From Parasphingorhabdus flavimaris (lineage in GTDB: Bacteria; Pseudomonadota; Alphaproteobacteria; Sphingomonadales; Sphingomonadaceae): a stretch of DNA of 64,000 nucleotides. The DNA lies in assembly GCF_013371215.1 (NCBI RefSeq), contig NZ_JABWMH010000001.1, positions 744,001 through 808,000 on the forward strand. Direction: 5' to 3'. Positions 1-64,000 of the stretch are shown in pieces; positions within the stretch are counted from its first letter, which is position 1; each line of letters starts with the position of its first letter. Made by a program: the position numbers and the translations under genes. Under the pieces are notes generated by a model, which saw only the letters and a list, made by a program, of their open reading frames with translations, was not told where the DNA came from and ran no database searches.

Positions 1-1839
1 GCCGAAAGCCCCGATCTGGTGCGGGCATTTTGGAAAGGCATATCGGCGATCAAGATATTGGACCCCGCCTGTGGTTCCGGCGCGTTCCTTTTTGCGGCAC
101 TCAATATCCAATATGACCTTTATGACGCTTGCCTTGAGCGTATGGAGCAATTCGTTGCCTCTGCCCCAGATAGCGGCGGCGGGCGTGGTCAGCTTTATTC
201 AGATTTCCGCGACGTGTTAAGACAAATTGCGCAGCATCCCAACCGAGACTATTTCATCTATAAATCGATTATCATCTCCAACCTCTATGGCGTCGATATT
301 ATGGACGAGGCCGTGGAGATTTGTAAGCTGCGTCTGTTCCTGAAACTGGCGTCACAGCTTGAAAGCCCGGACCAGATCGAACCGCTGCCCGATATTGATT
401 TCAACATTCGAGCTGGCAATACGCTCATTGGCTATACTTCCATTGCCGACGTGAAAAAGGCAACTGAAGCCAATGGCTTAGATTTCGATGACCGCGCCGG
501 CAAGATTGAAGCAGCAGCGCAAGACCTAGACCAAGCTTTCCGCTTATTCCGTGAACAGCAAACCAAATTGCATGGCGGAATAGAAGTCGATCATAAATCC
601 GAATTGCGTAGCCGATTGACCGCATTGGAAAGCCAGCTCGACCGTTTTCTCGCTAAAGACTATGGCGTCGATGTCCCTGAAATCGGAGATGATGATCTTG
701 CCGCCTCTGCAAATTTTCAGATTTGGAAAAATAGCCACAAGCCTTTCCATTGGCTGATTGAGTTTTACGGAATCATCAACGGCGGTGGGTTTGATGTGAT
801 CGTAGGAAACCCGCCATACATCGAGCTATCAAAGGTCAAAGCCGACTACATTCCAAGAGGCTACAAAACGGCCTCTGGCGGAAATCTTTACGGGTTATTT
901 GTCGAACATGAACACAAAATTGCATCTGCAAATACTTATACAGGTCTAATTGTGCCGATCTCAGTCATGTGCACGAAACGAACGACAGATGTGCAGCGTC
1001 AACTGTTGGCTAACTCCCAAGTATGGGCTTCAACTTTCGACGTCTTCCCCGCCCGCGCATTTGAAGGCGCAGCCCAGCGTGTTAGTATTGTGATCGCTGC
1101 CAACCCTTCTGGAATTCAACCTACCCTTCATACGACACGCTACCTCCGTTGGTTTCAGCAAGAACGTCCTTCTCTGATTGAAGGACTCGAATATGCGGAA
1201 ACCTCTGGTCTAGGAAAACTGGGTTGGTTGCCACGGCTCGGTTCATCGCGTGAAACTGCTATCTTGAAGCGTCTAACTGGCAAGCCATTGTCAGTTCAAA
1301 CAACGCGTGCAGGTGGCACCCCAATCTATGCTCATCGGATCGTCAATAATTTTGTAAAAGCTGTTAAATTTCCTCCCTACTTCAAGAAAGCCGACGGAAC
1401 CATCACAACTTCGGACGACTTCAAGATTCTTGGCCTAGATAAAACGATGATTGACCCTTTCGTTGCCGTCCTAAATTCGTCCTTATTTTATTGGTACTGG
1501 CGCGCACATGGCGACGGGTTTCATTGCGGGTATCGTGATATCGGGATGTTTCCATTCTCGCTGGATAAAATAGTTGAACCATTACGTTCAGAAATTGATC
1601 GACTGTCCGATGAGCTGAACGCCAGTCTTCGCGACAATTCGGAAATTCGCACAAGGAATCAAAAGGCAACTGGCCTGATACATTTACAAACTTTCTTCGT
1701 TGGAAAATCGAAAGATATTATTGATCAGATAGACATGGTACTTACAAAAATTGTTGGGATGTCGCACGAAGATACAGATTTCATCATCAACTACGATATC
1801 AAATACCGCATGGGCGCACATGAAGATGACCCCCATTGA
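1..1839 (+). CDS. N6-adenine DNA methyltransferase, Eco57I/type IIG-like (5' end cut by window)
   Basis: The frame is open at base 1, so the N-terminus is missing. Two class I methylase motifs are visible: the AdoMet-binding DPACGSGAF at residues 21-29 of the visible part and the catalytic NPPY at about 270-273. That order (motif I, then IV, with a long helical spacer) is the gamma-type arrangement of Eco57I, PglX and related adenine methylases. The part after NPPY resembles the target-recognition region of such enzymes. Its role would be modification of self DNA, either as part of a single-chain restriction enzyme or as one subunit of a multi-gene system. The next gene starts 20 bp before its stop, and two further genes follow with overlaps, so it belongs to a four-gene operon. 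Any nuclease or helicase domain lost upstream cannot be judged. Confidence 0.85.
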   Translation, partial: AESPDLVRAFWKGISAIKILDPACGSGAFLFAALNIQYDLYDACLERMEQFVASAPDSGGGRGQLYSDFRDVLRQIAQHPNRDYFIYKSIIISNLYGVDIMDEAVEICKLRLFLKLASQLESPDQIEPLPDIDFNIRAGNTLIGYTSIADVKKATEANGLDFDDRAGKIEAAAQDLDQAFRLFREQQTKLHGGIEVDHKSELRSRLTALESQLDRFLAKDYGVDVPEIGDDDLAASANFQIWKNSHKPFHWLIEFYGIINGGGFDVIVGNPPYIELSKVKADYIPRGYKTASGGNLYGLFVEHEHKIASANTYTGLIVPISVMCTKRTTDVQRQLLANSQVWASTFDVFPARAFEGAAQRVSIVIAANPSGIQPTLHTTRYLRWFQQERPSLIEGLEYAETSGLGKLGWLPRLGSSRETAILKRLTGKPLSVQTTRAGGTPIYAHRIVNNFVKAVKFPPYFKKADGTITTSDDFKILGLDKTMIDPFVAVLNSSLFYWYWRAHGDGFHCGYRDIGMFPFSLDKIVEPLRSEIDRLSDELNASLRDNSEIRTRNQKATGLIHLQTFFVGKSKDIIDQIDMVLTKIVGMSHEDTDFIINYDIKYRMGAHEDDPH

Positions 1840-2377
1840 TCCGCCGTCCCACCTTGGCAGCGCCGTATTGCTCGCGCGCCAACCCATCGCCTTCTTTTGC
1901 TCGCAGTCCTGTCCCGGCGATGTGATCCTAAAAGCGCAAGATTGGGCCAATGCGCGCGGCCCGAATAATCCGCCGGTGATTAGCGGTTTTCACACCCAAG
2001 TCGAACGCGACGTGCTCCGCATTCTTTTGCGCGGAAAAGCACCTGTCATTCATACCCTTGCACGTGCGGTCGAAGGAGCACGTCTGCCTACTGCGCTGCG
2101 AATAGCAGAGAAGGAGGGCCGTGCCCTAATCCTGTCCCCTTTTGCGGCCAGCGTAAAACGAACTACTTCCAGCACGTCAGAACAGCGCAATCGCTATATC
2201 CTCACCCAAGTCAGCAGCGTCCTTTTCGCCCACGCATCAAACGGAGGCAAAACCGAAATCCTTGCTGCTGAAGCTTTAACAATGGGCCTCCCTATTTTCA
2301 CCATGCAATCGCCAAGCAATGCCCATTTGATCATCATGGGCGCAAAGCCCATCAGCGTATTGGAAAACGAACGATGA
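1820..2377 (+). CDS. SLOG/DprA-like Rossmann-fold protein
   Basis: The start at 1820 (or the in-frame ATG at 1826) lies inside the end of the methylase gene; a longer open frame from 1751 would overlap more and is less likely. The product of about 185 residues has the pattern of the DprA/LOG-like nucleotide-binding fold: a GFHTQVERD segment near residue 55, an ILSPF strand, a short E-Q-R-N-R helix, and FAHASNGGKT followed by an acidic helix. Members of this superfamily bind DNA (DprA) or nucleotides (SLOG sensors). The protein is shorter than true DprA and lacks its flanking domains, so a natural-transformation role is unlikely. Its position between a methylase and a helicase-nuclease suggests a sensor or DNA-handling part of a defence system; that is inference. 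Confidence 0.65.
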   Translation: MKMTPIDPPSHLGSAVLLARQPIAFFCSQSCPGDVILKAQDWANARGPNNPPVISGFHTQVERDVLRILLRGKAPVIHTLARAVEGARLPTALRIAEKEGRALILSPFAASVKRTTSSTSEQRNRYILTQVSSVLFAHASNGGKTEILAAEALTMGLPIFTMQSPSNAHLIIMGAKPISVLENER

Positions 2378-3129
2378 CCATCAATCCAAATTTTTCGGCG
2401 ATTCCTGCCGAGGTGCTCTCGGAAATTCGGGAAGGTGCCAAAACCGAATGGCCCGATGATTCTGAGATGCAAGACTATTACATCGATGAAGAAGCCGGCG
2501 GTTATTTGGCTGTTCAATCCATTGAGTATGGTGCCGCGTTACCAGTCCAAACTAATATTTTGGCCGAGGCGATGGAATTTCATGACACATGGGAAAGCCG
2601 GGCAGGCTTCGTTCAAGAAGAAGTTGAAGCTTATTCTGAACTCCAAACGCTGCCCCCGGACGACATACCTTCTGATGCGTTCGACGGCTTCGTGAAGTCT
2701 GCCGCTGCCGAAAACGATTGGTACAGCCTACAATTAGACGAGGTGAAGCGGGCAATTGACGGTTATCGCTACATCCAGCGGACGCGAGAAAAAGTCGAGC
2801 CAATCCGCGACCTTCTCGTTCGGATGGAGGATATCATCGGACAGGAATGCTATAACGCCAACATCCAGAATTACAGCTCATGGGGTGAATGGGACGGCGA
2901 AGGTCGCTCATTTCGATACCCCGTCACATACATCCGCAAAGGTGAGGAAGAGAAAAGGCGAGCGCGAACCGCCGATTTGGAACATGAAGAACTTGTGACG
3001 GGCCACTACAAATTCGGCGCGAATGAACTGAGCATATACCGCGCGCTTTTAAAGGTCGTGGACATGCTGGAAGCCGAATATGGGTTTCAACGGCCTAAGT
3101 TAGATCGAGAGGCAGGAACAAATGATTGA
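2374..3129 (+). CDS. Uncharacterised 251-aa protein of the methylase-helicase operon
   Basis: I do not recognise this family. The start overlaps the previous stop as ATGA, and the next gene begins 8 bp before its own stop, so translation is coupled on both sides. The product is acidic in its N-terminal half, predicted soluble and mostly helical, with no signal peptide or membrane segment. A central charged helix (residues about 125-160) is followed by a region rich in Tyr, Trp and Gly around residues 160-185. No catalytic motif is apparent. It could be a structural or adaptor subunit specific to the system. Confidence 0.8.
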   Translation: MTINPNFSAIPAEVLSEIREGAKTEWPDDSEMQDYYIDEEAGGYLAVQSIEYGAALPVQTNILAEAMEFHDTWESRAGFVQEEVEAYSELQTLPPDDIPSDAFDGFVKSAAAENDWYSLQLDEVKRAIDGYRYIQRTREKVEPIRDLLVRMEDIIGQECYNANIQNYSSWGEWDGEGRSFRYPVTYIRKGEEEKRRARTADLEHEELVTGHYKFGANELSIYRALLKVVDMLEAEYGFQRPKLDREAGTND

Positions 3130-6100
3130 AGGTGCACGTAAACTTCCGATGAAACACCTTTCAGTCCGCGTGCCTTGGCATGATTCCGGATGGAACGGCA
3201 AAGTCTGCTCTAACCCGCTTGGAAATACTTATTGCATCGCTCTACCCCGCATCGGCGATACCCGCGATGACGAATGGGAAAACGAGAACGCCGGTGAAAT
3301 GTTTGATCCAGACGGCGTGCGTCTTCCTGCCTGCGCGGCGGAGCGCGGAGCATTCATGTCCGAAGCCGCCTATGAGCGGCGCTTTCCCCATCCCTATGCG
3401 CGGCAGAACAATGCGCTCTACACCCATTTTCGCACGACAACTTTTCGCCATGCCCCGCGCTCCGCATCCGCTGTCCCCTTCGCCTGGATGATGAAAGAAG
3501 CGAAGACTGGCATTCCAGCCATCGCGGACCGCTTGGGCCTCGGCTTTCGCCCGGAACGCGAACCAGACCTCGGCTTTCACAGTATCTGGGTGCAGGAGCG
3601 ATCCAACCAACTCGTCATGCTTGATACGTTCTTCGAAGCGATCAATCCGCAAGAATCGTTGGTGTTCTTCTATGCCAAGCGGACCCCTTTGACCGATGAC
3701 CCGCGCAGGGTGATCGTTGGCATAGGCCGGGTAACCGGGGTAAGCGGCCCAACGGAATATGCCTATGAAGACCGGCACGACGATGCTTTGCGGTCCATGG
3801 TTTGGGAACGCAATGTCAGTCATTCGATCCGGCCTGAAATCGGCGATGGCTTCCTGTTGCCCTATCAAGAGCTGTTAGAACTCGCTGCCGGTGATGCGGA
3901 CTTTGATCCGTCGCTCTATGTGCTCCATGCCTCGGAGGAGCATTGGGATGCTTTCTCAATGGGTTCGGAGCATGTCAGCCACGACCAGGCTGTTTCGGTT
4001 CTTTTGTCCGCTGCAAATGTGGTCGCGCGCTATGAAGCCCTGTTGCCCGGAGCATGGGACAAAGCGCGAAGCTGGATCGACGCGGAACTCAATCGTCTAT
4101 GGCGACTACGCGGGGCATTCCCCGGCCTCGGCTCGGCCCTGAGCGCGCTGGGTCTGGAAAATGGTACGCTCATCGCCCACGAAGTGGGTAGGCTGCTACA
4201 TGCCGATGGCAAGGAAGAAGTGCGTGATCCTTGGCCACTCGTTGATTCTGTATTGCGTGACCCGCTGAAACTCCCTGCCGATCTCAGGAAATCCGTTGGT
4301 CCAGTCATCGTAAAACTGTGGGACAAACTTCAGCCCGAACGGCGCGCCCTCCTGAAATTGCTCGCCCGTTTTGAAATCTCTAAAGAACAGGCGCAACGAT
4401 GGTGGATACATGAGGTTCGTAAGAAAGCAGGACTAAACATCGAAGATGGCCAGATACTGGCCAATCCTTATCTTTGCTATGAAATGGATCGCGGTCGGCT
4501 CGATGCCATTCCCTTGAGCACTATTGATAGGGGGGTATTCCCAGACCCCCAGATCGAAGTAGCTATTCCTATTCCGCATCCTTCAGCCTGCCCGGAACCG
4601 ATCGACCCCAGACGTGGCAGAGCGTTTATTCTCAAAACTTTGGAAGAGGCCACGACCGAAGGGCACACGCTGTTGCCGCAAGAATGGATTGTGAACCGGA
4701 TTCGCGACGCGGAATTAGCACCTGCATGTCCCATTGGCAGCGATTGGTTCGAAGCATTTGGTGACAAGCTTGCTCCCGTCCTTTCGGAAGCTGACGATGC
4801 TTCTGGAAGCCCAGCTTGGCAGCTTGATCGCTATGCAGACGCGCGGACGTTTATCAGCGCTCGTATCCGCAAGCGCCTCAAAGGGATGCGCCATGACATT
4901 AGCGAAAACTGGCGTGCACTGATCGATAAAGTCATCCCTGATCCTGCAAAAGCAGATGATGTTGAGGAACAGGCTGCCCGGAATGAGAAAGCTGTCGCCT
5001 TAGAAGAGGTCTTCCGGTCGCGCGTTGTCGCGTTGATCGGTCCAGCGGGTACAGGAAAAACCACTTTGTTGCAGGCGTTGTTATCCATTCCAACAGTCAA
5101 GCAAGGTGGTGTCTTATTACTCGCGCCAACGGGCAAGGCTCGCGTTCAAATGCAGAAAAAGGCTGGCGACGTGAAGGCCTATACGTTGGCACAGTTTTTG
5201 TCAGAATTTGGCCGCTATGACGGCAAATCTTTCCGTTATTTTGTAACGGGCCAACAACCACGCGAAAATGGTTATTCCACTGTCATTATTGACGAAGCCT
5301 CTATGCTCACAGAGGACCAACTGGCTGCGACACTCGATGCCCTTGACCCTGCCGCCGTGCAGCGGCTGGTGCTGGTCGGAGACCCCCGCCAGCTACCTCC
5401 AATCGGAGCGGGGCGTCCCTTTGTCGATATCATCACGCTCCTAAGCGAAAGTGACGCAAAGCCAGCCCCCGGTCTTGCTGAGCTTAGCATTGTCCGCCGC
5501 CAAACGGGTGGGGACGGTGTACTGCTCTCACGCTGGTTTTCCGGAGAAGCGCCTGACCCCGGAGCGGACGAAATTTGGGATAGGCTGTCTTCTGGACAAG
5601 CCGAAGGCGTTCGTGCGGTTCAATGGGATGGAGATGCGGACCTTCACAAAAAACTGCTGGTAGAATTAACTGCACATGTCCGACGCGATGCGGACCCATC
5701 TTGGTCCGATGAGACCGCGTTTGAAGTCAGTCTCGGCGGATCAGAGTTTAGAGGTCGAGTCTATTTTTCGCAGTCTCGCGCAGTTGACGGACAGCGAAAT
5801 GGCGGCGGAGCGAATACTGAAAGTTGGCAAATTCTTGCACCTCTTCGTGGAGGGGAGACTGGCGTCGATGGGATGAATCGCTGGATAAAAAGGCTATTTC
5901 GGAATTCGGTGCGTTCTTGGGCGGAGCCAGAAAACCCAAGATATCGCAAGGTTGCAAAGGCAATGGGAAGCCAAGGCATCCTCTATGGTGACAAGGTCAT
6001 CAATCTTTCTAACGGTAGGCGTTTCGACGTTTACCCAGAAGATCCAAACGCCTATCTTGCGAACGGCGAGATTGGTTTAGCCGTTGGTCAATACAAGGGG

Positions 6101-6868
6101 ACCAAATGGAAGCCTAAGAAACTTCCATGGAAGCTTGAGGTCGAGTTTTCAACGCAGCTCGGCCAGAAATTTGGCTTTTCCGGATCAGACTTTTCTGAAG
6201 ACGGCAACGACCGTCTTGAGCTTGCCTATGCTCTAACGATTCACAAGTCGCAAGGGAGCGAGTTTGGAACAACATTCGTGGTCATTCCAAACCCTTGTCG
6301 GCTTTTGTCACGCGAGCTTCTCTACACGGCGTTAACGCGTCAACAACAGGAAGTAGTTGTTTTTCATCAAGGCGAAATTCGCGAATTGATGAAAATGTCT
6401 GATGCCGCAAACTCAGATACGGCGCACCGCCTCACTAACCTGTTCACAAAGCCGTCGCTGGTTTCTCATGGAACCGCGTTTTTGGAACAAGGTTTGGTTC
6501 ACCGAACCATTCGTGGTGAGCTTGTTCGATCAAAGTCAGAAGTCATCATCGCAAATTTGTTAGACAGTATGGGTGTTCCATATAGCTACGAGCAGCCCTT
6601 TGTCGGGCGCGATGGTACATTAAGATATCCTGATTTCACGGTGGAAGACGCCGAAAGCGGTCGCCGCCTGTTGATCGAGCATTTAGGTATGCTTGACCGG
6701 CCTGACTACAAAAGCCGTTGGGAAAAGAAGCTTCTTTGGTACCGAAAAATGGGTGTGTTGCCAGTTGAGGAAAGCCAATCAGCGATTGGACTGCTAACTA
6801 CAACCGAGGTCACTGGCTTCGATGCTGCAGAAGTCAAAATTAGAATTGAAGCAGCTCTTGAAATCTGA
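3122..6868 (+). CDS. RecD-like SF1 helicase with C-terminal PD-(D/E)XK-like nuclease domain
   Basis: This 1248-aa protein has a long N-terminal region (about 1-620) without a fold I recognise. An SF1B helicase core follows: Walker A GPAGTGKTT at about 638-646, Walker B VIIDEAS near 720, motif III GDPRQLPPIG near 752, a UvrD/RecD-type IHKSQGSEF near 1037 and YTALTR near 1067. The C-terminal segment (about 1136-1200) has SEVIIANLLDSMG, then Y-PDFTV and LIEHLG, then the charged helix and WY that typify a PD-(D/E)XK-type domain found on many helicases and defence proteins. The EHL form replaces the usual ExK lysine, so nuclease activity is not certain. It is the last gene of the operon. It would be expected to move along and cut DNA; the pairing with a methylase suggests restriction. 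Confidence 0.85.
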   Translation: MIEGARKLPMKHLSVRVPWHDSGWNGKVCSNPLGNTYCIALPRIGDTRDDEWENENAGEMFDPDGVRLPACAAERGAFMSEAAYERRFPHPYARQNNALYTHFRTTTFRHAPRSASAVPFAWMMKEAKTGIPAIADRLGLGFRPEREPDLGFHSIWVQERSNQLVMLDTFFEAINPQESLVFFYAKRTPLTDDPRRVIVGIGRVTGVSGPTEYAYEDRHDDALRSMVWERNVSHSIRPEIGDGFLLPYQELLELAAGDADFDPSLYVLHASEEHWDAFSMGSEHVSHDQAVSVLLSAANVVARYEALLPGAWDKARSWIDAELNRLWRLRGAFPGLGSALSALGLENGTLIAHEVGRLLHADGKEEVRDPWPLVDSVLRDPLKLPADLRKSVGPVIVKLWDKLQPERRALLKLLARFEISKEQAQRWWIHEVRKKAGLNIEDGQILANPYLCYEMDRGRLDAIPLSTIDRGVFPDPQIEVAIPIPHPSACPEPIDPRRGRAFILKTLEEATTEGHTLLPQEWIVNRIRDAELAPACPIGSDWFEAFGDKLAPVLSEADDASGSPAWQLDRYADARTFISARIRKRLKGMRHDISENWRALIDKVIPDPAKADDVEEQAARNEKAVALEEVFRSRVVALIGPAGTGKTTLLQALLSIPTVKQGGVLLLAPTGKARVQMQKKAGDVKAYTLAQFLSEFGRYDGKSFRYFVTGQQPRENGYSTVIIDEASMLTEDQLAATLDALDPAAVQRLVLVGDPRQLPPIGAGRPFVDIITLLSESDAKPAPGLAELSIVRRQTGGDGVLLSRWFSGEAPDPGADEIWDRLSSGQAEGVRAVQWDGDADLHKKLLVELTAHVRRDADPSWSDETAFEVSLGGSEFRGRVYFSQSRAVDGQRNGGGANTESWQILAPLRGGETGVDGMNRWIKRLFRNSVRSWAEPENPRYRKVAKAMGSQGILYGDKVINLSNGRRFDVYPEDPNAYLANGEIGLAVGQYKGTKWKPKKLPWKLEVEFSTQLGQKFGFSGSDFSEDGNDRLELAYALTIHKSQGSEFGTTFVVIPNPCRLLSRELLYTALTRQQQEVVVFHQGEIRELMKMSDAANSDTAHRLTNLFTKPSLVSHGTAFLEQGLVHRTIRGELVRSKSEVIIANLLDSMGVPYSYEQPFVGRDGTLRYPDFTVEDAESGRRLLIEHLGMLDRPDYKSRWEKKLLWYRKMGVLPVEESQSAIGLLTTTEVTGFDAAEVKIRIEAALEI

Positions 6869-7406
6869 TTACGAATGCTTTTTGCGAACATATAGCTGAA
6901 TTGTGATCGCTGCCTGACGGCAACCCGCTCTATTCGCCTACGCGAACCAAGCCTGTAGTCTTGGCCCTTCGGGTGACGATCAGGAGCGTGGGATAATGAG
7001 CGGGACTTTTTAAGGTCGCGCTCTGTCCCGCGCTACGCGCTCCTGAGGGCGTGGCTTTTTTGTCTAACCCGCTGGCACTCTCGCCTCTCTTCTTGCCCGA
7101 TGGGCGCTGACGCACAATTGCGCGCGCACACCATCCGGCGGCGACGCGCCGTTGCGAGGGTGCCGTTCGTGTGCCGCGTTGCGGTTGTGGGAGCCTAACC
7201 GGCTCCGTTTTCTTTATTGTTGGGAACGCCAAGGGCTTCGCCCTCTCGTTTCCCAAAGCAGAATAGTCACCCCCGTGTGGCGGGCTTCGCCCGCTGGCCC
7301 GCGCCAAGGGCAACGATTCAGCTTTCCCTCCCCCTCCCATCCTCGCCGGAAGGCAGAGCCGCATGTCGCAAGGCGTTTGCGGCTTTCAGCCAAGAGGAGG
7401 CAGAAA
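6869..7406. other. 538-bp gene-free stretch, GC-rich and highly self-complementary
   Basis: No convincing gene is seen; the open frames on either strand have no ribosome-binding site or recognisable product. The stretch is unusually rich in inverted repeats. Besides the nested stems at 6980-7046 (listed separately), an imperfect hairpin spans 7221-7255 (TGGGAA-CG pairing with CGTTTCCCA) with an inner AGGGC-TTC-GCCCT at 7232-7244, and GCGGGC-TTC-GCCCGC lies at 7280-7294. It sits between the defence-like operon and the small genes from 7407. Confidence 0.6.
6980..7061 (+). ncRNA. Candidate structured RNA or complex terminator downstream of the helicase operon
   Basis: Two nested perfect stems are visible: the outer pairs TCAGGAGCG (6980-6988) with CGCTCCTGA (7038-7046), and the inner pairs GCGGGAC (7000-7006) with GTCCCGC (7025-7031). 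A run of T follows at about 7055-7060, as in an intrinsic terminator. It begins 112 bp after the helicase-nuclease stop codon. It could be a terminator, a stable non-coding RNA or a palindromic repeat; the sequence alone does not decide. Confidence 0.4.
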
Positions 7407-7595
7407 ATGTGTGATTTACAATTAATGTATCGTGAGTGCGGGGCGGAAACGCGGGACGATTATCTGCGCGGTATCGCCAACGAGAACGGTTTGCCGCTGG
7501 CCTGTGTGCGCAAGATTGCCGAGCGGCTTGGCGAACGCGAGGATTTCGGGGCGCTTGTTTTGATTTGCGAAACCCGCAGGGGGGTGGTCCGATGA
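7407..7595 (+). CDS. Small uncharacterised plasmid-type protein, 62 aa
   Basis: The ATG at 7407 follows a strong ribosome-binding site (AGGAGG at 7395-7400), which decides this start over upstream codons in the same frame. The product has a short helical segment resembling a helix-turn-helix turn (DYLRGIANENGLPLACVRKIAERLG, described here by its ends at residues about 17-41), but it is too short for a firm call. The following DUF3768 gene starts 4 bp before its stop. The pair is typical of small genes carried by alphaproteobacterial plasmids and islands. Confidence 0.7.
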   Translation: MCDLQLMYRECGAETRDDYLRGIANENGLPLACVRKIAERLGEREDFGALVLICETRRGVVR

Positions 7596-8002
7596 GCGCC
7601 GCCCTTGAGAACAGTGCCGCAGCGCGGGAGCAAACGGCGCGGATTGCCCGATTGAACGACCTTGCACGGCAAGCAATGGGCGTTGCTTGCACTCCTGTTG
7701 CCACCGCCGGATTCCGGTCGCTGCCGGATGCAGACCAGTCACAGGTGCGCGAACTTATTGAAACCTTTGATGCTTTCACCGACGACAATGACCCGCACGG
7801 CGAGCGCGATTTCGGTTCGATTTACCAGCTTCGCGATAGAAGCTGGACGACCGAGCGCCCGCGAAGCCAAGAGGATGAGTGCGAACGGGTGTTCTGGAAA
7901 CTGGATTATTACGACCGCAACTTGGAGTTTGCCAGCGAAGACGCTGCCAATCCAGCCATCACGCGGCGCGTTCTGACAATCATGCTGTCCGATGAATATT
8001 GA
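7592..8002 (+). CDS. DUF3768 family protein
   Basis: The start at 7592 overlaps the previous stop (ATGA), giving 136 residues; an open frame reaching back to 7436 would overlap the previous gene entirely. The sequence shows the family hallmarks: LNDLARQ near the N-terminus, FDAFTDDNDPHGERDFG in the middle, FWKLDYYDRNLEF and the C-terminal TRRVLTIML-EY. The family is frequent on plasmids and integrated elements of Alphaproteobacteria; its function is unknown. Together with its neighbours it marks this stretch as mobile-element backbone. Confidence 0.85.
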   Translation: MSAALENSAAAREQTARIARLNDLARQAMGVACTPVATAGFRSLPDADQSQVRELIETFDAFTDDNDPHGERDFGSIYQLRDRSWTTERPRSQEDECERVFWKLDYYDRNLEFASEDAANPAITRRVLTIMLSDEY

Positions 8003-8016
8003 GCGGAGCCAGAGCC

Positions 8017-8208
8017 ATGAAACGCAAAGACCTTGCCACCATCACACTTTCTGACCCTGACCAGATGATGTTGGGCGGCGTTGCGCCGGTTAGCATAGGT
8101 GAGCGGCTTGGTTGGCTTGCCGAGCAGCCGATGCAGCCCCACCGCGAGCAGAAGCCGCTCGACATCGGATTTTGGAATCCGATGCGTGACCAGATTGAAA
8201 TGTTCTAA
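8017..8208 (+). CDS. Small uncharacterised protein, 63 aa
   Basis: The ATG at 8017 follows GCGGAG (8002-8007) and lies 14 bp after the DUF3768 stop, so the three small genes form one operon. The product is hydrophilic, with a Met-Met-Leu-Gly-Gly turn near residue 14 and no recognisable domain. A perfect hairpin 32 bp downstream of the stop may end the transcript. I cannot assign a function. Confidence 0.6.
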   Translation: MKRKDLATITLSDPDQMMLGGVAPVSIGERLGWLAEQPMQPHREQKPLDIGFWNPMRDQIEMF

Positions 8209-8240
8209 CCGTGATTGCATCGCCAGCCATGTATTTTCGC

Positions 8241-8263
8241 GGCCCGTCCATGCGGGACGGGCC
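8241..8263 (+). terminator. Perfect 9-bp hairpin after the small-gene operon
   Basis: GGCCCGTCC (8241-8249) pairs with GGACGGGCC (8255-8263) around a 5-nt loop. There is no clear T-run after it, so it is a possible rather than a classical terminator. A second perfect stem, ATCGGCGCG/CGCGCCGAT, lies at 8293-8325. Confidence 0.45.
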
Positions 8264-8334
8264 AAGGCCGACTGCCTTTGCATTCGGCCTCAATCGGCGC
8301 GTCAGCTTATGGCTGCCGCGCCGATGAGCGAAAA

Positions 8335-8372
8335 GATATGGATATTTATGGGTCGCATTACGGGTAGTGACG
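8335..8372. repeat. Left flank repeat of the NERD-helicase gene
   Basis: TATGGATATTTATGGGT (about 8338-8354) recurs, with one change, at 10489-10505 beyond the other end of the helicase gene in the same orientation. The adjoining GGTAGTGACG (8363-8372) recurs inverted, as CGTCACTACC, at 10458-10467. The two flanks therefore share about 30 bases in pieces. This could be the scar of an insertion or two related regulatory sites. Confidence 0.5.
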
Positions 8373-8461
8373 CATTTTCGGCTATGAGTTCGCGAAACTA
8401 GCAAATGCCCAAGACCCGCCGACAACGCGGCGCGCAAGTTTTTTGCTTGGCCAAAAATAGT

Positions 8462-10321
8462 TCAATGCGACTGATCGACTTTGTTAGTAATATCAGTGAA
8501 ATTCGGCCAAGTTTTCGCATATTCGAGAAATTCTGGTGACGAGCTGATGATCGTTAAGCGGCTACCTAGGCTGCTATTTTTGAGTCGCGTTAGGCCGGTA
8601 TAGATAAGCGCGATACTTCCAGCATCAGTCGTGGTTCCGACATGGATTACTAGTGATGGCGACTCCCATCCTTTGAAGCTGTGAAGCGTCGTGGCCTTTA
8701 TGCGGGCGTCTCCCATATAAAAACCCACTTTTTGTCGCCGCCTCTCCTGTACGTCCTCGGCAAAAGTCGAAACGCTTTTGACGCCTCGATCATTTAGCAT
8801 TTCAACGACACTGCTACCGCTAGCAACGTCGGCAGCGAGGTAGGTGATATCAGCATTGGCGAGATTTCCTGTTCCGGTGAAATGCATCATTCGTAGCAGT
8901 TCTTCTGTGCAGGCTTTGGCCGACTGCGGAGCCGCACATTGGACCCAACGCAATCGGCATGGAGCGAGATCGAATTCGCCCTGATTTTGCAGTGGTAGAT
9001 CGATCTCCGTTCCTGGCAGAAAACGATCAGCGAAATTACGAATCAGAGGAACCGCTTCGGGAGGCAACCGGTAACTGACATCAAGCCTTGACCAGTTCCC
9101 TCGAAATCCCGCGCCAGTCATTGCATCGTCGGTCCAATCGTCCGCCGTACCGTAAATGTTTTGTGTGGCATCGGCAGCCATAAGCATTTCACCACCGGGC
9201 TTGAGGAAGCGGCGTAATGTATTCCACCACAGCGGCTGATAATCCTGCCCCTCATCGACAAGAATCGCATCGTAGGTAGGTGCTTGCATCTCATCGGCGA
9301 TAGTAGAAACCAAGTTAGGTAACGACGTTTTCATAACGATGCTGGCGTCGCTACCTTTCCATAGGTCATCGTAGCGATCAGACCAACCTACATGCTCGCA
9401 AATGTCTCTGCACCAGCTATGAAAATTGGCAAAAACGATGTTTCGATAACTTTGCTTTTTCCGTAAATCGCGAACGATCAAATCACGCAGATAGTGCCAT
9501 AAGGTGATATTGAAGGTCGCCACGAGAACCGACTTACCTTCGTCTGCAAGCCTTGCCGCTCGTGCAGCAAGAACAAGTGATTTCCCTGATCCTGCCGGAC
9601 CTTTAATCCTCCGGAAGCCAGTATCTGTTCGGAAGTTAGCCAGTTGCCGCTGATGCGCGTTCATAACCAGCGGGCGGCGTTGAGTGACGGAGAAGTCAGG
9701 TTCCACTAGCCAACCACGCAAATCTTCGGCGAGTTCCGGCCGCATCAAAACCGAATGGCTGCGAGTTGAATCTGGAAACACATGGCTGATGTCCCTATTC
9801 CTGATCTCGCTCGCACCACTGATGGTCATGTACCGAGCAAGCTGCTCATTATCCTCGTGCTTGAGGAAAGGGTCAAAAAGCGAGCGCAAGCGCTTCCTGT
9901 CTGCAAAAGGAAAAATTACCCCAGCGGTAATTGCCCCGAAGCCCTTCTTTGCTGTTAGCCTTGGGCAATAGAGATTGAATATCGCTTCCCGGTAATATTC
10001 CGCTTTAGTGACGGGATTATCCATCTGCCGAGAAAACTCCTTGCCGTCTTTACGCGCCCAGAGTTTCGGCGGAGGACCTTGGCGAACGAAATATTCCATC
10101 GCATCAAGATCCCAGTCTTTCACCTCGAATACAGCAATACCTATCTGTGGATGCAGCAGCACAAAATCAGGTCGCAGACCATTTAGATGAGGCTGAATGT
10201 ATATTTCCCATTCAGGATCAAGCGAACTCGAAAACAAGTCGAACACCATTTTTTCACCCGCTGTCAACGGTTGGCGTAACTTTGGTAGCTCCGACAATGG
10301 TGGAGAAATTATTCTTTCCAA
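8462..10321 (-). CDS. NERD nuclease-domain SF1 helicase
   Basis: The 619-aa product starts with a NERD-type nuclease-related domain (about residues 20-130: GEKMVFDLF, RPDFVLLHP and AVFEVKDW, which carry the acidic and ExK residues of the PD-(D/E)XK fold). A UvrD-like helicase follows: Walker A GPAGSGKS near 240, Walker B LVDEGQDYQ near 355, ADATQNIYG, TLHSFKGWE and IYTGLTR near the end. The start is TTG at 10321, supported by AAGGACG a few bases upstream; no ATG lies close by. NERD-helicases process DNA and several act as single-gene phage defence proteins (the Nhi type combines nuclease and helicase similarly). The gene stands alone between the small-gene operon and fic, and is flanked by short related repeats. 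Confidence 0.85.
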   Translation of the reverse strand: MERIISPPLSELPKLRQPLTAGEKMVFDLFSSSLDPEWEIYIQPHLNGLRPDFVLLHPQIGIAVFEVKDWDLDAMEYFVRQGPPPKLWARKDGKEFSRQMDNPVTKAEYYREAIFNLYCPRLTAKKGFGAITAGVIFPFADRKRLRSLFDPFLKHEDNEQLARYMTISGASEIRNRDISHVFPDSTRSHSVLMRPELAEDLRGWLVEPDFSVTQRRPLVMNAHQRQLANFRTDTGFRRIKGPAGSGKSLVLAARAARLADEGKSVLVATFNITLWHYLRDLIVRDLRKKQSYRNIVFANFHSWCRDICEHVGWSDRYDDLWKGSDASIVMKTSLPNLVSTIADEMQAPTYDAILVDEGQDYQPLWWNTLRRFLKPGGEMLMAADATQNIYGTADDWTDDAMTGAGFRGNWSRLDVSYRLPPEAVPLIRNFADRFLPGTEIDLPLQNQGEFDLAPCRLRWVQCAAPQSAKACTEELLRMMHFTGTGNLANADITYLAADVASGSSVVEMLNDRGVKSVSTFAEDVQERRRQKVGFYMGDARIKATTLHSFKGWESPSLVIHVGTTTDAGSIALIYTGLTRLKNSSLGSRLTIISSSPEFLEYAKTWPNFTDITNKVDQSH

Positions 10322-10457
10322 GCGCCGTCCTTTTTCGCATTATGAAGTCAATATTTAACTCATCACTCTACTCTAACTGACGGCGAAACATTTCAAGCGA
10401 TTTAGCAATCAGCGGCATCGCGCAGTGTCAGTTTCCCTAACTCGATAATTCGAGATA

Positions 10458-10513
10458 CGTCACTACCTATTACATGCGCGATTGCATTTATGGATATTTA
10501 TGAGTATAAATAT
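10458..10513. promoter_or_regulatory. Candidate operator at the fic start (repeat flank and 8-bp palindrome)
   Basis: ATATTTAT (10494-10501) and ATAAATAT (10506-10513) form a perfect inverted repeat that covers the probable ATG at 10500. CGTCACTACC at 10458-10467 and the preceding region repeat sequence found near 8338-8372. Since the Fic protein carries a winged helix, autoregulation at this site is plausible but unproven. Confidence 0.4.
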
Positions 10514-11570
10514 GGATATGCCTATCAACATAGCCTCGTTGGCGATCACGCCGCAAATGCTCTCGCTGATTGCCGAGATCGATGAGTTCAAAGGCGCATG
10601 GCGCGCTTTGGGAACGCTTGCGCCTGATCGCCTGTCGGCGCTGCGGCGCGTGGCGACGATTGAAAGCATCGGCTCTTCGACGCGGATTGAGGGGAGTAAG
10701 CTGTCAGACAGCGATGTTGAGCGGCTGCTTTCCAATATTGAAATTCAAAACTTCGCCACCCGCGATGAGCAAGAAGTGGCGGGATATGCCGAAGTGATGG
10801 AAACCATCTTCGCATCGTTCGATGAAATTGCGCCGACCGAGAACCACATCAAACAATTGCACCGCGACTTGCTGGCGCACAGCAGCAAGGATGCGCGTCA
10901 TCGCGGCAGTTACAAAACCAACACCAATCATGTCAGCGCCTTCGACGCCGAGGGCAAGGAAATCGGCGTTGTGTTCGAGACGGCTACGCCGTTCGATACA
11001 CCGCGATTGATGGTGGAACTGGTCGAGTGGGTGAATAAGACGCTGGACCAAAAGCAGCTTCATCCGCTGCTTGTCACAGCGATTTTCATCGTCGTCTTCC
11101 TCGAAATCCATCCGTTTCAGGATGGCAATGGCCGCTTGTCGCGGGTGCTGACCACTTTGCTCTTGCTACGCAGCGGCTATGTCTATGTGCCGTATTCCTC
11201 ACTCGAAAGCGTGATCGAGGCGAGCAAGGAAGGCTATTATCTGGGGCTTCGCCGGACGCAGGGCACAATCCGCAGCGACGCGCCAGTCTGGGAGCCGTGG
11301 ATCATCTATTTCCTCCAGTCACTTCGGCAGCAGAAATCGCGACTTGAGGCTAAGATCAAACGCGAACGATTGATGACCCAGCGGTTGCCCGAACTCTCTG
11401 TGCAGATTCTCGAACTAGCGAAAGCGCACGGGCGGATCACCAACAGCCAGGTTGTGGAAGTGACGGGCGCAAACCGCAACACGGTCAAAAAGCATTTGCA
11501 GATGCTGGTATCGGATAACCACCTTGTCCAGCACGGTAGCGGCAAAGCGACATATTACAGCCGCGTCTGA
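10500..11570 (+). CDS. Fic family protein with C-terminal winged helix
   Basis: Fic enzymes transfer AMP or related groups from nucleotides to target proteins. The motif HPFQDGNGRLSR (about residues 204-215) is the complete catalytic HPFxDGNGRxxR. An inhibitory motif of the (S/T)xxxE(G/N) type is present as STRIEG at about 59-64, making this a class II Fic protein with an internal brake. The C-terminal 60 residues form a winged-helix-like segment (TNSQVVEVTGANRNTVKKHL). ATG at 10500 is chosen; 10512 and 10518 are alternatives and none has a strong ribosome-binding site. The gene is monocistronic. Fic-winged helix proteins of this layout are common in bacterial genomes and mobile elements; the target is unknown. 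Confidence 0.88.
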   Translation: MSINMDMPINIASLAITPQMLSLIAEIDEFKGAWRALGTLAPDRLSALRRVATIESIGSSTRIEGSKLSDSDVERLLSNIEIQNFATRDEQEVAGYAEVMETIFASFDEIAPTENHIKQLHRDLLAHSSKDARHRGSYKTNTNHVSAFDAEGKEIGVVFETATPFDTPRLMVELVEWVNKTLDQKQLHPLLVTAIFIVVFLEIHPFQDGNGRLSRVLTTLLLLRSGYVYVPYSSLESVIEASKEGYYLGLRRTQGTIRSDAPVWEPWIIYFLQSLRQQKSRLEAKIKRERLMTQRLPELSVQILELAKAHGRITNSQVVEVTGANRNTVKKHLQMLVSDNHLVQHGSGKATYYSRV

Positions 11571-11828
11571 CCGGGCATCGGCATATCAAGTGCCAACGAT
11601 AAGAATTCACACTCCACACAAAGCATCCCGACCGCGTATCAACACTTGTCCTTGATTGACGGAAATTGGCCGCTTGCACCGCCTTCATACGCGCAAGCAA
11701 AAAACCGGCGTTTCACGCCTACGGTTTCCATGAATGGAGCCTCCGTTTTTTGGCTTGCGCGCAGGCGGAGCGCGGCCTTTCTATGTCCGTCAGGACATTT
11801 CGCCTGACACTCAATCAGGAGAAAACCA
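11571..11828. other. 258-bp leader without a gene upstream of ssb
   Basis: No coding frame is supported. The 100 bases before the ssb start are moderately GC-rich and contain the ribosome-binding site AGGAGA just before the GTG start. Nothing else is recognisable. Confidence 0.5.
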
Positions 11829-12167
11829 GTGCAGAATATTGTAGAATTTCACATCATCGGACGGCTAGGCAAGATCGACGCAGCCGAGAAAGTCACCCAC
11901 ATCTCGGTAGCCGTTAATTACAACCGCCGCGAAGGCGAAACATGGAAGTCCGATCCGCAATGGCATCGCGTCACCCTGTTCGGCAAATTGCGCGATCGGC
12001 TCGCCAAAACCACCATCGGCGATCTTGTCCGAATCACTGGGCGCATCGGTCAGTCGAGCTACAAGGTCGAAGGCCAGACTCGTTACTCGGTTGACCTGAT
12101 CGCGGACGGTTTTGCAATCCTCGCTAAAGCCAAGGGGAGGCCTGCCGACGGAGAAGCTGGCGAATGA
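11829..12167 (+). CDS. ssb: Single-stranded DNA-binding protein (element-borne)
   Basis: The 112-aa product is an OB-fold SSB: N-terminal VEFHIIGRLG, the conserved W-x-D-PQWHRVTLFGKL segment near residues 38-55, GDLVRITGRI and a Y-x-V-x-L-IADGFAIL strand near the end. It lacks the long acidic C-terminal tail of chromosomal SSB, ending in DGEAGE, which still gives a short acidic tip. The start is GTG at 11829 with AGGAGA 8 bases upstream. Element-borne SSBs protect transferred single strands on arrival. A strong terminator follows directly. Confidence 0.9.
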   Translation: MQNIVEFHIIGRLGKIDAAEKVTHISVAVNYNRREGETWKSDPQWHRVTLFGKLRDRLAKTTIGDLVRITGRIGQSSYKVEGQTRYSVDLIADGFAILAKAKGRPADGEAGE

Positions 12168-12174
12168 GCATCCA

Positions 12175-12204
12175 GCGGGGCGGCTATGCCGCCCCGCATT
12201 TTCC
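12175..12204 (+). terminator. Rho-independent terminator after ssb
   Basis: GCGGGGCGGC (12175-12184) pairs perfectly with GCCGCCCCGC (12188-12197) around a 3-nt loop, followed by ATTTTCC. It starts 8 bases after the ssb stop. Confidence 0.8.
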
Positions 12205-12249
12205 ATCACAGCCAAAAGAGACAAGTTGTGGAAAGCTGGCATTAGCGGA

Positions 12250-12705
12250 TTACCATCGCTCCATCAGGCCAAAAAACCAGACGGTAAGCGCAATCGCAGC
12301 GAGCCAGATGAATACGACGGCAGCCAACCCCGCTTTTGACGTCGGTTTGCGGTGCTCAAGAGCCTTCGCACGAAGGTCGGCCATTATCGGTTCGGGGATG
12401 AGCTTGACCGCTGCCCATATGCCGAACGGCACAATCAATAGGTCATCGAGATAGCCAAGTATCGGTATAAAATCAGGAATAAGATCGATGGGGGAAAGCG
12501 CATAGGCGGCGACCGCAGCAGAGAGCGCCTTGGCATACCAAGGAACGCGAGGGTCGCGCGCGGCCAACCACAGCGCAATCACGTCACGCTTTAAGTTGCG
12601 TGCCCAAACTTTCAGGCGTTCCATCGTACCAAGCTCACTCATCTGTCTTGAGTGGCGCATACGGGTAATGTCCGCAATGTCCTCGACTAAGTTCATTACT
12701 TTCAC
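12250..12705 (-). CDS. DUF1232 (YkvA-like) membrane protein
   Basis: The 151-aa product carries the DUF1232 signature (YALSPIDLIPDFIPILGYLDDLLIV) in its middle, with a hydrophobic helix there and another near the C-terminus (VVFIWLAAIALTVWFF). The GTG start at 12705 overlaps the traG stop by four bases; ATG at 12696 is an alternative. It is the last gene of the traC-traD-traG operon. The family is small, membrane-associated and of unknown function, and it is often near mobile genes in sphingomonads. Confidence 0.8.
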   Translation of the reverse strand: MKVMNLVEDIADITRMRHSRQMSELGTMERLKVWARNLKRDVIALWLAARDPRVPWYAKALSAAVAAYALSPIDLIPDFIPILGYLDDLLIVPFGIWAAVKLIPEPIMADLRAKALEHRKPTSKAGLAAVVFIWLAAIALTVWFFGLMERW

Positions 12706-14219
12706 GGCGCATCGAACATCCCCGCAAATTCCTTATCCGCGTAATATCGCAACTTCCTGACGATCAGCGGACTTTCACCAACGCGCATTAGCAAAAGCGT
12801 ATCGGACGCAAGTTTCATTATCTCATTGGGGTCCATGAGATTGCGGGTGGCGAGGTGCTGGGTTTTACTCAACGACCGTTCAGGGTCTTTAAGCATCACA
12901 TCCTTTTGGCTCTGCCCGCCGGTTTCATAGGTGATGGTTTCGCGTCCCATCGTCTTCGACAGCATATCGGCGGTATCAAAATCATTGACCCCGAACGCTT
13001 GCAGCACACCGGCATTGGACAGGAACGTCCCTGCGCGGGTTCCATAGAGGCTGCGCAATTGGTGGATGTCCTGCAATATGGGCCAGAGTTGCAGACCGTA
13101 TCCAGCCATCAGACCCATAGCGCGCTCGATAGGTTGCAGCCGCCCGAGCGCGGCGAATTCATCAAGCAGGAACAAGACAGGGCGCTCCGGCTTGGCTGAC
13201 GAGCGCGCCATTTCATTGATGGATTGCGCAATCAGCAAGCGCAGCCAGCGCGAATATGTATCGAGCCGGTCGGGCGGCAGGATCAGAAACACCGTCGCCA
13301 CCTCGTCCTTGAGGTCGGCAAAGGCAAAGTCAGACCCGCCCACCACGGCTGCGATGCGCGGGCTATCAAGAAAATGGGTGTGCCGCTGCGCGCCCGACAA
13401 CACGCCTGCCGCTTCGCGGTGCGATTTGCTGAGGTATCGGTTAGCAGCTCGCGCGATCAATCCGCTCGCGCGGTCGCTCGCCTGCATGATCGTTAGCAAC
13501 GCCGTGAAGTCATCGGGAGCCAGCGTCAGATAATCCCGAACGCTGGTCAAATTTCGGTGCGCGGCATCATCATGGCAGACGACATAAAGGATGATGCCCG
13601 ATATGAGCGCTTTGGCTTCCTCGTTCCAATGCGCTTCGGTTTCGGCCTCATCGAACACCAGCGCATCGGCAAGCGTCATCGCATCTTCGGCCAGATCAAG
13701 GCTTTTGGCGTCAAGCTGGTCGAGCGGATTGTAACGTGCGCTTGTCTGCCCCGAGATACCGAACGGATCGAGGCAATGCACCGGCCCGAACGCTTCACGC
13801 TGGCGCAGCGTCACAAGGGCATTCTCCCCCTTGGGATCAATGCAGACCACCGACCGATTGGCGGTGAGTAGATTGGGAATGATCGTGCCCACACCTTTGC
13901 CCGAGCGCGTCGGTGCGATGGTGATGAGATGGGCGGGGCCATCATAACGGAGCAACCGACCCGATGTGTCGCGGCCAATCAGCAGATCGCCTTTGTTTTT
14001 CGCCAGCGCGTTCACGTCACTGCGCGATCCGAACTGGGCGGAGCCAAGTGTGGTATCGGAGCGACCGAGCCGGACCTTGAGGTAAATGCCCCCGATCCAA
14101 ACAGCAAGGCCACCGATCAGGATCAGCCAGAATGCGGTATGCGTTTTCGGCAACCACCAAGCGATAAGCAGCACTCCAGCGAACAGCAACAACGCGCATC
14201 CGTGAAGGCGGCTACTCAC
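12702..14219 (-). CDS. traG: Type IV coupling protein TraG/VirD4
   Basis: The coupling protein is the inner-membrane ATPase that hands the relaxase-DNA complex to the secretion channel. The 505-aa product has two N-terminal membrane helices (about 8-24 and 28-46), Walker A APTRSGKG near 103-110 and Walker B VLFLLDEFAALG about residue 345. It is shorter than the roughly 650-aa Ti plasmid TraG, missing part of the C-terminal region. It follows traC and traD on the same strand, the classic traCDG order, and reads away from traA across the oriT region. No mating-pair formation genes are present, so it would have to use a channel encoded elsewhere. Confidence 0.92.
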   Translation of the reverse strand: MSSRLHGCALLLFAGVLLIAWWLPKTHTAFWLILIGGLAVWIGGIYLKVRLGRSDTTLGSAQFGSRSDVNALAKNKGDLLIGRDTSGRLLRYDGPAHLITIAPTRSGKGVGTIIPNLLTANRSVVCIDPKGENALVTLRQREAFGPVHCLDPFGISGQTSARYNPLDQLDAKSLDLAEDAMTLADALVFDEAETEAHWNEEAKALISGIILYVVCHDDAAHRNLTSVRDYLTLAPDDFTALLTIMQASDRASGLIARAANRYLSKSHREAAGVLSGAQRHTHFLDSPRIAAVVGGSDFAFADLKDEVATVFLILPPDRLDTYSRWLRLLIAQSINEMARSSAKPERPVLFLLDEFAALGRLQPIERAMGLMAGYGLQLWPILQDIHQLRSLYGTRAGTFLSNAGVLQAFGVNDFDTADMLSKTMGRETITYETGGQSQKDVMLKDPERSLSKTQHLATRNLMDPNEIMKLASDTLLLMRVGESPLIVRKLRYYADKEFAGMFDAP

Positions 14220-14222
14220 CGA

Positions 14223-14618
14223 TCAATCCTCATCGCTTTGCGCATCAGCCAGCGGCTTATCTTGCGCAGCTTCGCTTTCGGAATCAAACGCCCGCTTGCC
14301 GCGACGCTTCCACAACGCCATCGCGTTAATGCCATCATCATCTTGTGCACGACCAGCAAGTTCAAGCATCGCGCCGTAAAGGGTAGCACGGTCATCATCG
14401 GTGAGTTCGACCAAGCCTGATTTCTGGACGAGGCCGCCCAGTTCGATCAGATGCCGTGTTCGTTCCCGTCGCTGCACCACCCACTCCCTTGTATCATATC
14501 GCCGCTGTCCAGCTTCAACCCGCCGCTTCGCCGCGAGGTTTCTAGTCAGCGCTCGATTGGTTATTACCAGCTTTGCGACGACCTTTGCGCCCGCGCTTGC
14601 CGAGAAAGGTCGCACCAT
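14223..14618 (-). CDS. traD: Conjugal transfer protein TraD
   Basis: The central segment RTRHLIELGGLVQKSGLVELTDDDRATLYGAML matches the TraD family of Ti-type mobilisation modules, small helical proteins between traC and traG. The long open frame from ATG 14618 overlaps traC by 77 bases; internal GTG codons near 14490 would give a product closer to the usual 70-100 aa and avoid the overlap, so the true start is unsettled. The C-terminus is acidic and low in complexity. The stop lies 3 bp before the traG start. TraD is thought to help traG and relaxosome function. Confidence 0.75.
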   Translation of the reverse strand: MVRPFSASAGAKVVAKLVITNRALTRNLAAKRRVEAGQRRYDTREWVVQRRERTRHLIELGGLVQKSGLVELTDDDRATLYGAMLELAGRAQDDDGINAMALWKRRGKRAFDSESEAAQDKPLADAQSDED

Positions 14619-14823
14619 CGGCGCGCCAGCTCTCCTTTACGGAATCGAGCTTGGCTTCCTGCACGCCTTGGCGAAGCATTCCAGCGATGACTTCAAGGTC
14701 AAGCGCGTCGGCTCCGGTCGCAACCACCAGCGCGCCAAGCTGTTCGACTTTTCGCGCCTTGAGCTTCTTCGCCTTGTCCGCGAGCGCTTTCAGTTCAGCA
14801 TCATAGTCCCGGACTTTACGCAT
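14542..14823 (-). CDS. traC: Conjugal transfer protein TraC
   Basis: The 93-aa basic protein begins with a charged coiled-coil (DYDAELKALADKAKKLKARK) and continues with LGALVVATGADALDLEVIAGML, the usual TraC pattern, and ends in a Lys/Arg-rich stretch (GKRGRKGRRKAG). TraC of Ti plasmids is an accessory relaxosome protein. It is the first gene of the minus-strand tra operon and starts about 115 bp from the predicted oriT, as expected. Confidence 0.8.
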   Translation of the reverse strand: MRKVRDYDAELKALADKAKKLKARKVEQLGALVVATGADALDLEVIAGMLRQGVQEAKLDSVKESWRADGATFLGKRGRKGRRKAGNNQSSAD

Positions 14824-14937
14824 CGCGTGTCTCCGTATATTGCCATTTAGACTCGCAACATATGCGAAAACCGTCTTTCAGACAATCGCTTCATAAAATC
14901 CAAGAACCAAGTCACATCAGAATTTCGTAAGTAATTT

Positions 14938-14980
14938 TGAGTGCGCGCTTATACGTTGTTGCCAACGTCGCTTAAAAGTG
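14938..14980 (-). other. Predicted origin of transfer (oriT), Ti/RSF1010 type
   Basis: Read on the minus strand, the inverted repeat ACGTTG-GCAA-CAACGT (14953-14968) is followed directly by ATAAGCGCGCAC. In Ti plasmids and RSF1010-like elements an inverted repeat is followed by TAAGTGCGCCCT, where the relaxase nicks. The site lies between the divergent traC and traA genes, the position of oriT in Ti plasmids. The exact nick (probably within TAAGCGCG-CAC) is inferred. Confidence 0.7.
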
Positions 14981-15008
14981 AGAGGATATAAATAGATCGG
15001 AGGTGCTG

Positions 15009-15338
15009 ATGCAGGTGCTCGCACTTGACCATGTTCAACTCGCAATGCCAGCGGGCGAAGAAGCAAGCGCTCGCGCCTTCTACGCAGGCATTCTTGGCAT
15101 CCCAGAGACGCCCAAACCACCTAACCTAGCTAAGCGTGGAGGTTGCTGGTTCGAGCGCGGTCTCTTGAAGGCTCATCCGGCCTTGCTCGTTCAAGGTTTG
15201 CGCGAGTTGATTGTGAAACTGGAGCACGCGGGTTTCTCTCCACAATCAGACGAACCGCTTGAAGGCTATGATCGCGTCTATGTCGCCGACCCGTTCGGAA
15301 ATCGGATCGAATTGATGGAGCCGCTTGCGGTCGGTTGA
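15009..15338 (+). CDS. VOC (glyoxalase/bleomycin resistance) family protein, compact form
   Basis: The ATG at 15009 follows CGGAGG (14998-15003). The 109-aa product has the paired VOC pattern: LDHVQLAMPAGEEASARAFYAGILGI at the N-terminus and VYVADPFGNRIELME at the C-terminus. Between GGCWFERG and KAHPALLVQ it is about ten residues shorter than related VOC proteins, which lose there a strand that usually carries a metal-ligand His. It may therefore be inactive or use another binding mode. It sits between oriT and traA, an unusual place, and its end overlaps the possible upstream start of traA. Confidence 0.8.
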   Translation: MQVLALDHVQLAMPAGEEASARAFYAGILGIPETPKPPNLAKRGGCWFERGLLKAHPALLVQGLRELIVKLEHAGFSPQSDEPLEGYDRVYVADPFGNRIELMEPLAVG

Positions 15339-15342
15339 TCTT

Positions 15343-17868
15343 ATGGCAATCTACCATTTCTCTGCAAAAGTCGTGAGCCGCGCCAACGGATCAAGCGCGG
15401 TTGCCTCGGCTGCCTACCGTGCAGCTGAACGCCTTACCGATGACCGGCTTGGGCGCGATCATGACTTCACCAACAAGGCCGGTGTCGTCCACTCCGAGAT
15501 CATGTTGCCCGAGGGTGCGCCGGAGCGACTCGGCGACCGCGAGACGCTTTGGAATGCCGTCGAGGCAGGCGAGGTCCGCAAGGACGCGCAGCTTGCGCGC
15601 GATGTCGAGTTTGCGATTCCACGGGAGATGAACGAGGCGGAGGGCGCACAGTTGGCGCGTGATTTTGTCGCACGGGAATTTGTAGCGCGCGGCATGATTG
15701 CCGACCTCAATGTCCATTGGGATAAGGAGGCAGATGGTAGTCCCAAGCCCCATGCCCATGTCATGCTCTCGATGCGCGAAGTTGGCCCCGAAGGCTTTGG
15801 CCAGAAGGAGCGAGACTGGAACAGCAAAGAGCTTTTGGGCAATTGGCGCGAGAGCTGGGCCGACCATGTGAACACCCGCATGGCCGAGCTGGGCCTTGAT
15901 GCGCGCGTCGATCACCGGACATTGGAAGCACAGGGCATTCCGCTTGAACCGCAGCACAAGATTGGTGCGGTAGGATCACGGCGCGCCATCCACGGCGAGG
16001 ACGCCGAACGCGCCGACGATCATATGCGGATCGCGCGCGAGAATGGCGACAAGATTATCGCCGATCCTGCCATCGCTTTGAATGCGATTACCCATTCCCA
16101 AGCCACATTCACAAAGCGCGACCTTGCCCAGTTTGCGTTCCGGCACAGCGACGGCAAGGATCAGTTCGATGCGGTCATGGCATCGGTGCGCGGCTCGCCT
16201 GAACTTGTCGCATTGGGAAAAGACGGCAAGGATCAGGAACGGTTTACCAGCGCCGATATGATTGCGGTGGAAGAGCGGCTTGGGCTTTCTGCGTCGATGC
16301 TGGTCACCAGCGAGCGACACGGTGTTGCGGATCGTAACCGCCATGCTGCGCTTGATGGCGCAGCCGGACGCGGGATGATTTTATCGGGCGAGCAGCGCGA
16401 TGCGTTCGATCACGTCACTAGCGAGCGCGGTCTTTCCTCGGTCGTCGGATATGCCGGGAGCGGCAAGTCGGCAATGCTGGGTGTTGCGCGGGATGCTTGG
16501 GAGCGTGAAGGCTATAATGTGCGCGGTGCTTCGCTCTCTGGCATCGCTGCGGAAAATCTCGAAGCCGGTTCGGGCATTACGTCACGGACGATTGCTAGTC
16601 TGGAATATCAGTGGAAGCATGGCCGCGAGCAATTGAGCGAACGTGATGTGCTGGTCATCGACGAAGCGGGCCTGACCGGCACGCGTCAGATGGAGCGCGT
16701 CTTATCATCGGCGCGTGATGCAGGCGCGAAGGTTGTGCTGGTTGGCGATCCCGAGCAGTTGCAGGCAATAGAGGCTGGAGCGGCATTCCGCTCGCTCGCC
16801 GAAGCGCACGGCGCGGTTGAGATTACCGAGATTCGCCGCCAGCGCGATGACTGGCAGCGCGGCGCAACCCGTGCGCTTGCCACCGGAAGGACTGGCGAGG
16901 CGATCCATGCTTATGGTGAAAACAGCATGGTTCACAGCGCCGAGACGCGCGAGGATGCGCGCGCTGAGCTTGTTGAGGGCTGGAATGATGCTCGCACCAG
17001 CTACCCTGACAAAAGCCGGATCATATTGACCCATACCAATGCCGAAGTGCGCGACCTCAATATAGCTGCGCGTGACAAGCTGCGCGATCATGGCGAGCTT
17101 GGCGCTGATATTGGCGTCGAAACCGAACGCGGGACGCGCAATTTTGCCAGCGGTGACCGGATGATGTTCTTGCGCAACGAACGCGGCATGGGAGTCAAGA
17201 ACGGGACGCTTGGCACGGTTGAGCAGGTGTCGCCCGGACATATGGCCGTTCGCACAGACGATGGGCGCAGTGTATCGTTCGACCTCAAGGACTATGACCA
17301 TATCGATCATGGCTATGCGGCCACCTTCCACAAATCGCAGGGCGTGACGGTCGATCAGGCGCATATATTGGCAACGCCGGGTATGGACCGGCATTCGGCC
17401 TATGTTGGCCTCACGCGCCACCGTGACGAGGTGCAGCTTCATTATGGCCGCGATGATTTTGCCGACCAGAGCAAACTTGTCCGCACCCTGTCGCGCGAAC
17501 GAGCAAAGGACATGGCGAGCGATTATCCGCTGCCCGATGCCGCAGCGCGCGGCTTTGCCGAGCGGCGCGAGTTCCGGTTTGGCGAAATGACCCGCGATAT
17601 GGTCGTCGAGGCGCGTAACTTGATCGCTGACCCTGACCGGATTGAAGCTTTGCGGGGCCGTCTCGACAAGGCGCTAGGGCGTGAGCCGTCAATAGCGCCC
17701 GAAGCTAAGCGCGGCGCGGACAAAGAACCGGAGAAAGGTCGCGACACCAATGACGCTGCGAGCCGCCTGCACGCCCGCATGGCCGAACTGGGCAAACAGG
17801 TGCGAAAAGACGATGAGCGGGATCGTGACCGCACGAAAGACCGAGACCGTGGAGGGCCAGGACGATGA
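15343..17868 (+). CDS. traA: Conjugal transfer relaxase-helicase TraA (MobA/MobL family)
   Basis: The relaxase nicks oriT and pilots the strand. The N-terminal MobA/MobL domain starts AIYHFSAKVVSR and contains KPHAHVMLSMR near 135-145 with the metal-binding histidines. A RecD/TraI-type helicase follows: Walker A GYAGSGKS near 369-376, Walker B LVIDEAG near 436, GDPEQLQAIEAG and TFHKSQG near 660. The C-terminus is a charged, low-complexity tail and the protein (841 aa) is shorter than Ti TraA (about 1100 aa). ATG 15343 is chosen because it begins the conserved N-terminus; a TTG at 15325 is less likely. The stop overlaps the next ATG by four bases. Confidence 0.93.
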   Translation: MAIYHFSAKVVSRANGSSAVASAAYRAAERLTDDRLGRDHDFTNKAGVVHSEIMLPEGAPERLGDRETLWNAVEAGEVRKDAQLARDVEFAIPREMNEAEGAQLARDFVAREFVARGMIADLNVHWDKEADGSPKPHAHVMLSMREVGPEGFGQKERDWNSKELLGNWRESWADHVNTRMAELGLDARVDHRTLEAQGIPLEPQHKIGAVGSRRAIHGEDAERADDHMRIARENGDKIIADPAIALNAITHSQATFTKRDLAQFAFRHSDGKDQFDAVMASVRGSPELVALGKDGKDQERFTSADMIAVEERLGLSASMLVTSERHGVADRNRHAALDGAAGRGMILSGEQRDAFDHVTSERGLSSVVGYAGSGKSAMLGVARDAWEREGYNVRGASLSGIAAENLEAGSGITSRTIASLEYQWKHGREQLSERDVLVIDEAGLTGTRQMERVLSSARDAGAKVVLVGDPEQLQAIEAGAAFRSLAEAHGAVEITEIRRQRDDWQRGATRALATGRTGEAIHAYGENSMVHSAETREDARAELVEGWNDARTSYPDKSRIILTHTNAEVRDLNIAARDKLRDHGELGADIGVETERGTRNFASGDRMMFLRNERGMGVKNGTLGTVEQVSPGHMAVRTDDGRSVSFDLKDYDHIDHGYAATFHKSQGVTVDQAHILATPGMDRHSAYVGLTRHRDEVQLHYGRDDFADQSKLVRTLSRERAKDMASDYPLPDAAARGFAERREFRFGEMTRDMVVEARNLIADPDRIEALRGRLDKALGREPSIAPEAKRGADKEPEKGRDTNDAASRLHARMAELGKQVRKDDERDRDRTKDRDRGGPGR

Positions 17869-18350
17869 GCGACACGCAGGACGATCCACTGTTGGGGCTG
17901 TTGACCGATATTGCCGAAGGTGTGGCGGCGCTGTCCGCGCGGGTTGATGCAATTGAAGAAAGCGCTGCGGCGCATCAGGAACAGGTCAACGAGGCGCTTG
18001 CCACCATCGCTGAAATCGCCACCCGCACATATTATGTAAGCAAACCGACGAGCGCCTTGCCCGATGATGTCATCAATACAAGTGTGATGGCCGCTATTAT
18101 CGAGCGTTGGCCGAATGATGCGGTTATCACCATGTCGAGGCAAGACCGAAAATTGCTGAATGAACTCGACCGCCAACCCGGCGAGATAATAGATAAGTTG
18201 ATCGAGCGCGCACAAAATAATCCCGATCAGAGCAACGCCAGTCGCCTTCGCATGGCTACGTTTCTCGCCTTGCTCAATCAGGAGAGGGAGCGAAGGCTTA
18301 AAGCTAAGGAGCAAAAGCCTGAACGTGACGCGTTCGAGCGTGAGCGGTAA
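17865..18350 (+). CDS. Uncharacterised coiled-coil protein of the traA operon
   Basis: The start overlaps the traA stop (ATGA), so the gene is coupled to the relaxase. The 161-aa product is soluble: an acidic N-terminal helix with coiled-coil spacing (about 8-50), a middle part with WPNDAVITMSRQDRKLLNEL, and a very charged C-terminus (EKEQKPERDAF-like). I do not recognise a domain. A relaxosome or traA accessory role is suggested only by position. Confidence 0.75.
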   Translation: MSDTQDDPLLGLLTDIAEGVAALSARVDAIEESAAAHQEQVNEALATIAEIATRTYYVSKPTSALPDDVINTSVMAAIIERWPNDAVITMSRQDRKLLNELDRQPGEIIDKLIERAQNNPDQSNASRLRMATFLALLNQERERRLKAKEQKPERDAFERER

Positions 18351-18474
18351 AGGACAATGGTACCAGCAAATCAACATTATGGAGTCATCCGGAACAGAAT
18401 GAATCTAAACGATTATGTTGAATTTGACAGTTTGCTTCTGTTGAAATCCCCACAAACATTGTAAGCAAGAGCAC

Positions 18475-20421
18475 ATGACAACCCTTAATCTACATGCGAA
18501 ACAGGATTTCCTAGAACGAGAAGCCAAAACTAGCGATCCCATCAGAGCTATCTCGGAACTGGTTTGGAATTCTTTGGATGCCGAAGCGACTAGTGTAAGC
18601 GTCGTTCTTGAAAAAAATGGATTAGGTGGACTTTCAGCAATCACCGTCACCGATAACGGCCACGGCATAAAATTCGAACAAGCTAATCACGATTTTGGTA
18701 ATTTGGGAGATTCTTGGAAACGCAATGCACATCGAACGAGCGACCTAAAGCGAGCAATTCATGGCAAGGAAGGTCGCGGTCGGCTCCGATTTTATTCTCT
18801 GGCCCAGCGTTGTAAATGGCAAACCACTTTCGAATCTGACGAAGGTTTAAAATCATTCGACATTGAAATTTTTGCTAACGCATTGGAACGTTGTGAAGTT
18901 TCTAATGTTAAATCTCCGAGCAACGAACATACAGGAACGATTGTTCGGCTCCAAAATCTAAAAGATACCTTTGACAATCTCGACAGTGTCGATGCCTTTC
19001 GAGAATTCAGTTCAATCTTTGCACCATACATATTGCAATACACTGATGCTGAACTTTGGTATAATGGATACAAAATTGATCCCAATATAATCGTCGAGCG
19101 ATGGCACGAATTACCGCAAGATGATATTCAGCTTCCGAACAGAACAGTCTCGGATTTACGGCTAAAAGTCATCGAATGGAAGAACTCCATCGACGCTAGA
19201 CAAATTCATTTCGGTGGAGAAGATGGTATTGTATTGGGTTCGCAAGCGGCACACGTCACGGCACCCGGATTTGAATTCTCAGCATATGCATACAGCTCCT
19301 ATTTTCAAGAGCTTGCAGATAAAAATCTACTGGAACTTGATGATCTTAATGATCCAGAATTTCTTATTGTTATCAATCACATTCGAGACGAGTTGGGTGA
19401 CTATTTTCGACAGCGTCAAAGTGAAAAATCACTTGGTGTTATCCAAGAATTGAAAGATGCTGGTGCCTATCCATATGAAGGTGATCCGAAAGATGAAATT
19501 GAACGACGAGAGCGGCAAGTTTTTGACATAGCTACTTACGCTGTTTCATCATATTCGAAAGATTTCACAAAAGCGGAACCTTCATTGCAAAAAATGACAC
19601 TAACGCTTTTGAAGGAGGCTATAAAGCACAATCCAGATGAGTTATCGACCATTCTTCAAGCTGTCGTAAACTTACCGAAAAAAAAGCAAACCGAGTTTTC
19701 AGCGCTTCTGAAGAAAACGGAACTTGGAAATATTATCAATGCATCAAGTTTAATATCAGAGCGTATTGTTGTTTTAGAAATTCTCAAAGGCATTGTTTTT
19801 AATCCCAAGTACAGGAACACTGTCAAGGAACGTGGCGAATTAGATGTTCTGATAAGGGACCACACTTGGCTTTTTGGAGAGCAATTTCACATAACCTTGT
19901 CCGAAGTTGGTCTCACACGGGTTATGGGAAGGGTTTCCGAAGAGGTGGCGTCAAAAAGAAAAGGGCGAAAAATTACAAAGAAGGATGGGAAAACGGGCAG
20001 GGTGGATAATTTTCTTGGACGCTTAGTTCCTAATCCAGACCCGGCAAAAAGGGAGTACTTATTGATCGAACTGAAAAGACCATCGCTTACAGTGGCTCGA
20101 AAAGAGTTGGATCAGGTGGAGGACTATATGAATGCCATTAAGGATGAAGATGATTTCGCCAGAACTGATACCACATGGCATTTTTACCTGATTTCCGGTT
20201 CACATGCCAATGAAATTGATAGTCGAGTAAATCAAAAGGATCGACCTCAAGGCTTGTTTTTGGAAGGCGAGAATTACAAAGTCTGGGTGAAAACATGGTC
20301 TGAAATTATTAGGGCGAATGAGGCCCGCCTAAAATTCGTTCAAGATCAACTGAAAATTGAGGTTTCTGACAGCGAAATTGAGGCTAGAATTCAAGAACTT
20401 CAGAAACTCGTGACGAAATAG
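18475..20421 (+). CDS. GHKL ATPase fused to a Shedu/DUF4263-like nuclease domain
   Basis: The 648-aa product opens with a GHKL (Hsp90/MutL-type) ATPase: ISELVWNSLDA (about 24-35, Bergerat N box) and VTDNGHGI (about 58-65), then GKEGRGRLRF (glycine-rich box). The middle is helical. The C-terminal part has LDVLIRDHTWLFGE, then RVDNFLGRL (about 508) and YLLIELKRP (about 528-536): the D...ExK pattern and the surroundings of Shedu/DUF4263-type PD-(D/E)XK nucleases. GHKL ATPases joined to nucleases occur in several anti-phage systems. Base composition is much more AT-rich than its neighbours, a sign of separate transfer. No obvious ribosome-binding site precedes ATG 18475. It appears to act alone. 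Confidence 0.8.
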   Translation: MTTLNLHAKQDFLEREAKTSDPIRAISELVWNSLDAEATSVSVVLEKNGLGGLSAITVTDNGHGIKFEQANHDFGNLGDSWKRNAHRTSDLKRAIHGKEGRGRLRFYSLAQRCKWQTTFESDEGLKSFDIEIFANALERCEVSNVKSPSNEHTGTIVRLQNLKDTFDNLDSVDAFREFSSIFAPYILQYTDAELWYNGYKIDPNIIVERWHELPQDDIQLPNRTVSDLRLKVIEWKNSIDARQIHFGGEDGIVLGSQAAHVTAPGFEFSAYAYSSYFQELADKNLLELDDLNDPEFLIVINHIRDELGDYFRQRQSEKSLGVIQELKDAGAYPYEGDPKDEIERRERQVFDIATYAVSSYSKDFTKAEPSLQKMTLTLLKEAIKHNPDELSTILQAVVNLPKKKQTEFSALLKKTELGNIINASSLISERIVVLEILKGIVFNPKYRNTVKERGELDVLIRDHTWLFGEQFHITLSEVGLTRVMGRVSEEVASKRKGRKITKKDGKTGRVDNFLGRLVPNPDPAKREYLLIELKRPSLTVARKELDQVEDYMNAIKDEDDFARTDTTWHFYLISGSHANEIDSRVNQKDRPQGLFLEGENYKVWVKTWSEIIRANEARLKFVQDQLKIEVSDSEIEARIQELQKLVTK

Positions 20422-20642
20422 GCGTATCTGTCGCCGACATTGACCGCGTCCCGACTTTCGATGTCGTTCAAGTCACCGATAAGGTTCAGTACAGTTTCCT
20501 CCAGCCCGTCGAGCCGCGCTCCATTCCGGTTGCGCATATCGGAAAGCGTGGTCTGCGATTGATTGAGCAGGGCTTGGTTATCTGCGCTGGCATGGAAACG
20601 GATGCTAACATGTAAGGCGCGGGGAATTTGGAGGTTTTTCAT
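20400..20642 (-). CDS. Small uncharacterised protein, 80 aa
   Basis: This frame on the minus strand ends 22 bp inside the tail of the ATPase-nuclease gene, in a convergent arrangement. Its third codon positions are GC-rich, unlike the AT-rich neighbours, and it starts with ATG AAA AAC, which supports coding. The sequence has a helical centre (SDMRNRNGARLDGLEETVLNLIG). No family is recognised. A perfect 8-bp hairpin (20654-20675) lies 12 bases before its start and includes the only plausible ribosome-binding bases. Confidence 0.45.
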   Translation of the reverse strand: MKNLQIPRALHVSIRFHASADNQALLNQSQTTLSDMRNRNGARLDGLEETVLNLIGDLNDIESRDAVNVGDRYAYFVTSF

Positions 20643-20653
20643 GAGATAGAGCG

Positions 20654-20675
20654 CCTTTAGCGTTGAAGCTAAAGG
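20654..20675. repeat. Perfect 8-bp inverted repeat
   Basis: CCTTTAGC (20654-20661) pairs with GCTAAAGG (20668-20675) around a 6-nt loop. It lies between two minus-strand frames, so it may end the upstream transcript or control the small gene starting at 20642. Confidence 0.5.
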
Positions 20676-20734
20676 GATCGGCCAGCTTGGTGCGTAATTG
20701 TGTGGTTATTCCGAGATAATATACTAAGTCAAAG

Positions 20735-21157
20735 TTATTCTTCAACAATATAAAATTCTATATAGCAATTTAGAAAAATTTGGGTGCTACACCATCTTGC
20801 TCCCCAGTTCCTTGTTCCTGAGCGATTTCTAACCGTCCCTCCTGTCCAGCCAGACGTCTTAACTATTGCGCCCGGACGCCCCTCAGTTTGACCTTTTTTG
20901 AACCGATCAAATAACTCCTGCACTTTTCGGTCAGTTTTGCTTGAACAGCCGGAAACTCCGCGCCACAAATCCTCCAATGTTTTTTCGACTCTAAGAACCT
21001 TATAATTTTCAGGCACAGATTTATCGGATTTATGTTCTGTTAAAGCGATGTCCTCAGAATTGTCATTCTCCACAACAAAAACGTCATCTTCATTTACCAG
21101 ACTTGCCAAGCTATCGTCTCCCCTTATTATTTTTAACCATTCGAAGCGTAGTATCAC
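20735..21157 (-). CDS. Uncharacterised AT-rich island protein, 140 aa
   Basis: The frame has a GTG start at 21157 and no strong ribosome-binding site, so the start is uncertain. The product is charged and soluble, with an acidic N-terminal third (residues 15-45), a central lysine-rich helix (TLEDLWRGVSG-CSSKTDRK) and a C-terminal part rich in Gly, Arg and Trp ending in FYIVEE. The AT-rich composition matches the adjacent ATPase-nuclease gene, so both may have arrived together. I recognise no domain. Confidence 0.45.
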   Translation of the reverse strand: MILRFEWLKIIRGDDSLASLVNEDDVFVVENDNSEDIALTEHKSDKSVPENYKVLRVEKTLEDLWRGVSGCSSKTDRKVQELFDRFKKGQTEGRPGAIVKTSGWTGGTVRNRSGTRNWGARWCSTQIFLNCYIEFYIVEE

Positions 21158-21925
21158 TTTCAGTTATTGTCAAAATTGCAATTAGCGTGAGCATTTATGT
21201 GAAGCGCGATTTTACCGAGAATAATATTCTGTTAATGTCGGACGGAGCGCGAACGCATTGGCTTTTCTGATTGCTTTCATCTGCAATTCAGATGGTACAC
21301 TGATGCCAAAATTGGACAACATTTTCCCGAATATAATGATGCTAGCTGATCAGATGCCGCGAAGCCATCTTCAAACCCAAGGAAAGTGATTGGGGCACGA
21401 GCCGCGATACCTTGTAGGGCTGCTGTCGGATCATTGCATTCATTCGTCGGTATCGCTTGAAAGCAGCCGGTCCACTGTCGGCGCTACAAGCAACGAAATG
21501 ATAGACAAAAGAGGCTCTTGCTGCCAAACGCAGATGCTCACTCAAACTTAAAAAACTGCACGGAACCCTAATTTATTCTACACAGTTCCTGCACAGGTAA
21601 AATATGTCGATTATTATCAAGCAAAATCAACATAATACAGAACTACCGTCCTTAGTTCAGGATGACGAAGGGAGGGAGCTTCGGGCAACATTCCAGCCCC
21701 TCCTCTTCAGAGGAGGGGATTCAAGGGGTGGTGGCGATGCGCAAGCATCGCTCGCGTCAGCGAACAAGGGGGCGTGCGGCGGATGGAAGCTTTGATTATC
21801 GGGAATTGCATTTCGCCGTGAGAAACCACCCCAACCCCTCCTTTGAAAAGGAGGGGCTTATTTGGAAGCGCCCCCTTCAAAAAACCGCTTTCCTACACCA
21901 CCCCGAATATGCCTTAATCGGCCCC
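21158..21925. other. 768-bp junction region between island and chromosome
   Basis: No gene is well supported. A 67-aa minus-strand frame (21342-21545) has only a TTG start and no family match. The right half holds three clear hairpin repeats (21697-21718, about 21733-21751, 21835-21856). No tRNA, integrase or attachment repeat is seen, so the island boundary cannot be fixed. Confidence 0.5.
21697..21856. repeat. REP-like cluster of palindromes
   Basis: CCCCTCCTCT-TC-AGAGGAGGGG (21697-21718) and CCCCTCCTTT-GA-AAAGGAGGGG (21835-21856) are near-identical perfect hairpins in the same orientation, about 138 bp apart. Between them GCGATGC-GCAA-GCATCGC (about 21733-21750) is a third perfect hairpin. 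This is the layout of a dispersed palindromic (REP/BIME-like) repeat unit. Confidence 0.75.
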
Positions 21926-22405
21926 ATGACCGACACCCGCCCCGACCCCCGCAGCGCCGCGGTCCAGAACCGCCGCGTCTCCCGTATCCCCGCTTTCACC
22001 CCCGTCCCGCTGCGCGCGCGCAGGGACGGCTGGACGCCGGTCCGGCAGGCGGAATTTCTCGGCCTGCTGGCGCAGACCCGCTCCGTCAGCAAGGCGGCGG
22101 CTTTTGTCGGGATGAGCAGAGACAGCGCATACCGCCTGCGCCGCAAGCCGGGGGCGGAGGAATTTGTTGCGGCCTGGGACGCGATATTGGGTGTGCCGGA
22201 GAGCCGGCAGCCAAAGATTACACTAGAGACGCTTTTCCAGCGGATCAGGCAGGGCCGCTACCGGCCGGTCCTGCGCGGCGGCCGCTATGTCGCAACGATC
22301 AAAAAACCGGACAATCATGCGCTTTTGACGCTGCTCGGGCGGCTCGACCGGCTGGTGCCGCCGGGGGAGGATTGGGGCGAGGAACCGGAAGGTTACAGAA
22401 AATAA
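21926..22405 (+). CDS. Uncharacterised helix-turn-helix-like protein (paralogue of 29946-30719)
   Basis: ATG 21926 is chosen; the longer open frame from 21662 runs through the repeat hairpins. The 159-aa product holds a block DGWTPVRQAEFLGLLAQT (residues about 34-51) followed by VSKAAAFVGMSRDSAYRLRRKPGAEEFVAAWDA, reading as a helix-turn-helix-like DNA-binding unit. The same block recurs in the gene at 29946. The rest is basic, with no enzyme motif. The family is seen in sphingomonads but has no known role; a regulator is a reasonable guess. Confidence 0.75.
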   Translation: MTDTRPDPRSAAVQNRRVSRIPAFTPVPLRARRDGWTPVRQAEFLGLLAQTRSVSKAAAFVGMSRDSAYRLRRKPGAEEFVAAWDAILGVPESRQPKITLETLFQRIRQGRYRPVLRGGRYVATIKKPDNHALLTLLGRLDRLVPPGEDWGEEPEGYRK

Positions 22406-22501
22406 AAGCGTGCGTCTGTGTAAAGTTCGGCGCGTGATTTGCTATCGCGGCCCAACAGGCGTAGCAATGCGCCACTCGCGGGTCGTAACGGGAGAATAAT
22501 C

Positions 22502-22894
22502 ATGATCGGACGTTATAGCTTTCTGCAAGTCGCCCTGGTTCTATTCGGAGCGATTTTCTGCCTCGTCTATCCGCTGGCGCTGGTCTGGCCCTCGGGCTGG
22601 ATGTGGCACGAAGGACCGCCGGTTGCCTCCCATTATTATGTGATGATCCTCGGCATTTACCTGACCCTCGGCCTGATGCTGATCCGCGCGGCCGCCAATC
22701 CCGCGGCCAATCGCTCGCTGATCTGGTTCACCATCTGGTCGAGCGTGGTCCACGCCGGGATCATGGCGGTGCAGGCGATGCAGAATCCGGAGCATATCGG
22801 CCATATGCTCGGCGATGTGCCGGCACTGTTGCTGGTCGCCGTGGTGCTGGGCGTGCTGATGCCGAAAGCGGATATCGACGTCCGGGCGATGTAG
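22502..22894 (+). CDS. Four-helix membrane protein (DUF6632-like)
   Basis: ATG 22502 lies after a GGGAG-AATA stretch and gives 130 residues. Four hydrophobic helices are visible (about 8-26, 44-62, 72-92, 104-122), with HEGPPVASHYYVMILGIYLTLG between the first two. The protein is small and all-membrane, and I know no function. It precedes the DUF1772 gene by 28 bp and probably shares its transcript. Confidence 0.7.
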   Translation: MIGRYSFLQVALVLFGAIFCLVYPLALVWPSGWMWHEGPPVASHYYVMILGIYLTLGLMLIRAAANPAANRSLIWFTIWSSVVHAGIMAVQAMQNPEHIGHMLGDVPALLLVAVVLGVLMPKADIDVRAM

Positions 22895-22922
22895 ATCGAA
22901 GGATAACAGCAGGAGAAGCGCG

Positions 22923-23405
22923 TTGCAGGACGTCATCACCGCAACCCTCTGGTTCGCAGCGATATCGGTCGGCCTGATGGCGGGGGTCTATTTCGCCTTC
23001 TCGGCCTTCGTCATGCAGTCGCTCGACGCGGCGGGGCGGGCGACCGGCATGGCCGCGATGCAATCCATCAACCGGATCATCGTCAGGTCGCTGTTCCTGC
23101 CGCTGTTCTTCGCCAGCAGTCTCGCCTGTCTGTTGCTGGCGGTCTTTGGCGTCATGCAGTGGGGCAGTGCCGGATCGTGGCAGATGGTGATCGGCGGGAC
23201 GCTCTATCTGGCCGGGATGCTGGCGGTCACGGCGGCCGCGAATGTCCCGCTCAACAATGCGCTGGAAGCGACGGATGCCTGTGGCCCGGACGCCGAGGCG
23301 ATGTGGCGCCGCTACATGCTGCGCTGGCTGCCGTGGAACCACGTCCGGACCGTGAGCTGCACGGTTTCGCTGGTCCTGCTGGTCGCTGCCATAGCTGTCC
23401 GGTGA
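22923..23405 (+). CDS. DUF1772 (anthrone oxygenase-like) membrane protein
   Basis: The start is TTG at 22923, supported by AGGAGAAG upstream. The 160-aa product has four membrane helices and the family's features: GVYFAFSAFVMQSL in the first helix region, a middle N-R-I-I, the NVPLNNAL motif near residue 105 and a W-x-x-WNHVRT segment before the last helix. The family includes small oxygenase-like integral proteins; the substrate is unknown here. The stop overlaps the GTG start of the next gene. Confidence 0.8.
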   Translation: MQDVITATLWFAAISVGLMAGVYFAFSAFVMQSLDAAGRATGMAAMQSINRIIVRSLFLPLFFASSLACLLLAVFGVMQWGSAGSWQMVIGGTLYLAGMLAVTAAANVPLNNALEATDACGPDAEAMWRRYMLRWLPWNHVRTVSCTVSLVLLVAAIAVR

Positions 23406-23908
23406 CCATCGTCATTCGCCCCGAACGGTCCGCCGATCACGCAGCAATATATGACATCACAAAGCGCGCCTTTGCGCCGATGCCCTTTGCCGACGGCAAT
23501 GAACAGGATCTGATCGGCCGCTTCCGCGATGCCGGGGCACTGGCGCTTTCGCTGGTCGCGGAGCAGGACGGGATCGTGGTGGGGCAGGTGACCTTTACCA
23601 AGGCCTTTGCGGCGGATGGCAGTTCGGGATATTATGCGCTCGGTCCGGTTGCGGTGGAGCCGGAGCTGCAGGGGCAACATATCGGCAGCAAGCTGATCGA
23701 TGCGGGGCTGGCGATGCTTCGCGAGCGCGATGCGGCGGGATGCGTGCTGGTCGGTGATCCGGCTTATTATCGCCGCTTTGGCTTCAGGCTCTTTCCGAAC
23801 CTCTGCCCGGAAGGTGAACCGGCTGAATATTTCCAGCTATTGCCCTTGCGGGTGACGGAACCGCACAGCGTGATCGCGTTTCATCCGCTATTTCATGGTG
23901 CGGCGTGA
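23402..23908 (+). CDS. GNAT family N-acetyltransferase
   Basis: The GTG at 23402 overlaps the previous stop (GTGA), giving 168 aa. The acetyl-CoA loop is recognisable as LGPVAVEPELQGQHIGSKLIDAGL (near residues 80-103), and the C-terminal part ends in a short GDPAYYRRFGF motif, the pattern of the YhbS-like subgroup. It would acetylate a small molecule or protein amine; the target is not evident. It is the last gene of a three-gene plus-strand run. Confidence 0.85.
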   Translation: MTIVIRPERSADHAAIYDITKRAFAPMPFADGNEQDLIGRFRDAGALALSLVAEQDGIVVGQVTFTKAFAADGSSGYYALGPVAVEPELQGQHIGSKLIDAGLAMLRERDAAGCVLVGDPAYYRRFGFRLFPNLCPEGEPAEYFQLLPLRVTEPHSVIAFHPLFHGAA

Positions 23909-23911
23909 CAG

Positions 23912-24349
23912 CTATGTCCGCAGTGGCACTTCCTTGTTGCGCTCCACCGCAGCGACTTTGGCGACCAGGGGGTCGGCCTGTCGCTGCCACGCCGCGCTGG
24001 CACCGTCGGGCCAGTCCGCTCCGGCGCGGCTTGCCATCGTCTCGATCACCAGCGCGAACCAGGCGGCATAATCCTGCGGGGTGAAGTCGGCATAATCATG
24101 GTGGAGGTCGATGAAATTGGTCACCGCATGATCGACCCACGGCTCGTCCGCCGCGAGGCCGACCATCGCCTCGAGCGTCTCCCGGGTCATCCGCTCGCGC
24201 GCCGCTTCGGGGTTGACGAAGGCGTGGGCATATTGGGGGTGACCGGCGATGAACCGGTCGAACAGTTCCGCCGCCATGCCGTCATAGCGGTCGCCCAGCA
24301 GCTCCAGACTTTCCTCCATCACGGCATGGTCGGTCTGGTGCTCGGTCAT
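23912..24349 (-). CDS. Globin-like protein
   Basis: The 145-aa product is all-helical. Its segments ESLELLGDRYDGMAAELFDRF, HPQYAHAFVNPEAARERMTRETLEAMVGL and NFIDLHHDYADFTPQDYAAWFALVIETM follow the order of the globin fold in bacterial globin-like (haemoglobin-like flavoprotein-related) proteins, with His in the DLHHDY stretch as likely haem ligand. Start ATG 24349 lies 1 bp after the stop of the S41 peptidase on the same strand, so the two genes form an operon. Function (oxygen or NO related) is inferred from the fold only. Confidence 0.65.
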   Translation of the reverse strand: MTEHQTDHAVMEESLELLGDRYDGMAAELFDRFIAGHPQYAHAFVNPEAARERMTRETLEAMVGLAADEPWVDHAVTNFIDLHHDYADFTPQDYAAWFALVIETMASRAGADWPDGASAAWQRQADPLVAKVAAVERNKEVPLRT

Positions 24350-24350
24350 C

Positions 24351-25811
24351 TCAGAATGATCCGGGCAGTTCGCGCTGGGCCGGGGTCGGCCGGGCTGGCA
24401 TCAGCAGCTCCCGAGGCAGGGAGAGCGGTGTGCGCTGAGCTGCCGTCGCTCCGGCTGCCGCGCGGCTGATCGGGCTGCAGGCTGCTCCGGCGAGGAACCC
24501 GAGCGCGCGAGCGGTCGAGGCTTCGCCCGGGTCACCGAGCGGGAGGCTGATGTCGTCCGCTGCCTGACAGCTGTTGGCGACCGAACCGGCAAGGCCGCTG
24601 AAATAATTGGCATTGCCGTCGGCATTTTCGGTGGCGAAGGCGACGATCCTGATCCGGTCGTCGCACGCCGCCCGGTCCAGACCGACCTGGCCGACCGGCT
24701 TGCCAAAGGTGTTGCTGCCGACCAGCGCCATATTGGCGTCGAGATAGGGGATCATCGCGTTGATCACCAGCTCGCTGGCCGAGGCCGAGCCGCCGGTGGT
24801 GATGAAGGCGATGCGGGTCGGGGCGATCGATTGGGGCTGGGACTGGAAGGTGCGGGTCTCGTTATTGGCCGCCTTGCTGGCGCGGAAACGGGTAACACCC
24901 TGCACCTCGTTGGCAAAGCGGTTGCGGCCGAGCAGGTCGGCGAACAGCTCCGCGGTGCGGACCAGTCCGCCGCCATTATAGCGAAGGTCGATCACCAGAT
25001 CGCTCACCCCTTCATCGCGAAACCGCTGGAAAGCGGCGCGCAATTGCGGTTCGGCGCTGTCGATGAAGGTGCGCAGATTGACATAGCCCGTCCTGGTGCC
25101 ACCATTGTCGATAATCTGCACGCCATAGCGCGGCGAAACCGGCTGAAGCGCAAAATCAGCCTTGTTGACCGTGGTGGTGGTCTCGACCCCTGCAGCATTG
25201 CGAAAGCGCAAGACCCGGCTGGTGCCGGCGGTGGAGGGGCCAAGAGCGCTACTAACCGCACCGGCACCGCCTTGCGCGAACAAGGCGGCGACAGTCTGCA
25301 GATTGCCGCTGCTTGTCCCGATCGCCAGCAGCTCGCCGCCCCGATCGAGACCGGCGGCCAGACCAGGGGCGCCTTCGAACGCATCGAGAATGAACACCCG
25401 GGCGGCGGCACTGTCATAGCTCAGCCGGATTCCAAAGCCCGCTGTCGCGCCGGAATTAAGAAAAGCCTCTTCTTCCGCGATCGAGGTAATATAGGTGAAA
25501 TAGCGATCGCGCCCCTGTCCCCGCGCGGTTGCGGTCAGCGCGTCGATATAGGCCTGGACCGACGCATAAGGCGATGGATTGAGGCTGGCCGGCAGGGTTT
25601 CCGGGAAGAGATACCATTCGTTGATCTGGGCAAAGGCCCAGTTCTGGCGGTTCTGCAGGGAACAGGTCGAGCTGACCGGCGCGGGCGACGGTGTCGGTGT
25701 TGATCCGCCCCCGGGCAGGCTGACCGTATTGTTGCTCGATCCTCCACCGCCCCCACAGGCCGAGAGCAGGGCCGCAAGTGCCAATATCGAACCGGATTTC
25801 CGCAACGCCAT
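24351..25811 (-). CDS. S41 family peptidase lipoprotein
   Basis: A lipobox (LLSAC, Cys at residue 19) followed by a Gly/Ser-rich linker shows an outer-envelope lipoprotein. A PDZ-like part lies before the protease domain. The S41 catalytic Ser is in TTGGSASASELVINAM and the general-base Lys is likely in FGKPVGQ, as in C-terminal processing peptidases. Earlier, VIDLRYNGGGLVRTAELFADLL is the conserved S41 core strand. It would degrade or trim proteins in the periplasm. It is upstream of the globin-like gene on the minus strand. Length (486 aa) is normal for the lipoprotein S41 subgroup. Confidence 0.88.
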   Translation of the reverse strand: MALRKSGSILALAALLSACGGGGGSSNNTVSLPGGGSTPTPSPAPVSSTCSLQNRQNWAFAQINEWYLFPETLPASLNPSPYASVQAYIDALTATARGQGRDRYFTYITSIAEEEAFLNSGATAGFGIRLSYDSAAARVFILDAFEGAPGLAAGLDRGGELLAIGTSSGNLQTVAALFAQGGAGAVSSALGPSTAGTSRVLRFRNAAGVETTTTVNKADFALQPVSPRYGVQIIDNGGTRTGYVNLRTFIDSAEPQLRAAFQRFRDEGVSDLVIDLRYNGGGLVRTAELFADLLGRNRFANEVQGVTRFRASKAANNETRTFQSQPQSIAPTRIAFITTGGSASASELVINAMIPYLDANMALVGSNTFGKPVGQVGLDRAACDDRIRIVAFATENADGNANYFSGLAGSVANSCQAADDISLPLGDPGEASTARALGFLAGAACSPISRAAAGATAAQRTPLSLPRELLMPARPTPAQRELPGSF

Positions 25812-25903
25812 GCTGCCCCCTTTGCCAAGTGGAAGACTGCCGGACCGGACAGCCAGACTTCAGGTGAACGACACTGATGACCTTATGAGCAATTGTCCAC
25901 ACA

Positions 25904-25935
25904 GAAAAAATCCGCCGACATTGCTGCCGACGGAT
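25904..25935 (-). terminator. Rho-independent terminator after isocitrate lyase
   Basis: On the minus strand, ATCCGTCG and CGGCGGAT (25928-25935 and 25910-25917, one G-T pair) form an 8-bp stem followed by six T (25904-25909). It lies about 75 bp beyond the aceA stop. A second hairpin, CGGGCGTC/GACGCCCG (25968-25999), lies between. Confidence 0.8.
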
Positions 25936-26011
25936 AGTTTTTTCCTCCCCAGGAAAACTGGTTGGACCGGGCGTCCCGCAAGGGGAAAGGAGACGCCCGA
26001 TCTATCTGATA

Positions 26012-27604
26012 TTAGCCGAACTGGTTCATCGTGTTGTGAGCACCGCCAGCTTTGAGCGCTGCGTCTCCGGCGAAATATTCCTTGTGGTCATCGCCAATGT
26101 CGCTGCCGGACATGTTCTGGTGCTTCACGCAAGCGATGCCTTCGCGGATTTCCTTGCGCTGTACTCCAAGAACATAACCCAGCATGCCCGCGTCGCCGAA
26201 ATATTCCTTGGCCAGATTGTCGGTCGACAGGGCCGCGGTATGATAGGTTGGCAAGGTGATCAGGTGGTGGAAGATACCGGCACGCTTGGATCCATCGGCC
26301 TGGAAGGTGCGGATGCGCTTGTCAGCCGCTTCACCCAGTTCGGTGTCATCATATTTCGCGTCCATCAGGCCGTCACGATCATATTCGGAAACGTCGAGCC
26401 CTTCTGCGGCCATCGCATCATAGACCTGCTGACGGAAGTTCAGCGTCCAGTTGAACGAAGGCGAATTGTTGTAGACCAGCTTCGCATTCGGAACGACTTC
26501 GCGGACACGGTCCATCATGCCGGCGATCTGTTCAACGTGCGGCTTCTCGGTTTCGATCCACAGCAGATCGGCACCGTTCTGCAGGCTGGTGATGCTGTCG
26601 AGAACGCAGCGGTCTTCACCGGTACCGGGTTTGAACTGGAACAGGTTGGAAGGCAGACGCTTTGGACGCAGCAACTTGCCGTCGCGGTTGATGATGACAT
26701 CGCCGTTCTTCGCGGTGGCCGGATCAATTTCTTCGCAATCGAGGAAGCTGTTATACTGGTCGCCGAGATCGCCGGGTTCGTTGGACACCGCGATCTGCTT
26801 GGTCAGGCCGGCGCCGAGCGAGTCGGTGCGGGTAACGATGATGCCGTCGGTTACGCCCAGCTCAAGGAAGGCATAGCGGCACGCACGGATTTTCGCGATG
26901 AAGTCTTCATGCGGCACGGTAACCTTGCCGTCCTGGTGACCGCATTGCTTTTCATCGGAAACCTGGTTTTCGATCTGCAAGGCGCAGGCACCCGCTTCGA
27001 TCATTTTCTTGGCGAGCAGATAAGTCGCTTCGGCGTTACCGAAACCGGCATCGATATCGGCAATGATCGGAACAACATGGGTCTGGAAATTCTCGACCTT
27101 GTCCATTGCCGCTTTTTCAGCCGCGCTGTCACCGGCGTCGCGCGCCGCGTCGATATCGCGGAACAAGAGGTTGAGTTCGCGGGAGTCTGCCTGACGCAGG
27201 AAGGTGTAAAGCTCTTCGATCAGCGCAGGTACCGAGGTCTTCTCGTGCATCGACTGGTCGGGCAGGGGGCCGAATTCGCTGCGCAACGCTGCAACCATCC
27301 AGCCGGACAGATAGAGATAGCGGCGTTTGGTATCGCCGAAATGCTTCTTGATCGAAATCATCTTCTGCTGGGCGATGAACCCGTGCCAGCAACCCAGCGA
27401 CTGGGTATATTTGGAACTGTCGGCGTCATAGGCCGCCATATCTTCGCGCATGATGGCCGCGGTATATTTGGCGATGTCGAGGCCGGTCTTGAACCGGTTT
27501 TGAAGCTGCATGCGGGCAACGGACTCGGCATCAATGCCGCTCCATGCGCCATTCTGGCTGCTGATCAGACTGTCAGCGGAATTTTTGAAATCTTGATAGG
27601 ACAT
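26012..27604 (-). CDS. aceA: Isocitrate lyase
   Basis: Isocitrate lyase splits isocitrate into succinate and glyoxylate, the first step of the glyoxylate shunt used during growth on acetate or fatty acids. The 530-aa length is that of the long bacterial class (like Pseudomonas and fungal enzymes) rather than the 430-aa E. coli type. The family motif is intact as DEKQCGHQDGKV near residue 205, containing the catalytic Cys, and DIDAGFGNAEATY is the metal-binding strand before it. No malate synthase is in the window. The 338-bp upstream stretch should hold the promoter. The antisense frame over its whole length is a composition artefact. Confidence 0.97.
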   Translation of the reverse strand: MSYQDFKNSADSLISSQNGAWSGIDAESVARMQLQNRFKTGLDIAKYTAAIMREDMAAYDADSSKYTQSLGCWHGFIAQQKMISIKKHFGDTKRRYLYLSGWMVAALRSEFGPLPDQSMHEKTSVPALIEELYTFLRQADSRELNLLFRDIDAARDAGDSAAEKAAMDKVENFQTHVVPIIADIDAGFGNAEATYLLAKKMIEAGACALQIENQVSDEKQCGHQDGKVTVPHEDFIAKIRACRYAFLELGVTDGIIVTRTDSLGAGLTKQIAVSNEPGDLGDQYNSFLDCEEIDPATAKNGDVIINRDGKLLRPKRLPSNLFQFKPGTGEDRCVLDSITSLQNGADLLWIETEKPHVEQIAGMMDRVREVVPNAKLVYNNSPSFNWTLNFRQQVYDAMAAEGLDVSEYDRDGLMDAKYDDTELGEAADKRIRTFQADGSKRAGIFHHLITLPTYHTAALSTDNLAKEYFGDAGMLGYVLGVQRKEIREGIACVKHQNMSGSDIGDDHKEYFAGDAALKAGGAHNTMNQFG

Positions 27605-27942
27605 ATACTTCTTCCTTAAACTGGGGAGGCGGTTACTGATTGTGCTGTAAAAATATTTTCAGCGTCTGACACGATATTTGGGCCAGTTTTCGGAACTAAG
27701 CCAGCGATTCTTGTCAATTTTCGTGTCGTGATGTCTAGGAGTTGCGCAAAACCTATGTAATGTTGTAAACAAATTGACAAGAACGGGTGCTCGCGTCGAT
27801 GGCATCGACGACGGATATGTTTCGCGGACAATTGTCTCCGCAGAAGCCGGGGCATGCGATGGGGCAGCGGTTTGCGGGAGGCCTGTAAAGCAGAAAGGCC
27901 GGACATCATGCCCGGCCTTTCTCGTGTCAGAAGATGGTTGTC
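27605..27942. other. 338-bp upstream region of isocitrate lyase
   Basis: No gene is supported. It carries a perfect palindrome TTGCGCAA (27742-27749), a near-palindrome GTCGATG-G-CATCGAC (27795-27809) and the acyl-CoA dehydrogenase terminator at its right end. Either palindrome could be an operator for aceA; this is inference. Confidence 0.5.
27892..27922 (-). terminator. Terminator after the acyl-CoA dehydrogenase
   Basis: AGAAAGGCCGG (27892-27902) pairs perfectly with CCGGCCTTTCT (27912-27922) around a 9-nt loop. It lies 20 bp beyond the dehydrogenase stop. Confidence 0.65.
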
Positions 27943-29205
27943 TTAGCGCTGTGGCTTGTAGCCTGCATTGCCCATTTCGTTGCGGCCAACGACCATATGG
28001 TGGACCTCGTCCGGACCATCGGCGAGACGCAAGGTTCTCTGGTTGGCGTACATGCGGGAAAGCGGCGTCCATTGCGACACGCCGGCGGCGCCGTGAATCT
28101 GGATCGCTTCATCAATGATCCGGCATGTGATTTCAGGCACATATGCTTTGACCATGGAGACCCAGACGCGGGCCTGCTTGTTGCCCATGACGTCCATTGC
28201 CTTGGCGGCTTTCAGAACCATCAGGCGCATCGCTTCGATATCGATACGGGCGCGTGAAATGACCTCGAGGTTTTTGCCGAGCAGCGCCAGAGGCTGTCCG
28301 AAAGCCTCGCGACTTCCGCCGCGATGGACCATCAGGTCCAGCGCTCTTTCGGCGACACCGACACTGCGCATGCAGTGGTGAATACGTCCGGGGCCGAGGC
28401 GCAGCTGCGAAATCTCGAAGCCGCGTCCTTCGCCGAGCAGGATATTCTCTTCGGGCACGCGCACATTGTTGAACTTGATGTGCATATGACCGTGCGGTGC
28501 ATCGTCATCGCCAAAGACATGCATTGGTCCGACGATTTCAACGCCCGGCGTGTCGATGGGCACAAGGATTTGCGACTGCTGCGAGTGCGACGGGCCGTCG
28601 GGGTTGGTCCGGACCATCGTGATCATGACCTTGCAACGCGGATCGCCGGCGCCGGAGATGTAGAATTTTTCTCCGTTGATCACCCATTCGCCTTTTTCGA
28701 GGACGGCTTCGGTGCGAATATTCCGCGCATCCGAAGAAGGATGGCCCGGTTCGGTCATTGCGAAGGCCGAACGGATTTTTCCTTCGAGCAAAGGGACGAG
28801 CCATTCCTGCTTCTGTGCGGTCGTTCCGACGCGCTCGAGCACTTCCATATTGCCGGTATCCGGCGCGCTGCAGTTCATGCATTCGGATGCCAGCGAGTTC
28901 TGGCCGAGGACGCCGGCGATGAATGCATAGTCGAGATTCTTCAGGCCTTCGCCGGATTCAGCGTCGGGCAGGAAGAAGTTCCAGAGCCCTTGCGCGCGCG
29001 CCTTGTCTTTCACGCCTTCCAGCAATTCCAGCTGTCCGGGAGCATAGCTCCAGCGGTTTTCGCGGCCTTCGCCCATCGCATAGAATTTCTCGGTTATCGG
29101 ATCGACTTCTTCGGCAACAAAGCGTTTTACCTTGTCGTAAAGAACCCGGCCGCTGTCTGACATTCTCAGGTCATTCATTTCAGAATCATTGGGATCGTGG
29201 GTCAT
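27943..29205 (-). CDS. Acyl-CoA dehydrogenase
   Basis: This FAD enzyme introduces the trans-2 double bond into acyl-CoA. The 420-aa product shows AFAMTEPGHPSSDARNI (flavin-binding TEP motif), FYISGAGDPRC and the C-terminal IHGAAGVSQWTPLSRMYANQRTLRLADGPDEVH, typical of the family. ATG 29205 with AAGGAA just upstream is preferred over an upstream open frame starting at 29241. It diverges from a MarR-type regulator with an operator-like palindrome between them, and it sits next to isocitrate lyase, so it could take part in fatty-acid use. The exact substrate length is unknown. Confidence 0.93.
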   Translation of the reverse strand: MTHDPNDSEMNDLRMSDSGRVLYDKVKRFVAEEVDPITEKFYAMGEGRENRWSYAPGQLELLEGVKDKARAQGLWNFFLPDAESGEGLKNLDYAFIAGVLGQNSLASECMNCSAPDTGNMEVLERVGTTAQKQEWLVPLLEGKIRSAFAMTEPGHPSSDARNIRTEAVLEKGEWVINGEKFYISGAGDPRCKVMITMVRTNPDGPSHSQQSQILVPIDTPGVEIVGPMHVFGDDDAPHGHMHIKFNNVRVPEENILLGEGRGFEISQLRLGPGRIHHCMRSVGVAERALDLMVHRGGSREAFGQPLALLGKNLEVISRARIDIEAMRLMVLKAAKAMDVMGNKQARVWVSMVKAYVPEITCRIIDEAIQIHGAAGVSQWTPLSRMYANQRTLRLADGPDEVHHMVVGRNEMGNAGYKPQR

Positions 29206-29351
29206 TATTGTTCCTTTTCTAGGCGGTCTGGGCAGCCACATCCGGGGTTGTGGAGGTGATCGTGCGAGTCGTAATTTAGTTCATCATTAAACTATATCAC
29301 AATCAATATGGATGGCAATATCACAGTAATGGTGACAAAGATAGGAGGCGA

Positions 29352-29408
29352 TCGCCCTCATGAGGGCGAATTTGTGAAACATTATAATTCACCAGTGAAC
29401 TTATAATT
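29352..29408. promoter_or_regulatory. Palindromes between acyl-CoA dehydrogenase and MarR regulator
   Basis: An 18-bp perfect palindrome TCGCCCTCATGAGGGCGA lies at 29352-29369. A second, nearly perfect one (ATTATAATTCAC-CA-GTGAAcTTATAAT, 29381-29407, one base bulge) lies just before the marR start at 29445. Both fit sites for a dimeric regulator. Confidence 0.55.
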
Positions 29409-29444
29409 GTTCCAAAACAGGCGCGATTGCGCTATCGGGATGGC

Positions 29445-29870
29445 ATGACGGCAAGAAAACAAAGATTCTACTCGCGACTCCAGATCGCCGCCCACACGCT
29501 CAAGAAAATTTCTGACCGTCAGCTGCTCGAAGTTGCGGGCGTCACGACCGCTCAGATGTCTGCTCTGGCAATTATCGAATCCGAAGAGGCGACAACCCAG
29601 ACCCTGTTGGCGAAAGAGCTCGGTCTGAACGACAGCGCGATCACCGCGATGATGCGGCGGCTGATCGATCTCAATCTGGTCGAGCGGGTTCGCGATGACA
29701 ATGATGGCCGCTCATGGTTGCTGAAGCTGACCAAATCCGGCTCCGAGGCCGTCAGGAAAACCGGCTCGATCGAGGACGAGGCCAGCGCCAAGATCGATGA
29801 GCTGCTGGGCGAGAAAACCATTGCCACCGTGGTGGCCGCGATGGAATTGATTATCAACGACCCTGACTGA
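29445..29870 (+). CDS. MarR family transcriptional regulator
   Basis: The 141-aa product has the MarR winged helix: VTTAQMSALAIIESEEATTQTLLAKELGLNDSAITAMMRRLIDLNLVERVRDDNDGRSWLLKLT. ATG 29445 begins it; an upstream TTG at 29427 is less likely. It diverges from the acyl-CoA dehydrogenase, and the two palindromes between them are likely operators for itself and its neighbour. The inducer is not known; an acyl-CoA or a fatty acid would fit the context. Confidence 0.88.
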   Translation: MTARKQRFYSRLQIAAHTLKKISDRQLLEVAGVTTAQMSALAIIESEEATTQTLLAKELGLNDSAITAMMRRLIDLNLVERVRDDNDGRSWLLKLTKSGSEAVRKTGSIEDEASAKIDELLGEKTIATVVAAMELIINDPD

Positions 29871-29945
29871 AGGCCGGGCTGTACGCGACCGTTGATGGAG
29901 CCTGATCCTGGCGGCTCTTTCCTACAATGTACCAAATGGGTTATT

Positions 29946-30719
29946 ATGTCGGCCATGACAGACAAAAAGCCCCCGCAAACCCCCGAATCTCCCGAAAATA
30001 AGGAGGTCGAATCTTCCCAACTTGATGCCCATGGCCATGACCCCAGGGCCTATGACTGGGTTCCGGTCCTGCGCAAGCGTCGCAAGGATGGCTGGACCCC
30101 TGAGCGACAGCGAGCCTTTGTCGGGGCGCTGGCCGATAGCGGTGTGGTTGCCACGGCGGCACGAAGCGTCGGAATGTCTGATACCGCGGCTTACAAGCTG
30201 CGTCGCTCGCCCGGGGCGGAGGGATTTGCCGCGGCCTGGGACGCAGCGCTGGCAGCGGCTTCGAGACGGCTCGTCGACATCGCCTTCGACCGGGCGATCA
30301 ACGGGGTGGATGACGTGGTGCTAGACAGGGACGGCCATCACATATTCACCAAGCGCAAATATAACGACCGGCTGTTGATGTTTCTGATTCGCGCCCATGC
30401 TCCCGAACGCTATGGACATGCAAGTCAGGATGGCCGCGCAGCCGGGCAGGGAACAGTTTCCGCGACACCACCGGTCGCGGAGGCAATCAGGTTGCTGGGG
30501 CCCGAACCACCAATAGAGCCAGAGAAGCTGATGTCCCCGCAGGAACTGGATGATGCGCTGGAAATCGCCGATGTCATGGACGGGAAATTGCCGCACTGGC
30601 AGCGACAGGACCGGATTGGCGAAGGCGACGAGGCGGAAATTCCGCCAAATCTGACAAGTCTTCCCGCAAACGAGCTGCAAATATCTGAAGAAAAAGGAAA
30701 AGATGATGAGGTTAAGTGA
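29946..30719 (+). CDS. Uncharacterised helix-turn-helix-like protein (paralogue of 21926-22405)
   Basis: The 257-aa product has RKDGWTPERQRAFVGALADSG followed by VVATAARSVGMSDTAAYKLRRSPGAEGFAAAWDA (residues about 50-105), the same block as in the gene at 21926. A second, larger C-terminal part is new: FTKRKYNDRLLMFLIRAHAPERYG and an acidic Pro-rich tail. Start ATG 29946 (SAMTDKK) is preferred to the 29892 frame. Function unknown; DNA binding is a guess. Confidence 0.75.
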   Translation: MSAMTDKKPPQTPESPENKEVESSQLDAHGHDPRAYDWVPVLRKRRKDGWTPERQRAFVGALADSGVVATAARSVGMSDTAAYKLRRSPGAEGFAAAWDAALAAASRRLVDIAFDRAINGVDDVVLDRDGHHIFTKRKYNDRLLMFLIRAHAPERYGHASQDGRAAGQGTVSATPPVAEAIRLLGPEPPIEPEKLMSPQELDDALEIADVMDGKLPHWQRQDRIGEGDEAEIPPNLTSLPANELQISEEKGKDDEVK

Positions 30720-30786
30720 TCGGGCTTTGTCTGCAAAAACCGTCCTTGGCCCAAACTTTGACAAACTTTGGGCGTGAGACGAGGCC

Positions 30787-30847
30787 CATTCACCGTCGAT
30801 CCTGAGCCTGTCTTTTCGCTAGACAGTCTCAGCACCAGCGGTGAATG
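30787..30847. repeat. 61-nt nested palindrome between convergent genes
   Basis: CATTCACCG (30787-30795) pairs with CGGTGAATG (30839-30847). Inside, CTGAG-C-CTGTCT (30802-30813) pairs with AGACAG-T-CTCAG (30821-30832) around a 7-nt loop. A long hairpin between two genes that end toward each other may be a two-way terminator or a dispersed repeat. Confidence 0.65.
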
Positions 30848-30857
30848 CCGGGTTTGA

Positions 30858-31010
30858 TCAACTCAATGCCGGGACGATCCAGACTATCGACAAAGTCACG
30901 ATCGCCAGCAACAGAGATACGGCCAGAACTATTCTTACATTGTGGGATTTACGCGGTTTGTTGCTCGCTTCGCGCTCGGTTACTTCAATCTTGTCGCCAT
31001 GCTTTTCCAT
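30858..31010 (-). CDS. Small single-helix membrane protein, 50 aa
   Basis: ATG 31010 follows AAGGAGCAC and gives 50 residues; the longer frame from 31061 has no such site. The N-terminal half is charged (EKHGDKIEVTEREASNKPRKS) and the second half is one membrane helix (VRIVLAVSLLLAIVTLSIVWIV). It may be a small stress or envelope protein. No family is recognised. Confidence 0.65.
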   Translation of the reverse strand: MEKHGDKIEVTEREASNKPRKSHNVRIVLAVSLLLAIVTLSIVWIVPALS

Positions 31011-31079
31011 GATGTGCTCCTTCACTTTTCGCAAAATAGCAGATCGGAGGATAACATACATACCCGATTTTGGTCAGGT

Positions 31080-31517
31080 TTACGGCTGATTTGGTCTGAA
31101 CGGCCAGTTGATGACGCCTCCGGCAATCAGCGCCCACCAGATAAATACTGGCTGAAACGCGAGGCGCGGGGCGTGATAGAACCAGCTCGCCGTCGCCTCT
31201 CCGATCGCGAGATTGTTGACCGCATGGTTGATGTTTGCCGGATAGACGCACAACGCATAGAGGGCGAGCCCGATGCCGGCTGCATGACGCATGCGCGGTA
31301 TCACGCGGGGCGGGACGAGCAACCCGATCGCGCCCGCGATTTCTGCTATCCCGGTCCACAGAATTACCTGTTCAGGATAAGGTACCCAATCCGGGGTTAT
31401 TTGAAGAAATCCGCCCGGGGAGCGGATATGCGCGATTCCCGCAAGCAGATAAATGAGCGCCAGCAAAATACGGAAAAAGCGTTTCGTCCGTCCATCCCTT
31501 CCATCGATTTGCTCCAT
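31080..31517 (-). CDS. DoxX family membrane protein
   Basis: The ATG at 31517 shares its A with the stop codon of the ion channel gene (TGATG), so the two are translationally coupled. The product of about 145 aa has four membrane helices with RFFRILLALIYLLAGIAHIRSPGGFLQITPDWVP, typical of the DoxX/YphA-type fold (about residues 10-45). Function is unknown; DoxX proteins are quinone- or respiration-linked in some cases. Confidence 0.75.
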   Translation of the reverse strand: MEQIDGRDGRTKRFFRILLALIYLLAGIAHIRSPGGFLQITPDWVPYPEQVILWTGIAEIAGAIGLLVPPRVIPRMRHAAGIGLALYALCVYPANINHAVNNLAIGEATASWFYHAPRLAFQPVFIWWALIAGGVINWPFRPNQP

Positions 31518-31942
31518 CACCGACGGCCCATGCGAGCGACCACGGTGACAAAGAAAGCCGTGGACCAGCCCAGTAGAATAAAACCGTTGAGGCCTTCTAT
31601 GGCCGCAATCATCTGCCATTTGGCGTCGAGGCCTTCGCTATTATAGCCGGTGGTGGAATAGGTGATGGTCGAAAAATAGATGGCCTGTTCGAAGGTCGGA
31701 ATGGCATCCACAATCCGGTAGACGACCGCATATGCCCAGATTTCGATGCCGTGGAGTGTGAAAAGGCCGAACACCAGCGCGAGGGTTACCATGATCCCGT
31801 GCGGCGACATCGGGTGAATATGTTCGGCGGCCTCTTCGCGCGCCTCTATCCGGAGAAATCGGCCGAGCCCGAAGATGCCGACGCCGTGGATAAGCACGGT
31901 CAACAAGACCATGAAACCGCCCACTGCCAGTTCAGCGAACAT
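31517..31942 (-). CDS. Two-helix ion channel protein (Ion_trans_2 type)
   Basis: The 141-aa product has three to four hydrophobic stretches, and the segment AIYFSTITYSTTGYNSEGL before the last helix is a pore-loop sequence of the potassium-channel type (T-x-x-TTGY). It lacks a regulatory domain. The following DoxX gene overlaps its stop. It would form a small cation channel; selectivity is inferred only. Confidence 0.75.
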   Translation of the reverse strand: MFAELAVGGFMVLLTVLIHGVGIFGLGRFLRIEAREEAAEHIHPMSPHGIMVTLALVFGLFTLHGIEIWAYAVVYRIVDAIPTFEQAIYFSTITYSTTGYNSEGLDAKWQMIAAIEGLNGFILLGWSTAFFVTVVARMGRR

Positions 31943-31948
31943 CTGGTT

Positions 31949-32590
31949 CTAGCTTCCCCAGGGAGCAGGTGGTGCGGGAACCGAGGAAGACAGATCGAAC
32001 TCGACGCGGAAATGACGCCCGCCCGAGGTTTCCGGACGGCGCAGTTCGTAAGCGAACTTGGCATCCGACTGTCCCGGCGGGCTGATTTCGACCGCCCAGA
32101 CATTGGTCACCGACTGATCGAGCCCGTTTGCCTTGAACGAGGCTATCGATTCGGCGTCTACCGGGAATTCCTGCCGGCCCGCTGTTCCTTCTCCAACGGT
32201 GTCGCCGCCATAGTTGGTGACATCGTCGAGACTGCCGTCTTCATGCCGGTGGCGGTGCTTCAGGCGCAGTCCCTCGTCGCTGCGGGTGATGAACCAGGTG
32301 CGCGACCGGTCCCACGAGTCCGGCCCTTCGGCGATATGGAAAGGAATCTGGATCTCGTTCAAATCGCAGGCCGCAGCGTGCATGATCATCGGCTTGCCCG
32401 CCATGTCAGCGTCGGCTTCCTGATCGGACACCAATATTCCGGCATAGGCTTTCCCGCAGAGCAGACTCATTCGTTCGAAAAACAGGTCCTGCGGCGATGG
32501 TTCTGGCGGCCCGTCCGGCGATGAATCGCAGGATGCGAGAGGGGTACAGAGAAGAATAGCTGCCGAGCAGGCCAGAATTGATTTGTTCAT
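31949..32590 (-). CDS. Lipoprotein of unknown function
   Basis: ATG 32590 gives 213 aa starting with a lipoprotein signal (MNKSILACSAAILLCTPLASC, lipobox LASC with Cys at about 21); a frame reaching to 32641 adds residues upstream of the signal and is unlikely. The mature part contains an ITRSDEGLRLKHRHRHEDGS segment and a Trp-rich C-terminal half. No domain is recognised. The stop lies close to the ion channel gene on the same strand. Confidence 0.7.
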   Translation of the reverse strand: MNKSILACSAAILLCTPLASCDSSPDGPPEPSPQDLFFERMSLLCGKAYAGILVSDQEADADMAGKPMIMHAAACDLNEIQIPFHIAEGPDSWDRSRTWFITRSDEGLRLKHRHRHEDGSLDDVTNYGGDTVGEGTAGRQEFPVDAESIASFKANGLDQSVTNVWAVEISPPGQSDAKFAYELRRPETSGGRHFRVEFDLSSSVPAPPAPWGS

Positions 32591-32828
32591 AAAGGCTATT
32601 GCTACACAGTTTCTGTGGTACTTGAAACCGTCGAAATACATCTGATTGCTTATTAGGGAATAGGGTGCTATACGAGCGATAGCTAATAAATCGCGTTACG
32701 ACGAAATCATGGTTTCGCTACCCCTAAGGTTGCATACTCTTTTTCCCATTTCTCGAAGTTGGCCAATCCCGTCCGGTTTTGCATTTCGCATGATCGGGCA
32801 TAATTAAGTTATGAATAGGAATAAGACT

Positions 32829-33035
32829 ATGCCTACAGGCACCGTAAAATTTTTCAACACCGACAAGGGCTATGGTTTCATCGCTCCTGAAGACGGTGGC
32901 GATGACAGCTTCGTGCACATCACAGCAGTTCAGGCTGCCGGAATGCAGACGCTCGAAAAAGAACAGCGTCTCACATATGATGTTGAAACCGGAAATAACG
33001 GCAAGAAAGCCGCTGTAAACTTGCAGCAGGCTTAA
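32829..33035 (+). CDS. Cold-shock protein
   Basis: The 68-aa product is a single cold-shock domain: GTVKFFNTDKGYGFI (RNP1), DDSFVHI (RNP2) and the C-terminal NGKKAAVNLQQ. ATG 32829, after AGGAAT, fits the family start; an upstream ATG at 32811 would add six residues. It binds single-stranded RNA and DNA. The 190-bp leader upstream is AT-rich, as common for cold-shock genes, and a strong terminator follows. Confidence 0.95.
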   Translation: MPTGTVKFFNTDKGYGFIAPEDGGDDSFVHITAVQAAGMQTLEKEQRLTYDVETGNNGKKAAVNLQQA

Positions 33036-33057
33036 GCCTAATACCGATTACGGGAAA

Positions 33058-33091
33058 GGGCGGGAGTGCACGGCATTCCCGCCCTTTTTTT
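33058..33091 (+). terminator. Rho-independent terminator after the cold-shock gene
   Basis: GGGCGGGAGTGC (33058-33069) pairs with GCATTCCCGCCC (33073-33084, one G-T pair) around a 3-nt loop, followed by seven T (33085-33091). Confidence 0.93.
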
Positions 33092-33111
33092 GTCTTCAGC
33101 AGATCGCCGCT

Positions 33112-34266
33112 CTAGCCCCAGTCGAACGAAAGACTGCCGCGATTATATAATTCGGCGATCAGCGCCACGACCTCATCCGATCGTCGCCATTCGGGGTCTA
33201 TGACAAACGCGTCCTGCGCGCAGACCATTTCGGCCAACTCGGCAGTTTTGCCGGCGCAAGGAAAGCATTCGCCATCCACGAATAGCATCAGCTTGCCCTG
33301 TTCTTCCCGAACGAAGGAAAACCGGCTCGCAGGATTGCGGATCAGCGGATGATCAGCGGTCAGCAATTCGCGCAGATGATCTGCCTCGATCGGTTCCTCG
33401 GGACGCCAGTCCGTTTCGGGATAACGCGGCGTGCTGCTATATTCTCCGAACCATTTTGCAAATTCCTTGCGATCAGTCAGTTTCTCGGTGATCATTGCGT
33501 GAAGCCGATCGATCGCATTCGCCGGTATCTCGCCGGGATTAGCCTGCGTCACCAAGTCCGGGTCGCAATAGCGATCGTCATCGGTCATTTGCGGCAGCAG
33601 ATCGTCGCACCAGCTGCCGATCAGCTCCTTGCGTGACGGAGACCGAAAGCCGATGCTGTAGGTCATGCAATCGGGACCGACTGCGACGCCATTATGGGCG
33701 ACGCCCGGCGGAATATAGAGCATGTCTCCGGGGTTCAGTATCCATTCGTCCAGCGCTTCAAACTCTGCAAGCAGCAGCAGGTCTTCATGCGAACGGAGCG
33801 GCGTCTGGTCGTTGCACATGCCCCCGATCTGCCAACGACGCTGGCCGAGGCCCTGAACCAGAAACACGTCATAATGATCAAAATGCGGCCCGACACCACC
33901 GCCATCGCTGGCATAGCTGACCATCACATCATCGATCCGCCAATTGGGGATGAAGCGAAACGGCTCGATCAGCGCGGCGACGTCCGCAACATGCTGGTCG
34001 ACCGCCTGAACCAGCAGGGTCCACGGGCATTTGTCCAATTCGCCAAAGCGGGTCTCTGGCAGCGGGCCGTGTTCGGCGTTCCAGTCATCGCTCGACTGGG
34101 TGATCAGGCGTGACTCGACATGGTCCTCGCAGGCAAGGCCGGCAAGCTCGTCGGGTGAAAGCGGGTTGCGCCATGACTGCCATGGGTTTCTGATCAGCAG
34201 CGGCCGTTTCTGCCAATAGTCACGCAGGAAAGCCGCGGCATCGAAATTAGTAAATTGCATCATCAT
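33112..34266 (-). CDS. roxA: Cupin (JmjC-like) ribosomal protein hydroxylase, RoxA/YcfD type
   Basis: The 384-aa product matches the RoxA/YcfD family, which uses iron, oxygen and 2-oxoglutarate to hydroxylate an Arg of ribosomal protein L16. The iron-binding pair appears as PHFDHYD (about residues 125-131), and the family start LRDYWQKRPLLIRN is clear; the C-terminal winged-helix-like part follows. Three Met codons stand in a row at the start (34258-34266), so the first residue is ambiguous by two codons. It is monocistronic. Confidence 0.85.
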   Translation of the reverse strand: MMMQFTNFDAAAFLRDYWQKRPLLIRNPWQSWRNPLSPDELAGLACEDHVESRLITQSSDDWNAEHGPLPETRFGELDKCPWTLLVQAVDQHVADVAALIEPFRFIPNWRIDDVMVSYASDGGGVGPHFDHYDVFLVQGLGQRRWQIGGMCNDQTPLRSHEDLLLLAEFEALDEWILNPGDMLYIPPGVAHNGVAVGPDCMTYSIGFRSPSRKELIGSWCDDLLPQMTDDDRYCDPDLVTQANPGEIPANAIDRLHAMITEKLTDRKEFAKWFGEYSSTPRYPETDWRPEEPIEADHLRELLTADHPLIRNPASRFSFVREEQGKLMLFVDGECFPCAGKTAELAEMVCAQDAFVIDPEWRRSDEVVALIAELYNRGSLSFDWG

Positions 34267-34392
34267 GCGCTACACAATTTCGCGCCGAACCGGTAACCCT
34301 ATTGTTCAAGGCAATTGCTCCGCGACTTCCGAAAGAGCGATCAAAACCGTTGTTGCGTTGCTGAATTCTCCGACCGCTGCCAAAGGGGATGA

Positions 34393-34938
34393 ATGTCAAA
34401 ACTGATCCTGTTCAACAAACCATTCGGCGTATTGCCGCAATTCACCGATCGCGGGAGCGAAACCAAACGCGCGACTTTGTCCGACTATATCGATTTGCCC
34501 GGCGTCTATCCGGCCGGCAGGCTGGACCGCGACAGCGAGGGACTGATGATGCTGACCGGCGACGGTAAATTGCAGGCGCGGATCTCGGACCCCAAATATA
34601 AGATGCCCAAGACCTATCTTGTGCAGGTGGAGGGCGAGGTCAGCGATGAAAGTCTCGCCATGCTGCAGCGAGGCGTAGAATTGAAGGATGGTTTGACCAG
34701 ACCTGCTGAAGTCGAGCGTCTCGAAGAACCCGATCTCTGGCCGCGCGATCCGCCGATCCGGGTGCGCAAAAGCATACCGGATTGCTGGCTCAAACTGACG
34801 ATAAGCGAGGGACGCAACCGGCAGGTCCGCCGGATGACCGCGGCAGTCGGCCATCCCACCTTACGACTCGTGCGCTGGAGCGTGGGTGAATGGTCGCTGG
34901 ACGGATTGCAGCCCGGAGAATGGCGGCACGCGGAATAA
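34393..34938 (+). CDS. 23S rRNA pseudouridine synthase, RluE-like
   Basis: The 181-aa product belongs to the RsuA/RluE branch: [32 protein letters not shown] (catalytic Asp near residue 43) and [22 protein letters not shown]. It lacks the N-terminal S4 domain, as RluE does. It makes a pseudouridine in rRNA. ATG 34393 follows AAAGGGG. It is a lone gene. Confidence 0.88.
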
Positions 34939-34998
34939 TCCGTTGGCGGCCGCGGCGACATTCGATAGACTGATTTTTATCGGAAGAGGGGCAAGGCG

Positions 34999-35970
34999 AT
35001 GAAAAAGACGATCCGCATCATTCTCGGGTTCCTGGTCCTGCTCGGCCTCGCATTTCTGCTAGTCCGGACGCCAGACACCGATCGCGCCGAGATGGTCGCC
35101 AAATATGGCAACGAGGCATCGCGTTTCGTCGATGACGGCCAAGGCGGCCAAATCCATTACCGCGAGGAGGGCAATAAGGACGGACCGGCAATTCTCCTGA
35201 TTCACGGATCGAACAGCTTGCTCCAGACTTGGGAGCCGCTGGTCGCCTTGCTCGGCGACAAATATCGACTGGTTTCGCTCGATCTTTATGGCCATGGGCT
35301 GACCGGGCCGAGTCCGACCGACAACTATAGCGCCGACGCCAATATTGCCGCGGCGATCCTGGTTCTGGATACGGTCGGCATCGACGAAGCCTATTGGGTC
35401 GGCAACAGCATGGGCGGCTGGCTGACCTGGCGCGCCGGACTTTCGGTGCCGGAGCGCACCGCAGGTCTGGTTCTGATCGACGCTTCGGGCGCACAAGTGG
35501 AACAGAAAGGCGAGCTTTATCTGGGTGCTAGACTGGCGCGGTCATCGATTGGAAAAATGCTGCTTCCCGAAATCACGCCGCGCTTTCTGGTCAAATCATC
35601 GCTGGAAGAAAATTTCGCACAGCCCGAGCGGCTGACCGAAGCCCAGGTTGACCGCTATTGGGAATTGCTGCGCTTCCCCGGGAACCGCCATGCGTCTGTG
35701 GCGCGAGGCAACACGCCGCGCGAACCGGAGAAATGGGAGCAAGTCAAAAATCTGACAATGCCCGTGCTTCTGCTTTGGGGAGAGCAGGACAAAGTCATTC
35801 CCGTGTCCCACGGTCGTGCCTTCGAGGCCGCGATTCCGGGCAGCAAGCTGATCACCTACTCCGATGCCGGTCATCTTCCGATGGAGGAAACGCCGGAGCA
35901 GGTTGCTCGCGATATTGATAGATGGATCGAGGGGCTAGTGCCAGATTCCATCACGCCGGTCGAGGAGTGA
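34999..35970 (+). CDS. Alpha/beta hydrolase
   Basis: The 323-aa product starts with a membrane helix or signal (IRIILGFLVLLGLAFLLV, residues 5-22), so it is probably exported or membrane-anchored. The fold is seen in the oxyanion strand ILLIHGSNS, the nucleophile elbow GNSMGGW (Ser near 138), and a late HLPMEETPEQV with the catalytic His. The substrate is unknown. It converges with ung. Confidence 0.88.
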   Translation: MKKTIRIILGFLVLLGLAFLLVRTPDTDRAEMVAKYGNEASRFVDDGQGGQIHYREEGNKDGPAILLIHGSNSLLQTWEPLVALLGDKYRLVSLDLYGHGLTGPSPTDNYSADANIAAAILVLDTVGIDEAYWVGNSMGGWLTWRAGLSVPERTAGLVLIDASGAQVEQKGELYLGARLARSSIGKMLLPEITPRFLVKSSLEENFAQPERLTEAQVDRYWELLRFPGNRHASVARGNTPREPEKWEQVKNLTMPVLLLWGEQDKVIPVSHGRAFEAAIPGSKLITYSDAGHLPMEETPEQVARDIDRWIEGLVPDSITPVEE

Positions 35971-35983
35971 TGACGGTTTTGCG

Positions 35984-36712
35984 CTATTTGTCCCAATAGA
36001 CATTCATGGGCAGGCTGGCGACCGGCAGGCTCCAGTCGATCGGTGCCATCCCGTTCTGCTCAAGAAAAGCATTGGTCTTGCTGAAATGCCTGCATCCGAA
36101 GAATCCATGACGCGCAGACAGCGGCGAGGGATGGGGGGCTTGCAGCACCAGATGCCGGCCACCTTGTTCGACGCTCTTTACGAAGGCTGCCTTTTTTTGT
36201 GCGTAGCTTCCCCATAACAGAAACACGACCGGCTCTGGCTTTGCAGCAACCAGACGCACGATCGCATCGGTAAACTGTTCCCAGCCTTTGCCACGATGGG
36301 AAGCGGCACGGCCCATCTCCACGGTCAGCACGCTGTTGAGCAGCAACACCCCTTGTTCGGCCCAATGTTCAAGAAACCCGTGAGCGGGGCGGGGCATCCC
36401 GAGATCGCGTTCCAGCTCCTTGTAGATATTAACCAGCGACGGCGGTGGCCGGACGCCCGGTTGTACGCTGAAGCACAGACCATGAGCCTGATCCGGACCG
36501 TGATAGGGGTCCTGCCCCAAAATGACGACACGAACCTGGTCGAGCGGTGTGAGGTTGAGCGCACGATAATATTGATGGCTTTCGGGAAATATCGATTTTC
36601 CCATGGCTTTCTCGCGCGTCAGAAACTCTTGCAGATTCGCCATATAATCGCTGGAAAGCTGGTCAGCGAGCGGTTCTTGCCAGTTATGATCTAGTTTTGC
36701 GCGGTCATCCAT
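35984..36712 (-). CDS. ung: Uracil-DNA glycosylase
   Basis: Ung removes uracil from DNA. The catalytic [18 protein letters not shown], the F-x-L-W-G-S-Y strand, and the [17 protein letters not shown] loop are complete. ATG 36712 gives 242 aa, the usual length; an open frame from 36748 adds residues that do not match the family. The gene is divergent from the FabH-like gene. Confidence 0.95.
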
Positions 36713-36846
36713 GAACGCTGCTGATAGCAAGGCGAAATTGATAGGCAAGGGAGGATTAACCCTCCTTGCCAGTTCCGCCCCAGAAGATTACCATCCCGCT
36801 CAAGCGCCATCAGAAAGCGCATTCGCAAAAGGAAATGCATCTTCAC

Positions 36847-37980
36847 ATGACCGACCACAATATTCCCGTTATCTCCGCCACCGGCCTGTTCACGCCGGAA
36901 GACAGTATCAGCAATGAAGAACTGGTTGCCAGTTTCAATGCCTATGTTGACCTCGCCAATCGCGAAAATGCCGAGGCGATTGCTGCCGGTGAAGCTGAAG
37001 AACTGCCGCATAGTTCGGTGGAGTTTATCGAGAAGGCATCGGGCATCAAATCGCGCTTTGTGCTCTCGAAGGAGCCTATCCTCGATCCTCAGGTCATGTG
37101 CCCGCGCCTGCCGGAACGCCCGAACGAGGAAATCTCGATACTTGCCGAAATTGGCGTGAAAGCGGCGCTACAGGCGCTGGAGCGGGCAGGGCGCAAGCCG
37201 GAAGATGTCGACGCCGTACTCTGTGCGTGCTCGAACCTGCAGCGCGCTTATCCCGCGATTGCGGTCGAGATTCAGGCGGCTTTGGGAATAGAGGACGGCT
37301 TTGGTTTCGATATGAATGTCGCCTGTTCCTCCGCAACATTCGGCATCCAGACCGCCGCCGACTATATCCGCTCGGGCAGCGCCAGATCGGTGCTGGTGAT
37401 CAACCCGGAAATCTGTTCCGGCCATCTCAACTGGCGCGACCGCGACAGCCATTTCATCTTTGGCGATGTCGCCACAGCGATCCTTGTTGAATCCAGGGAT
37501 ATTGCGCCGGCGCAACATTGGGAAATCGTCGGAACGAAGCTCAAGACTCAATTTTCCAATAATATCCGCAACAATTTCGGTTTCCTCAATCGCACCAGTC
37601 CGGAAAGCCGGGACGACAAGGACAAATTGTTCGTTCAGGAGGGCCGAAAGGTGTTCAAGGAAGTCGTGCCGATGGTCGCGAACATGATCAACCAGCAGTC
37701 CGAGCGGCTGGGTATCGAACCTTCCGCGCTACGCCGTCTCTGGTTGCATCAGGCAAATGCCGGAATGAACCGCCTGATCGCCCAGCGCGTGCTCGGACAC
37801 GAAGCCAGCGAGGATGAAAGCCCTACCGTTCTGGACACCTATGCGAACACATCATCCGCGGGCTCGATCATTGCCTTTCACAAGCATAGCAGCGATCTCG
37901 CCGACGGTGATTTGGGACTGATTTGCTCGTTCGGCGCGGGCTATTCGGCAGGCACGGTTTTTGTGCGCAAGGTTGCGTGA
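36847..37980 (+). CDS. Beta-ketoacyl-ACP synthase III-like protein
   Basis: The 377-aa product has the thiolase fold with the FabH triad in order: Cys in [10 protein letters not shown] (about residue 162), His in [10 protein letters not shown] and Asn in YANTSSAGS. It is longer than FabH and carries inserted charged segments. Start ATG 36847 (TDHN) is chosen; 36835 is possible and the AAAGGA before it would be too close. It could start or extend a special acyl chain; the substrate is unknown. A GFA-type gene follows in the same direction. Confidence 0.88.
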
Positions 37981-37995
37981 TCCAGGGGAATTGAA

Positions 37996-38400
37996 ATGAC
38001 GATGACAGGCCAATGCCTCTGCGGCGCGATCAGCTATAAAATAGAAGGCGAATTGCAGATGTGCGGGGTCTGTCATTGCAAAAACTGCCAGCGCCAGGCC
38101 GGTAGTGCCTATTCGGTTCTTTTCGGTGTGGCCGACGACGATATTGAACTCAGCGGTGACCTCGCCTCCTATGAAGATCACGGCGATAGCGGCAATATTG
38201 TCTATCGCCATTTCTGCGGAACATGCGGGTCACCGGTAAAGACTTCGCTCCCGAGCCAGCCGGGCATGACCTATATCAAGGCCGGCACGCTGGATGATAG
38301 CAGCGTGGTTGATCCGCAAATTCACTTCTGGACCAGAAGCAAGCAGGCCTGGGTGGAAATTGATCCCGATGTTCTTCAGATGTCAGGGATGCCAGGGTGA
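37996..38400 (+). CDS. GFA family zinc-binding protein
   Basis: The 134-aa product shows the GFA/CENP-V zinc sites: CLCGAI near the start, CHCKNCQ (about 32-38) and CGTCGSPV (about 75-82). The family includes glutathione-dependent formaldehyde-activating enzymes, but most members, including this short one, have unknown substrates. It starts 15 bp after the FabH-like stop and may be in one transcript. Confidence 0.88.
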   Translation: MTMTGQCLCGAISYKIEGELQMCGVCHCKNCQRQAGSAYSVLFGVADDDIELSGDLASYEDHGDSGNIVYRHFCGTCGSPVKTSLPSQPGMTYIKAGTLDDSSVVDPQIHFWTRSKQAWVEIDPDVLQMSGMPG

Positions 38401-38466
38401 TCACCGAGCGAGTTCCAGTTGCCTCGCATTTTGCAATAGGCTGGAATACCCGCTTAGGGGCATGAT

Positions 38467-39372
38467 ATGATCAGTCTGAGAGCACGATTCCTGTTTTTTC
38501 TGGTCCGTATTTCCGGATTGAAAGATCGTCTTCTCAAACCGGGACGGGACGAAAAATTCATCGCTCGAGACCATGCGCGCGGTCCTGCCACTCCAGGGCG
38601 TTGGTTGCGCAAACATTGCGATATCGAGCAAGTCGAGGTCAACGGTCAGCCGCTATTCCGGCTCAACCCTCGCGCAAAAGGTAGCTCGCTGCATATTTTC
38701 TACCTGCATGGGGGCGGCTATGCGTTCAATATTGTTTCACTGCACTGGCATTTCATCAGGAAATTGATCCGGCGAACCGGAGCAAGCGTTACCGTTCCCA
38801 TCTATCCGCTGTCGCCGGAGAACAAATGGGACGTCAGCTATGCGATGGTGATGGAGGCCTTTGAACAGGCTGTGTCGCTTCATGGTGCGGAAAATATTGT
38901 CGTGATGGGGGACAGTGCGGGTGGTGGCTTTTCGCTCGGCCTGACCCAGATGTTGCGGAATCAGCGCAAGACTTTACCCGATAAGCTGGTGCTGCTCAGC
39001 CCCTATCTCGACCAGACCGCTGCGGATTCAACGCAAGTGGAGCTGGAAAAGACCGATATATTGATCTCGATCGAGGGTATCCGCCGCCTCGGGTCATGGT
39101 GGATGCGCGATGGCGAGGACCCGGCAATGTTCCCGGCCAGTCCTCTGTTCGAAACGGTTGACGGATTGCCGCCGATGCTGGTCTTTGCGGGATCGGACGA
39201 AGTGCTGCTTGCTGACGCCTTGCGGCTGAAGCAAAAGGGTGATCAAGAGGGGGCTGAGATCGAGCTGAAGGTTTATGACCGGATGCAGCATGTCTGGATG
39301 CTGTTGCCTATTCCGGAGGCGAAAAGGGCACTGAACGAAATCGTGGATTTTCTGCTCACCGCGAAAGCCTAG
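38467..39372 (+). CDS. Alpha/beta hydrolase, HSL-type esterase
   Basis: The 301-aa product belongs to the hormone-sensitive lipase group: YLHGGGYAF is the oxyanion HGGG motif (about residue 79) and GDSAGGGF the nucleophile elbow (Ser near 155). A late D-x-x-x-A-D strand and MQHVWM supply Asp and His. The function is esterase or lipase-like; the substrate is unknown. Confidence 0.9.
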   Translation: MISLRARFLFFLVRISGLKDRLLKPGRDEKFIARDHARGPATPGRWLRKHCDIEQVEVNGQPLFRLNPRAKGSSLHIFYLHGGGYAFNIVSLHWHFIRKLIRRTGASVTVPIYPLSPENKWDVSYAMVMEAFEQAVSLHGAENIVVMGDSAGGGFSLGLTQMLRNQRKTLPDKLVLLSPYLDQTAADSTQVELEKTDILISIEGIRRLGSWWMRDGEDPAMFPASPLFETVDGLPPMLVFAGSDEVLLADALRLKQKGDQEGAEIELKVYDRMQHVWMLLPIPEAKRALNEIVDFLLTAKA

Positions 39373-39424
39373 CTGCAGCGACCGGTAACCTGTTTCACTG
39401 CAATCAGGAGCGCTGAGCCTGGCT

Positions 39425-40201
39425 TTATCCCTTCAGCTTGCGACCGCGCTCGATGATAGCGAGCCGCCGCTTCTCGACCTCGTCCATCGATACCTTGGCG
39501 TTATATGGCACCGATATCTCGTTCTCGTAAGCCATGCCCTCCGCAAGATTGCGGTCAAAGCCGGTCATGATCAAATTTTTGTAGACCTTCAGGAAGTCGC
39601 GGTCGATCGTCGTCATGTCGCGCGCCAACGCCAATGCAGCCGGCATCAGCTCATCAGGCTGATAGACGTGATTGACAAGGCCCCAGTCCCGAGCGGTTTG
39701 CGCATCCAGAAATTGCCCGGTGAAACTCAGTTCGCAGGCGCGAGACAGGCCGATGAAGCGCGGCAATTTCTGAGAAAGGCCCCAACCTGGCGTAATCCCG
39801 ACGCGCGCGTGGGTGTCGGCAAAACGAGCATTGGTAGACGCGATCCGGATATCGCATGCCAGCGCGAGTTCGAAACCGCCGGTGATAGCAACTCCGTTGA
39901 TCGCCCCAATCACGGGTATCGGCATTTCGGTCAGCGCAAAGACCGGATTGGTGCTGGCGTCGCGATCATTGGCCGGGCCAAGGCCGGATTCACCGAGTTC
40001 CTTGAGATCGAGACCGGCGGTAAACGCGCGTTCTCCTGCACCGGTGACAATCAGGGCGTGGATATCATTATCGCTGCTAACATCCTGACAGGCGGCAGAG
40101 AGTTCTGCGCGCAATGCCCTGGACAGCGCATTCATCGCTTCGGGCCGATTGAGGGTGATGGTGGCAACACCGTCTGTTTTGTCCAATAATACCAGAGCCA
40201 T
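39425..40201 (-). CDS. Enoyl-CoA hydratase/isomerase family protein
   Basis: The 258-aa product has the crotonase fold: ERAFTAGLDLKELGE (oxyanion region), AINGVAITGGFELALACDIRIAS (core helix with the glycine-rich turn) and GWGLSQKLPRFIG. It hydrates or isomerises an acyl-CoA. The ATG shares its A with the stop of the SDR gene (TGATG), so the three minus-strand genes from 41414 to 39425 are one operon. Confidence 0.92.
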   Translation of the reverse strand: MALVLLDKTDGVATITLNRPEAMNALSRALRAELSAACQDVSSDNDIHALIVTGAGERAFTAGLDLKELGESGLGPANDRDASTNPVFALTEMPIPVIGAINGVAITGGFELALACDIRIASTNARFADTHARVGITPGWGLSQKLPRFIGLSRACELSFTGQFLDAQTARDWGLVNHVYQPDELMPAALALARDMTTIDRDFLKVYKNLIMTGFDRNLAEGMAYENEISVPYNAKVSMDEVEKRRLAIIERGRKLKG

Positions 40202-41025
40202 CAGTCATCGTCTCCCGCTTCGTATTTTTCGGCGATCTGCGCCCCCAGCGCAGCGGTCGTTGCGAAACATTGGTCGGGATCGCTCTGGCGCAAATTGGCG
40301 ATCATCAGTTCCATTCCTTCGGCGATGATCAGCTCGGGTACATTGCTCGAAATCGCCTCCAGAATCTGCCGGGCGCATTCGGCGGGCTCCATCCCATTGT
40401 CGATAACAGCGTCCGACTTGCCCCGGCTCTCGCCTTTCCTGTTCAGCGCATTGCGTGATACATTGGTGCGGATCGATCCGGGCAAAATATTGGTGACATG
40501 GACATTATGCAGTTTCTCGGTCTCTGCGCGCAGGGCATCCATATAGCCGATCAGTCCGTGTTTCGCAGCGCAATAAGCGGTGCGAAGCGGGACGCCGACC
40601 CGGCCAGCGACCGAGCTGATCCCCACGATATGGCCGCCGCCAGCGTCGATCATATGCGGCAATAGCAATTGCGTCAGCCAGATCGGAGCGAGCAGATCGA
40701 CATCGATGATCTTGCGATGCACATCGGGATGAGTGTCGAGCGCCAGACTGCGCTGGCTGATACCGGCATTGTTGACCAGAATGTCGACCTTGCCTTTCCA
40801 GCCATGCGCCTCTTCTACTTTCGCGGGCAGGGCGCCATAGTCAGTTGTTTCAAACGGCAGAACAAGCGTGTCGGTCGCGATATCAGCCGCTACTTGCTGC
40901 AGCGCATCCGTCCGGCGACCGGACAGGATGATATGCGCCCCCGCCTCGGCAAAGGCCTTTGCCAGTGCCTCGCCAATTCCAGACGATGCGCCGGTTATCC
41001 AGACGGTTTTATCGACAAATGTCAT
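40201..41025 (-). CDS. Short-chain dehydrogenase/reductase
   Basis: ATG 41025 begins the family sequence TVWITGASSGIGEALAKAFAEAGA with the NAD(P)-binding TGxxxGIG; the longer open frame to 41268 is out of family. The catalytic Tyr-Lys lies in YCAAKHG and N-N-A-G in ILVNNAGIS. The start overlaps the stop of the membrane protein gene by four bases. Coupled genes suggest a role in acyl-CoA or fatty-acid handling, with the enoyl-CoA hydratase. Confidence 0.93.
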   Translation of the reverse strand: MTFVDKTVWITGASSGIGEALAKAFAEAGAHIILSGRRTDALQQVAADIATDTLVLPFETTDYGALPAKVEEAHGWKGKVDILVNNAGISQRSLALDTHPDVHRKIIDVDLLAPIWLTQLLLPHMIDAGGGHIVGISSVAGRVGVPLRTAYCAAKHGLIGYMDALRAETEKLHNVHVTNILPGSIRTNVSRNALNRKGESRGKSDAVIDNGMEPAECARQILEAISSNVPELIIAEGMELMIANLRQSDPDQCFATTAALGAQIAEKYEAGDDD

Positions 41026-41414
41026 GAGAAGGCTCCCTGTTCTATCGCTTTGCATTTCTTCCAGCCGACATAACAAAGTGCGAGCATGATGATATTGCCG
41101 ACAGCGTCGAGCAACCCGATGCTGGTGAACACCGGATCGTGGAAGGTGAAATAATAGTTGAATGCGAAAAAGGGCAGCAGCGCGATTCCGTAGACAAGAA
41201 ATGTCAGCGAAGAGAATCGCGAGAAAGCCGCGAACAGTCCTGACAACAAAGCCTGCGCGCCGAAACACGCGATTGTGAACGGCAACAGGCGTCCGTGATC
41301 GCGATATTCCGGAAGGAATACCGTATCAATCACATGTTGGGGAAAGAAGGCGGCCCAGCCGCCAAGCACGAAGAACACCAGCGCAATGAAAAATTGAATG
41401 CGCTTTGGTGTCAT
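41022..41414 (-). CDS. Four-helix membrane protein of the SDR operon
   Basis: The 130-aa product is a small membrane protein with four hydrophobic helices (about 8-24, 45-63, 66-84, 100-118). It is the first gene of the operon with SDR and enoyl-CoA hydratase, overlapping the SDR start by four bases. I do not recognise the family. Confidence 0.75.
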   Translation of the reverse strand: MTPKRIQFFIALVFFVLGGWAAFFPQHVIDTVFLPEYRDHGRLLPFTIACFGAQALLSGLFAAFSRFSSLTFLVYGIALLPFFAFNYYFTFHDPVFTSIGLLDAVGNIIMLALCYVGWKKCKAIEQGAFS

Positions 41415-41430
41415 CGGCTATTCCTGCTGT

Positions 41431-41748
41431 CTAAGCGCTTTTGCTCAACTTCGGCGCATCATCACCGAGGTCTTCGAACCAGGCTTCAACCTCGCCGTTG
41501 AGCTTGATCAGAAGGGGATTGCCCTTGCGATCCATGGTCTTGCCGGCCTGGACCTTAACCCAGCCCTCGGAAACGCTATATTCCTCGATATTATGCTTGC
41601 GATCTCCGCGGAAATTGATGCCGATACCGCGCGAGAGCAACTCGCCGCCATAATGCGGGCTGCGCGGGTTGATGGCGAGACGGTCGGGCGGAACATCCCC
41701 GCCGGATGCTGCGCTGTTGGCCTGCTCGGGTTGTTGGTCTTCGGTCAT
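41431..41748 (-). CDS. DUF3297 family protein
   Basis: The 105-aa product matches DUF3297 well: PPDRLAINPRSPHYGGELLSRGIGI, IEEYSVSEGWVKVQAGKTMDRKGNPLLIKLNGEVEAWF. The family is small, soluble and widespread in proteobacteria; function unknown. It is a separate gene between the operon and the DUF805 gene. Confidence 0.9.
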   Translation of the reverse strand: MTEDQQPEQANSAASGGDVPPDRLAINPRSPHYGGELLSRGIGINFRGDRKHNIEEYSVSEGWVKVQAGKTMDRKGNPLLIKLNGEVEAWFEDLGDDAPKLSKSA

Positions 41749-41842
41749 GATCGATACTCGTTTTCTGATGTTGCGAGCGCTTTGCCATAATCATCGCAAA
41801 AATCAAACAGATGTTATCTCGAGAATGAGGGTAAGAGACCGG

Positions 41843-42307
41843 CTAGCGAAAGACGTCGCCGATATTGTCCGCCATTTTGGGATCTTTGCCATATTGATTG
41901 TCACCCTTTTGGCCATCGATACACATGAAGATCAAAATCACGATGCCGGGCAGGGTGAGGATCAGAGTTCCTACATATAGCAATATTCCCACGATGCCCG
42001 AAATATTCTGGTCGTGAAAGCGCCTGACTATGACGGCCGCATTGGGGATCAGCACGCCGAGCCAGAACAAGCCCCATAATCCCATTATGACAAGAAGCGG
42101 AATCAGGTGGTCTGTTCCATCTATCTTCGGAATTGTGTCACTGGCGGAAACAATTTCGTCAGGCCCGTTCATCGCAACCACGATCATCAGACCGAAAAAA
42201 GCGATGTTCACGAGCAATTGGAACAGAAAGAACATCCAATATTCTTTTCGCCGTGATCGTCCGGAAAAATCCGCATAGCGTTTCAGCGGCAAAAGCATCC
42301 ATTCCAT
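41843..42307 (-). CDS. DUF805 membrane protein
   Basis: The 154-aa product has the DUF805 opening YADFSGRSRRKEYWMFFLFQLLVNIAF and a later VRRFHDQNISG motif with three to four membrane helices. The function of this common family is not known. It reads away from the outer membrane protein gene. Confidence 0.9.
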   Translation of the reverse strand: MEWMLLPLKRYADFSGRSRRKEYWMFFLFQLLVNIAFFGLMIVVAMNGPDEIVSASDTIPKIDGTDHLIPLLVIMGLWGLFWLGVLIPNAAVIVRRFHDQNISGIVGILLYVGTLILTLPGIVILIFMCIDGQKGDNQYGKDPKMADNIGDVFR

Positions 42308-42568
42308 ATATTCTCACTCCAAAGCCGAAACAGATCCGAGCGTAGGACAATAATCCATATAATCAAGTCGCGTCCGTCGAGAGAGAAATCTCATGCTGTC
42401 GCCTCGCCGAGGCTGATACCGTTTGGAAATTCGGCATCAGAGCGTCGCAAACCCGATTGCCGTGTCTTGAATGTCACACCGCCGCATATTCCTCTTCGCG
42501 ATGGAACCATAACAGCAGCCGTGCGCTTGATGGGTCTCTTAATTGTTAGAGTAAAAGAGGAGTTTAAT

Positions 42569-43405
42569 ATGTCCCCCACAAAACGCGCGCTAAGCGCAAT
42601 GACAATGCTGACAGCGATCGTTGCTGTTCCGGCGCAGGCACAGGAAATTGAAAACAAGGAATTCGACGGCTTCTACGTTGGCGGATCATTCGGATTGGGT
42701 GCTCAATCCAATGACAGGAACGAAAGCGTCATATTTGACACCGATCGTGACGGCGCTTTCAACAATAGCGTTCGGACAGTGTCGGGCGCAGATGCTTTCT
42801 CGCCCGGTTTCTGTAACGGTGCCGCCAATGGCAACGCGCCAAACGCCGGATGCGCCAACGACAAAGATGATATTGATTATTACATCCGTGCTGGTGCAGA
42901 CAAGCAATATGGCAACTTCGTTGTCGGCTTTCTTGTTGATGCCGGTCGCAGCGAATCTACAGATAGCGTGACCGCATTCAGCACGACGCCGGCGTCTTAT
43001 ACGCTCACCCGTCAACTGGACTATTCGATCGGCGCGCGTGGCCGGGTTGGCTATACTCCGGGCGGCGTGTTGTTTTATGCAACCGGCGGTGTCTCTTATG
43101 CCAAGATCGACAATAGCTTTACCACAACCAATGGCGCCAACAGTTTTACCGACAATGGCAAGACCGACAGCTTTGGCTGGAGCGCAGGCGGTGGCGCAGA
43201 AGCCAAGGTGACGAACAACATCACCATGGGTCTGGAATATCTGTACACCCGCTATACCGACGATGATTATGTCGTGAATGTAGGGCCGGGAACCGCGGGC
43301 GCGACAAACCCGTTTCTACTGGTATCCGGTGGAACCGACATGAAGCGCAGCGATCCGAATTTCGATCAGCACAGTGTAAGGCTGACAGCGGCACTCCGCT
43401 TCTAA
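42569..43405 (+). CDS. Outer membrane beta-barrel protein
   Basis: ATG 42569 follows AAAGAGGAG and gives 278 aa with a signal peptide ending at PAQAQ (about residue 25). The mature part alternates polar and aromatic residues in the way of a porin-like barrel: DGFYVGGSFGLGAQ near the start, SIGARGRVGYTPGGVLFYATGGVSYA, and LTAALRF with the C-terminal Phe needed for outer membrane insertion. It resembles small barrels of the Omp25/OmpA-like opacity type. The preceding 42467 start would lack a signal peptide. Confidence 0.85.
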   Translation: MSPTKRALSAMTMLTAIVAVPAQAQEIENKEFDGFYVGGSFGLGAQSNDRNESVIFDTDRDGAFNNSVRTVSGADAFSPGFCNGAANGNAPNAGCANDKDDIDYYIRAGADKQYGNFVVGFLVDAGRSESTDSVTAFSTTPASYTLTRQLDYSIGARGRVGYTPGGVLFYATGGVSYAKIDNSFTTTNGANSFTDNGKTDSFGWSAGGGAEAKVTNNITMGLEYLYTRYTDDDYVVNVGPGTAGATNPFLLVSGGTDMKRSDPNFDQHSVRLTAALRF

Positions 43406-43426
43406 TCGCTACGGCAAATTGACAAG

Positions 43427-43456
43427 AAAAAGGCGGCCTTGATGGCCGCCTTTTTT
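43427..43456. terminator. Bidirectional terminator between outer membrane protein and typA
   Basis: AAAAAGGCGGCC (43427-43438) pairs with GGCCGCCTTTTTT (43444-43456) around TTGAT. The A- and T-runs serve genes on both strands. Confidence 0.95.
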
Positions 43457-43471
43457 GTAATGGTTGTTGCT

Positions 43472-45289
43472 TTACGCAGCCGCTGCCTGACGGGACGCTT
43501 TCTTGCGATCGTTCGGATCGAGATAGCGTTTACGCAGGCGGATGTTTTTCGGCGTGACCTCGACCAGTTCGTCATTGTCAATATAGGCAATCGCCTGCTC
43601 AAGCGTCATGACCTTTGGCGTCGTGAGGCGGATAGCGTCTTCCTTGCCCGAAACGCGGAAGTTGGTCAGCGCCTTTGATTTCATCGGATTGACATCCAGA
43701 TCGCCTGGCTTGGCATTCTCGCCAATGATCATGCCTTCGTAAACCGGGGTTTGTGCGCCGACAAAAAGTACGCCGCGTTCTTCGAGCATATTCAGAGCAT
43801 AGGCAGCCGTACTGCCGGTACCATTGGATACCAGAACGCCAACCGGGCGGCCTTCGATAACGCCCTTATAGTCGCCATATTTTTCGAACAGACGGTTCAT
43901 CAGGCCGGTACCGCGCGTGTCGGACAGAAACTCGCCGTGATAGCCGATCAGCCCGCGAGAAGGTGCGGAGAAGGTGAGGCGGGTCTTGCCGGCGCCGGAG
44001 GGGCGCTGTTCGGTCAGTTCCGCTTTGCGGCGCTGCATCTTGGAAACGACCGTGCTGGAATATTCCTCGTCAACGTCGATAACCACGGTTTCATAGGGTT
44101 CCTCGCGTTTGCCGCCTTCTTCGCGATAGAGAACGCGGGGGCGGGAAATGCCAAGTTCAAAGCCTTCGCGGCGCATCGTCTCGATGAGAACGCCCAATTG
44201 CAATTCGCCGCGGCCCGCAACGTCAAAGCTGTCCTTGTCGTCGCTCTCGGTCACTTTGATCGCGACATTGGATTCGGCTTCGCGGAAAAGGCGCTCGCGG
44301 ATCACACGACTGGTGACCTTGTCGCCTTCACGACCGGCAACCGGGCTGTCGTTGACGGCAAAACGCATCGATAGCGTTGGTGGATCAATCGGCTGGGCGG
44401 CAATAGGCTCGGTAACAGAAATATCGCATATCGTATTGGAAACGGTCGCTTTTGTAAGGCCCGCAAGCGAAATGATGTCACCTGCCTTGGCGCTTTCAAC
44501 GGGAACGCGTTCCAGGCCATTAAACGCCATGATCTTCGTGGCGCGGCCAGCTTCGACAACCTTGCCGTCCATATCGATGGCGTGGATCGGCATGTTGATG
44601 TCGATCTTTCCGCTTTCGACCTTGCCCGTCAAAATGCGGCCAACAAAATTGTCGCGGTCGAGCAAGGTTACCAGGAACTTGAATTCGGCATCCGGGTCCA
44701 CATCGGGTTCCGGTACGTGCTCGATAATTTTGTCGAACAAGGGAGAAAGGTCGCCTTCGCGAACGTCCGGTGTCTCGCCTGCATAGCCGTTGCGACCGCT
44801 GGCGAAGAGCGACGGGAAATCGAGCTGTTCGTCATTGGCGTCGAGATTGACGAAAAGGTCGAAGACTTCGTCGAGTACTTCTTCCGCACGGCCATCGGGA
44901 CGGTCAATCTTGTTGACGACGACAATTGGCTTCAGGCCAAGCGCCAAGGCCTTGCCGGTTACGAATTTGGTCTGCGGCATAGCACCTTCGGCGCTGTCGA
45001 CGAGCAGAATAACACCGTCGACCATCGAAAGAATGCGTTCCACTTCGCCACCAAAGTCGGCATGGCCCGGGGTATCGACAATATTGATCCGCGTGCCCTT
45101 CCACTCGACGCTGGTGCACTTGGCGAGAATCGTAATGCCGCGTTCTTTTTCCAGATCGTTCGAATCCATCGCCCGTTCCTCGACACGTTCATTGTCGCGG
45201 AAAGTACCGGATTGGCGGAAAAGCTGGTCAACCAGGGTGGTTTTGCCGTGATCAACGTGCGCAATGATTGCGATATTGCGAAGGGACAT
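43472..45289 (-). CDS. typA: Translational GTPase TypA/BipA
   Basis: The 605-aa product is the right length for TypA, a ribosome-associated GTPase needed under stress. G1 AHVDHGKTT (about 10-18), G3 [11 protein letters not shown], and the G4 NKIDR are all seen, and the C-terminal domain ends in a Lys-rich tail. ATG 45289 begins the family start [14 protein letters not shown]; the longer frame to 45436 is out of family. It is followed by the bidirectional terminator. Confidence 0.97.
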
Positions 45290-45430
45290 ACTAGAATCTA
45301 CCGTTAGAAGAGGAAGGGGCGGCCATAAGCACAGCCCCGATATTGCCGCGCCCTTAGCCTGTTTGGTGCTGCACCGCAACATCAGAAAGCTTGCCAAATC
45401 AACTTGGGCCATCCATTCGGCCCTGACACC

Positions 45431-46408
45431 ATGCAAACCCTTCGTCTCATCCTCACCGACAAATTCATCTGGCTGCTCAGCGGAGCGGTGCTGCTGGCGA
45501 CCTTGCTACCCGTACAGGGCCTGGCGAAAGATGTAGCTGGTGTCTTGTTCAATGCCGGGATCTTTGCGGTATTTCTTCTGCATGGCATCCGACTCGAACG
45601 CCACGAGGTGCGGGCAGGGCTTGGCAATATCAGACTGCAAGGAACGATATTCATCTGGGTCTTCGGGGTTATGCTGGCCATCGGGCTGCTTCTGTCGAAG
45701 GCGGTTGACCAGCTTCTTCCCGCCGATGTCGTCCTGGGCTTTTTGTTCCTCGGCGTATTGCCCTCCACTGTGCAGTCGGCAACCAGCTATTGCGCCATTG
45801 CCAGAGGCAATGTGGCAGCATCGGTGGTTGCCAGCGCCTTCATCAATCTGGTTGGAGTATTCCTGTCGCCGATCCTGTTCGCTTTGCTGGCCAGCGCAGC
45901 CGGAGTGGAGATAACATCGGAAACAATCATCAAGCTTGCCGCGATATTGCTTTTGCCATTCGTTCTGGGCCAGATTTTCCAGAAATGGCTGCGGCCCTGG
46001 GTGATGGCGCATAAGGATGTGACGGGCTGGATCGACAGGGGGGCGATTGCGCTGGCGGTCTACGTTTCTTTTTCCGCCGCGATTATCGCGGGGATGTGGA
46101 GCCGGGTCAGCGTCACGGAATTCATCTGGCTGGCAGCCGCATTGCTGCTTTGGCTGGGGATGGCTTTTGGCGGTACATGGCTGCTTGGCGGTATGATGGG
46201 CTTCGCGCGCGGAGATCGCAAAACATTGCTATTTTCGGGAGCGCAGAAAAGCATTGCGATCGGCGCCCCGCTGGCCGCTATCCTCTTTACCCCAGAGCGC
46301 GCGGGTCTGGTGATATTGCCGCTTATTTTCTACCATCTAGCGCAATTGTTTCTGTCCGCCCCGCTCGCTCTTAGGTTGGCCGAAGATGATAAACTAGAGC
46401 TCTCTTAG
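45431..46408 (+). CDS. Bile acid:sodium symporter-like (SBF/YfeH-type) transporter
   Basis: The 325-aa product has nine to ten hydrophobic helices and the family sequences LFNAGIFAVFLLHGIRLERHEV and LPSTVQSATSYCAIARGNVAASVVASAFINLVGVFLSP. The latter has the paired Asn and Gly of the substrate site. ATG 45431 is preferred over TTG 45404. Substrate unknown. It overlaps the end of the convergent permease gene by 15 bp. Confidence 0.88.
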   Translation: MQTLRLILTDKFIWLLSGAVLLATLLPVQGLAKDVAGVLFNAGIFAVFLLHGIRLERHEVRAGLGNIRLQGTIFIWVFGVMLAIGLLLSKAVDQLLPADVVLGFLFLGVLPSTVQSATSYCAIARGNVAASVVASAFINLVGVFLSPILFALLASAAGVEITSETIIKLAAILLLPFVLGQIFQKWLRPWVMAHKDVTGWIDRGAIALAVYVSFSAAIIAGMWSRVSVTEFIWLAAALLLWLGMAFGGTWLLGGMMGFARGDRKTLLFSGAQKSIAIGAPLAAILFTPERAGLVILPLIFYHLAQLFLSAPLALRLAEDDKLELS

Positions 46409-48901
46409 CGCTCTTGCTGGTTTGGCAGACAATACAGGGATAGAACCCAGCAAACCGATACCCAATGTCACGACCGCGCCAATAGCGAGGGTCAGCATTA
46501 CAATCCCCCAGTCCGGCTGCCAGGTGAATTCAAAGACCTGGGTGATCACGAACCATCCGGCAAACAGGCCCAGGACAAGCGCCACAGCAGACAGCAGAAG
46601 CGCCAGAAGCGCATATTCAATAGCTTGAACGGTCAATATCTGTGCCCGGGTTGCACCAAGCAGCTTCAGGATCACGCTATCATAGACTCGGGTCTGGCGC
46701 GAAGCGGCGATAGCGCCAATCAGCACGGCGATGCCGGAGAAAATCGCGATCGAGGCCGCTGCAGCGATGGCGGTGGCCATCTGGTCCAATATGTCACCGA
46801 TCTGGGAGGCGATCTCCTTGACCTTGACCATCGAAATCGACGGGAATTCCTGCGGCAATATTCCGAGCAGCTTGTCTTCCTTGGCGGTTTCCAGCTGGAT
46901 CGTCGCAGCGACATTATGTGGCACATTGGCGAGCACGCTGGGCGGAAAGACCAGGACATAGTTGAAGCCGAAATTGCGCCAGTTGACCTTGCGGAAAGAG
47001 GCTACCTTGGCCGGAATTTCAACACCCAGCAGGCTGACGGTCAGACTGTCACCGATCTTGAGGCCCAACGCTGCGCCCTGTTCTTCGTCGACCGAAACCA
47101 ACGGCGGTCCGTCATAATCGGCGGGCCACCATTCACCTGCCGCGATCTCGCTGCCTTCGGGAATGGCGGCGCTATAGGTAAGGCCGCGATCGCCGCGCAG
47201 CACCCATGCACCCTCTGGGAGCGTCTCGAGTTCGGAGACCCGCTGGCCGGCAAATTCGGTGATCGTCCCGCGCAGCGTCGGTACGATATTCACCTCTGCC
47301 GCGCTGGAGGTTTCTGCTACCCTAGAGCGGAACTCGTCCGCCCGTTCGACCGGAATGTCGAGGACGAAGAAGCTCGGAGCGTCACGCGGAACGGTGGAGC
47401 GTATCTCATTGGTCAGGCTGGTCTGGATGGCGGCCAGAGTGGCGAACAGGGTCAGGCCAAGGCCGAGCGCCACGACCAGCTGTCCGGTCTGGGCGCCGGG
47501 GCGATGGAGGCTGGTCAGCGCCAGTCGCAATAGTGGTTGTTTCGGGCGTGGTGCCTTGCTTGCGAGCCAGCGGATCAGCGCGCCCAAACCTGTCAGCAGC
47601 AGCAATATTGCCGTCGCAGCACCAATGAAAGAGGCAGAAAACAGCGGTTCATTGGCCGTGCCAAGGGCAAGAACCAATATCGCCACAATCGCCAAGCCGA
47701 CACCGATCCAGCTTTGGCGATCAATCTGTCGCCATGACCGGCCTTCGCCGCGGATGATACCCGCAGCCGGGATTGTTTTTGCCCGTGACAACGGCGGCAG
47801 GGCGAAGATGACAGCGATCAGCAGCCCGTATAGGGCACTGACCACAAGCGGCAGCGGATAGATGGCGAATTCCGGCTTGATCGGCAGGACATCGCCCGCA
47901 ATCTGGATTATTGCCAGCGGAGCCAAGGCACCGATCACGAGACCCAGCGCAATTGCGCCGATGGCTACCGCCATGATCTGGAACAGATAGATGCGGAAAA
48001 TCATGGCGCTGTCCGCGCCCAGTATCTTGAGCGTCGCAATCGCGCCCTGTTTGCCGCGCAAGTAGGAGGCGACCCCATTGCCGACACCAATTCCGGCTAT
48101 CACCAGAGACGCTAGACCGACCAGGGTCAGAAACTGCCCCATTCGCTCGATGAAACGTCTTGTGCTGGGTGCGCCGTCGTCGCGTGTCTTGATCTCCCAT
48201 GCGGCGTTGGGGAACCGTTCTGCCAGTCCGTCACCGACCTCGCGAGGAATTGCTGTAACGGGCAGCTTGAGGCGATATTTGCTCTCGAACAGGCTGCCGG
48301 GCTGGATCAAATTTGTCGCGCGCAGGCCTTCGAGCGAGGTGATCGCCACTGGACCGAGCGACAAGCCTTCGCTGAGCCGGTCGGGTTCTTCGGCGATGAT
48401 ACCGGAGATGGTGAAGCTGGTCTCGCCAAAGGAAATCGTGCCACCGGTTTGCAGCGACAGGCGCTGCATCAGGGCGGGAGTGACGTAAATTTCCCGAGGT
48501 CCGGGAACAGGTGCGGTTTGGCCATTCTCAAGCGTGAATTCCCCATAGAGGGGATAGGCGCTATCGACGCCTTTTAGTTCGACCAGCTGGGTGTCGCTGC
48601 CGTCGGGCAGCCGCGCCATCGCCTGCATCCGGATGGTTTCGGACAATGTGCCTGCCTGACCAAGAGCGGCAAGTTCCGCGGTCGTTGCTTCGCGTTGGGC
48701 AACCGCGATTTCAAGGTCTCCGCCCAGAATGGCCTGGCCGCGATTGGCCAGCTCTTCGGTTATCGCGTTGGTCAGGCTGCCGATGGCGGCGAGGGTTGCG
48801 ACGCCGAGAAACAGGCAGACGATCAGCAGCCGCAGTCCGACAAACCGGCCGCGCAGGTCGCGGCGGGCAATCGTCCATGCTTTGCCCAGTTCCGCGCTCA
48901 C
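46394..48901 (-). CDS. ybbP: FtsX-like ABC transporter permease, YbbP type
   Basis: The 835-aa product has two FtsX-like membrane blocks, four helices each, split by large periplasmic loops, as in E. coli YbbP. The GTG start overlaps the stop of ybbA by four bases. With YbbA it forms a MacB/LolCDE-like exporter-type complex; the substrate is unknown. Its end overlaps the SBF-like gene on the other strand by 15 bp. Confidence 0.9.
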   Translation of the reverse strand: MSAELGKAWTIARRDLRGRFVGLRLLIVCLFLGVATLAAIGSLTNAITEELANRGQAILGGDLEIAVAQREATTAELAALGQAGTLSETIRMQAMARLPDGSDTQLVELKGVDSAYPLYGEFTLENGQTAPVPGPREIYVTPALMQRLSLQTGGTISFGETSFTISGIIAEEPDRLSEGLSLGPVAITSLEGLRATNLIQPGSLFESKYRLKLPVTAIPREVGDGLAERFPNAAWEIKTRDDGAPSTRRFIERMGQFLTLVGLASLVIAGIGVGNGVASYLRGKQGAIATLKILGADSAMIFRIYLFQIMAVAIGAIALGLVIGALAPLAIIQIAGDVLPIKPEFAIYPLPLVVSALYGLLIAVIFALPPLSRAKTIPAAGIIRGEGRSWRQIDRQSWIGVGLAIVAILVLALGTANEPLFSASFIGAATAILLLLTGLGALIRWLASKAPRPKQPLLRLALTSLHRPGAQTGQLVVALGLGLTLFATLAAIQTSLTNEIRSTVPRDAPSFFVLDIPVERADEFRSRVAETSSAAEVNIVPTLRGTITEFAGQRVSELETLPEGAWVLRGDRGLTYSAAIPEGSEIAAGEWWPADYDGPPLVSVDEEQGAALGLKIGDSLTVSLLGVEIPAKVASFRKVNWRNFGFNYVLVFPPSVLANVPHNVAATIQLETAKEDKLLGILPQEFPSISMVKVKEIASQIGDILDQMATAIAAAASIAIFSGIAVLIGAIAASRQTRVYDSVILKLLGATRAQILTVQAIEYALLALLLSAVALVLGLFAGWFVITQVFEFTWQPDWGIVMLTLAIGAVVTLGIGLLGSIPVLSAKPARALREL

Positions 48902-49623
48902 GCGGCGCTGTCCCGTTCGATCAGTCCGTCGCGCAACTCGATGATCCGGTCGCAGCGTTTTGCCAGTTCAGGGTCATGGGTAATGATCAGCAAGGTCGCA
49001 GCGGTGGCCTTCTGGCGATCGAACAAGAGGGCGATTACTTTCTCGCCGGTGGTGCCGTCGAGGTTGCCGGTCGGCTCGTCGGCGAAAATGATGGTAGGTC
49101 GGGAGGCCATCGCGCGGGCAATCGCCACCCGTTGCTGCTCGCCACCGGATAGCTGGGTCGGGTAATGACCGAGACGGTCGCCGAGGCCTACCGCCGTCAG
49201 CTCTTTCGCGGCAATCTCGAAAGGATCGGGCTGGCCATCCAGTTCCAGCGGCACGGCGACATTTTCGAGGGCCGTCATCGTCGGGAGCAGGTGAAAGGCT
49301 TGCAGAACGATGCCGACCCGGCCCCGCCGCGCGACCGCCAGTTGATCCTCGTTCATTGCGCCGAAGTCGGCTCCGGCAATATCCACTTCACCGCCGGTGG
49401 CTCGTTCGAGACCGGAAAGAATCGCCATAAGCGATGATTTGCCCGAACCCGATGGTCCAAGCAGCGCAACGGTCTTTCCCTCCTCGATAGAGAGATCGAT
49501 GCCCCGCAGAATATCGACCCGCGCATCGCCTTCCCCCAAAGACAGGGTGACATTCCGGGCTGCAATGGCAATATGGGGTTCAACCGTGGCGGCGTCGCTC
49601 GATGCGGCGTTTTTCTGGATCAT
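48898..49623 (-). CDS. ybbA: ABC transporter ATP-binding protein, YbbA type
   Basis: The 241-aa ATPase has Walker A GPSGSGKS, the signature LSGGEQQR and Walker B IIFADEPTGNLDG, all intact, plus the TKK-less LolD/MacB subgroup order (L-P-T-M-T-A-L-E-N-V before the signature). It partners with ybbP, coupled by a GTGA overlap. It diverges from tesA, the usual arrangement. Confidence 0.95.
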   Translation of the reverse strand: MIQKNAASSDAATVEPHIAIAARNVTLSLGEGDARVDILRGIDLSIEEGKTVALLGPSGSGKSSLMAILSGLERATGGEVDIAGADFGAMNEDQLAVARRGRVGIVLQAFHLLPTMTALENVAVPLELDGQPDPFEIAAKELTAVGLGDRLGHYPTQLSGGEQQRVAIARAMASRPTIIFADEPTGNLDGTTGEKVIALLFDRQKATAATLLIITHDPELAKRCDRIIELRDGLIERDSAA

Positions 49624-49640
49624 GGGGGTAAGGATATCCG

Positions 49641-50357
49641 ATGTTGAAGAATTTATTCGTATATGGGTTCACGCTGGCGTTTCTGCAACTTTTGATCGCT
49701 TGTGGCCCCGCGCCGGACGAGCCGCAAGCTGTTCCCAAGGACGTAGAGACGGCTTCCACCGCTACAGAAAGCGATCAAACGGCCAGTACAAGAGAAGCGG
49801 AAATCCTGATTGTCGCTTTCGGTGACAGCCTTTATGCCGGCTATGGTCTGGACCAGAAACAAGGCTTTGCACCCGAACTGCAGGCAGCTCTCATCGCTGC
49901 CGGCAAGGATGTCCGGGTTCATAATGCCGGCGTGTCGGGCGATACGACCGCTGCGGGATTGCGGCGGATGGATTTTGTTCTCGATAGCCTGTCGCGCAAG
50001 CCGGATCTTGTGATATTGGGGCTCGGCGGCAATGATCTGCTGCGCGGTCTGAAGCCAGCGGATTCCCGCGCCAATCTGGATGCGATGGTTCGGAAACTGC
50101 AGGACCGCGATATTCCGGTCATGCTGACCGGCATGCTGGCGCCGCCCAATCTGGGCGCGGCATTCAGCAAGGAATTCAATGTCATTTATCCTGCACTGGC
50201 GAAAAAATATGATGTCGCGCTTTATCCGTTCTTCATGGACGGGGTAGTGGGGCGCCCGGATTTGTTCCTGCCCGACGGGCTGCACCCGACCGCGGAAGGC
50301 ATTGATGTCATCGTCGGCAAAATCGCACCTCAGGTCGCGGAACTGCTTGAAAGCTGA
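49641..50357 (+). CDS. tesA: Arylesterase/thioesterase TesA, lipoprotein form
   Basis: The 238-aa product is a GDSL/SGNH hydrolase: GDSLYAGYG (catalytic Ser), VSGDTTAAGL, LGLGGNDLL (GxND) and DGLHPT (Asp, His). The N-terminus has a lipobox (LIAC, Cys near 21) and a Thr/Ser-rich linker, which is unusual; E. coli TesA is a soluble periplasmic protein. It is divergent from the ybbA-ybbP pair. Confidence 0.92.
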   Translation: MLKNLFVYGFTLAFLQLLIACGPAPDEPQAVPKDVETASTATESDQTASTREAEILIVAFGDSLYAGYGLDQKQGFAPELQAALIAAGKDVRVHNAGVSGDTTAAGLRRMDFVLDSLSRKPDLVILGLGGNDLLRGLKPADSRANLDAMVRKLQDRDIPVMLTGMLAPPNLGAAFSKEFNVIYPALAKKYDVALYPFFMDGVVGRPDLFLPDGLHPTAEGIDVIVGKIAPQVAELLES

Positions 50358-50516
50358 GAGCCGGGCCCGCTGGAAGAATTGGAAGCATGTTGCACAGTTC
50401 CGGAAAAACTGTATTATTTTACTAATACAGCAGTTGAAACGCTTGAAAAGCGGGGCATTTGCATCCATTTATAGAGAAAGCCCCGCACTGGTGCCGGGGC
50501 AGGGAGGCTGAAGAAC

Positions 50517-51722
50517 ATGGCGACCGAAACAATCACCGCGACCGAAGACCTGAAACTCACTCCGCCCGATCCGGTGGCTGCCGTCGCGCCGGAAAAGGCC
50601 GCTGGCCTCGTGCCGGTCGGTGACGATATCCGGTCGAAACTGGAAGAAAAAGTCGACACTTTTATCGATGATTTGATCGCTCAGGACCAAAACAGCCCCG
50701 AATTTGGCAAAAAAGTGGACCAGATTACCAATATGGGCCGCAAGGAAATTGCCGAAGCGGCGGGCCAGTCCAACCGCTTTCTCGACCGGCCGATCCGGTC
50801 GATGGACGAGGAAAGCGGCATCGGAGCCGATCTCGCGGAACTGCGTCGCACGGTCGAGGACCTCGATCCGGGCAAGCGCGGCAATCTGACCGCCAAGAAG
50901 AAACTGTTCGGCATCATCCCGTTCGGCAACAAGCTGCGCAACTATTTTGACGGCTATAAAAGCGCTCAGGGCCATATCGGCTCGATCCTCGACCGGCTTC
51001 GTTCCGGCAAGGACGAATTGCTGATGGACAATGCGGCGATCGACGTCGAGCGCAAGAATCTCTGGGCGGCGATGGGCCGGCTCGAGCAGATGATCCATGT
51101 CTCCAAGGTCATGGATCAGCGGCTGGAAGACAAGGCCGCCGAGCTCGACGCCACCGACCCCGGCAAGGCCAAGGCGATCCGCGAAAGCGCGCTTTTCTAT
51201 GTTCGTCAGCGGACCCAGGATCTGCTGACCCAGATGGCGGTGACAGTGCAGGGCTATCTCGCGCTCGATCTGGTCAAACGCAACAATGTGGAACTGGTCA
51301 AGGGTGTCGACCGGGCCAGCACGACGACGGTAGGCGCGTTGCGCACCGGCGTTACCGTCGCCCAGGCGCTGACCAACCAGAAGCTGGTTCTCGACCAGAT
51401 TACCGCGCTCAACACCACCACCGCCGGCGTGATCGACAGCACCAGCGAGATGCTGAAAAACCAGACAGCGCAGATTCACGAGCAGGCCGCGTCGGCAACG
51501 ATCCCGCTCGAGACGCTGCAGCGGGCCTTCCAGAATGTCTATGACACGATGGACAATATCGACACGTTCAAGCTCAAGGCGCTGGAGAATATGAAGGCGA
51601 CGGTCAACAGCCTGTCCGGCGAAATCGAAAAGTCGAAAGGCTATATCGCCCGTTCGGAAGGGCAGGCCAAGGCGCAACTGGAAGCGCCGTCCGAAAATCC
51701 TCTTTCGGCGCTGGAGGGCTAG
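50517..51722 (+). CDS. telA: Toxic anion resistance protein TelA
   Basis: The 401-aa product matches the TelA/KlaA family, long helical proteins named for tellurite resistance. Clear segments are IAEAAGQSNRFLDRP, SILDRLRSGKDELLMDNAAI, VERKNLWAAMGRLEQMI and the late LKALENMKATV. It follows GGAGG. The neighbouring XpaC-like gene starts 6 bp after its stop, a common pair. The true substrate is unclear. Confidence 0.93.
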   Translation: MATETITATEDLKLTPPDPVAAVAPEKAAGLVPVGDDIRSKLEEKVDTFIDDLIAQDQNSPEFGKKVDQITNMGRKEIAEAAGQSNRFLDRPIRSMDEESGIGADLAELRRTVEDLDPGKRGNLTAKKKLFGIIPFGNKLRNYFDGYKSAQGHIGSILDRLRSGKDELLMDNAAIDVERKNLWAAMGRLEQMIHVSKVMDQRLEDKAAELDATDPGKAKAIRESALFYVRQRTQDLLTQMAVTVQGYLALDLVKRNNVELVKGVDRASTTTVGALRTGVTVAQALTNQKLVLDQITALNTTTAGVIDSTSEMLKNQTAQIHEQAASATIPLETLQRAFQNVYDTMDNIDTFKLKALENMKATVNSLSGEIEKSKGYIARSEGQAKAQLEAPSENPLSALEG

Positions 51723-51728
51723 AAGCTG

Positions 51729-52442
51729 GTGTCGGAATCCAATCAGCAAATCCTGGACAGCGCGTCGCGGGCGCTGCGCGACTCCCAATTCCGTCGCTCG
51801 ATCGGCAATCGCTCGCACAGGCTGAAGCAAGGTCATTTTTTCAAGAAGCTTGGTCGTGCGGCGATGTGGACCGCCGCCGTGCTGGTTGGTGCCAGCGTCA
51901 TCGGCGGGATATTGAGCGGCATCGGTTTCTGGGGCGTGATGATCTCCGCCGGCTTGATCGCCGGCGGTATCTGGGCCTCGATGAAATTTCCAAAAATGAA
52001 AGTTCCGACACCCGAGACTATCATGAAGTCCGATCTGAAATCGCTGGCCGGCAAGACCGAAATCTGGCTGGAAAACCAGCGACCGGCTCTGCCAGCCCCG
52101 GCGGTGCAGATCGTCAACGGCATCGGAGTGCAGCTGGACATGCTGTCGCCGCAACTGAACAAGCTCAACGAAGGCGATGCGGCTGCCTATGAAGTGCGCA
52201 AGCTGGTCGGTGAGCATCTGCCCGAACTGATCAACGGCTATCGGGCGATCCCGGCATCGATGCGCGGCAAGGCGACGGATAGCGGCAAATCACCGGATGA
52301 GCAGCTGATCGGCGGCCTGTCGCTGATCGAGAAAGAAATTTCCGGCGTGACCCAGCAGATCGCCAAGGGTGATATCGACAATCTCTCGATCCGTGGCCGC
52401 TATCTCGAGCTCAAATATGACCAGAGTGCCGAAGCGGAATAA
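51729..52442 (+). CDS. XpaC-like membrane protein paired with TelA
   Basis: The 237-aa product has a short N-terminal soluble part, two membrane helices (about 44-60 and 64-82: TAAVLVGASVIGGIL, GVMISAGLIAGGIW) and a helical C-terminal domain. Proteins of this type (5-bromo-4-chloroindolyl phosphate hydrolysis protein XpaC) sit beside TelA. GTG 51729 is the start, 6 bp after telA, so they share a transcript. Confidence 0.78.
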   Translation: MSESNQQILDSASRALRDSQFRRSIGNRSHRLKQGHFFKKLGRAAMWTAAVLVGASVIGGILSGIGFWGVMISAGLIAGGIWASMKFPKMKVPTPETIMKSDLKSLAGKTEIWLENQRPALPAPAVQIVNGIGVQLDMLSPQLNKLNEGDAAAYEVRKLVGEHLPELINGYRAIPASMRGKATDSGKSPDEQLIGGLSLIEKEISGVTQQIAKGDIDNLSIRGRYLELKYDQSAEAE

Positions 52443-52755
52443 CGGGTTCGAAAATATATCGGCCAATAGTCCCGCTTGCCTGCCGTCGTTCATGCCCTTG
52501 ACCTATCCGGTTTTTGCGTTGCGGGCCGTTTCCTGCACGCCAGCAGCGCCGGAACCTTCTGGCCGACTGGCGGTATTACAAGAGATATGCAAATTTCATC
52601 CAGGCGGGCGACAAAGGTTGCGTTTGAAACCGGAAATGCGTTAGTCGCGCTGCTCGACCGGCGGATCAATATGATCGCTCCTGGTCTCGTTTCACCACGA
52701 ATTTGAATCTGCAAATCGCCAACCAAGCCGGTAAATCTTGTTAGGAAGTCCTGGA
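52443..52755. other. 313-bp upstream region of putA
   Basis: No gene is supported and no regulator gene is found next to putA. The only clear site is the ribosome-binding AGGAAG just before the start at 52756. Confidence 0.5.
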
Positions 52756-55700
52756 ATGATGAACACTCTGATTGATTATCGGGAAAAAATTCGCACGCAT
52801 CATCGCACCGACGAAACCGAAATTCTGGATTATCTGATTTCGAATTACGGTCCGGACGAGCAGACGCGCAAGCGGATTCAGGATCGGGCGATCAAGGTCG
52901 TGCGCGAGGTTCGAAGCGCTTCCGGTCCGACATTGACCGAGAGTTTTCTCGGCGAATACGGGCTTTCCACCGACGAGGGCCTGGCGCTGATGACATTGGC
53001 CGAGGCGCTGTTGCGGGTGCCGGATAACCAGACCATCGATGCGCTGATCGAAGACAAGATCGGCCCTTCCAACTGGCGCGACCATATCGGCCAGTCGGAA
53101 AGCTCGCTGGTCAACGCCTCGACCTATGCTCTGGAGATGACACGCAGCGTAATCCATCGGCCCGAAAGCAGCGGCCCGCTGGACGCCTTGCGGGGCGCGA
53201 TCAAGCGTCTGGGCGAGCCGGTCATCCGCGTCGCGGTGCGACAGGCGATGAAAGAGCTGGGCAACCAGTTCGTGCTTGGCGAGGACATGAAGCTGGCGTT
53301 GAAGCGGGCGGAGAAATGGAAAGCCAAGGGTGCCACCTATTCCTATGACATGCTGGGAGAGGCCGCGATTACGCAGGAAGGCGCGGATGAATATTTTGCC
53401 GCCTATGCCGATGCGATAAAGGAAATCGCGAAGGTCGCCGTTTCCGACGATCTGCGCGAGAACCCGGGCCTTTCGATCAAATTGTCGGCACTCTATCCGC
53501 GCTACGAGATGAGCCAGCAGGCCAAGGCCGTGCCCGAGCTTGCCGACCGCGTGGGTGAACTGGCACGCGCGGCGCGCGACGCCAATATCGGGCTGAATAT
53601 CGATGCGGAGGAAGCCTATCGTCTCGGTCTCTCGCTCGACATGATCGAGATGGTGCTGAGCGATCCGCGACTGACCGGATGGGACGGCTTCGGCATTGTG
53701 GTCCAGGCATTCGGCAAGCGAGCCAGCTATGTGCTCGACTGGCTCTATTCGCTCGCGACCCAGCTTGATCGCAAGATCATGGTTCGCCTGGTCAAGGGTG
53801 CCTATTGGGACAGCGAGATCAAGCGCGCGCAAATGGATGGCGTCCCCGACTTTTCGGTATTCACGACAAAATCCGCGACCGACATCAGCTATATCTGTTG
53901 CGCGTCCCAGCTGCTGGACATGACCGACCGCATCTATCCCCAATTCGCCACCCACAACGCGCATAGCGTTGCTGCCATTCTCGAAATGGCGGGTGACAAT
54001 CAGGATTTCGAATTCCAGCGCCTGCACGGCATGGGAGAGACGCTGCACGACGCCTTGCTGCGCAACGAGAAAGTGCGATCGCGCATCTATGCGCCGGTCG
54101 GCAAGCATCGCGAACTGCTCGCCTATCTCGTCCGGCGTCTGCTTGAAAACGGGGCGAACTCGTCCTTCGTGAACCAGCTCGCCAATCATGCGGTCGCCGC
54201 GGAGATGATCGCCACCGATCCGTTCGAGACCTTGGTGGCCGACCAGCAATCGAGCCAGTCGAAAATCATGAAGCCTGCGGACCTCTATCAGCCCGAACGC
54301 CTCAATTCGCGCGGATGGGATCTCGCCAACCGCACCGATCTGAATGAATATGTAGCGGAGCGCGCACCCTTTGCCGAAAAGCTCTGGCGTTCGTCGGCAA
54401 TCACCGTTCGTCCGGTGACCAGCGGAACGGCGCACAAGATATTCAATCCGGCGATCAAGGACAGCCAGGTCGGCGAAGTGATTGAGGCGGACGAAAAACA
54501 AGCCGGTGAAGCAATCGAAGACGCCCGCATCTGGGACGCTCCGGTGGTCGAACGTGCCGCAGTTTTACGCCGCGCTGCCGATCTCTACGAGCAGCATCAT
54601 GGCGAGATATTTGCGTTGCTGGCGCGGGAGGCGGGCAAGACCCAGTTCGATACGATCGCCGAACTGCGCGAGGCGGTCGACTTTCTCCGCTATTACGCCA
54701 AGGAAGCGGAGAAACATCCCGAGGGCAGGCCGCGTGGAATAATCAGCTGCATCTCGCCATGGAATTTCCCGCTGGCGATTTTCACCGGTCAGGTGGCTGC
54801 GGCTCTCGCTGCCGGCAACGGCGTGCTCGCCAAGCCTGCTGACCAGACACCGCTGATCGCCGCTCTCGCGACCAATTTGCTGCACGAGGCCGGTGTGCCA
54901 TTGGCTGCGCTGCAATTGCTGCCCGGTGCGGGTGCCACCGTCGGTGCTGCAATCAGCGGCGACGCTCGGATCAACGGCGTGTGTTTCACCGGCTCTACCG
55001 CAACCGCGCAGACGATAAACCGCAACATCGCCGAAAATGGTCAGGCAGATTCGCTGCTGATCGCCGAGACCGGCGGCCTTAACTGCATGATCGTCGATTC
55101 GACCGCTTTGCCGGAACAATCGGTTCGCGACATTATCACTTCTGCGTTCCAGTCCGCCGGACAGCGCTGCTCGGCCCTGCGGGTCCTCTATCTGCAAGAG
55201 GATGTCGCCGAACCGTTTCTCAACATGTTATATGGCGCGATGGACGCGACCGAGATGGGCAATCCGTGGTGGCTGTCGACCGACATCGGACCGGTTATCG
55301 ATCAGGCAGCGCATGACAAGATCAGCGGGCATATCGCGGCTGCCGAGAAAGAGGGCAGGTTGCTCAAGCAGCTGGACTGTCCGGATGATGGCTATTTCGT
55401 CGGACCAGCGGTGATCAAGGTCGATAATATCAATGATCTCGACGAAGAGATATTCGGACCGGTCCTGCATGTTGCCACCTTCAAGAGCGGCGGCCTCGAC
55501 CAGGTGATCGCTGATATAAACGGTCGCGGATACGGGCTGACCTTCGGTTTGCAGACCCGCATCGAACGCCGCATCGACAAGCTGACCAGCGCGATGAAGG
55601 TCGGGAATATTTACGTCAACCGCAACCAGGTTGGCGCGGTGGTCGGTTCCCAGCCCTTTGGCGGCGAGGGGCTTTCCGGCACTGGTCCCAAGGCGGGCGG

Positions 55701-56238
55701 CCCGCATTATCTGCCGCGCTTTTTCGCAACTTCCAGACCGACAATGCCGGTGACTGACGGCACGGTTCAGATGGCGGAAACTGTTCAGGTGGCGCTCGAC
55801 AATCTGCCTACGCCGGACAAACGGCCGCGCAGTTCGGAAATCATGCCCGGACCGACCGGCGAATCAAACGAGTTGTTCACTTATGCGCGGGGCACGATCC
55901 TGTGCCTCGGCCCAACGGCGGAAGATGCGACGAAACAGGCGGAGATCGCCCGGAAGCAGGGGTGTGAGACATTGATCTGCGCTCCCGGTGCCGGCGGCGA
56001 TCATGCGCTCGACGGGTTCGTGCCGCGAGAAACCCTGGCTGGACTGACCGGCATCGATGCCGTGGTTTGCTGGAGCGAGATCGACGATATCCGCGCCATC
56101 CGCAAGGCGCTCGCCAGGCGCGACGGACCGCTGATCCCGATCATCACCGAGGAAGCATTTGATCACCAGTGCCTGGTAGAACGTCACGTCTGCATCGACA
56201 CCACCGCCGCCGGCGGGAATGTGTCGCTGCTAACCTGA
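52756..56238 (+). CDS. putA: Bifunctional proline dehydrogenase/P5C dehydrogenase PutA
   Basis: PutA oxidises proline to glutamate in two steps. The 1160-aa product has an N-terminal arm, a proline dehydrogenase barrel with RLVKGAYWDSEIKRAQ near 350, and an aldehyde dehydrogenase with LLIAETGGLN and the catalytic Cys in QSAGQRCSALRV near 804. A C-terminal domain of about 150 residues ends in HVCIDTTAAGGNVSLLT, the long-type tail. There is no N-terminal ribbon-helix-helix domain, so it is not a repressor of its own gene. ATG 52756 with AGGAAG upstream is chosen. Confidence 0.97.
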   Translation: MMNTLIDYREKIRTHHRTDETEILDYLISNYGPDEQTRKRIQDRAIKVVREVRSASGPTLTESFLGEYGLSTDEGLALMTLAEALLRVPDNQTIDALIEDKIGPSNWRDHIGQSESSLVNASTYALEMTRSVIHRPESSGPLDALRGAIKRLGEPVIRVAVRQAMKELGNQFVLGEDMKLALKRAEKWKAKGATYSYDMLGEAAITQEGADEYFAAYADAIKEIAKVAVSDDLRENPGLSIKLSALYPRYEMSQQAKAVPELADRVGELARAARDANIGLNIDAEEAYRLGLSLDMIEMVLSDPRLTGWDGFGIVVQAFGKRASYVLDWLYSLATQLDRKIMVRLVKGAYWDSEIKRAQMDGVPDFSVFTTKSATDISYICCASQLLDMTDRIYPQFATHNAHSVAAILEMAGDNQDFEFQRLHGMGETLHDALLRNEKVRSRIYAPVGKHRELLAYLVRRLLENGANSSFVNQLANHAVAAEMIATDPFETLVADQQSSQSKIMKPADLYQPERLNSRGWDLANRTDLNEYVAERAPFAEKLWRSSAITVRPVTSGTAHKIFNPAIKDSQVGEVIEADEKQAGEAIEDARIWDAPVVERAAVLRRAADLYEQHHGEIFALLAREAGKTQFDTIAELREAVDFLRYYAKEAEKHPEGRPRGIISCISPWNFPLAIFTGQVAAALAAGNGVLAKPADQTPLIAALATNLLHEAGVPLAALQLLPGAGATVGAAISGDARINGVCFTGSTATAQTINRNIAENGQADSLLIAETGGLNCMIVDSTALPEQSVRDIITSAFQSAGQRCSALRVLYLQEDVAEPFLNMLYGAMDATEMGNPWWLSTDIGPVIDQAAHDKISGHIAAAEKEGRLLKQLDCPDDGYFVGPAVIKVDNINDLDEEIFGPVLHVATFKSGGLDQVIADINGRGYGLTFGLQTRIERRIDKLTSAMKVGNIYVNRNQVGAVVGSQPFGGEGLSGTGPKAGGPHYLPRFFATSRPTMPVTDGTVQMAETVQVALDNLPTPDKRPRSSEIMPGPTGESNELFTYARGTILCLGPTAEDATKQAEIARKQGCETLICAPGAGGDHALDGFVPRETLAGLTGIDAVVCWSEIDDIRAIRKALARRDGPLIPIITEEAFDHQCLVERHVCIDTTAAGGNVSLLT

Positions 56239-56288
56239 CGAATGCTGCTGGATGGACGCTGTTCGTGGCGGAGATGTCGGGAAAAAAC

Positions 56289-56362
56289 TGGATCCCCCGT
56301 GAGGATTCGAACCTCAATTAACGGAGTCAGAGTCCGTGGTATTACCATTATACGACAGGGGA
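56289..56362 (-). tRNA. tRNA-Gln(CTG)
   Basis: On the minus strand a full cloverleaf folds from TCCCCTG (acceptor, 56362 downward) to CGGGGGA-T-CCA (56289), with GGTTCGAATCC as the T arm and ACGGA-CTCTGAC-TCCGT as the anticodon arm. The loop gives anticodon CTG. The 3' CCA is encoded. Confidence 0.97.
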
Positions 56363-56662
56363 GTGCCGGTGCGCGGCAATAGGCAGGGAGGGGGCTAGCG
56401 TCAAGCCTTTTGGTGGTGAAGTTTGACTAAGCTTTGATCTTGGATATCGGGCGGACAATCGAAGTGGGGCAAAACGGGGCCTGTTGCATCGAAATTCTCG
56501 GTTCTCCGGTCGCGATTGGCATTTTGCGACCGAATCCGCGTTTGTCGGAGATGTTTTCGATCGAACAGGGTTACCGGCACTTGCGTCATTGGCACCGCAT
56601 CGTTATCTTCGCCCCCAAGTACCGGCGGTATTATCCGATCCGGAGAACATAAGAGTACGGTC

Positions 56663-57775
56663 ATGGCGGATCAAGAATCCCCATCGCCGCAAGATGCAAC
56701 AGGCGGGTCATCCGCAAGGAAATCCCGCCCGAACCCTGCGGCGACACATAATGGACAGAGTCGAGTTGCGCCTTCTGCCCCTCACGGACCCGGACGCTGG
56801 CCCAAATTGCGGTCCTATGCAGCGATAGATTTGGGCACCAACAACTGCCGGTTGCTGGTCGCCAAGCCTTCGTCGGACGGCTTCATCGTCACCGATGCTT
56901 TTTCGCGCGTCGTGCGTCTGGGGGAGGGGCTGGTGGAAACCGGCCGGATCAGCAATCGGGCGATGGACAGAGCGGTCGCCGCCCTGTCGATCTGCGCCGA
57001 CAAGCTGCGCCGTCGCAACGTGACGCTTGCCCGCTCGGTGGCTACCGAGGCCTGCAGACGGGCCAGCAATGGTGACAAGTTCATCGAACGGGTGCGCCGC
57101 GAGACCGGTATCGCGCTCGATGTTATTACCGCCGAGGAAGAAGCGCGGCTCGCCGTGCTCGGCTGCCAGATACTGCTCGAGCCGGGCGCGGGTCCTGCGC
57201 TTATTTTCGATATCGGCGGAGGATCGACCGAGCTCGTGCTGGTCGACACGACCGGCTCGGCGCCGGAGATTGTCGACTGGCTGAGCGTGCCGTGGGGTGT
57301 CGTTTCGCTGACCGAAAGCGAGAAATTCAATGCCGACGACCCGATCGCACGTGCCGAGGCTTTCGCCTCGATGCGCGCGCGCGTGACCGACAGTTTTGCC
57401 AGTTTTGCCGAGCGGTTACCGCGGCTCGACCAGTGTGACTATCGTTTGCTGGGAACCAGCGGCACGGTAACCACATTGGCCAGCCTGCACCTGAAGCTGC
57501 CGCAATATGATCGCAAGGTCATCGACGGCCTGATCGTTCCGACCGAATCGATGCGCGAAATCAGCAATATGCTGGCCAATGCATCGCCGGACGAGCGGGC
57601 CGATATCCCGTGCATCGGCCGCGAACGCGCCGACCTTGTTGTCGGGGGCTGTGCGATACTGGAATCGATCCTCGATATCTGGCCTGCACCCCGGGTCGGC
57701 GTCGCCGATCGCGGTATCCGCGAGGGCATATTGCGCTCGCTAATGTCATCCTATGAACGGCGGTCAAGTCAATGA
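56663..57775 (+). CDS. Exopolyphosphatase/guanosine pentaphosphate phosphatase (Ppx/GppA)
   Basis: The 370-aa product has the Ppx/GppA actin-like ATPase fold: AAIDLGTNNCRLLVA near residue 54, LIFDIGGGSTELVLVD and GTSGTVTTLASLHL. ATG 56663 is chosen; the frame from 56516 has no fitting start. It is shorter than E. coli Ppx, with a single two-domain core. It would degrade polyphosphate or pppGpp. The rlmE start overlaps its stop by four bases, and the pair is common in alphaproteobacteria. Confidence 0.93.
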   Translation: MADQESPSPQDATGGSSARKSRPNPAATHNGQSRVAPSAPHGPGRWPKLRSYAAIDLGTNNCRLLVAKPSSDGFIVTDAFSRVVRLGEGLVETGRISNRAMDRAVAALSICADKLRRRNVTLARSVATEACRRASNGDKFIERVRRETGIALDVITAEEEARLAVLGCQILLEPGAGPALIFDIGGGSTELVLVDTTGSAPEIVDWLSVPWGVVSLTESEKFNADDPIARAEAFASMRARVTDSFASFAERLPRLDQCDYRLLGTSGTVTTLASLHLKLPQYDRKVIDGLIVPTESMREISNMLANASPDERADIPCIGRERADLVVGGCAILESILDIWPAPRVGVADRGIREGILRSLMSSYERRSSQ

Positions 57776-58446
57776 GTCGGGGCAGATCAGGAAGCAAGCA
57801 GCGGGTCAAGACCGCCAAGGGCCGCAAAATCGGCTCCACGCGCTGGCTGGAGCGTCAGTTGAACGATCCTTATGTCAAACAGGCGAAGGCCGAAGGCTAT
57901 CGCTCGCGCGCGGCGTATAAATTGCTGGAACTGGACGAGCGGTTCAAGCTGGTGCGCAAAGCCAAGCTGGTTGTCGATCTCGGGATCGCGCCGGGTGGCT
58001 GGGCGCAGGTGGTACGCAAATATGCGCCCAAGGCCGCTATTGTCGGGATCGATCTGCTGGAAGTCGACGCGATTGAAGGGGTGACCATTTTCCAGATGGA
58101 CTTCATGGATGATGCTGCGCCGGATCTGCTGATCGAAACCCTGGGCGACAAGCCGGATCTGATCCTGTCCGACATGGCGGCCAACACCGTCGGTCATCAG
58201 CAGACCGACCATTTGCGAACGATGGGTCTGGTCGAGGCTGCTGCCTATTTCGCGGTGGAAAATCTGCAGAAGGGCGGGAATTTCGTCGCCAAGGTGCTGG
58301 CCGGCGGAACCGACAACGAGCTGCTGACCTTGCTCAAGAAGCATTTCGAGGTCGTGAAACATGCCAAGCCGCCAGCCAGCCGCAAGGGCTCGTCGGAATG
58401 GTATGTGATTGCCCAGGGGTTCAAGGACAACGAGGAGCCGTCCTAA
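57772..58446 (+). CDS. rlmE: 23S rRNA 2'-O-methyltransferase RlmE (FtsJ)
   Basis: RlmE methylates U2552 of 23S rRNA. The 224-aa product has SRAAYKLLELDERF, the AdoMet motif DLGIAPGGWAQV (about 65-76), the catalytic Asp strand LILSDMAANTVG and the Lys strand GGNFVAKVLAG; all match. The start overlaps the Ppx stop (ATGA). Confidence 0.96.
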   Translation: MSRGRSGSKQRVKTAKGRKIGSTRWLERQLNDPYVKQAKAEGYRSRAAYKLLELDERFKLVRKAKLVVDLGIAPGGWAQVVRKYAPKAAIVGIDLLEVDAIEGVTIFQMDFMDDAAPDLLIETLGDKPDLILSDMAANTVGHQQTDHLRTMGLVEAAAYFAVENLQKGGNFVAKVLAGGTDNELLTLLKKHFEVVKHAKPPASRKGSSEWYVIAQGFKDNEEPS

Positions 58447-59252
58447 TTGGCGGCGCGCGCCTTTGCGATCATTTCCTTCAGACCGTCATATCCCACAGCG
58501 CCGACTTCCGACTGATCACCGACCACCCAGGCCGGTGTCCCGGTGAACCGCATCTGTTGCGCAATCGCGATATTATTCTGGATTTCCTGCTTCGCTTCCG
58601 GCGATGCGATAAAGGCTCGCGCAGCAGCCATATCGAGACCGACCTCGTTCGCGGCAGCCTGGATCGTCGATGGCGTCGGGCGACCGGTGGCGAACATGGT
58701 TTTGTGGAAGGCATAATATTTGCCCTGTTTGGCAGCAGCCAGCGCCATCAACGCGGCGTCGTTGCTGGCCTCGCTGAGGATCGGCAGTTCGCGGAATACG
58801 ACTTTCACATTCTTGTCTTCGGCAATCACCCGCGCGATGTCGCGCTCGGTCTGTTTGCAATAGGGGCAGTTGAAGTCGGAATATTCGACGACAACCACGT
58901 CACCATCGGGATTGCCGGCGAAGGCATTGCCGGCGAAAGGCTGCTCGATCTGCGCGCGCACGGCATCAATGGCGGAGGATTTCTGGCGGTTCTGCAATAT
59001 TTCCACTGCTTCGGGGATGATCTCCGGATTGTTCAGGATATAGTCGCGTACGATTGCCTCGATGGCTTTCTGCTCCTTGGCATTGATGCCCGCAGCCAAG
59101 ACCGCTGCGTTGACGTCTTCGGTCGAAGAGGCGCTGCCCGCTTGCCAGAACCAAACACCCAATGCCGCCGCTATGGCCAGACCGCCACCCGCCATAATCA
59201 TCCACTTCCTATTTGAAACATTTTCCACAATCGGGTTCTTTCTTTGAACCAT
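58443..59252 (-). CDS. DsbA-like thiol oxidoreductase
   Basis: The 269-aa product has an N-terminal membrane anchor (WMIMAGGGLAIAAALGVWFW), a helical linker, and a thioredoxin-type domain with the active-site CPYC in VEYSDFNCPYCKQTE and the cis-Pro in TGTPAWVVG. It resembles the alphaproteobacterial DsbA/BdbD group that oxidises or protects periplasmic thiols. It converges with rlmE, sharing the last four bases, and is followed by no clear terminator. Confidence 0.92.
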   Translation of the reverse strand: MVQRKNPIVENVSNRKWMIMAGGGLAIAAALGVWFWQAGSASSTEDVNAAVLAAGINAKEQKAIEAIVRDYILNNPEIIPEAVEILQNRQKSSAIDAVRAQIEQPFAGNAFAGNPDGDVVVVEYSDFNCPYCKQTERDIARVIAEDKNVKVVFRELPILSEASNDAALMALAAAKQGKYYAFHKTMFATGRPTPSTIQAAANEVGLDMAAARAFIASPEAKQEIQNNIAIAQQMRFTGTPAWVVGDQSEVGAVGYDGLKEMIAKARAAN

Positions 59253-59315
59253 GCCCTTGGCAATGGCCGCATGGCTTGTCCAGCCTAAACGGCCTTGGCG
59301 AGGGGAGGGTGCGGC

Positions 59316-60716
59316 TTAGCGGCGCTTGCTGTCTCGCTCGAACTCAGCCTTGGCGATGAAGGAGATATCCTGCGCGCGAATCCAGTCGGGGGTATTTTCG
59401 GCGATACCGGACATGGCAATCTGCGAACTGCGGATGGCCGCAGCGTAATTGCGTTGGAGCAAGGAGCTTTCCGCCGTCGCCAGTTGCGCCCGCGGCATGT
59501 CGCCCTGCTGCGAATAGACCACGCCGAGTTGATACCAGGCGAAGGGATTGCGGTTGTCCTTGTTGACGGCGGCTTTGAGGACCTGTGTTGCCTCGTCGAA
59601 ATATTGCGGGTCTTCGGTGGCGATCAGTGCGTGACCGAACAGGCTCGCGATCAGCGGCTGGTTGTTGGTTAGCTGGACGGCCCTGCGCAGCGATCTCAGG
59701 GCCTCGTCCGGCTTGCCGGATTCGAGCAGGATCTGGCCGTGCAGTTCGAGAAAATAGGGGTCGTTCGGTGCGGATTTCAGCAGGTTCGTGACCTCATAGA
59801 GGGCCCGGTCGGGGTAGGCGCTTTTGTGCCAGGCATAAGCGCGGGCATAGCGGCCCGGAACCGACTGGTCGCTTTCGGGATATTCGCGCAACGTCACGGT
59901 CGGATCGGCGGTAAAGCCGAGCAGCTTGGCCTTCACCCTCTGGAAGCGTGCCTCGATGTCGGGATCGGAAGGCTTGTTCCAAGCGGGATCTGCCTGATAG
60001 ACGTCCCTCAGCAGTGTGACCCGTTCTCCGGACAACGGGTGGGTACGGCCGTAGCTATCCTCCTGTGGAATGCCGAGGCGGAATTCGTAGTTCTGAAGTT
60101 TCTTGAAAAAATCGATCGAGCCCTTGCCGGATATGCCGGCCTCGGAAAGATAGCGCGCGCCGGCGGAATCTGCCGACCGTTCCTGCACTCGGCTGAAGGC
60201 GAGGAACTTGCCCATCGCGGCCTGCTGACCCGCTGCCAATATTCCCATGCCGGCATCGCCGGCGCCCGCAGCAATGGCCGCAGCACCGAGGATAAGGCTG
60301 AGAATCGTGATTCCGGTCGCGGTTTTCACGCCTTCATCGAACCGGATTATATGTCCGCCGGTGATATGGCCGAGTTCATGGGCCATCACGCCTTGCACTT
60401 CATTGGCGCTATCCGCCGTCTCGATCAGGCCGGAGTAGAAAAACATCCGCTGTCCGCCCGCGACGAAGGCGTTGATCTGATTGTCGTTGATCAGCACGAC
60501 CTCGACCTCTTCGGCATCCAGTTCGGATACCGCCACCAGCGGCGCCACCATGTCGGTAAACAACGCTTCGGTCTCGGCATCGCGCAAGATCGACTGGGCT
60601 GCAACCGGTTGGACGGTGATCGAGACGATCACCAGCAATGCCGCGATGAAGCGGGTCAACCGGCCAAGCGCTGGCAGATCAATGCGGGAAGGTGAAAAGG
60701 CAAATCTATTGCGCAT
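59316..60716 (-). CDS. M48 family metalloprotease with TPR repeats (BepA/YfgC-like)
   Basis: The 466-aa product has a signal or anchor (LLVIVSITVQPVAAQ), the zinc motif HELGH in VMAHELGHITGGHI (near residue 110), a following E-R-S-A-D-S helix and, in the C-terminal half, TPR-like helices (ALRSLRRAVQLTNNQPL, LKAAVNKDNRNPFAWYQLGVVY). That is the layout of BepA, a periplasmic protease that watches over outer membrane assembly. It lies downstream of rne on the same strand, separated by a strong terminator. Confidence 0.92.
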   Translation of the reverse strand: MRNRFAFSPSRIDLPALGRLTRFIAALLVIVSITVQPVAAQSILRDAETEALFTDMVAPLVAVSELDAEEVEVVLINDNQINAFVAGGQRMFFYSGLIETADSANEVQGVMAHELGHITGGHIIRFDEGVKTATGITILSLILGAAAIAAGAGDAGMGILAAGQQAAMGKFLAFSRVQERSADSAGARYLSEAGISGKGSIDFFKKLQNYEFRLGIPQEDSYGRTHPLSGERVTLLRDVYQADPAWNKPSDPDIEARFQRVKAKLLGFTADPTVTLREYPESDQSVPGRYARAYAWHKSAYPDRALYEVTNLLKSAPNDPYFLELHGQILLESGKPDEALRSLRRAVQLTNNQPLIASLFGHALIATEDPQYFDEATQVLKAAVNKDNRNPFAWYQLGVVYSQQGDMPRAQLATAESSLLQRNYAAAIRSSQIAMSGIAENTPDWIRAQDISFIAKAEFERDSKRR

Positions 60717-60790
60717 GAATATCCTCAGCCTGGAAGTCCGGTTGGAGTTTCCTCCCCTGACATTCTTTGCCTGAACCGAGGATGAAAATG

Positions 60791-60828
60791 ATACCGTTCC
60801 GCCTCGGAAAACCCAGGCGGAACGGTAT
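60791..60828 (-). terminator. Terminator after rne
   Basis: ATACCGTTCCGCCT (60791-60804) pairs perfectly over 14 bp with AGGCGGAACGGTAT (60815-60828) around a 10-nt loop, with a T-rich stretch on the minus strand beyond it. It lies 9 bp after the rne stop. Confidence 0.85.
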
Positions 60829-60836
60829 CCATATCA

Positions 60837-63542
60837 TTAGCCGAAGGTACGTTGCCACCAGCCGCTGCGCGGCGGTCCGTCGTTGGTTTCAGCGGTCACA
60901 GCCTCCGATTTGTCGGCGCTGTCGGGCGTTTTGGCAACGGCTTCATCTTTCGCTTTGGCAGGAGCCTTTGCTCTCGATTTCCGCGGTTTTGGTGGAGCCT
61001 TTTCCTTGACCTGCTTGTCCGCTTCAGGAGCGGCATTGTCAGACGCTTCCACGCTGTCGGCCTTTTTGGCGCGGGCTCTTGGAGCGCGTTTTGGCGGCGC
61101 TTTTTCCTCAGGCGTCGCATCAGCGGTTGCAGTCGCCGGTGCGTCGGCTGTCGCCTTGGGCTTGCGTGGAGCGCGGCGCCGTTTCGGCTTTTCTTCCGAT
61201 GTTTCACCCTCTGGCGTAGCGCTTACCGCTGGCTGTTCTTCCGTGGCTTCGGTCTTGGCCGAACGGCGTCTGCCGCGCGGTTTTGCTTCGGCTTGCGGCT
61301 TGTCATCAGCATTGGCTTCCGCTGCGTCAACCGGTGCAGCATCCGCTTTGCGGGCGCTGCTACGGCGAGGACGCGGTTGAGGTTTCTCAGCCTGTTCGCC
61401 AGTTTCAGCATCATTTTGCTGAGCAGAAGCTTCACCGCTGTTTTCGCCGCCGTTTTCGGCATTGCCGGCTTCCGAACGGTCACCGCCACGGTTGCGTCTT
61501 CCACGACGGCGCCGTTTGCGTTTGGGCCGTTCCGCGCCATCATCGCGTTCCGCACGGTCTCCACGATCTGCACGGTCTTCCGATTCCGTCGCATCAGCTT
61601 CTTCGATGTGATCGTCGTCATCGTCTTCATCGACGATGGGTTCGAATTTCGGCATGTTCTTTGGCGGGCTTCCGGACGTCTGGATTTCCATCCGCGCGCC
61701 TTCGGTTTCACCATCCGGCACGATTTCGATCGAGACGCCGTAGCGCTTTTCGATATCCTCGATCTCGTGACGTTTGCTGTTCAGCACATAGATACACGCT
61801 TCCTGGCTGGTACGCAGACTGATCTGGCTGGCCTTGCCCTTTGCGGCTTCTTCTTCGAGCAGACGCAGAACCGACAGCGCGGCAGACGATGCCGTACGTA
61901 CCAGTCCGGTGCCTTCGCAATGCGGGCAGACCTTGGTCGAGGCTTCGAGCACGCCGGTGCGCAGACGCTGGCGGCTCATTTCCATCAGGCCAAAGCTTGA
62001 AATCCGTCCGACCTGGATGCGCGCCCGGTCGTTCTTCAGCGCATCGCGCATCGCCCGTTCGACCTTGCGGACATTGCCGCTGCGGTCCATGTCGATGAAA
62101 TCGATCACGACCAGTCCGGCCATGTCGCGCAGTCGCAACTGGCGGGCGATTTCTGCGGCGGCCTCCATATTGGTCTTGACCGCAGTCGCTTCGATACCGT
62201 GCTCGCGGGTGGAGCGTCCGGAGTTGATGTCGATCGAGACCAGAGCCTCGGTCGGGTTGATCACCAGATAGCCGCCGGACTTCAGTTGCACTTCCGGTGA
62301 ATACATGGCGGACAGCTGATCCTCGACGCCATAGCGCTGGAACAGCGAAACCGGATCGGCATAGCTTTTCACCCGCTTGCTGTGGCTTGGCATCAGCAGC
62401 TTCATGAAGTTTTTCGCAGCCGTGTAGCCATTCGCGCCTTCGACCAGCACCTCCTCGATCTCGCGATTGTAAATGTCACGGATCGCGCGTTTTACGAGGT
62501 CGCTGTCGCTGTGGATCAGGCTTGGTGCGGTTGCCACCAGCGTCTTTTCGCGGATTTCGTCCCAAAGCCGGGCGAGATAGTCGAAATCACGCTTGATTTC
62601 AGGCTTGGTCCGCGAAAGTCCGGCGGTGCGAACGATACAGCCCATGCTGGTCGGCAACTTCAGATCGGCGATAATCGTCTTCAGTCGTTTGCGATCGCCC
62701 GCATTGTTGATTTTCCGGCTGATTCCGCCACCATGAGAGGTGTTGGGCATGAGCACGCAATAGCGGCCCGCCAGGCTGAGATAGGTGGTGAGCGCAGCGC
62801 CCTTGTTGCCGCGTTCTTCCTTGACGACCTGAACGAGGACAACTTGCCGCCGCTGGATGACGTCCTGGATCTTGTAACGTTTGCGCAATGCCATGCGCTT
62901 CTGACGCGCCTGATCACTGGCTTTGGGGATGCTGCCCTTGCCGCGACCACGCGTGTTGCGGCCACCGCGTCCGCGACGCGCTCCGCCTTTGCCTTTTGAT
63001 TCGGCCTTGTCATCGGATGATTCATCGTCTGATTCGTCCGACTCATCACTGTCGTCGTCATCATCATCATCGTCGTCATCATTGCTTTCTTGAGGAACTT
63101 CGCCTTCGGTAACGTCGATCGTATCGACGCTGTCATCCTTGTCGACTTCAACCAACGCGGTGTCGAGCTCCTCGGTCGCTTCGCTGCGCACCATGTCGGC
63201 GGGAGAATCGTCTTCTTCCTCTTCCTGTGCGCGCAAGGCGGCTTCTTCTGCAGCATGCTCGGCTTCTTCAGCCAGCAGCGCTTCACGATCTTCTCTCGGG
63301 ATCTGGTAATAGTCGGGATGAATTTCGGAAAAGGCGAGAAATCCGTGGCGGTTGCCACCGTAATCCACGAAGGCAGCCTGCAACGACGGTTCGACCCGGG
63401 TTACTTTTGCTAGATAGATATTGCCTTTAAGTTGTTTGTGCTCGGAAGATTCAAAATCGAATTCCTCAATTTTGTTCCCTTTTACGACCGCCACCCGGGT
63501 TTCTTCCTGGTGGCGCGCGTCGATTAGCATGCGCGTTTTCAT
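60837..63542 (-). CDS. rne: Ribonuclease E
   Basis: RNase E starts most mRNA decay and processes rRNA. The 901-aa product opens with MKTRMLIDARHQEETRVAVV and an S1 domain (GNIYLAKVTRVEPSLQAAFVDYGGNRHGFL). Between the halves of that domain a long acidic insertion (DDDD and SDES repeats, residues about 90-175) is seen, then the catalytic DNase I-like part with VVIDFIDMDRSGNVRKVE and the zinc link CPHCEGTG. The C-terminal 250 residues are Lys/Arg/Ala-rich and unstructured, a scaffold for degradosome partners. A basic Arg-rich stretch (KRRRRGRRNRGG) may bind RNA. Confidence 0.95.
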   Translation of the reverse strand: MKTRMLIDARHQEETRVAVVKGNKIEEFDFESSEHKQLKGNIYLAKVTRVEPSLQAAFVDYGGNRHGFLAFSEIHPDYYQIPREDREALLAEEAEHAAEEAALRAQEEEEDDSPADMVRSEATEELDTALVEVDKDDSVDTIDVTEGEVPQESNDDDDDDDDDDSDESDESDDESSDDKAESKGKGGARRGRGGRNTRGRGKGSIPKASDQARQKRMALRKRYKIQDVIQRRQVVLVQVVKEERGNKGAALTTYLSLAGRYCVLMPNTSHGGGISRKINNAGDRKRLKTIIADLKLPTSMGCIVRTAGLSRTKPEIKRDFDYLARLWDEIREKTLVATAPSLIHSDSDLVKRAIRDIYNREIEEVLVEGANGYTAAKNFMKLLMPSHSKRVKSYADPVSLFQRYGVEDQLSAMYSPEVQLKSGGYLVINPTEALVSIDINSGRSTREHGIEATAVKTNMEAAAEIARQLRLRDMAGLVVIDFIDMDRSGNVRKVERAMRDALKNDRARIQVGRISSFGLMEMSRQRLRTGVLEASTKVCPHCEGTGLVRTASSAALSVLRLLEEEAAKGKASQISLRTSQEACIYVLNSKRHEIEDIEKRYGVSIEIVPDGETEGARMEIQTSGSPPKNMPKFEPIVDEDDDDDHIEEADATESEDRADRGDRAERDDGAERPKRKRRRRGRRNRGGDRSEAGNAENGGENSGEASAQQNDAETGEQAEKPQPRPRRSSARKADAAPVDAAEANADDKPQAEAKPRGRRRSAKTEATEEQPAVSATPEGETSEEKPKRRRAPRKPKATADAPATATADATPEEKAPPKRAPRARAKKADSVEASDNAAPEADKQVKEKAPPKPRKSRAKAPAKAKDEAVAKTPDSADKSEAVTAETNDGPPRSGWWQRTFG

Positions 63543-63935
63543 TCAATAGTCTCCTGGCATGGCACAGGAAGGGGCCGGAGCCCGTTCGGGCCATGCGATA
63601 TGGTAGGGATAACGGGTGTTCGCGCGCGGTCCTTTGATTAGGGGCGGGCGGCGTCATCCGGTTGATTTGAAATATTTCAGATAAAATTGCGTCTGCAACA
63701 ACTGCATGGCCCTGGCCGTTGGCCAAGGTCGTTCCGCCTGTGGAAGCGCTTCCGAAACGGAAAGCTTCATAGCCGGAGATGTCATGCCTCATGTTGCGTC
63801 AACCTGGTAGATGCCGAATGATTTCCGGCATTTAGACGAACCGTGTCAGGATGTTTCCCGAAAGGTTCGATAGGTCTGCTAGCACCGCTCGGGTTAATCG
63901 GCAACATAAACTGTGAACTAGCGAAAAGGTTTCCG
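63543..63935. other. 393-bp upstream region of rne
   Basis: No gene is supported. It should contain the rne promoter and a long leader (RNase E commonly controls its own mRNA through its leader), but no known element can be recognised by eye. A minus-strand frame reaching to 63792 overlaps the rne start and is not convincing. Confidence 0.5.
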
Positions 63936-64000
63936 TGAATATCGCTGCTTGCCGATTCATGGATAACGCGCCGTTAACCGCGTCATTTTACGGCCCCTTA
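63936..64000 (+). CDS. Possible start of a gene reading out of the window
   Basis: From GTG 63936, preceded by AAAAGG, the frame stays open to the end of the window (22 codons). In sphingomonads a cell-wall amidase gene often lies divergent from rne, so this could be its start, but the visible residues do not show a family and the call is weak. Confidence 0.25.

Follow-up and report, generated by a model that had tools for sequence, protein, structure and literature searches.

A five-gene operon at the left edge of the window (the 64,000-nucleotide stretch of the Parasphingorhabdus flavimaris genome analysed here) appears to be a mobile, layered restriction locus, in which a methylase and an HKD-SNF2 protein form the core and further genes occupy an accessory slot (probability about 0.62). 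The operon is probably anti-phage, and is best read from sequence as a compact translocating restriction system that would do without the DUF499 ATPase of BREX-related (Hma) systems and would carry an exchangeable second-line effector. The window holds the last four genes, the first gene, for the SNF2 protein, sitting outside it. The features are as follows, L004 being the P. flavimaris locus:

Genome 737129-765653, in-window part 1..21653: integrated island, about 28.5 kb long, beginning about 6871 bases before base 1; both ends placed to within about 100 bp
L004:1361-2662, wholly left of the window: tyrosine integrase of the island (PF00589, 40.3 bits)
L004:3166-6555, wholly left of the window: HKD(PLD)-nuclease plus SNF2 translocase, 1129 aa, operon partner of the methylase
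1..1839, + strand: adenine-N6 DNA methylase, open frame cut by the window edge; full gene L004:6558-9839, 1093 aa, start 1442 bases left of base 1
955..1557, + strand: variable region within the methylase (about residues 800-1000), probably for target recognition
1820..2377, + strand: DprA-like (SLOG) protein, 185 aa, ATG at 1820; frame listed from TTG 1751
2374..3129, + strand: orphan, 251 aa, with a helical N-terminal part and a conserved C-terminal domain
3122..6868, + strand: RecD-like SF1B helicase with a C-terminal nuclease motif, 1248 aa, PADLOC PDC-S68
6500..6754, + strand: PD-(D/E)xK-like nuclease part of the helicase (E1140, D1171, E1187-H1188, K1203)

An earlier note on this DNA had described the four genes in the window as overlapping by 20 bp (methylase and SLOG), 4 bp (SLOG and orphan) and 8 bp (orphan and helicase), and the open reading frames confirm this arrangement. 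The first gene, which it had read as an adenine methylase cut by the edge, matches the Eco57I family (PF07669, 88 bits), and the sequence left of base 1 both completes it and reveals the HKD-SNF2 gene ahead, which stops 2 bp before the methylase gene. The same 4-bp and 8-bp overlaps are found in Sphingobium subterraneum (L008), where the HKD-SNF2 protein is 82% identical to that of the window operon.

Besides the operon, the island has genes for a NERD-UvrD protein, a Fic protein, a T4SS coupling protein, a relaxase and a GHKL ATPase. The insert is absent from all four same-genus loci read, one in each of four sister genomes; the island flanks lie 79 bp apart in one of these (G254) and 171-818 bp apart in the other three.

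The HKD-SNF2 protein matches PF13091, PF00176 and PF00271 of Pfam, and it has the same domain order as the PADLOC model C3a139 (HKD+Snf2), to which the match is partial (170 bits, residues 115-866). In an alignment of 13 homologues, H139, K141, D149, N162 and the helicase motifs do not vary wherever the residues are present. The methylase matches the PADLOC type IIG model PDLC03628 (998 bits, residues 2-1089), and its motifs DPxCGSG and GNPP are invariant in the aligned homologues. Residues 1-600 of the methylase show 68-94% identity to all five relatives compared, and the variable region shows 78-85% identity to L008 and 23-43% to the four others. This probable target-recognition region is replaced between close relatives with the rest of the protein kept, as in restriction-modification.

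The methylase is the next large gene after the SNF2 gene in 20 of 21 loci by tblastn, and in the other one by annotation, across four phyla. These loci were defined by SNF2 relatives of at least 35% identity and nearly full length, leaving out lower-identity or partial relatives (e.g. L011, L013 and L015); eight of the 21 came from the own genome or from searches with the helicase or methylase and not from the SNF2 query, so that the count may favour the pair. In the 13 loci that come from the SNF2 query (5 genomes and 8 plasmids), the methylase follows in 12 by homology and in one by annotation. The SNF2 plasmid search gave 25 matches, of which 12 have been read, eight newly and by choice and four earlier. 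The methylase is truncated in two of the 20 homology-supported loci (L032 and L086), and two small genes separate it from the SNF2 gene in three cyanobacterial loci. A methylase search of viral contigs gave no match. Judged by this conservation, the HKD-SNF2 and methylase pair is the conserved unit of the operon. The "logic of restriction" proposed earlier is sound, but this core lies partly outside the window.

Defence-like genes stand behind the methylase in 8 of the 21 pair loci; this, like the neighbour counts below, is a raw count, and defence genes cluster anyway. They fill a variable slot:

L004 and L008: RecD and orphan
L034 and L047: GmrSD and AlbA
L038: GmrSD
L046: GHKL ATPase
L048: UvrD and GmrSD-HNH
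L085: HEC-01-like pair

The scan of slot genes covered L034, L035, L038, L046, L047, L048, L084 and L085, those of L035 and L084 giving no clear defence match; elsewhere, annotation or gene calls were used. Where the SLOG, orphan or helicase gene is given as absent from a locus, this is by tblastn at E 1e-10. If the slot is truly interchangeable, one core could serve for side-by-side comparison of second-line effectors.

The sequences themselves show the order of the genes, their motifs, the conserved pair, the replaced recognition region, the varying slot and the inserted island. In the mechanism that we infer for the layered restriction locus, the exchangeable target-recognition region would define a short sequence at which the methylase marks host DNA. 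Where DNA is unmarked, the methylase/SNF2-HKD pair would engage, the SNF2 motor would translocate and the HKD nuclease would cut. The DprA-like protein may bind single-stranded or recombining DNA made during the attack. The RecD-like helicase-nuclease (PDC-S68), expressed together with it, would unwind and degrade the broken invader, the orphan perhaps serving as adaptor. Other effectors take the place of the RecD-nuclease in the slot of relatives. An "unknown four-gene system" in this way gives way to a testable model of two layers that are predicted to cooperate.

The helicase matches PDC-S68 over its whole length (1555 bits, residues 9-1245) and the RecD2 model TIGR01448 at 184.8 bits, where the cut-off is 500. 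Its helicase motifs are invariant in 15 homologues, as are VRSKxE, PDFT, EHxG and the lysine of the nuclease part; the alignment covers 15 of 17 loci and omits L017 and L018, where the genes are interrupted or split. The protein had been described as a RecD-like helicase with a nuclease-like C-terminus, which the profiles support for the first part and the motif for the second. We call the C-terminus PD-(D/E)xK-like from its motif and not from a profile match. The helicase was already catalogued in PADLOC, as a phage defence candidate.

The strongest alternative, to which we would give somewhat less than even odds, is that PDC-S68 acts against phages as a system of its own, which shares the operon promoter and has no functional coupling to the core. 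In nine of 19 loci the helicase has no SNF2, DrmD or methylase gene beside it on its own strand (by BLAST against a reference set, plus record annotation for L016, L019, L020 and L023), so the helicase need not cooperate with the core; moreover, PDC-S models are described in the excerpted text of PMC12988326 as single-gene candidates, found by embedding. Against independence, in another nine of the 19 loci SNF2/DrmD or methylase genes form a same-strand run with the helicase, two of these being the present core, in at least five different arrangements, and the 8-bp overlap with the orphan is retained in L008. In one further locus of the 19 the helicase lies behind a TmtA-like gene. The name series of PDC-S68 marks it as a single-gene candidate, whereas here it stands inside a restriction operon, and this catalogued candidate is now placed among the operon genes of several different methylase/SNF2 systems. 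The literature search, outside which lay preprints and most subscription papers, found no publication naming PDC-S68 and none joining DISARM, RecD, SNF2 and methyltransferase. As to individual loci, the same-strand genes beside the helicase in L078 and L009 were judged by BLAST to the reference set alone, and in L010 and L023 the strand opposite the helicase carries type I restriction genes.

The 251-aa protein was rightly called an orphan, having no family match in PADLOC, Pfam, NCBIfam or PHROGs, nothing among PDB sequences by profile beyond one match at E 0.24, and no Foldseek match in PDB or BFVD at E ≤ 0.001. Its AF2 model has a mean pLDDT of 77.9, with the C-terminal domain poorly modelled. 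In that domain the columns ECYNxxIQN...GxGRxFRYP...YxFGxNEL are invariant in six homologues. Two further scans of viral sequences returned either two loci already found or nothing, and no recognised restriction gene adjoins the orphan relatives in L033, L028 and L051.

The SLOG gene follows the methylase in 5 of the 21 pair loci (tblastn, E 1e-10). Its earlier description as SLOG/DprA-like stands as a resemblance to DprA; the Pfam score (PF02481, 19.7 bits) is under the cut-off of 29.6, and the fold match comes from a model of pLDDT 55.5, for which Foldseek gives ShosA (8zva, E 1.7e-6) and then DprA. The PADLOC PsyrA model is matched at E 3.8e-10 with part of the model covered, and neither a profile search of PDB sequences nor a search of plasmids gave a match. 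A possible likeness to PsyrTA and ShosTA, whose antitoxins are DprA-like, lies in this gene, which resembles PsyrA over part of the model and, from the poor structure model, ShosA; no PsyrT-like or phosphoribosyltransferase (PRTase) toxin match was found in the operon proteins. PsyrT is RecQ-like. It is conceivable, if unlikely, that a minimal two-gene core gained a DprA-like sensor together with a docking slot for unrelated effectors (RecD-nuclease, GmrSD/AlbA, GHKL ATPase, UvrD), the DprA-like protein coupling failure of the core, in the form of single-stranded DNA, to the plugged-in effector. The AlbA genes of L047, which has the SLOG gene, and of L034, where no SLOG gene was found (tblastn, E 1e-10), share 69% identity, which argues against a strict link between SLOG protein and effector.

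Among named systems, the type-2 BREX-related (BR) ones form a class of the DUF499 systems, for which Hma is another name. As far as the excerpted text of PMC12839542 describes them, they share with the operon an SNF2 helicase with an HKD nuclease fused at its N-terminus, an N6-MTase, and extra effectors embedded in the locus. The operon differs in having no DUF499 AAA+ ATPase, which defines those relatives: PF04465 had no match in the own genome or among the operon proteins, and the control matched one of 14 named genomes. Nor was there a Pfam match to a stand-alone DUF3780 among the five operon proteins. The core would be a compact restriction pair that is spread over four phyla and lacks the defining ATPase of its nearest named relatives. 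Class 1 DISARM (DrmD, DrmMI) is similar in combining an SNF2 helicase with an adenine methylase, but the best PADLOC models reach 110 bits for DrmD and 78 bits for DrmMI, and the HKD-SNF2 protein scores 128.7 bits against the DrmD equivalog NF038317 (cut-off 610). The methylase scores 78.7 bits against PglX NF033452 (cut-off 500). Beyond weak helicase cross-matches, DrmA, DrmB and DrmC were not recognised among the five operon proteins, and PglZ and BrxC had no match there in PADLOC, Pfam or NCBIfam. Membership in BREX, DISARM and BR/Hma is rejected on the sub-cut-off PglX and DrmD scores and the missing DUF499 ATPase. The models for named systems in PADLOC, Pfam and NCBIfam do not cover the set, which the earlier note had described as unlike BREX, DISARM, Druantia, Zorya and type I-III restriction.

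BREX, and perhaps DISARM, blocks phage replication without cutting. It is improbable that the core acts in the same way and that the methylase is its PglX-like marker. In favour stand the resemblances of the methylase to PglX and of the SNF2 protein to DrmD, both far below cut-off; against it, the HKD nuclease motif is invariant in 13 homologues, and the PglZ, BrxC, DrmA and DrmB partners are those missing above. The whole-length match to the type IIG model and the exchanged target-recognition region would suit a true type IIG enzyme cutting alone, with the SNF2 protein a mere helper, yet residues 1-140, where its nuclease site is expected, have no invariant D, E or K in 13 aligned homologues and the SNF2 partner has its own nuclease motif, making this quite improbable.

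That the four genes are one undescribed system working only as a whole, as the earlier note had proposed from their overlaps, is very improbable: among the loci read the full set recurs only in S. subterraneum, with the same 4- and 8-bp overlaps (two loci in all), and its members stand apart in most others, the observation named beforehand as telling against it, with a relative of this methylase absent from 17 of the 19 helicase loci (several of which have other methylases) and the helicase absent from 19 of the 21 SNF2-methylase loci (both tblastn, E 1e-10). Of nine genomes selected because they carry the pair or the orphan, the window's own was the only one with a helicase match (E ≤ 1e-40).

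A full-length methylase homologue (44%) with an SNF2 gene upstream occurs on pSYSX of Synechocystis. According to excerpts of PMC7296061 and PMC6604393, pSYSX encodes M.Ssp6803IV (GAm6AGGC) and M.Ssp6803V, the latter being slr6095, beside an S-subunit gene; slr6095 was rejected as the homologue on these grounds. The homologue has no adjoining S-subunit gene and so, by elimination among the enzymes named in those excerpts, is probably M.Ssp6803IV. Its locus differs from the present one in having two small genes, one of them VapC-like, between the SNF2 and methylase genes.

The window (bases 744001-808000 of contig NZ_JABWMH010000001.1; genome 3.35 Mb) carries the four-gene operon described in the earlier note, and gene calls confirm its overlaps of 20, 4 and 8 bp. 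Sequence obtained from the left of window base 1 (negative positions) completes the methylase to 1093 aa and places a further gene and an integrase gene ahead of it:

-6639 to -5338: tyrosine integrase, preceding the HKD/SNF2 gene
-4834 to -1445: HKD/SNF2 gene, 1129 aa, stopping 2 bp ahead of the methylase

The operon thus comprises five genes. The 1129-aa protein combines an HKD/PLD nuclease domain at its N-terminus with an SNF2 helicase (PF13091, PF00176, PF00271), and matches PADLOC C3a139 "HKD+Snf2". The methylase matches a PADLOC type IIG model across its whole length (998 bits) and also Eco57I methylases. For the SLOG protein there is a PsyrA match in PADLOC and a weak DprA match in Pfam, and a structural search with a low-confidence model (pLDDT 55.5) ranks ShosA first and DprA structures next. 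Searches with the orphan gave no family or fold match in PADLOC, Pfam, NCBIfam, PHROGs, PDB sequences or, using Foldseek, PDB and BFVD; the orphan's C-terminal part contains a strongly conserved motif. The helicase is a full-length match to PADLOC PDC-S68 (1555 bits), and its RecD2 match falls below cut-off. Fifteen helicases were aligned (from the first 17 loci, the two with broken copies being omitted); invariant in all of them are the helicase motifs and, towards the C-terminus, an E...PDFT...EHxG...K pattern that we take to be PD-(D/E)xK-like. Helicase genes are interrupted or split in L017 and L018 (Rhizobium and Sphingomonas plasmids).

Across loci, the HKD-SNF2 and methylase genes form a pair. 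Among 21 loci whose SNF2 relative is nearly full-length and at least 35% identical, the next large gene is a methylase in 20 by tblastn (truncated in L032 and L086) and by annotation in the 21st, L084. Eight of these loci were entered other than by the SNF2 query; for the 13 that came from it, the methylase is assigned by homology in 12 and by annotation in one. A VapC-like toxin gene and another small gene separate the pair in three cyanobacterial plasmids (L029 11356-11989, L030 11356-11989 and L087 10484-11114). Named pair records come from Pseudomonadota, Thermodesulfobacteriota (Pelobacter), Cyanobacteriota and Actinomycetota. Counted at E <= 1e-60 with the own genome included, frequencies are low: 6 of 397 genomes of the family have the SNF2 gene, and the methylase turns up in 2 of 385 at the level of the class and in 4 of 398 at that of the phylum.

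The four genes of the earlier note do not recur together in this way: among the loci read, the sole other complete set is in Sphingobium subterraneum (identities in gene order 82, 78, 61, 59 and 87%), and the helicase occurs in 2 of 21 pair loci. By tblastn the DprA-like gene is detected in five (S. subterraneum, the own genome and three loci of its family) and the orphan in two, plus a remnant in L034. Nine genomes were chosen for carrying the pair or the orphan, and the helicase is found in one, the window's own. Frequencies are low here too: among genomes of the order, 3 of 296 have the orphan (own genome counted, one of the three a remnant), and among those of the class, 3 of 385 have the helicase (E <= 1e-60, own genome included). 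Restriction genes lie near three orphan relatives:

L050 7704-8546: HsdR-like gene in the neighbourhood
L026 15001-15711: MmeI-type methylase/helicase/GIY-YIG operon in the neighbourhood
L027 14992-15723: type I R-M operon in the neighbourhood

None were recognised near those of L033, L028 and L051. The L051 relative belongs to a viral contig that also encodes an integrase.

The slot behind the methylase holds defence-like genes in 8 of 21 pair loci, including the window's own (L004) and S. subterraneum (L008), the others being:

L034, L047: GmrSD (HEC-05 models) and AlbA
L038: GmrSD
L046: GHKL ATPase
L048: UvrD and GmrSD-HNH
L085 (Anabaena): ATPase/DUF4276 pair, HEC-01 matches

This count excludes L035, where a PLD-like gene scores under the Pfam cut-off, and L084, whose slot genes have no PADLOC match. 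L046 also has a DUF4172-Fic gene, placed upstream of its core. An orphan remnant (L034 8202-8360, minus strand) lies directly behind the methylase whose slot is now GmrSD and AlbA, a sign of cargo replacement. In the excerpted text of PMC12988326, HEC denotes Hma-embedded candidate and PDCs derive from a "guilt-by-embedding" survey; effector embedding in such operons is thus an already described pattern.

We favour, with a probability of roughly 60%, a reading in which the methylase and HKD-SNF2 pair would be a translocating restriction-modification core, and the downstream genes would add a second layer of DprA-like ssDNA binding, RecD-type unwinding and nuclease digestion. Excerpts of PMC9122126 state such binding for DprA itself and propose it for a defence pair of DprA and a PRTase. 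The core is better supported than its cooperation with the second layer. Among 19 helicase loci (L004, L008-L023, L078 and L079), in nine the helicase belongs to a run of genes on one strand that also includes SNF2/DrmD-type helicases or DNA methylases:

L004, L008: the HKD-SNF2 and methylase core described here
L011, L015: DrmD before the helicase, HKD-SNF2 and type III methylase after
L013: HKD-SNF2 and type IIG methylase
L014, L018: a large protein and DrmD, their order reversed between the two loci
L021: type IIG methylase
L022: DrmD and type III methylase

L011 and L015 share one gene layout, so that distinct arrangements number about five or six; in L018, the helicase gene is split and DrmD is found three genes from it. 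The L012 helicase follows a TmtA-like gene. The other nine loci have no SNF2, DrmD or methylase same-strand neighbour by BLAST against our own reference set, and this lack of a partner in about half of the loci argues against the layered reading. So does the AlbA of L047, where SLOG is present: it shares 69% identity with the AlbA of L034, where no SLOG was found, suggesting that the sensor is dispensable for some effectors.

Type-2 BR (Hma-like) systems are the closest known relatives of the operon, but their DUF499 ATPase has no match in the own genome (the control search gave a match in 1 of 14 named genomes) and none of the operon proteins showed their DUF3780, and membership is rejected on these grounds. 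Membership in BREX or DISARM is likewise rejected, scores being far under the equivalog cut-offs. Judged by its sequence, the operon appears to work like a restriction system of the broad Type-2 BR/Hma kind, as a variant and not a member.

Methylase residues 1-600 are 68-94% identical to five relatives, whereas residues 801-1000 are 23-43% identical in four and 78-85% in L008, which looks like exchange of the target-recognition region. Synechocystis pSYSX carries a 44% full-length methylase homologue. Excerpts of PMC7296061 and PMC6604393 place both M.Ssp6803IV, which modifies GAm6AGGC, and M.Ssp6803V (slr6095, clustered with an S-subunit gene) on pSYSX. Since the homologue has no S-subunit gene cluster around it, it is, by elimination between these two, probably M.Ssp6803IV. 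We infer that a motif marked on a single strand would suit an enzyme that translocates better than one that only cuts.

The operon lies on an island of ~28.5 kb (genome 737129-765653), with junctions ~6871 bases left of base 1 and at ~21653 of the window. It is missing in four of four same-genus loci read, where the flanks are 79 to 818 bp apart. Besides the integrase and the operon, its cargo includes:

8462-10321, minus strand: NERD and UvrD helicase gene (PADLOC C3a187, 494 bits)
10482-11570, plus strand: Fic protein carrying a winged helix (SoFic-like, 161 bits)
12702-17868: VirD4-like coupling protein and MobA/MobL relaxase-helicase
18475-20421, plus strand: GHKL (HATPase_c_3) protein, 648 aa

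The coupling protein and relaxase give the island the look of a mobilizable or decayed conjugative element. Its GHKL protein is 25% identical to the L046 slot gene over 192 columns of the ATPase part. No exact repeat of at least 12 bp joins the island ends; by eye, TTCAGGATGA is common to both junctions and may be the attachment core. This shared stretch is part of the palindromic repeat in which the island sits, a repeat with many copies in the genus.
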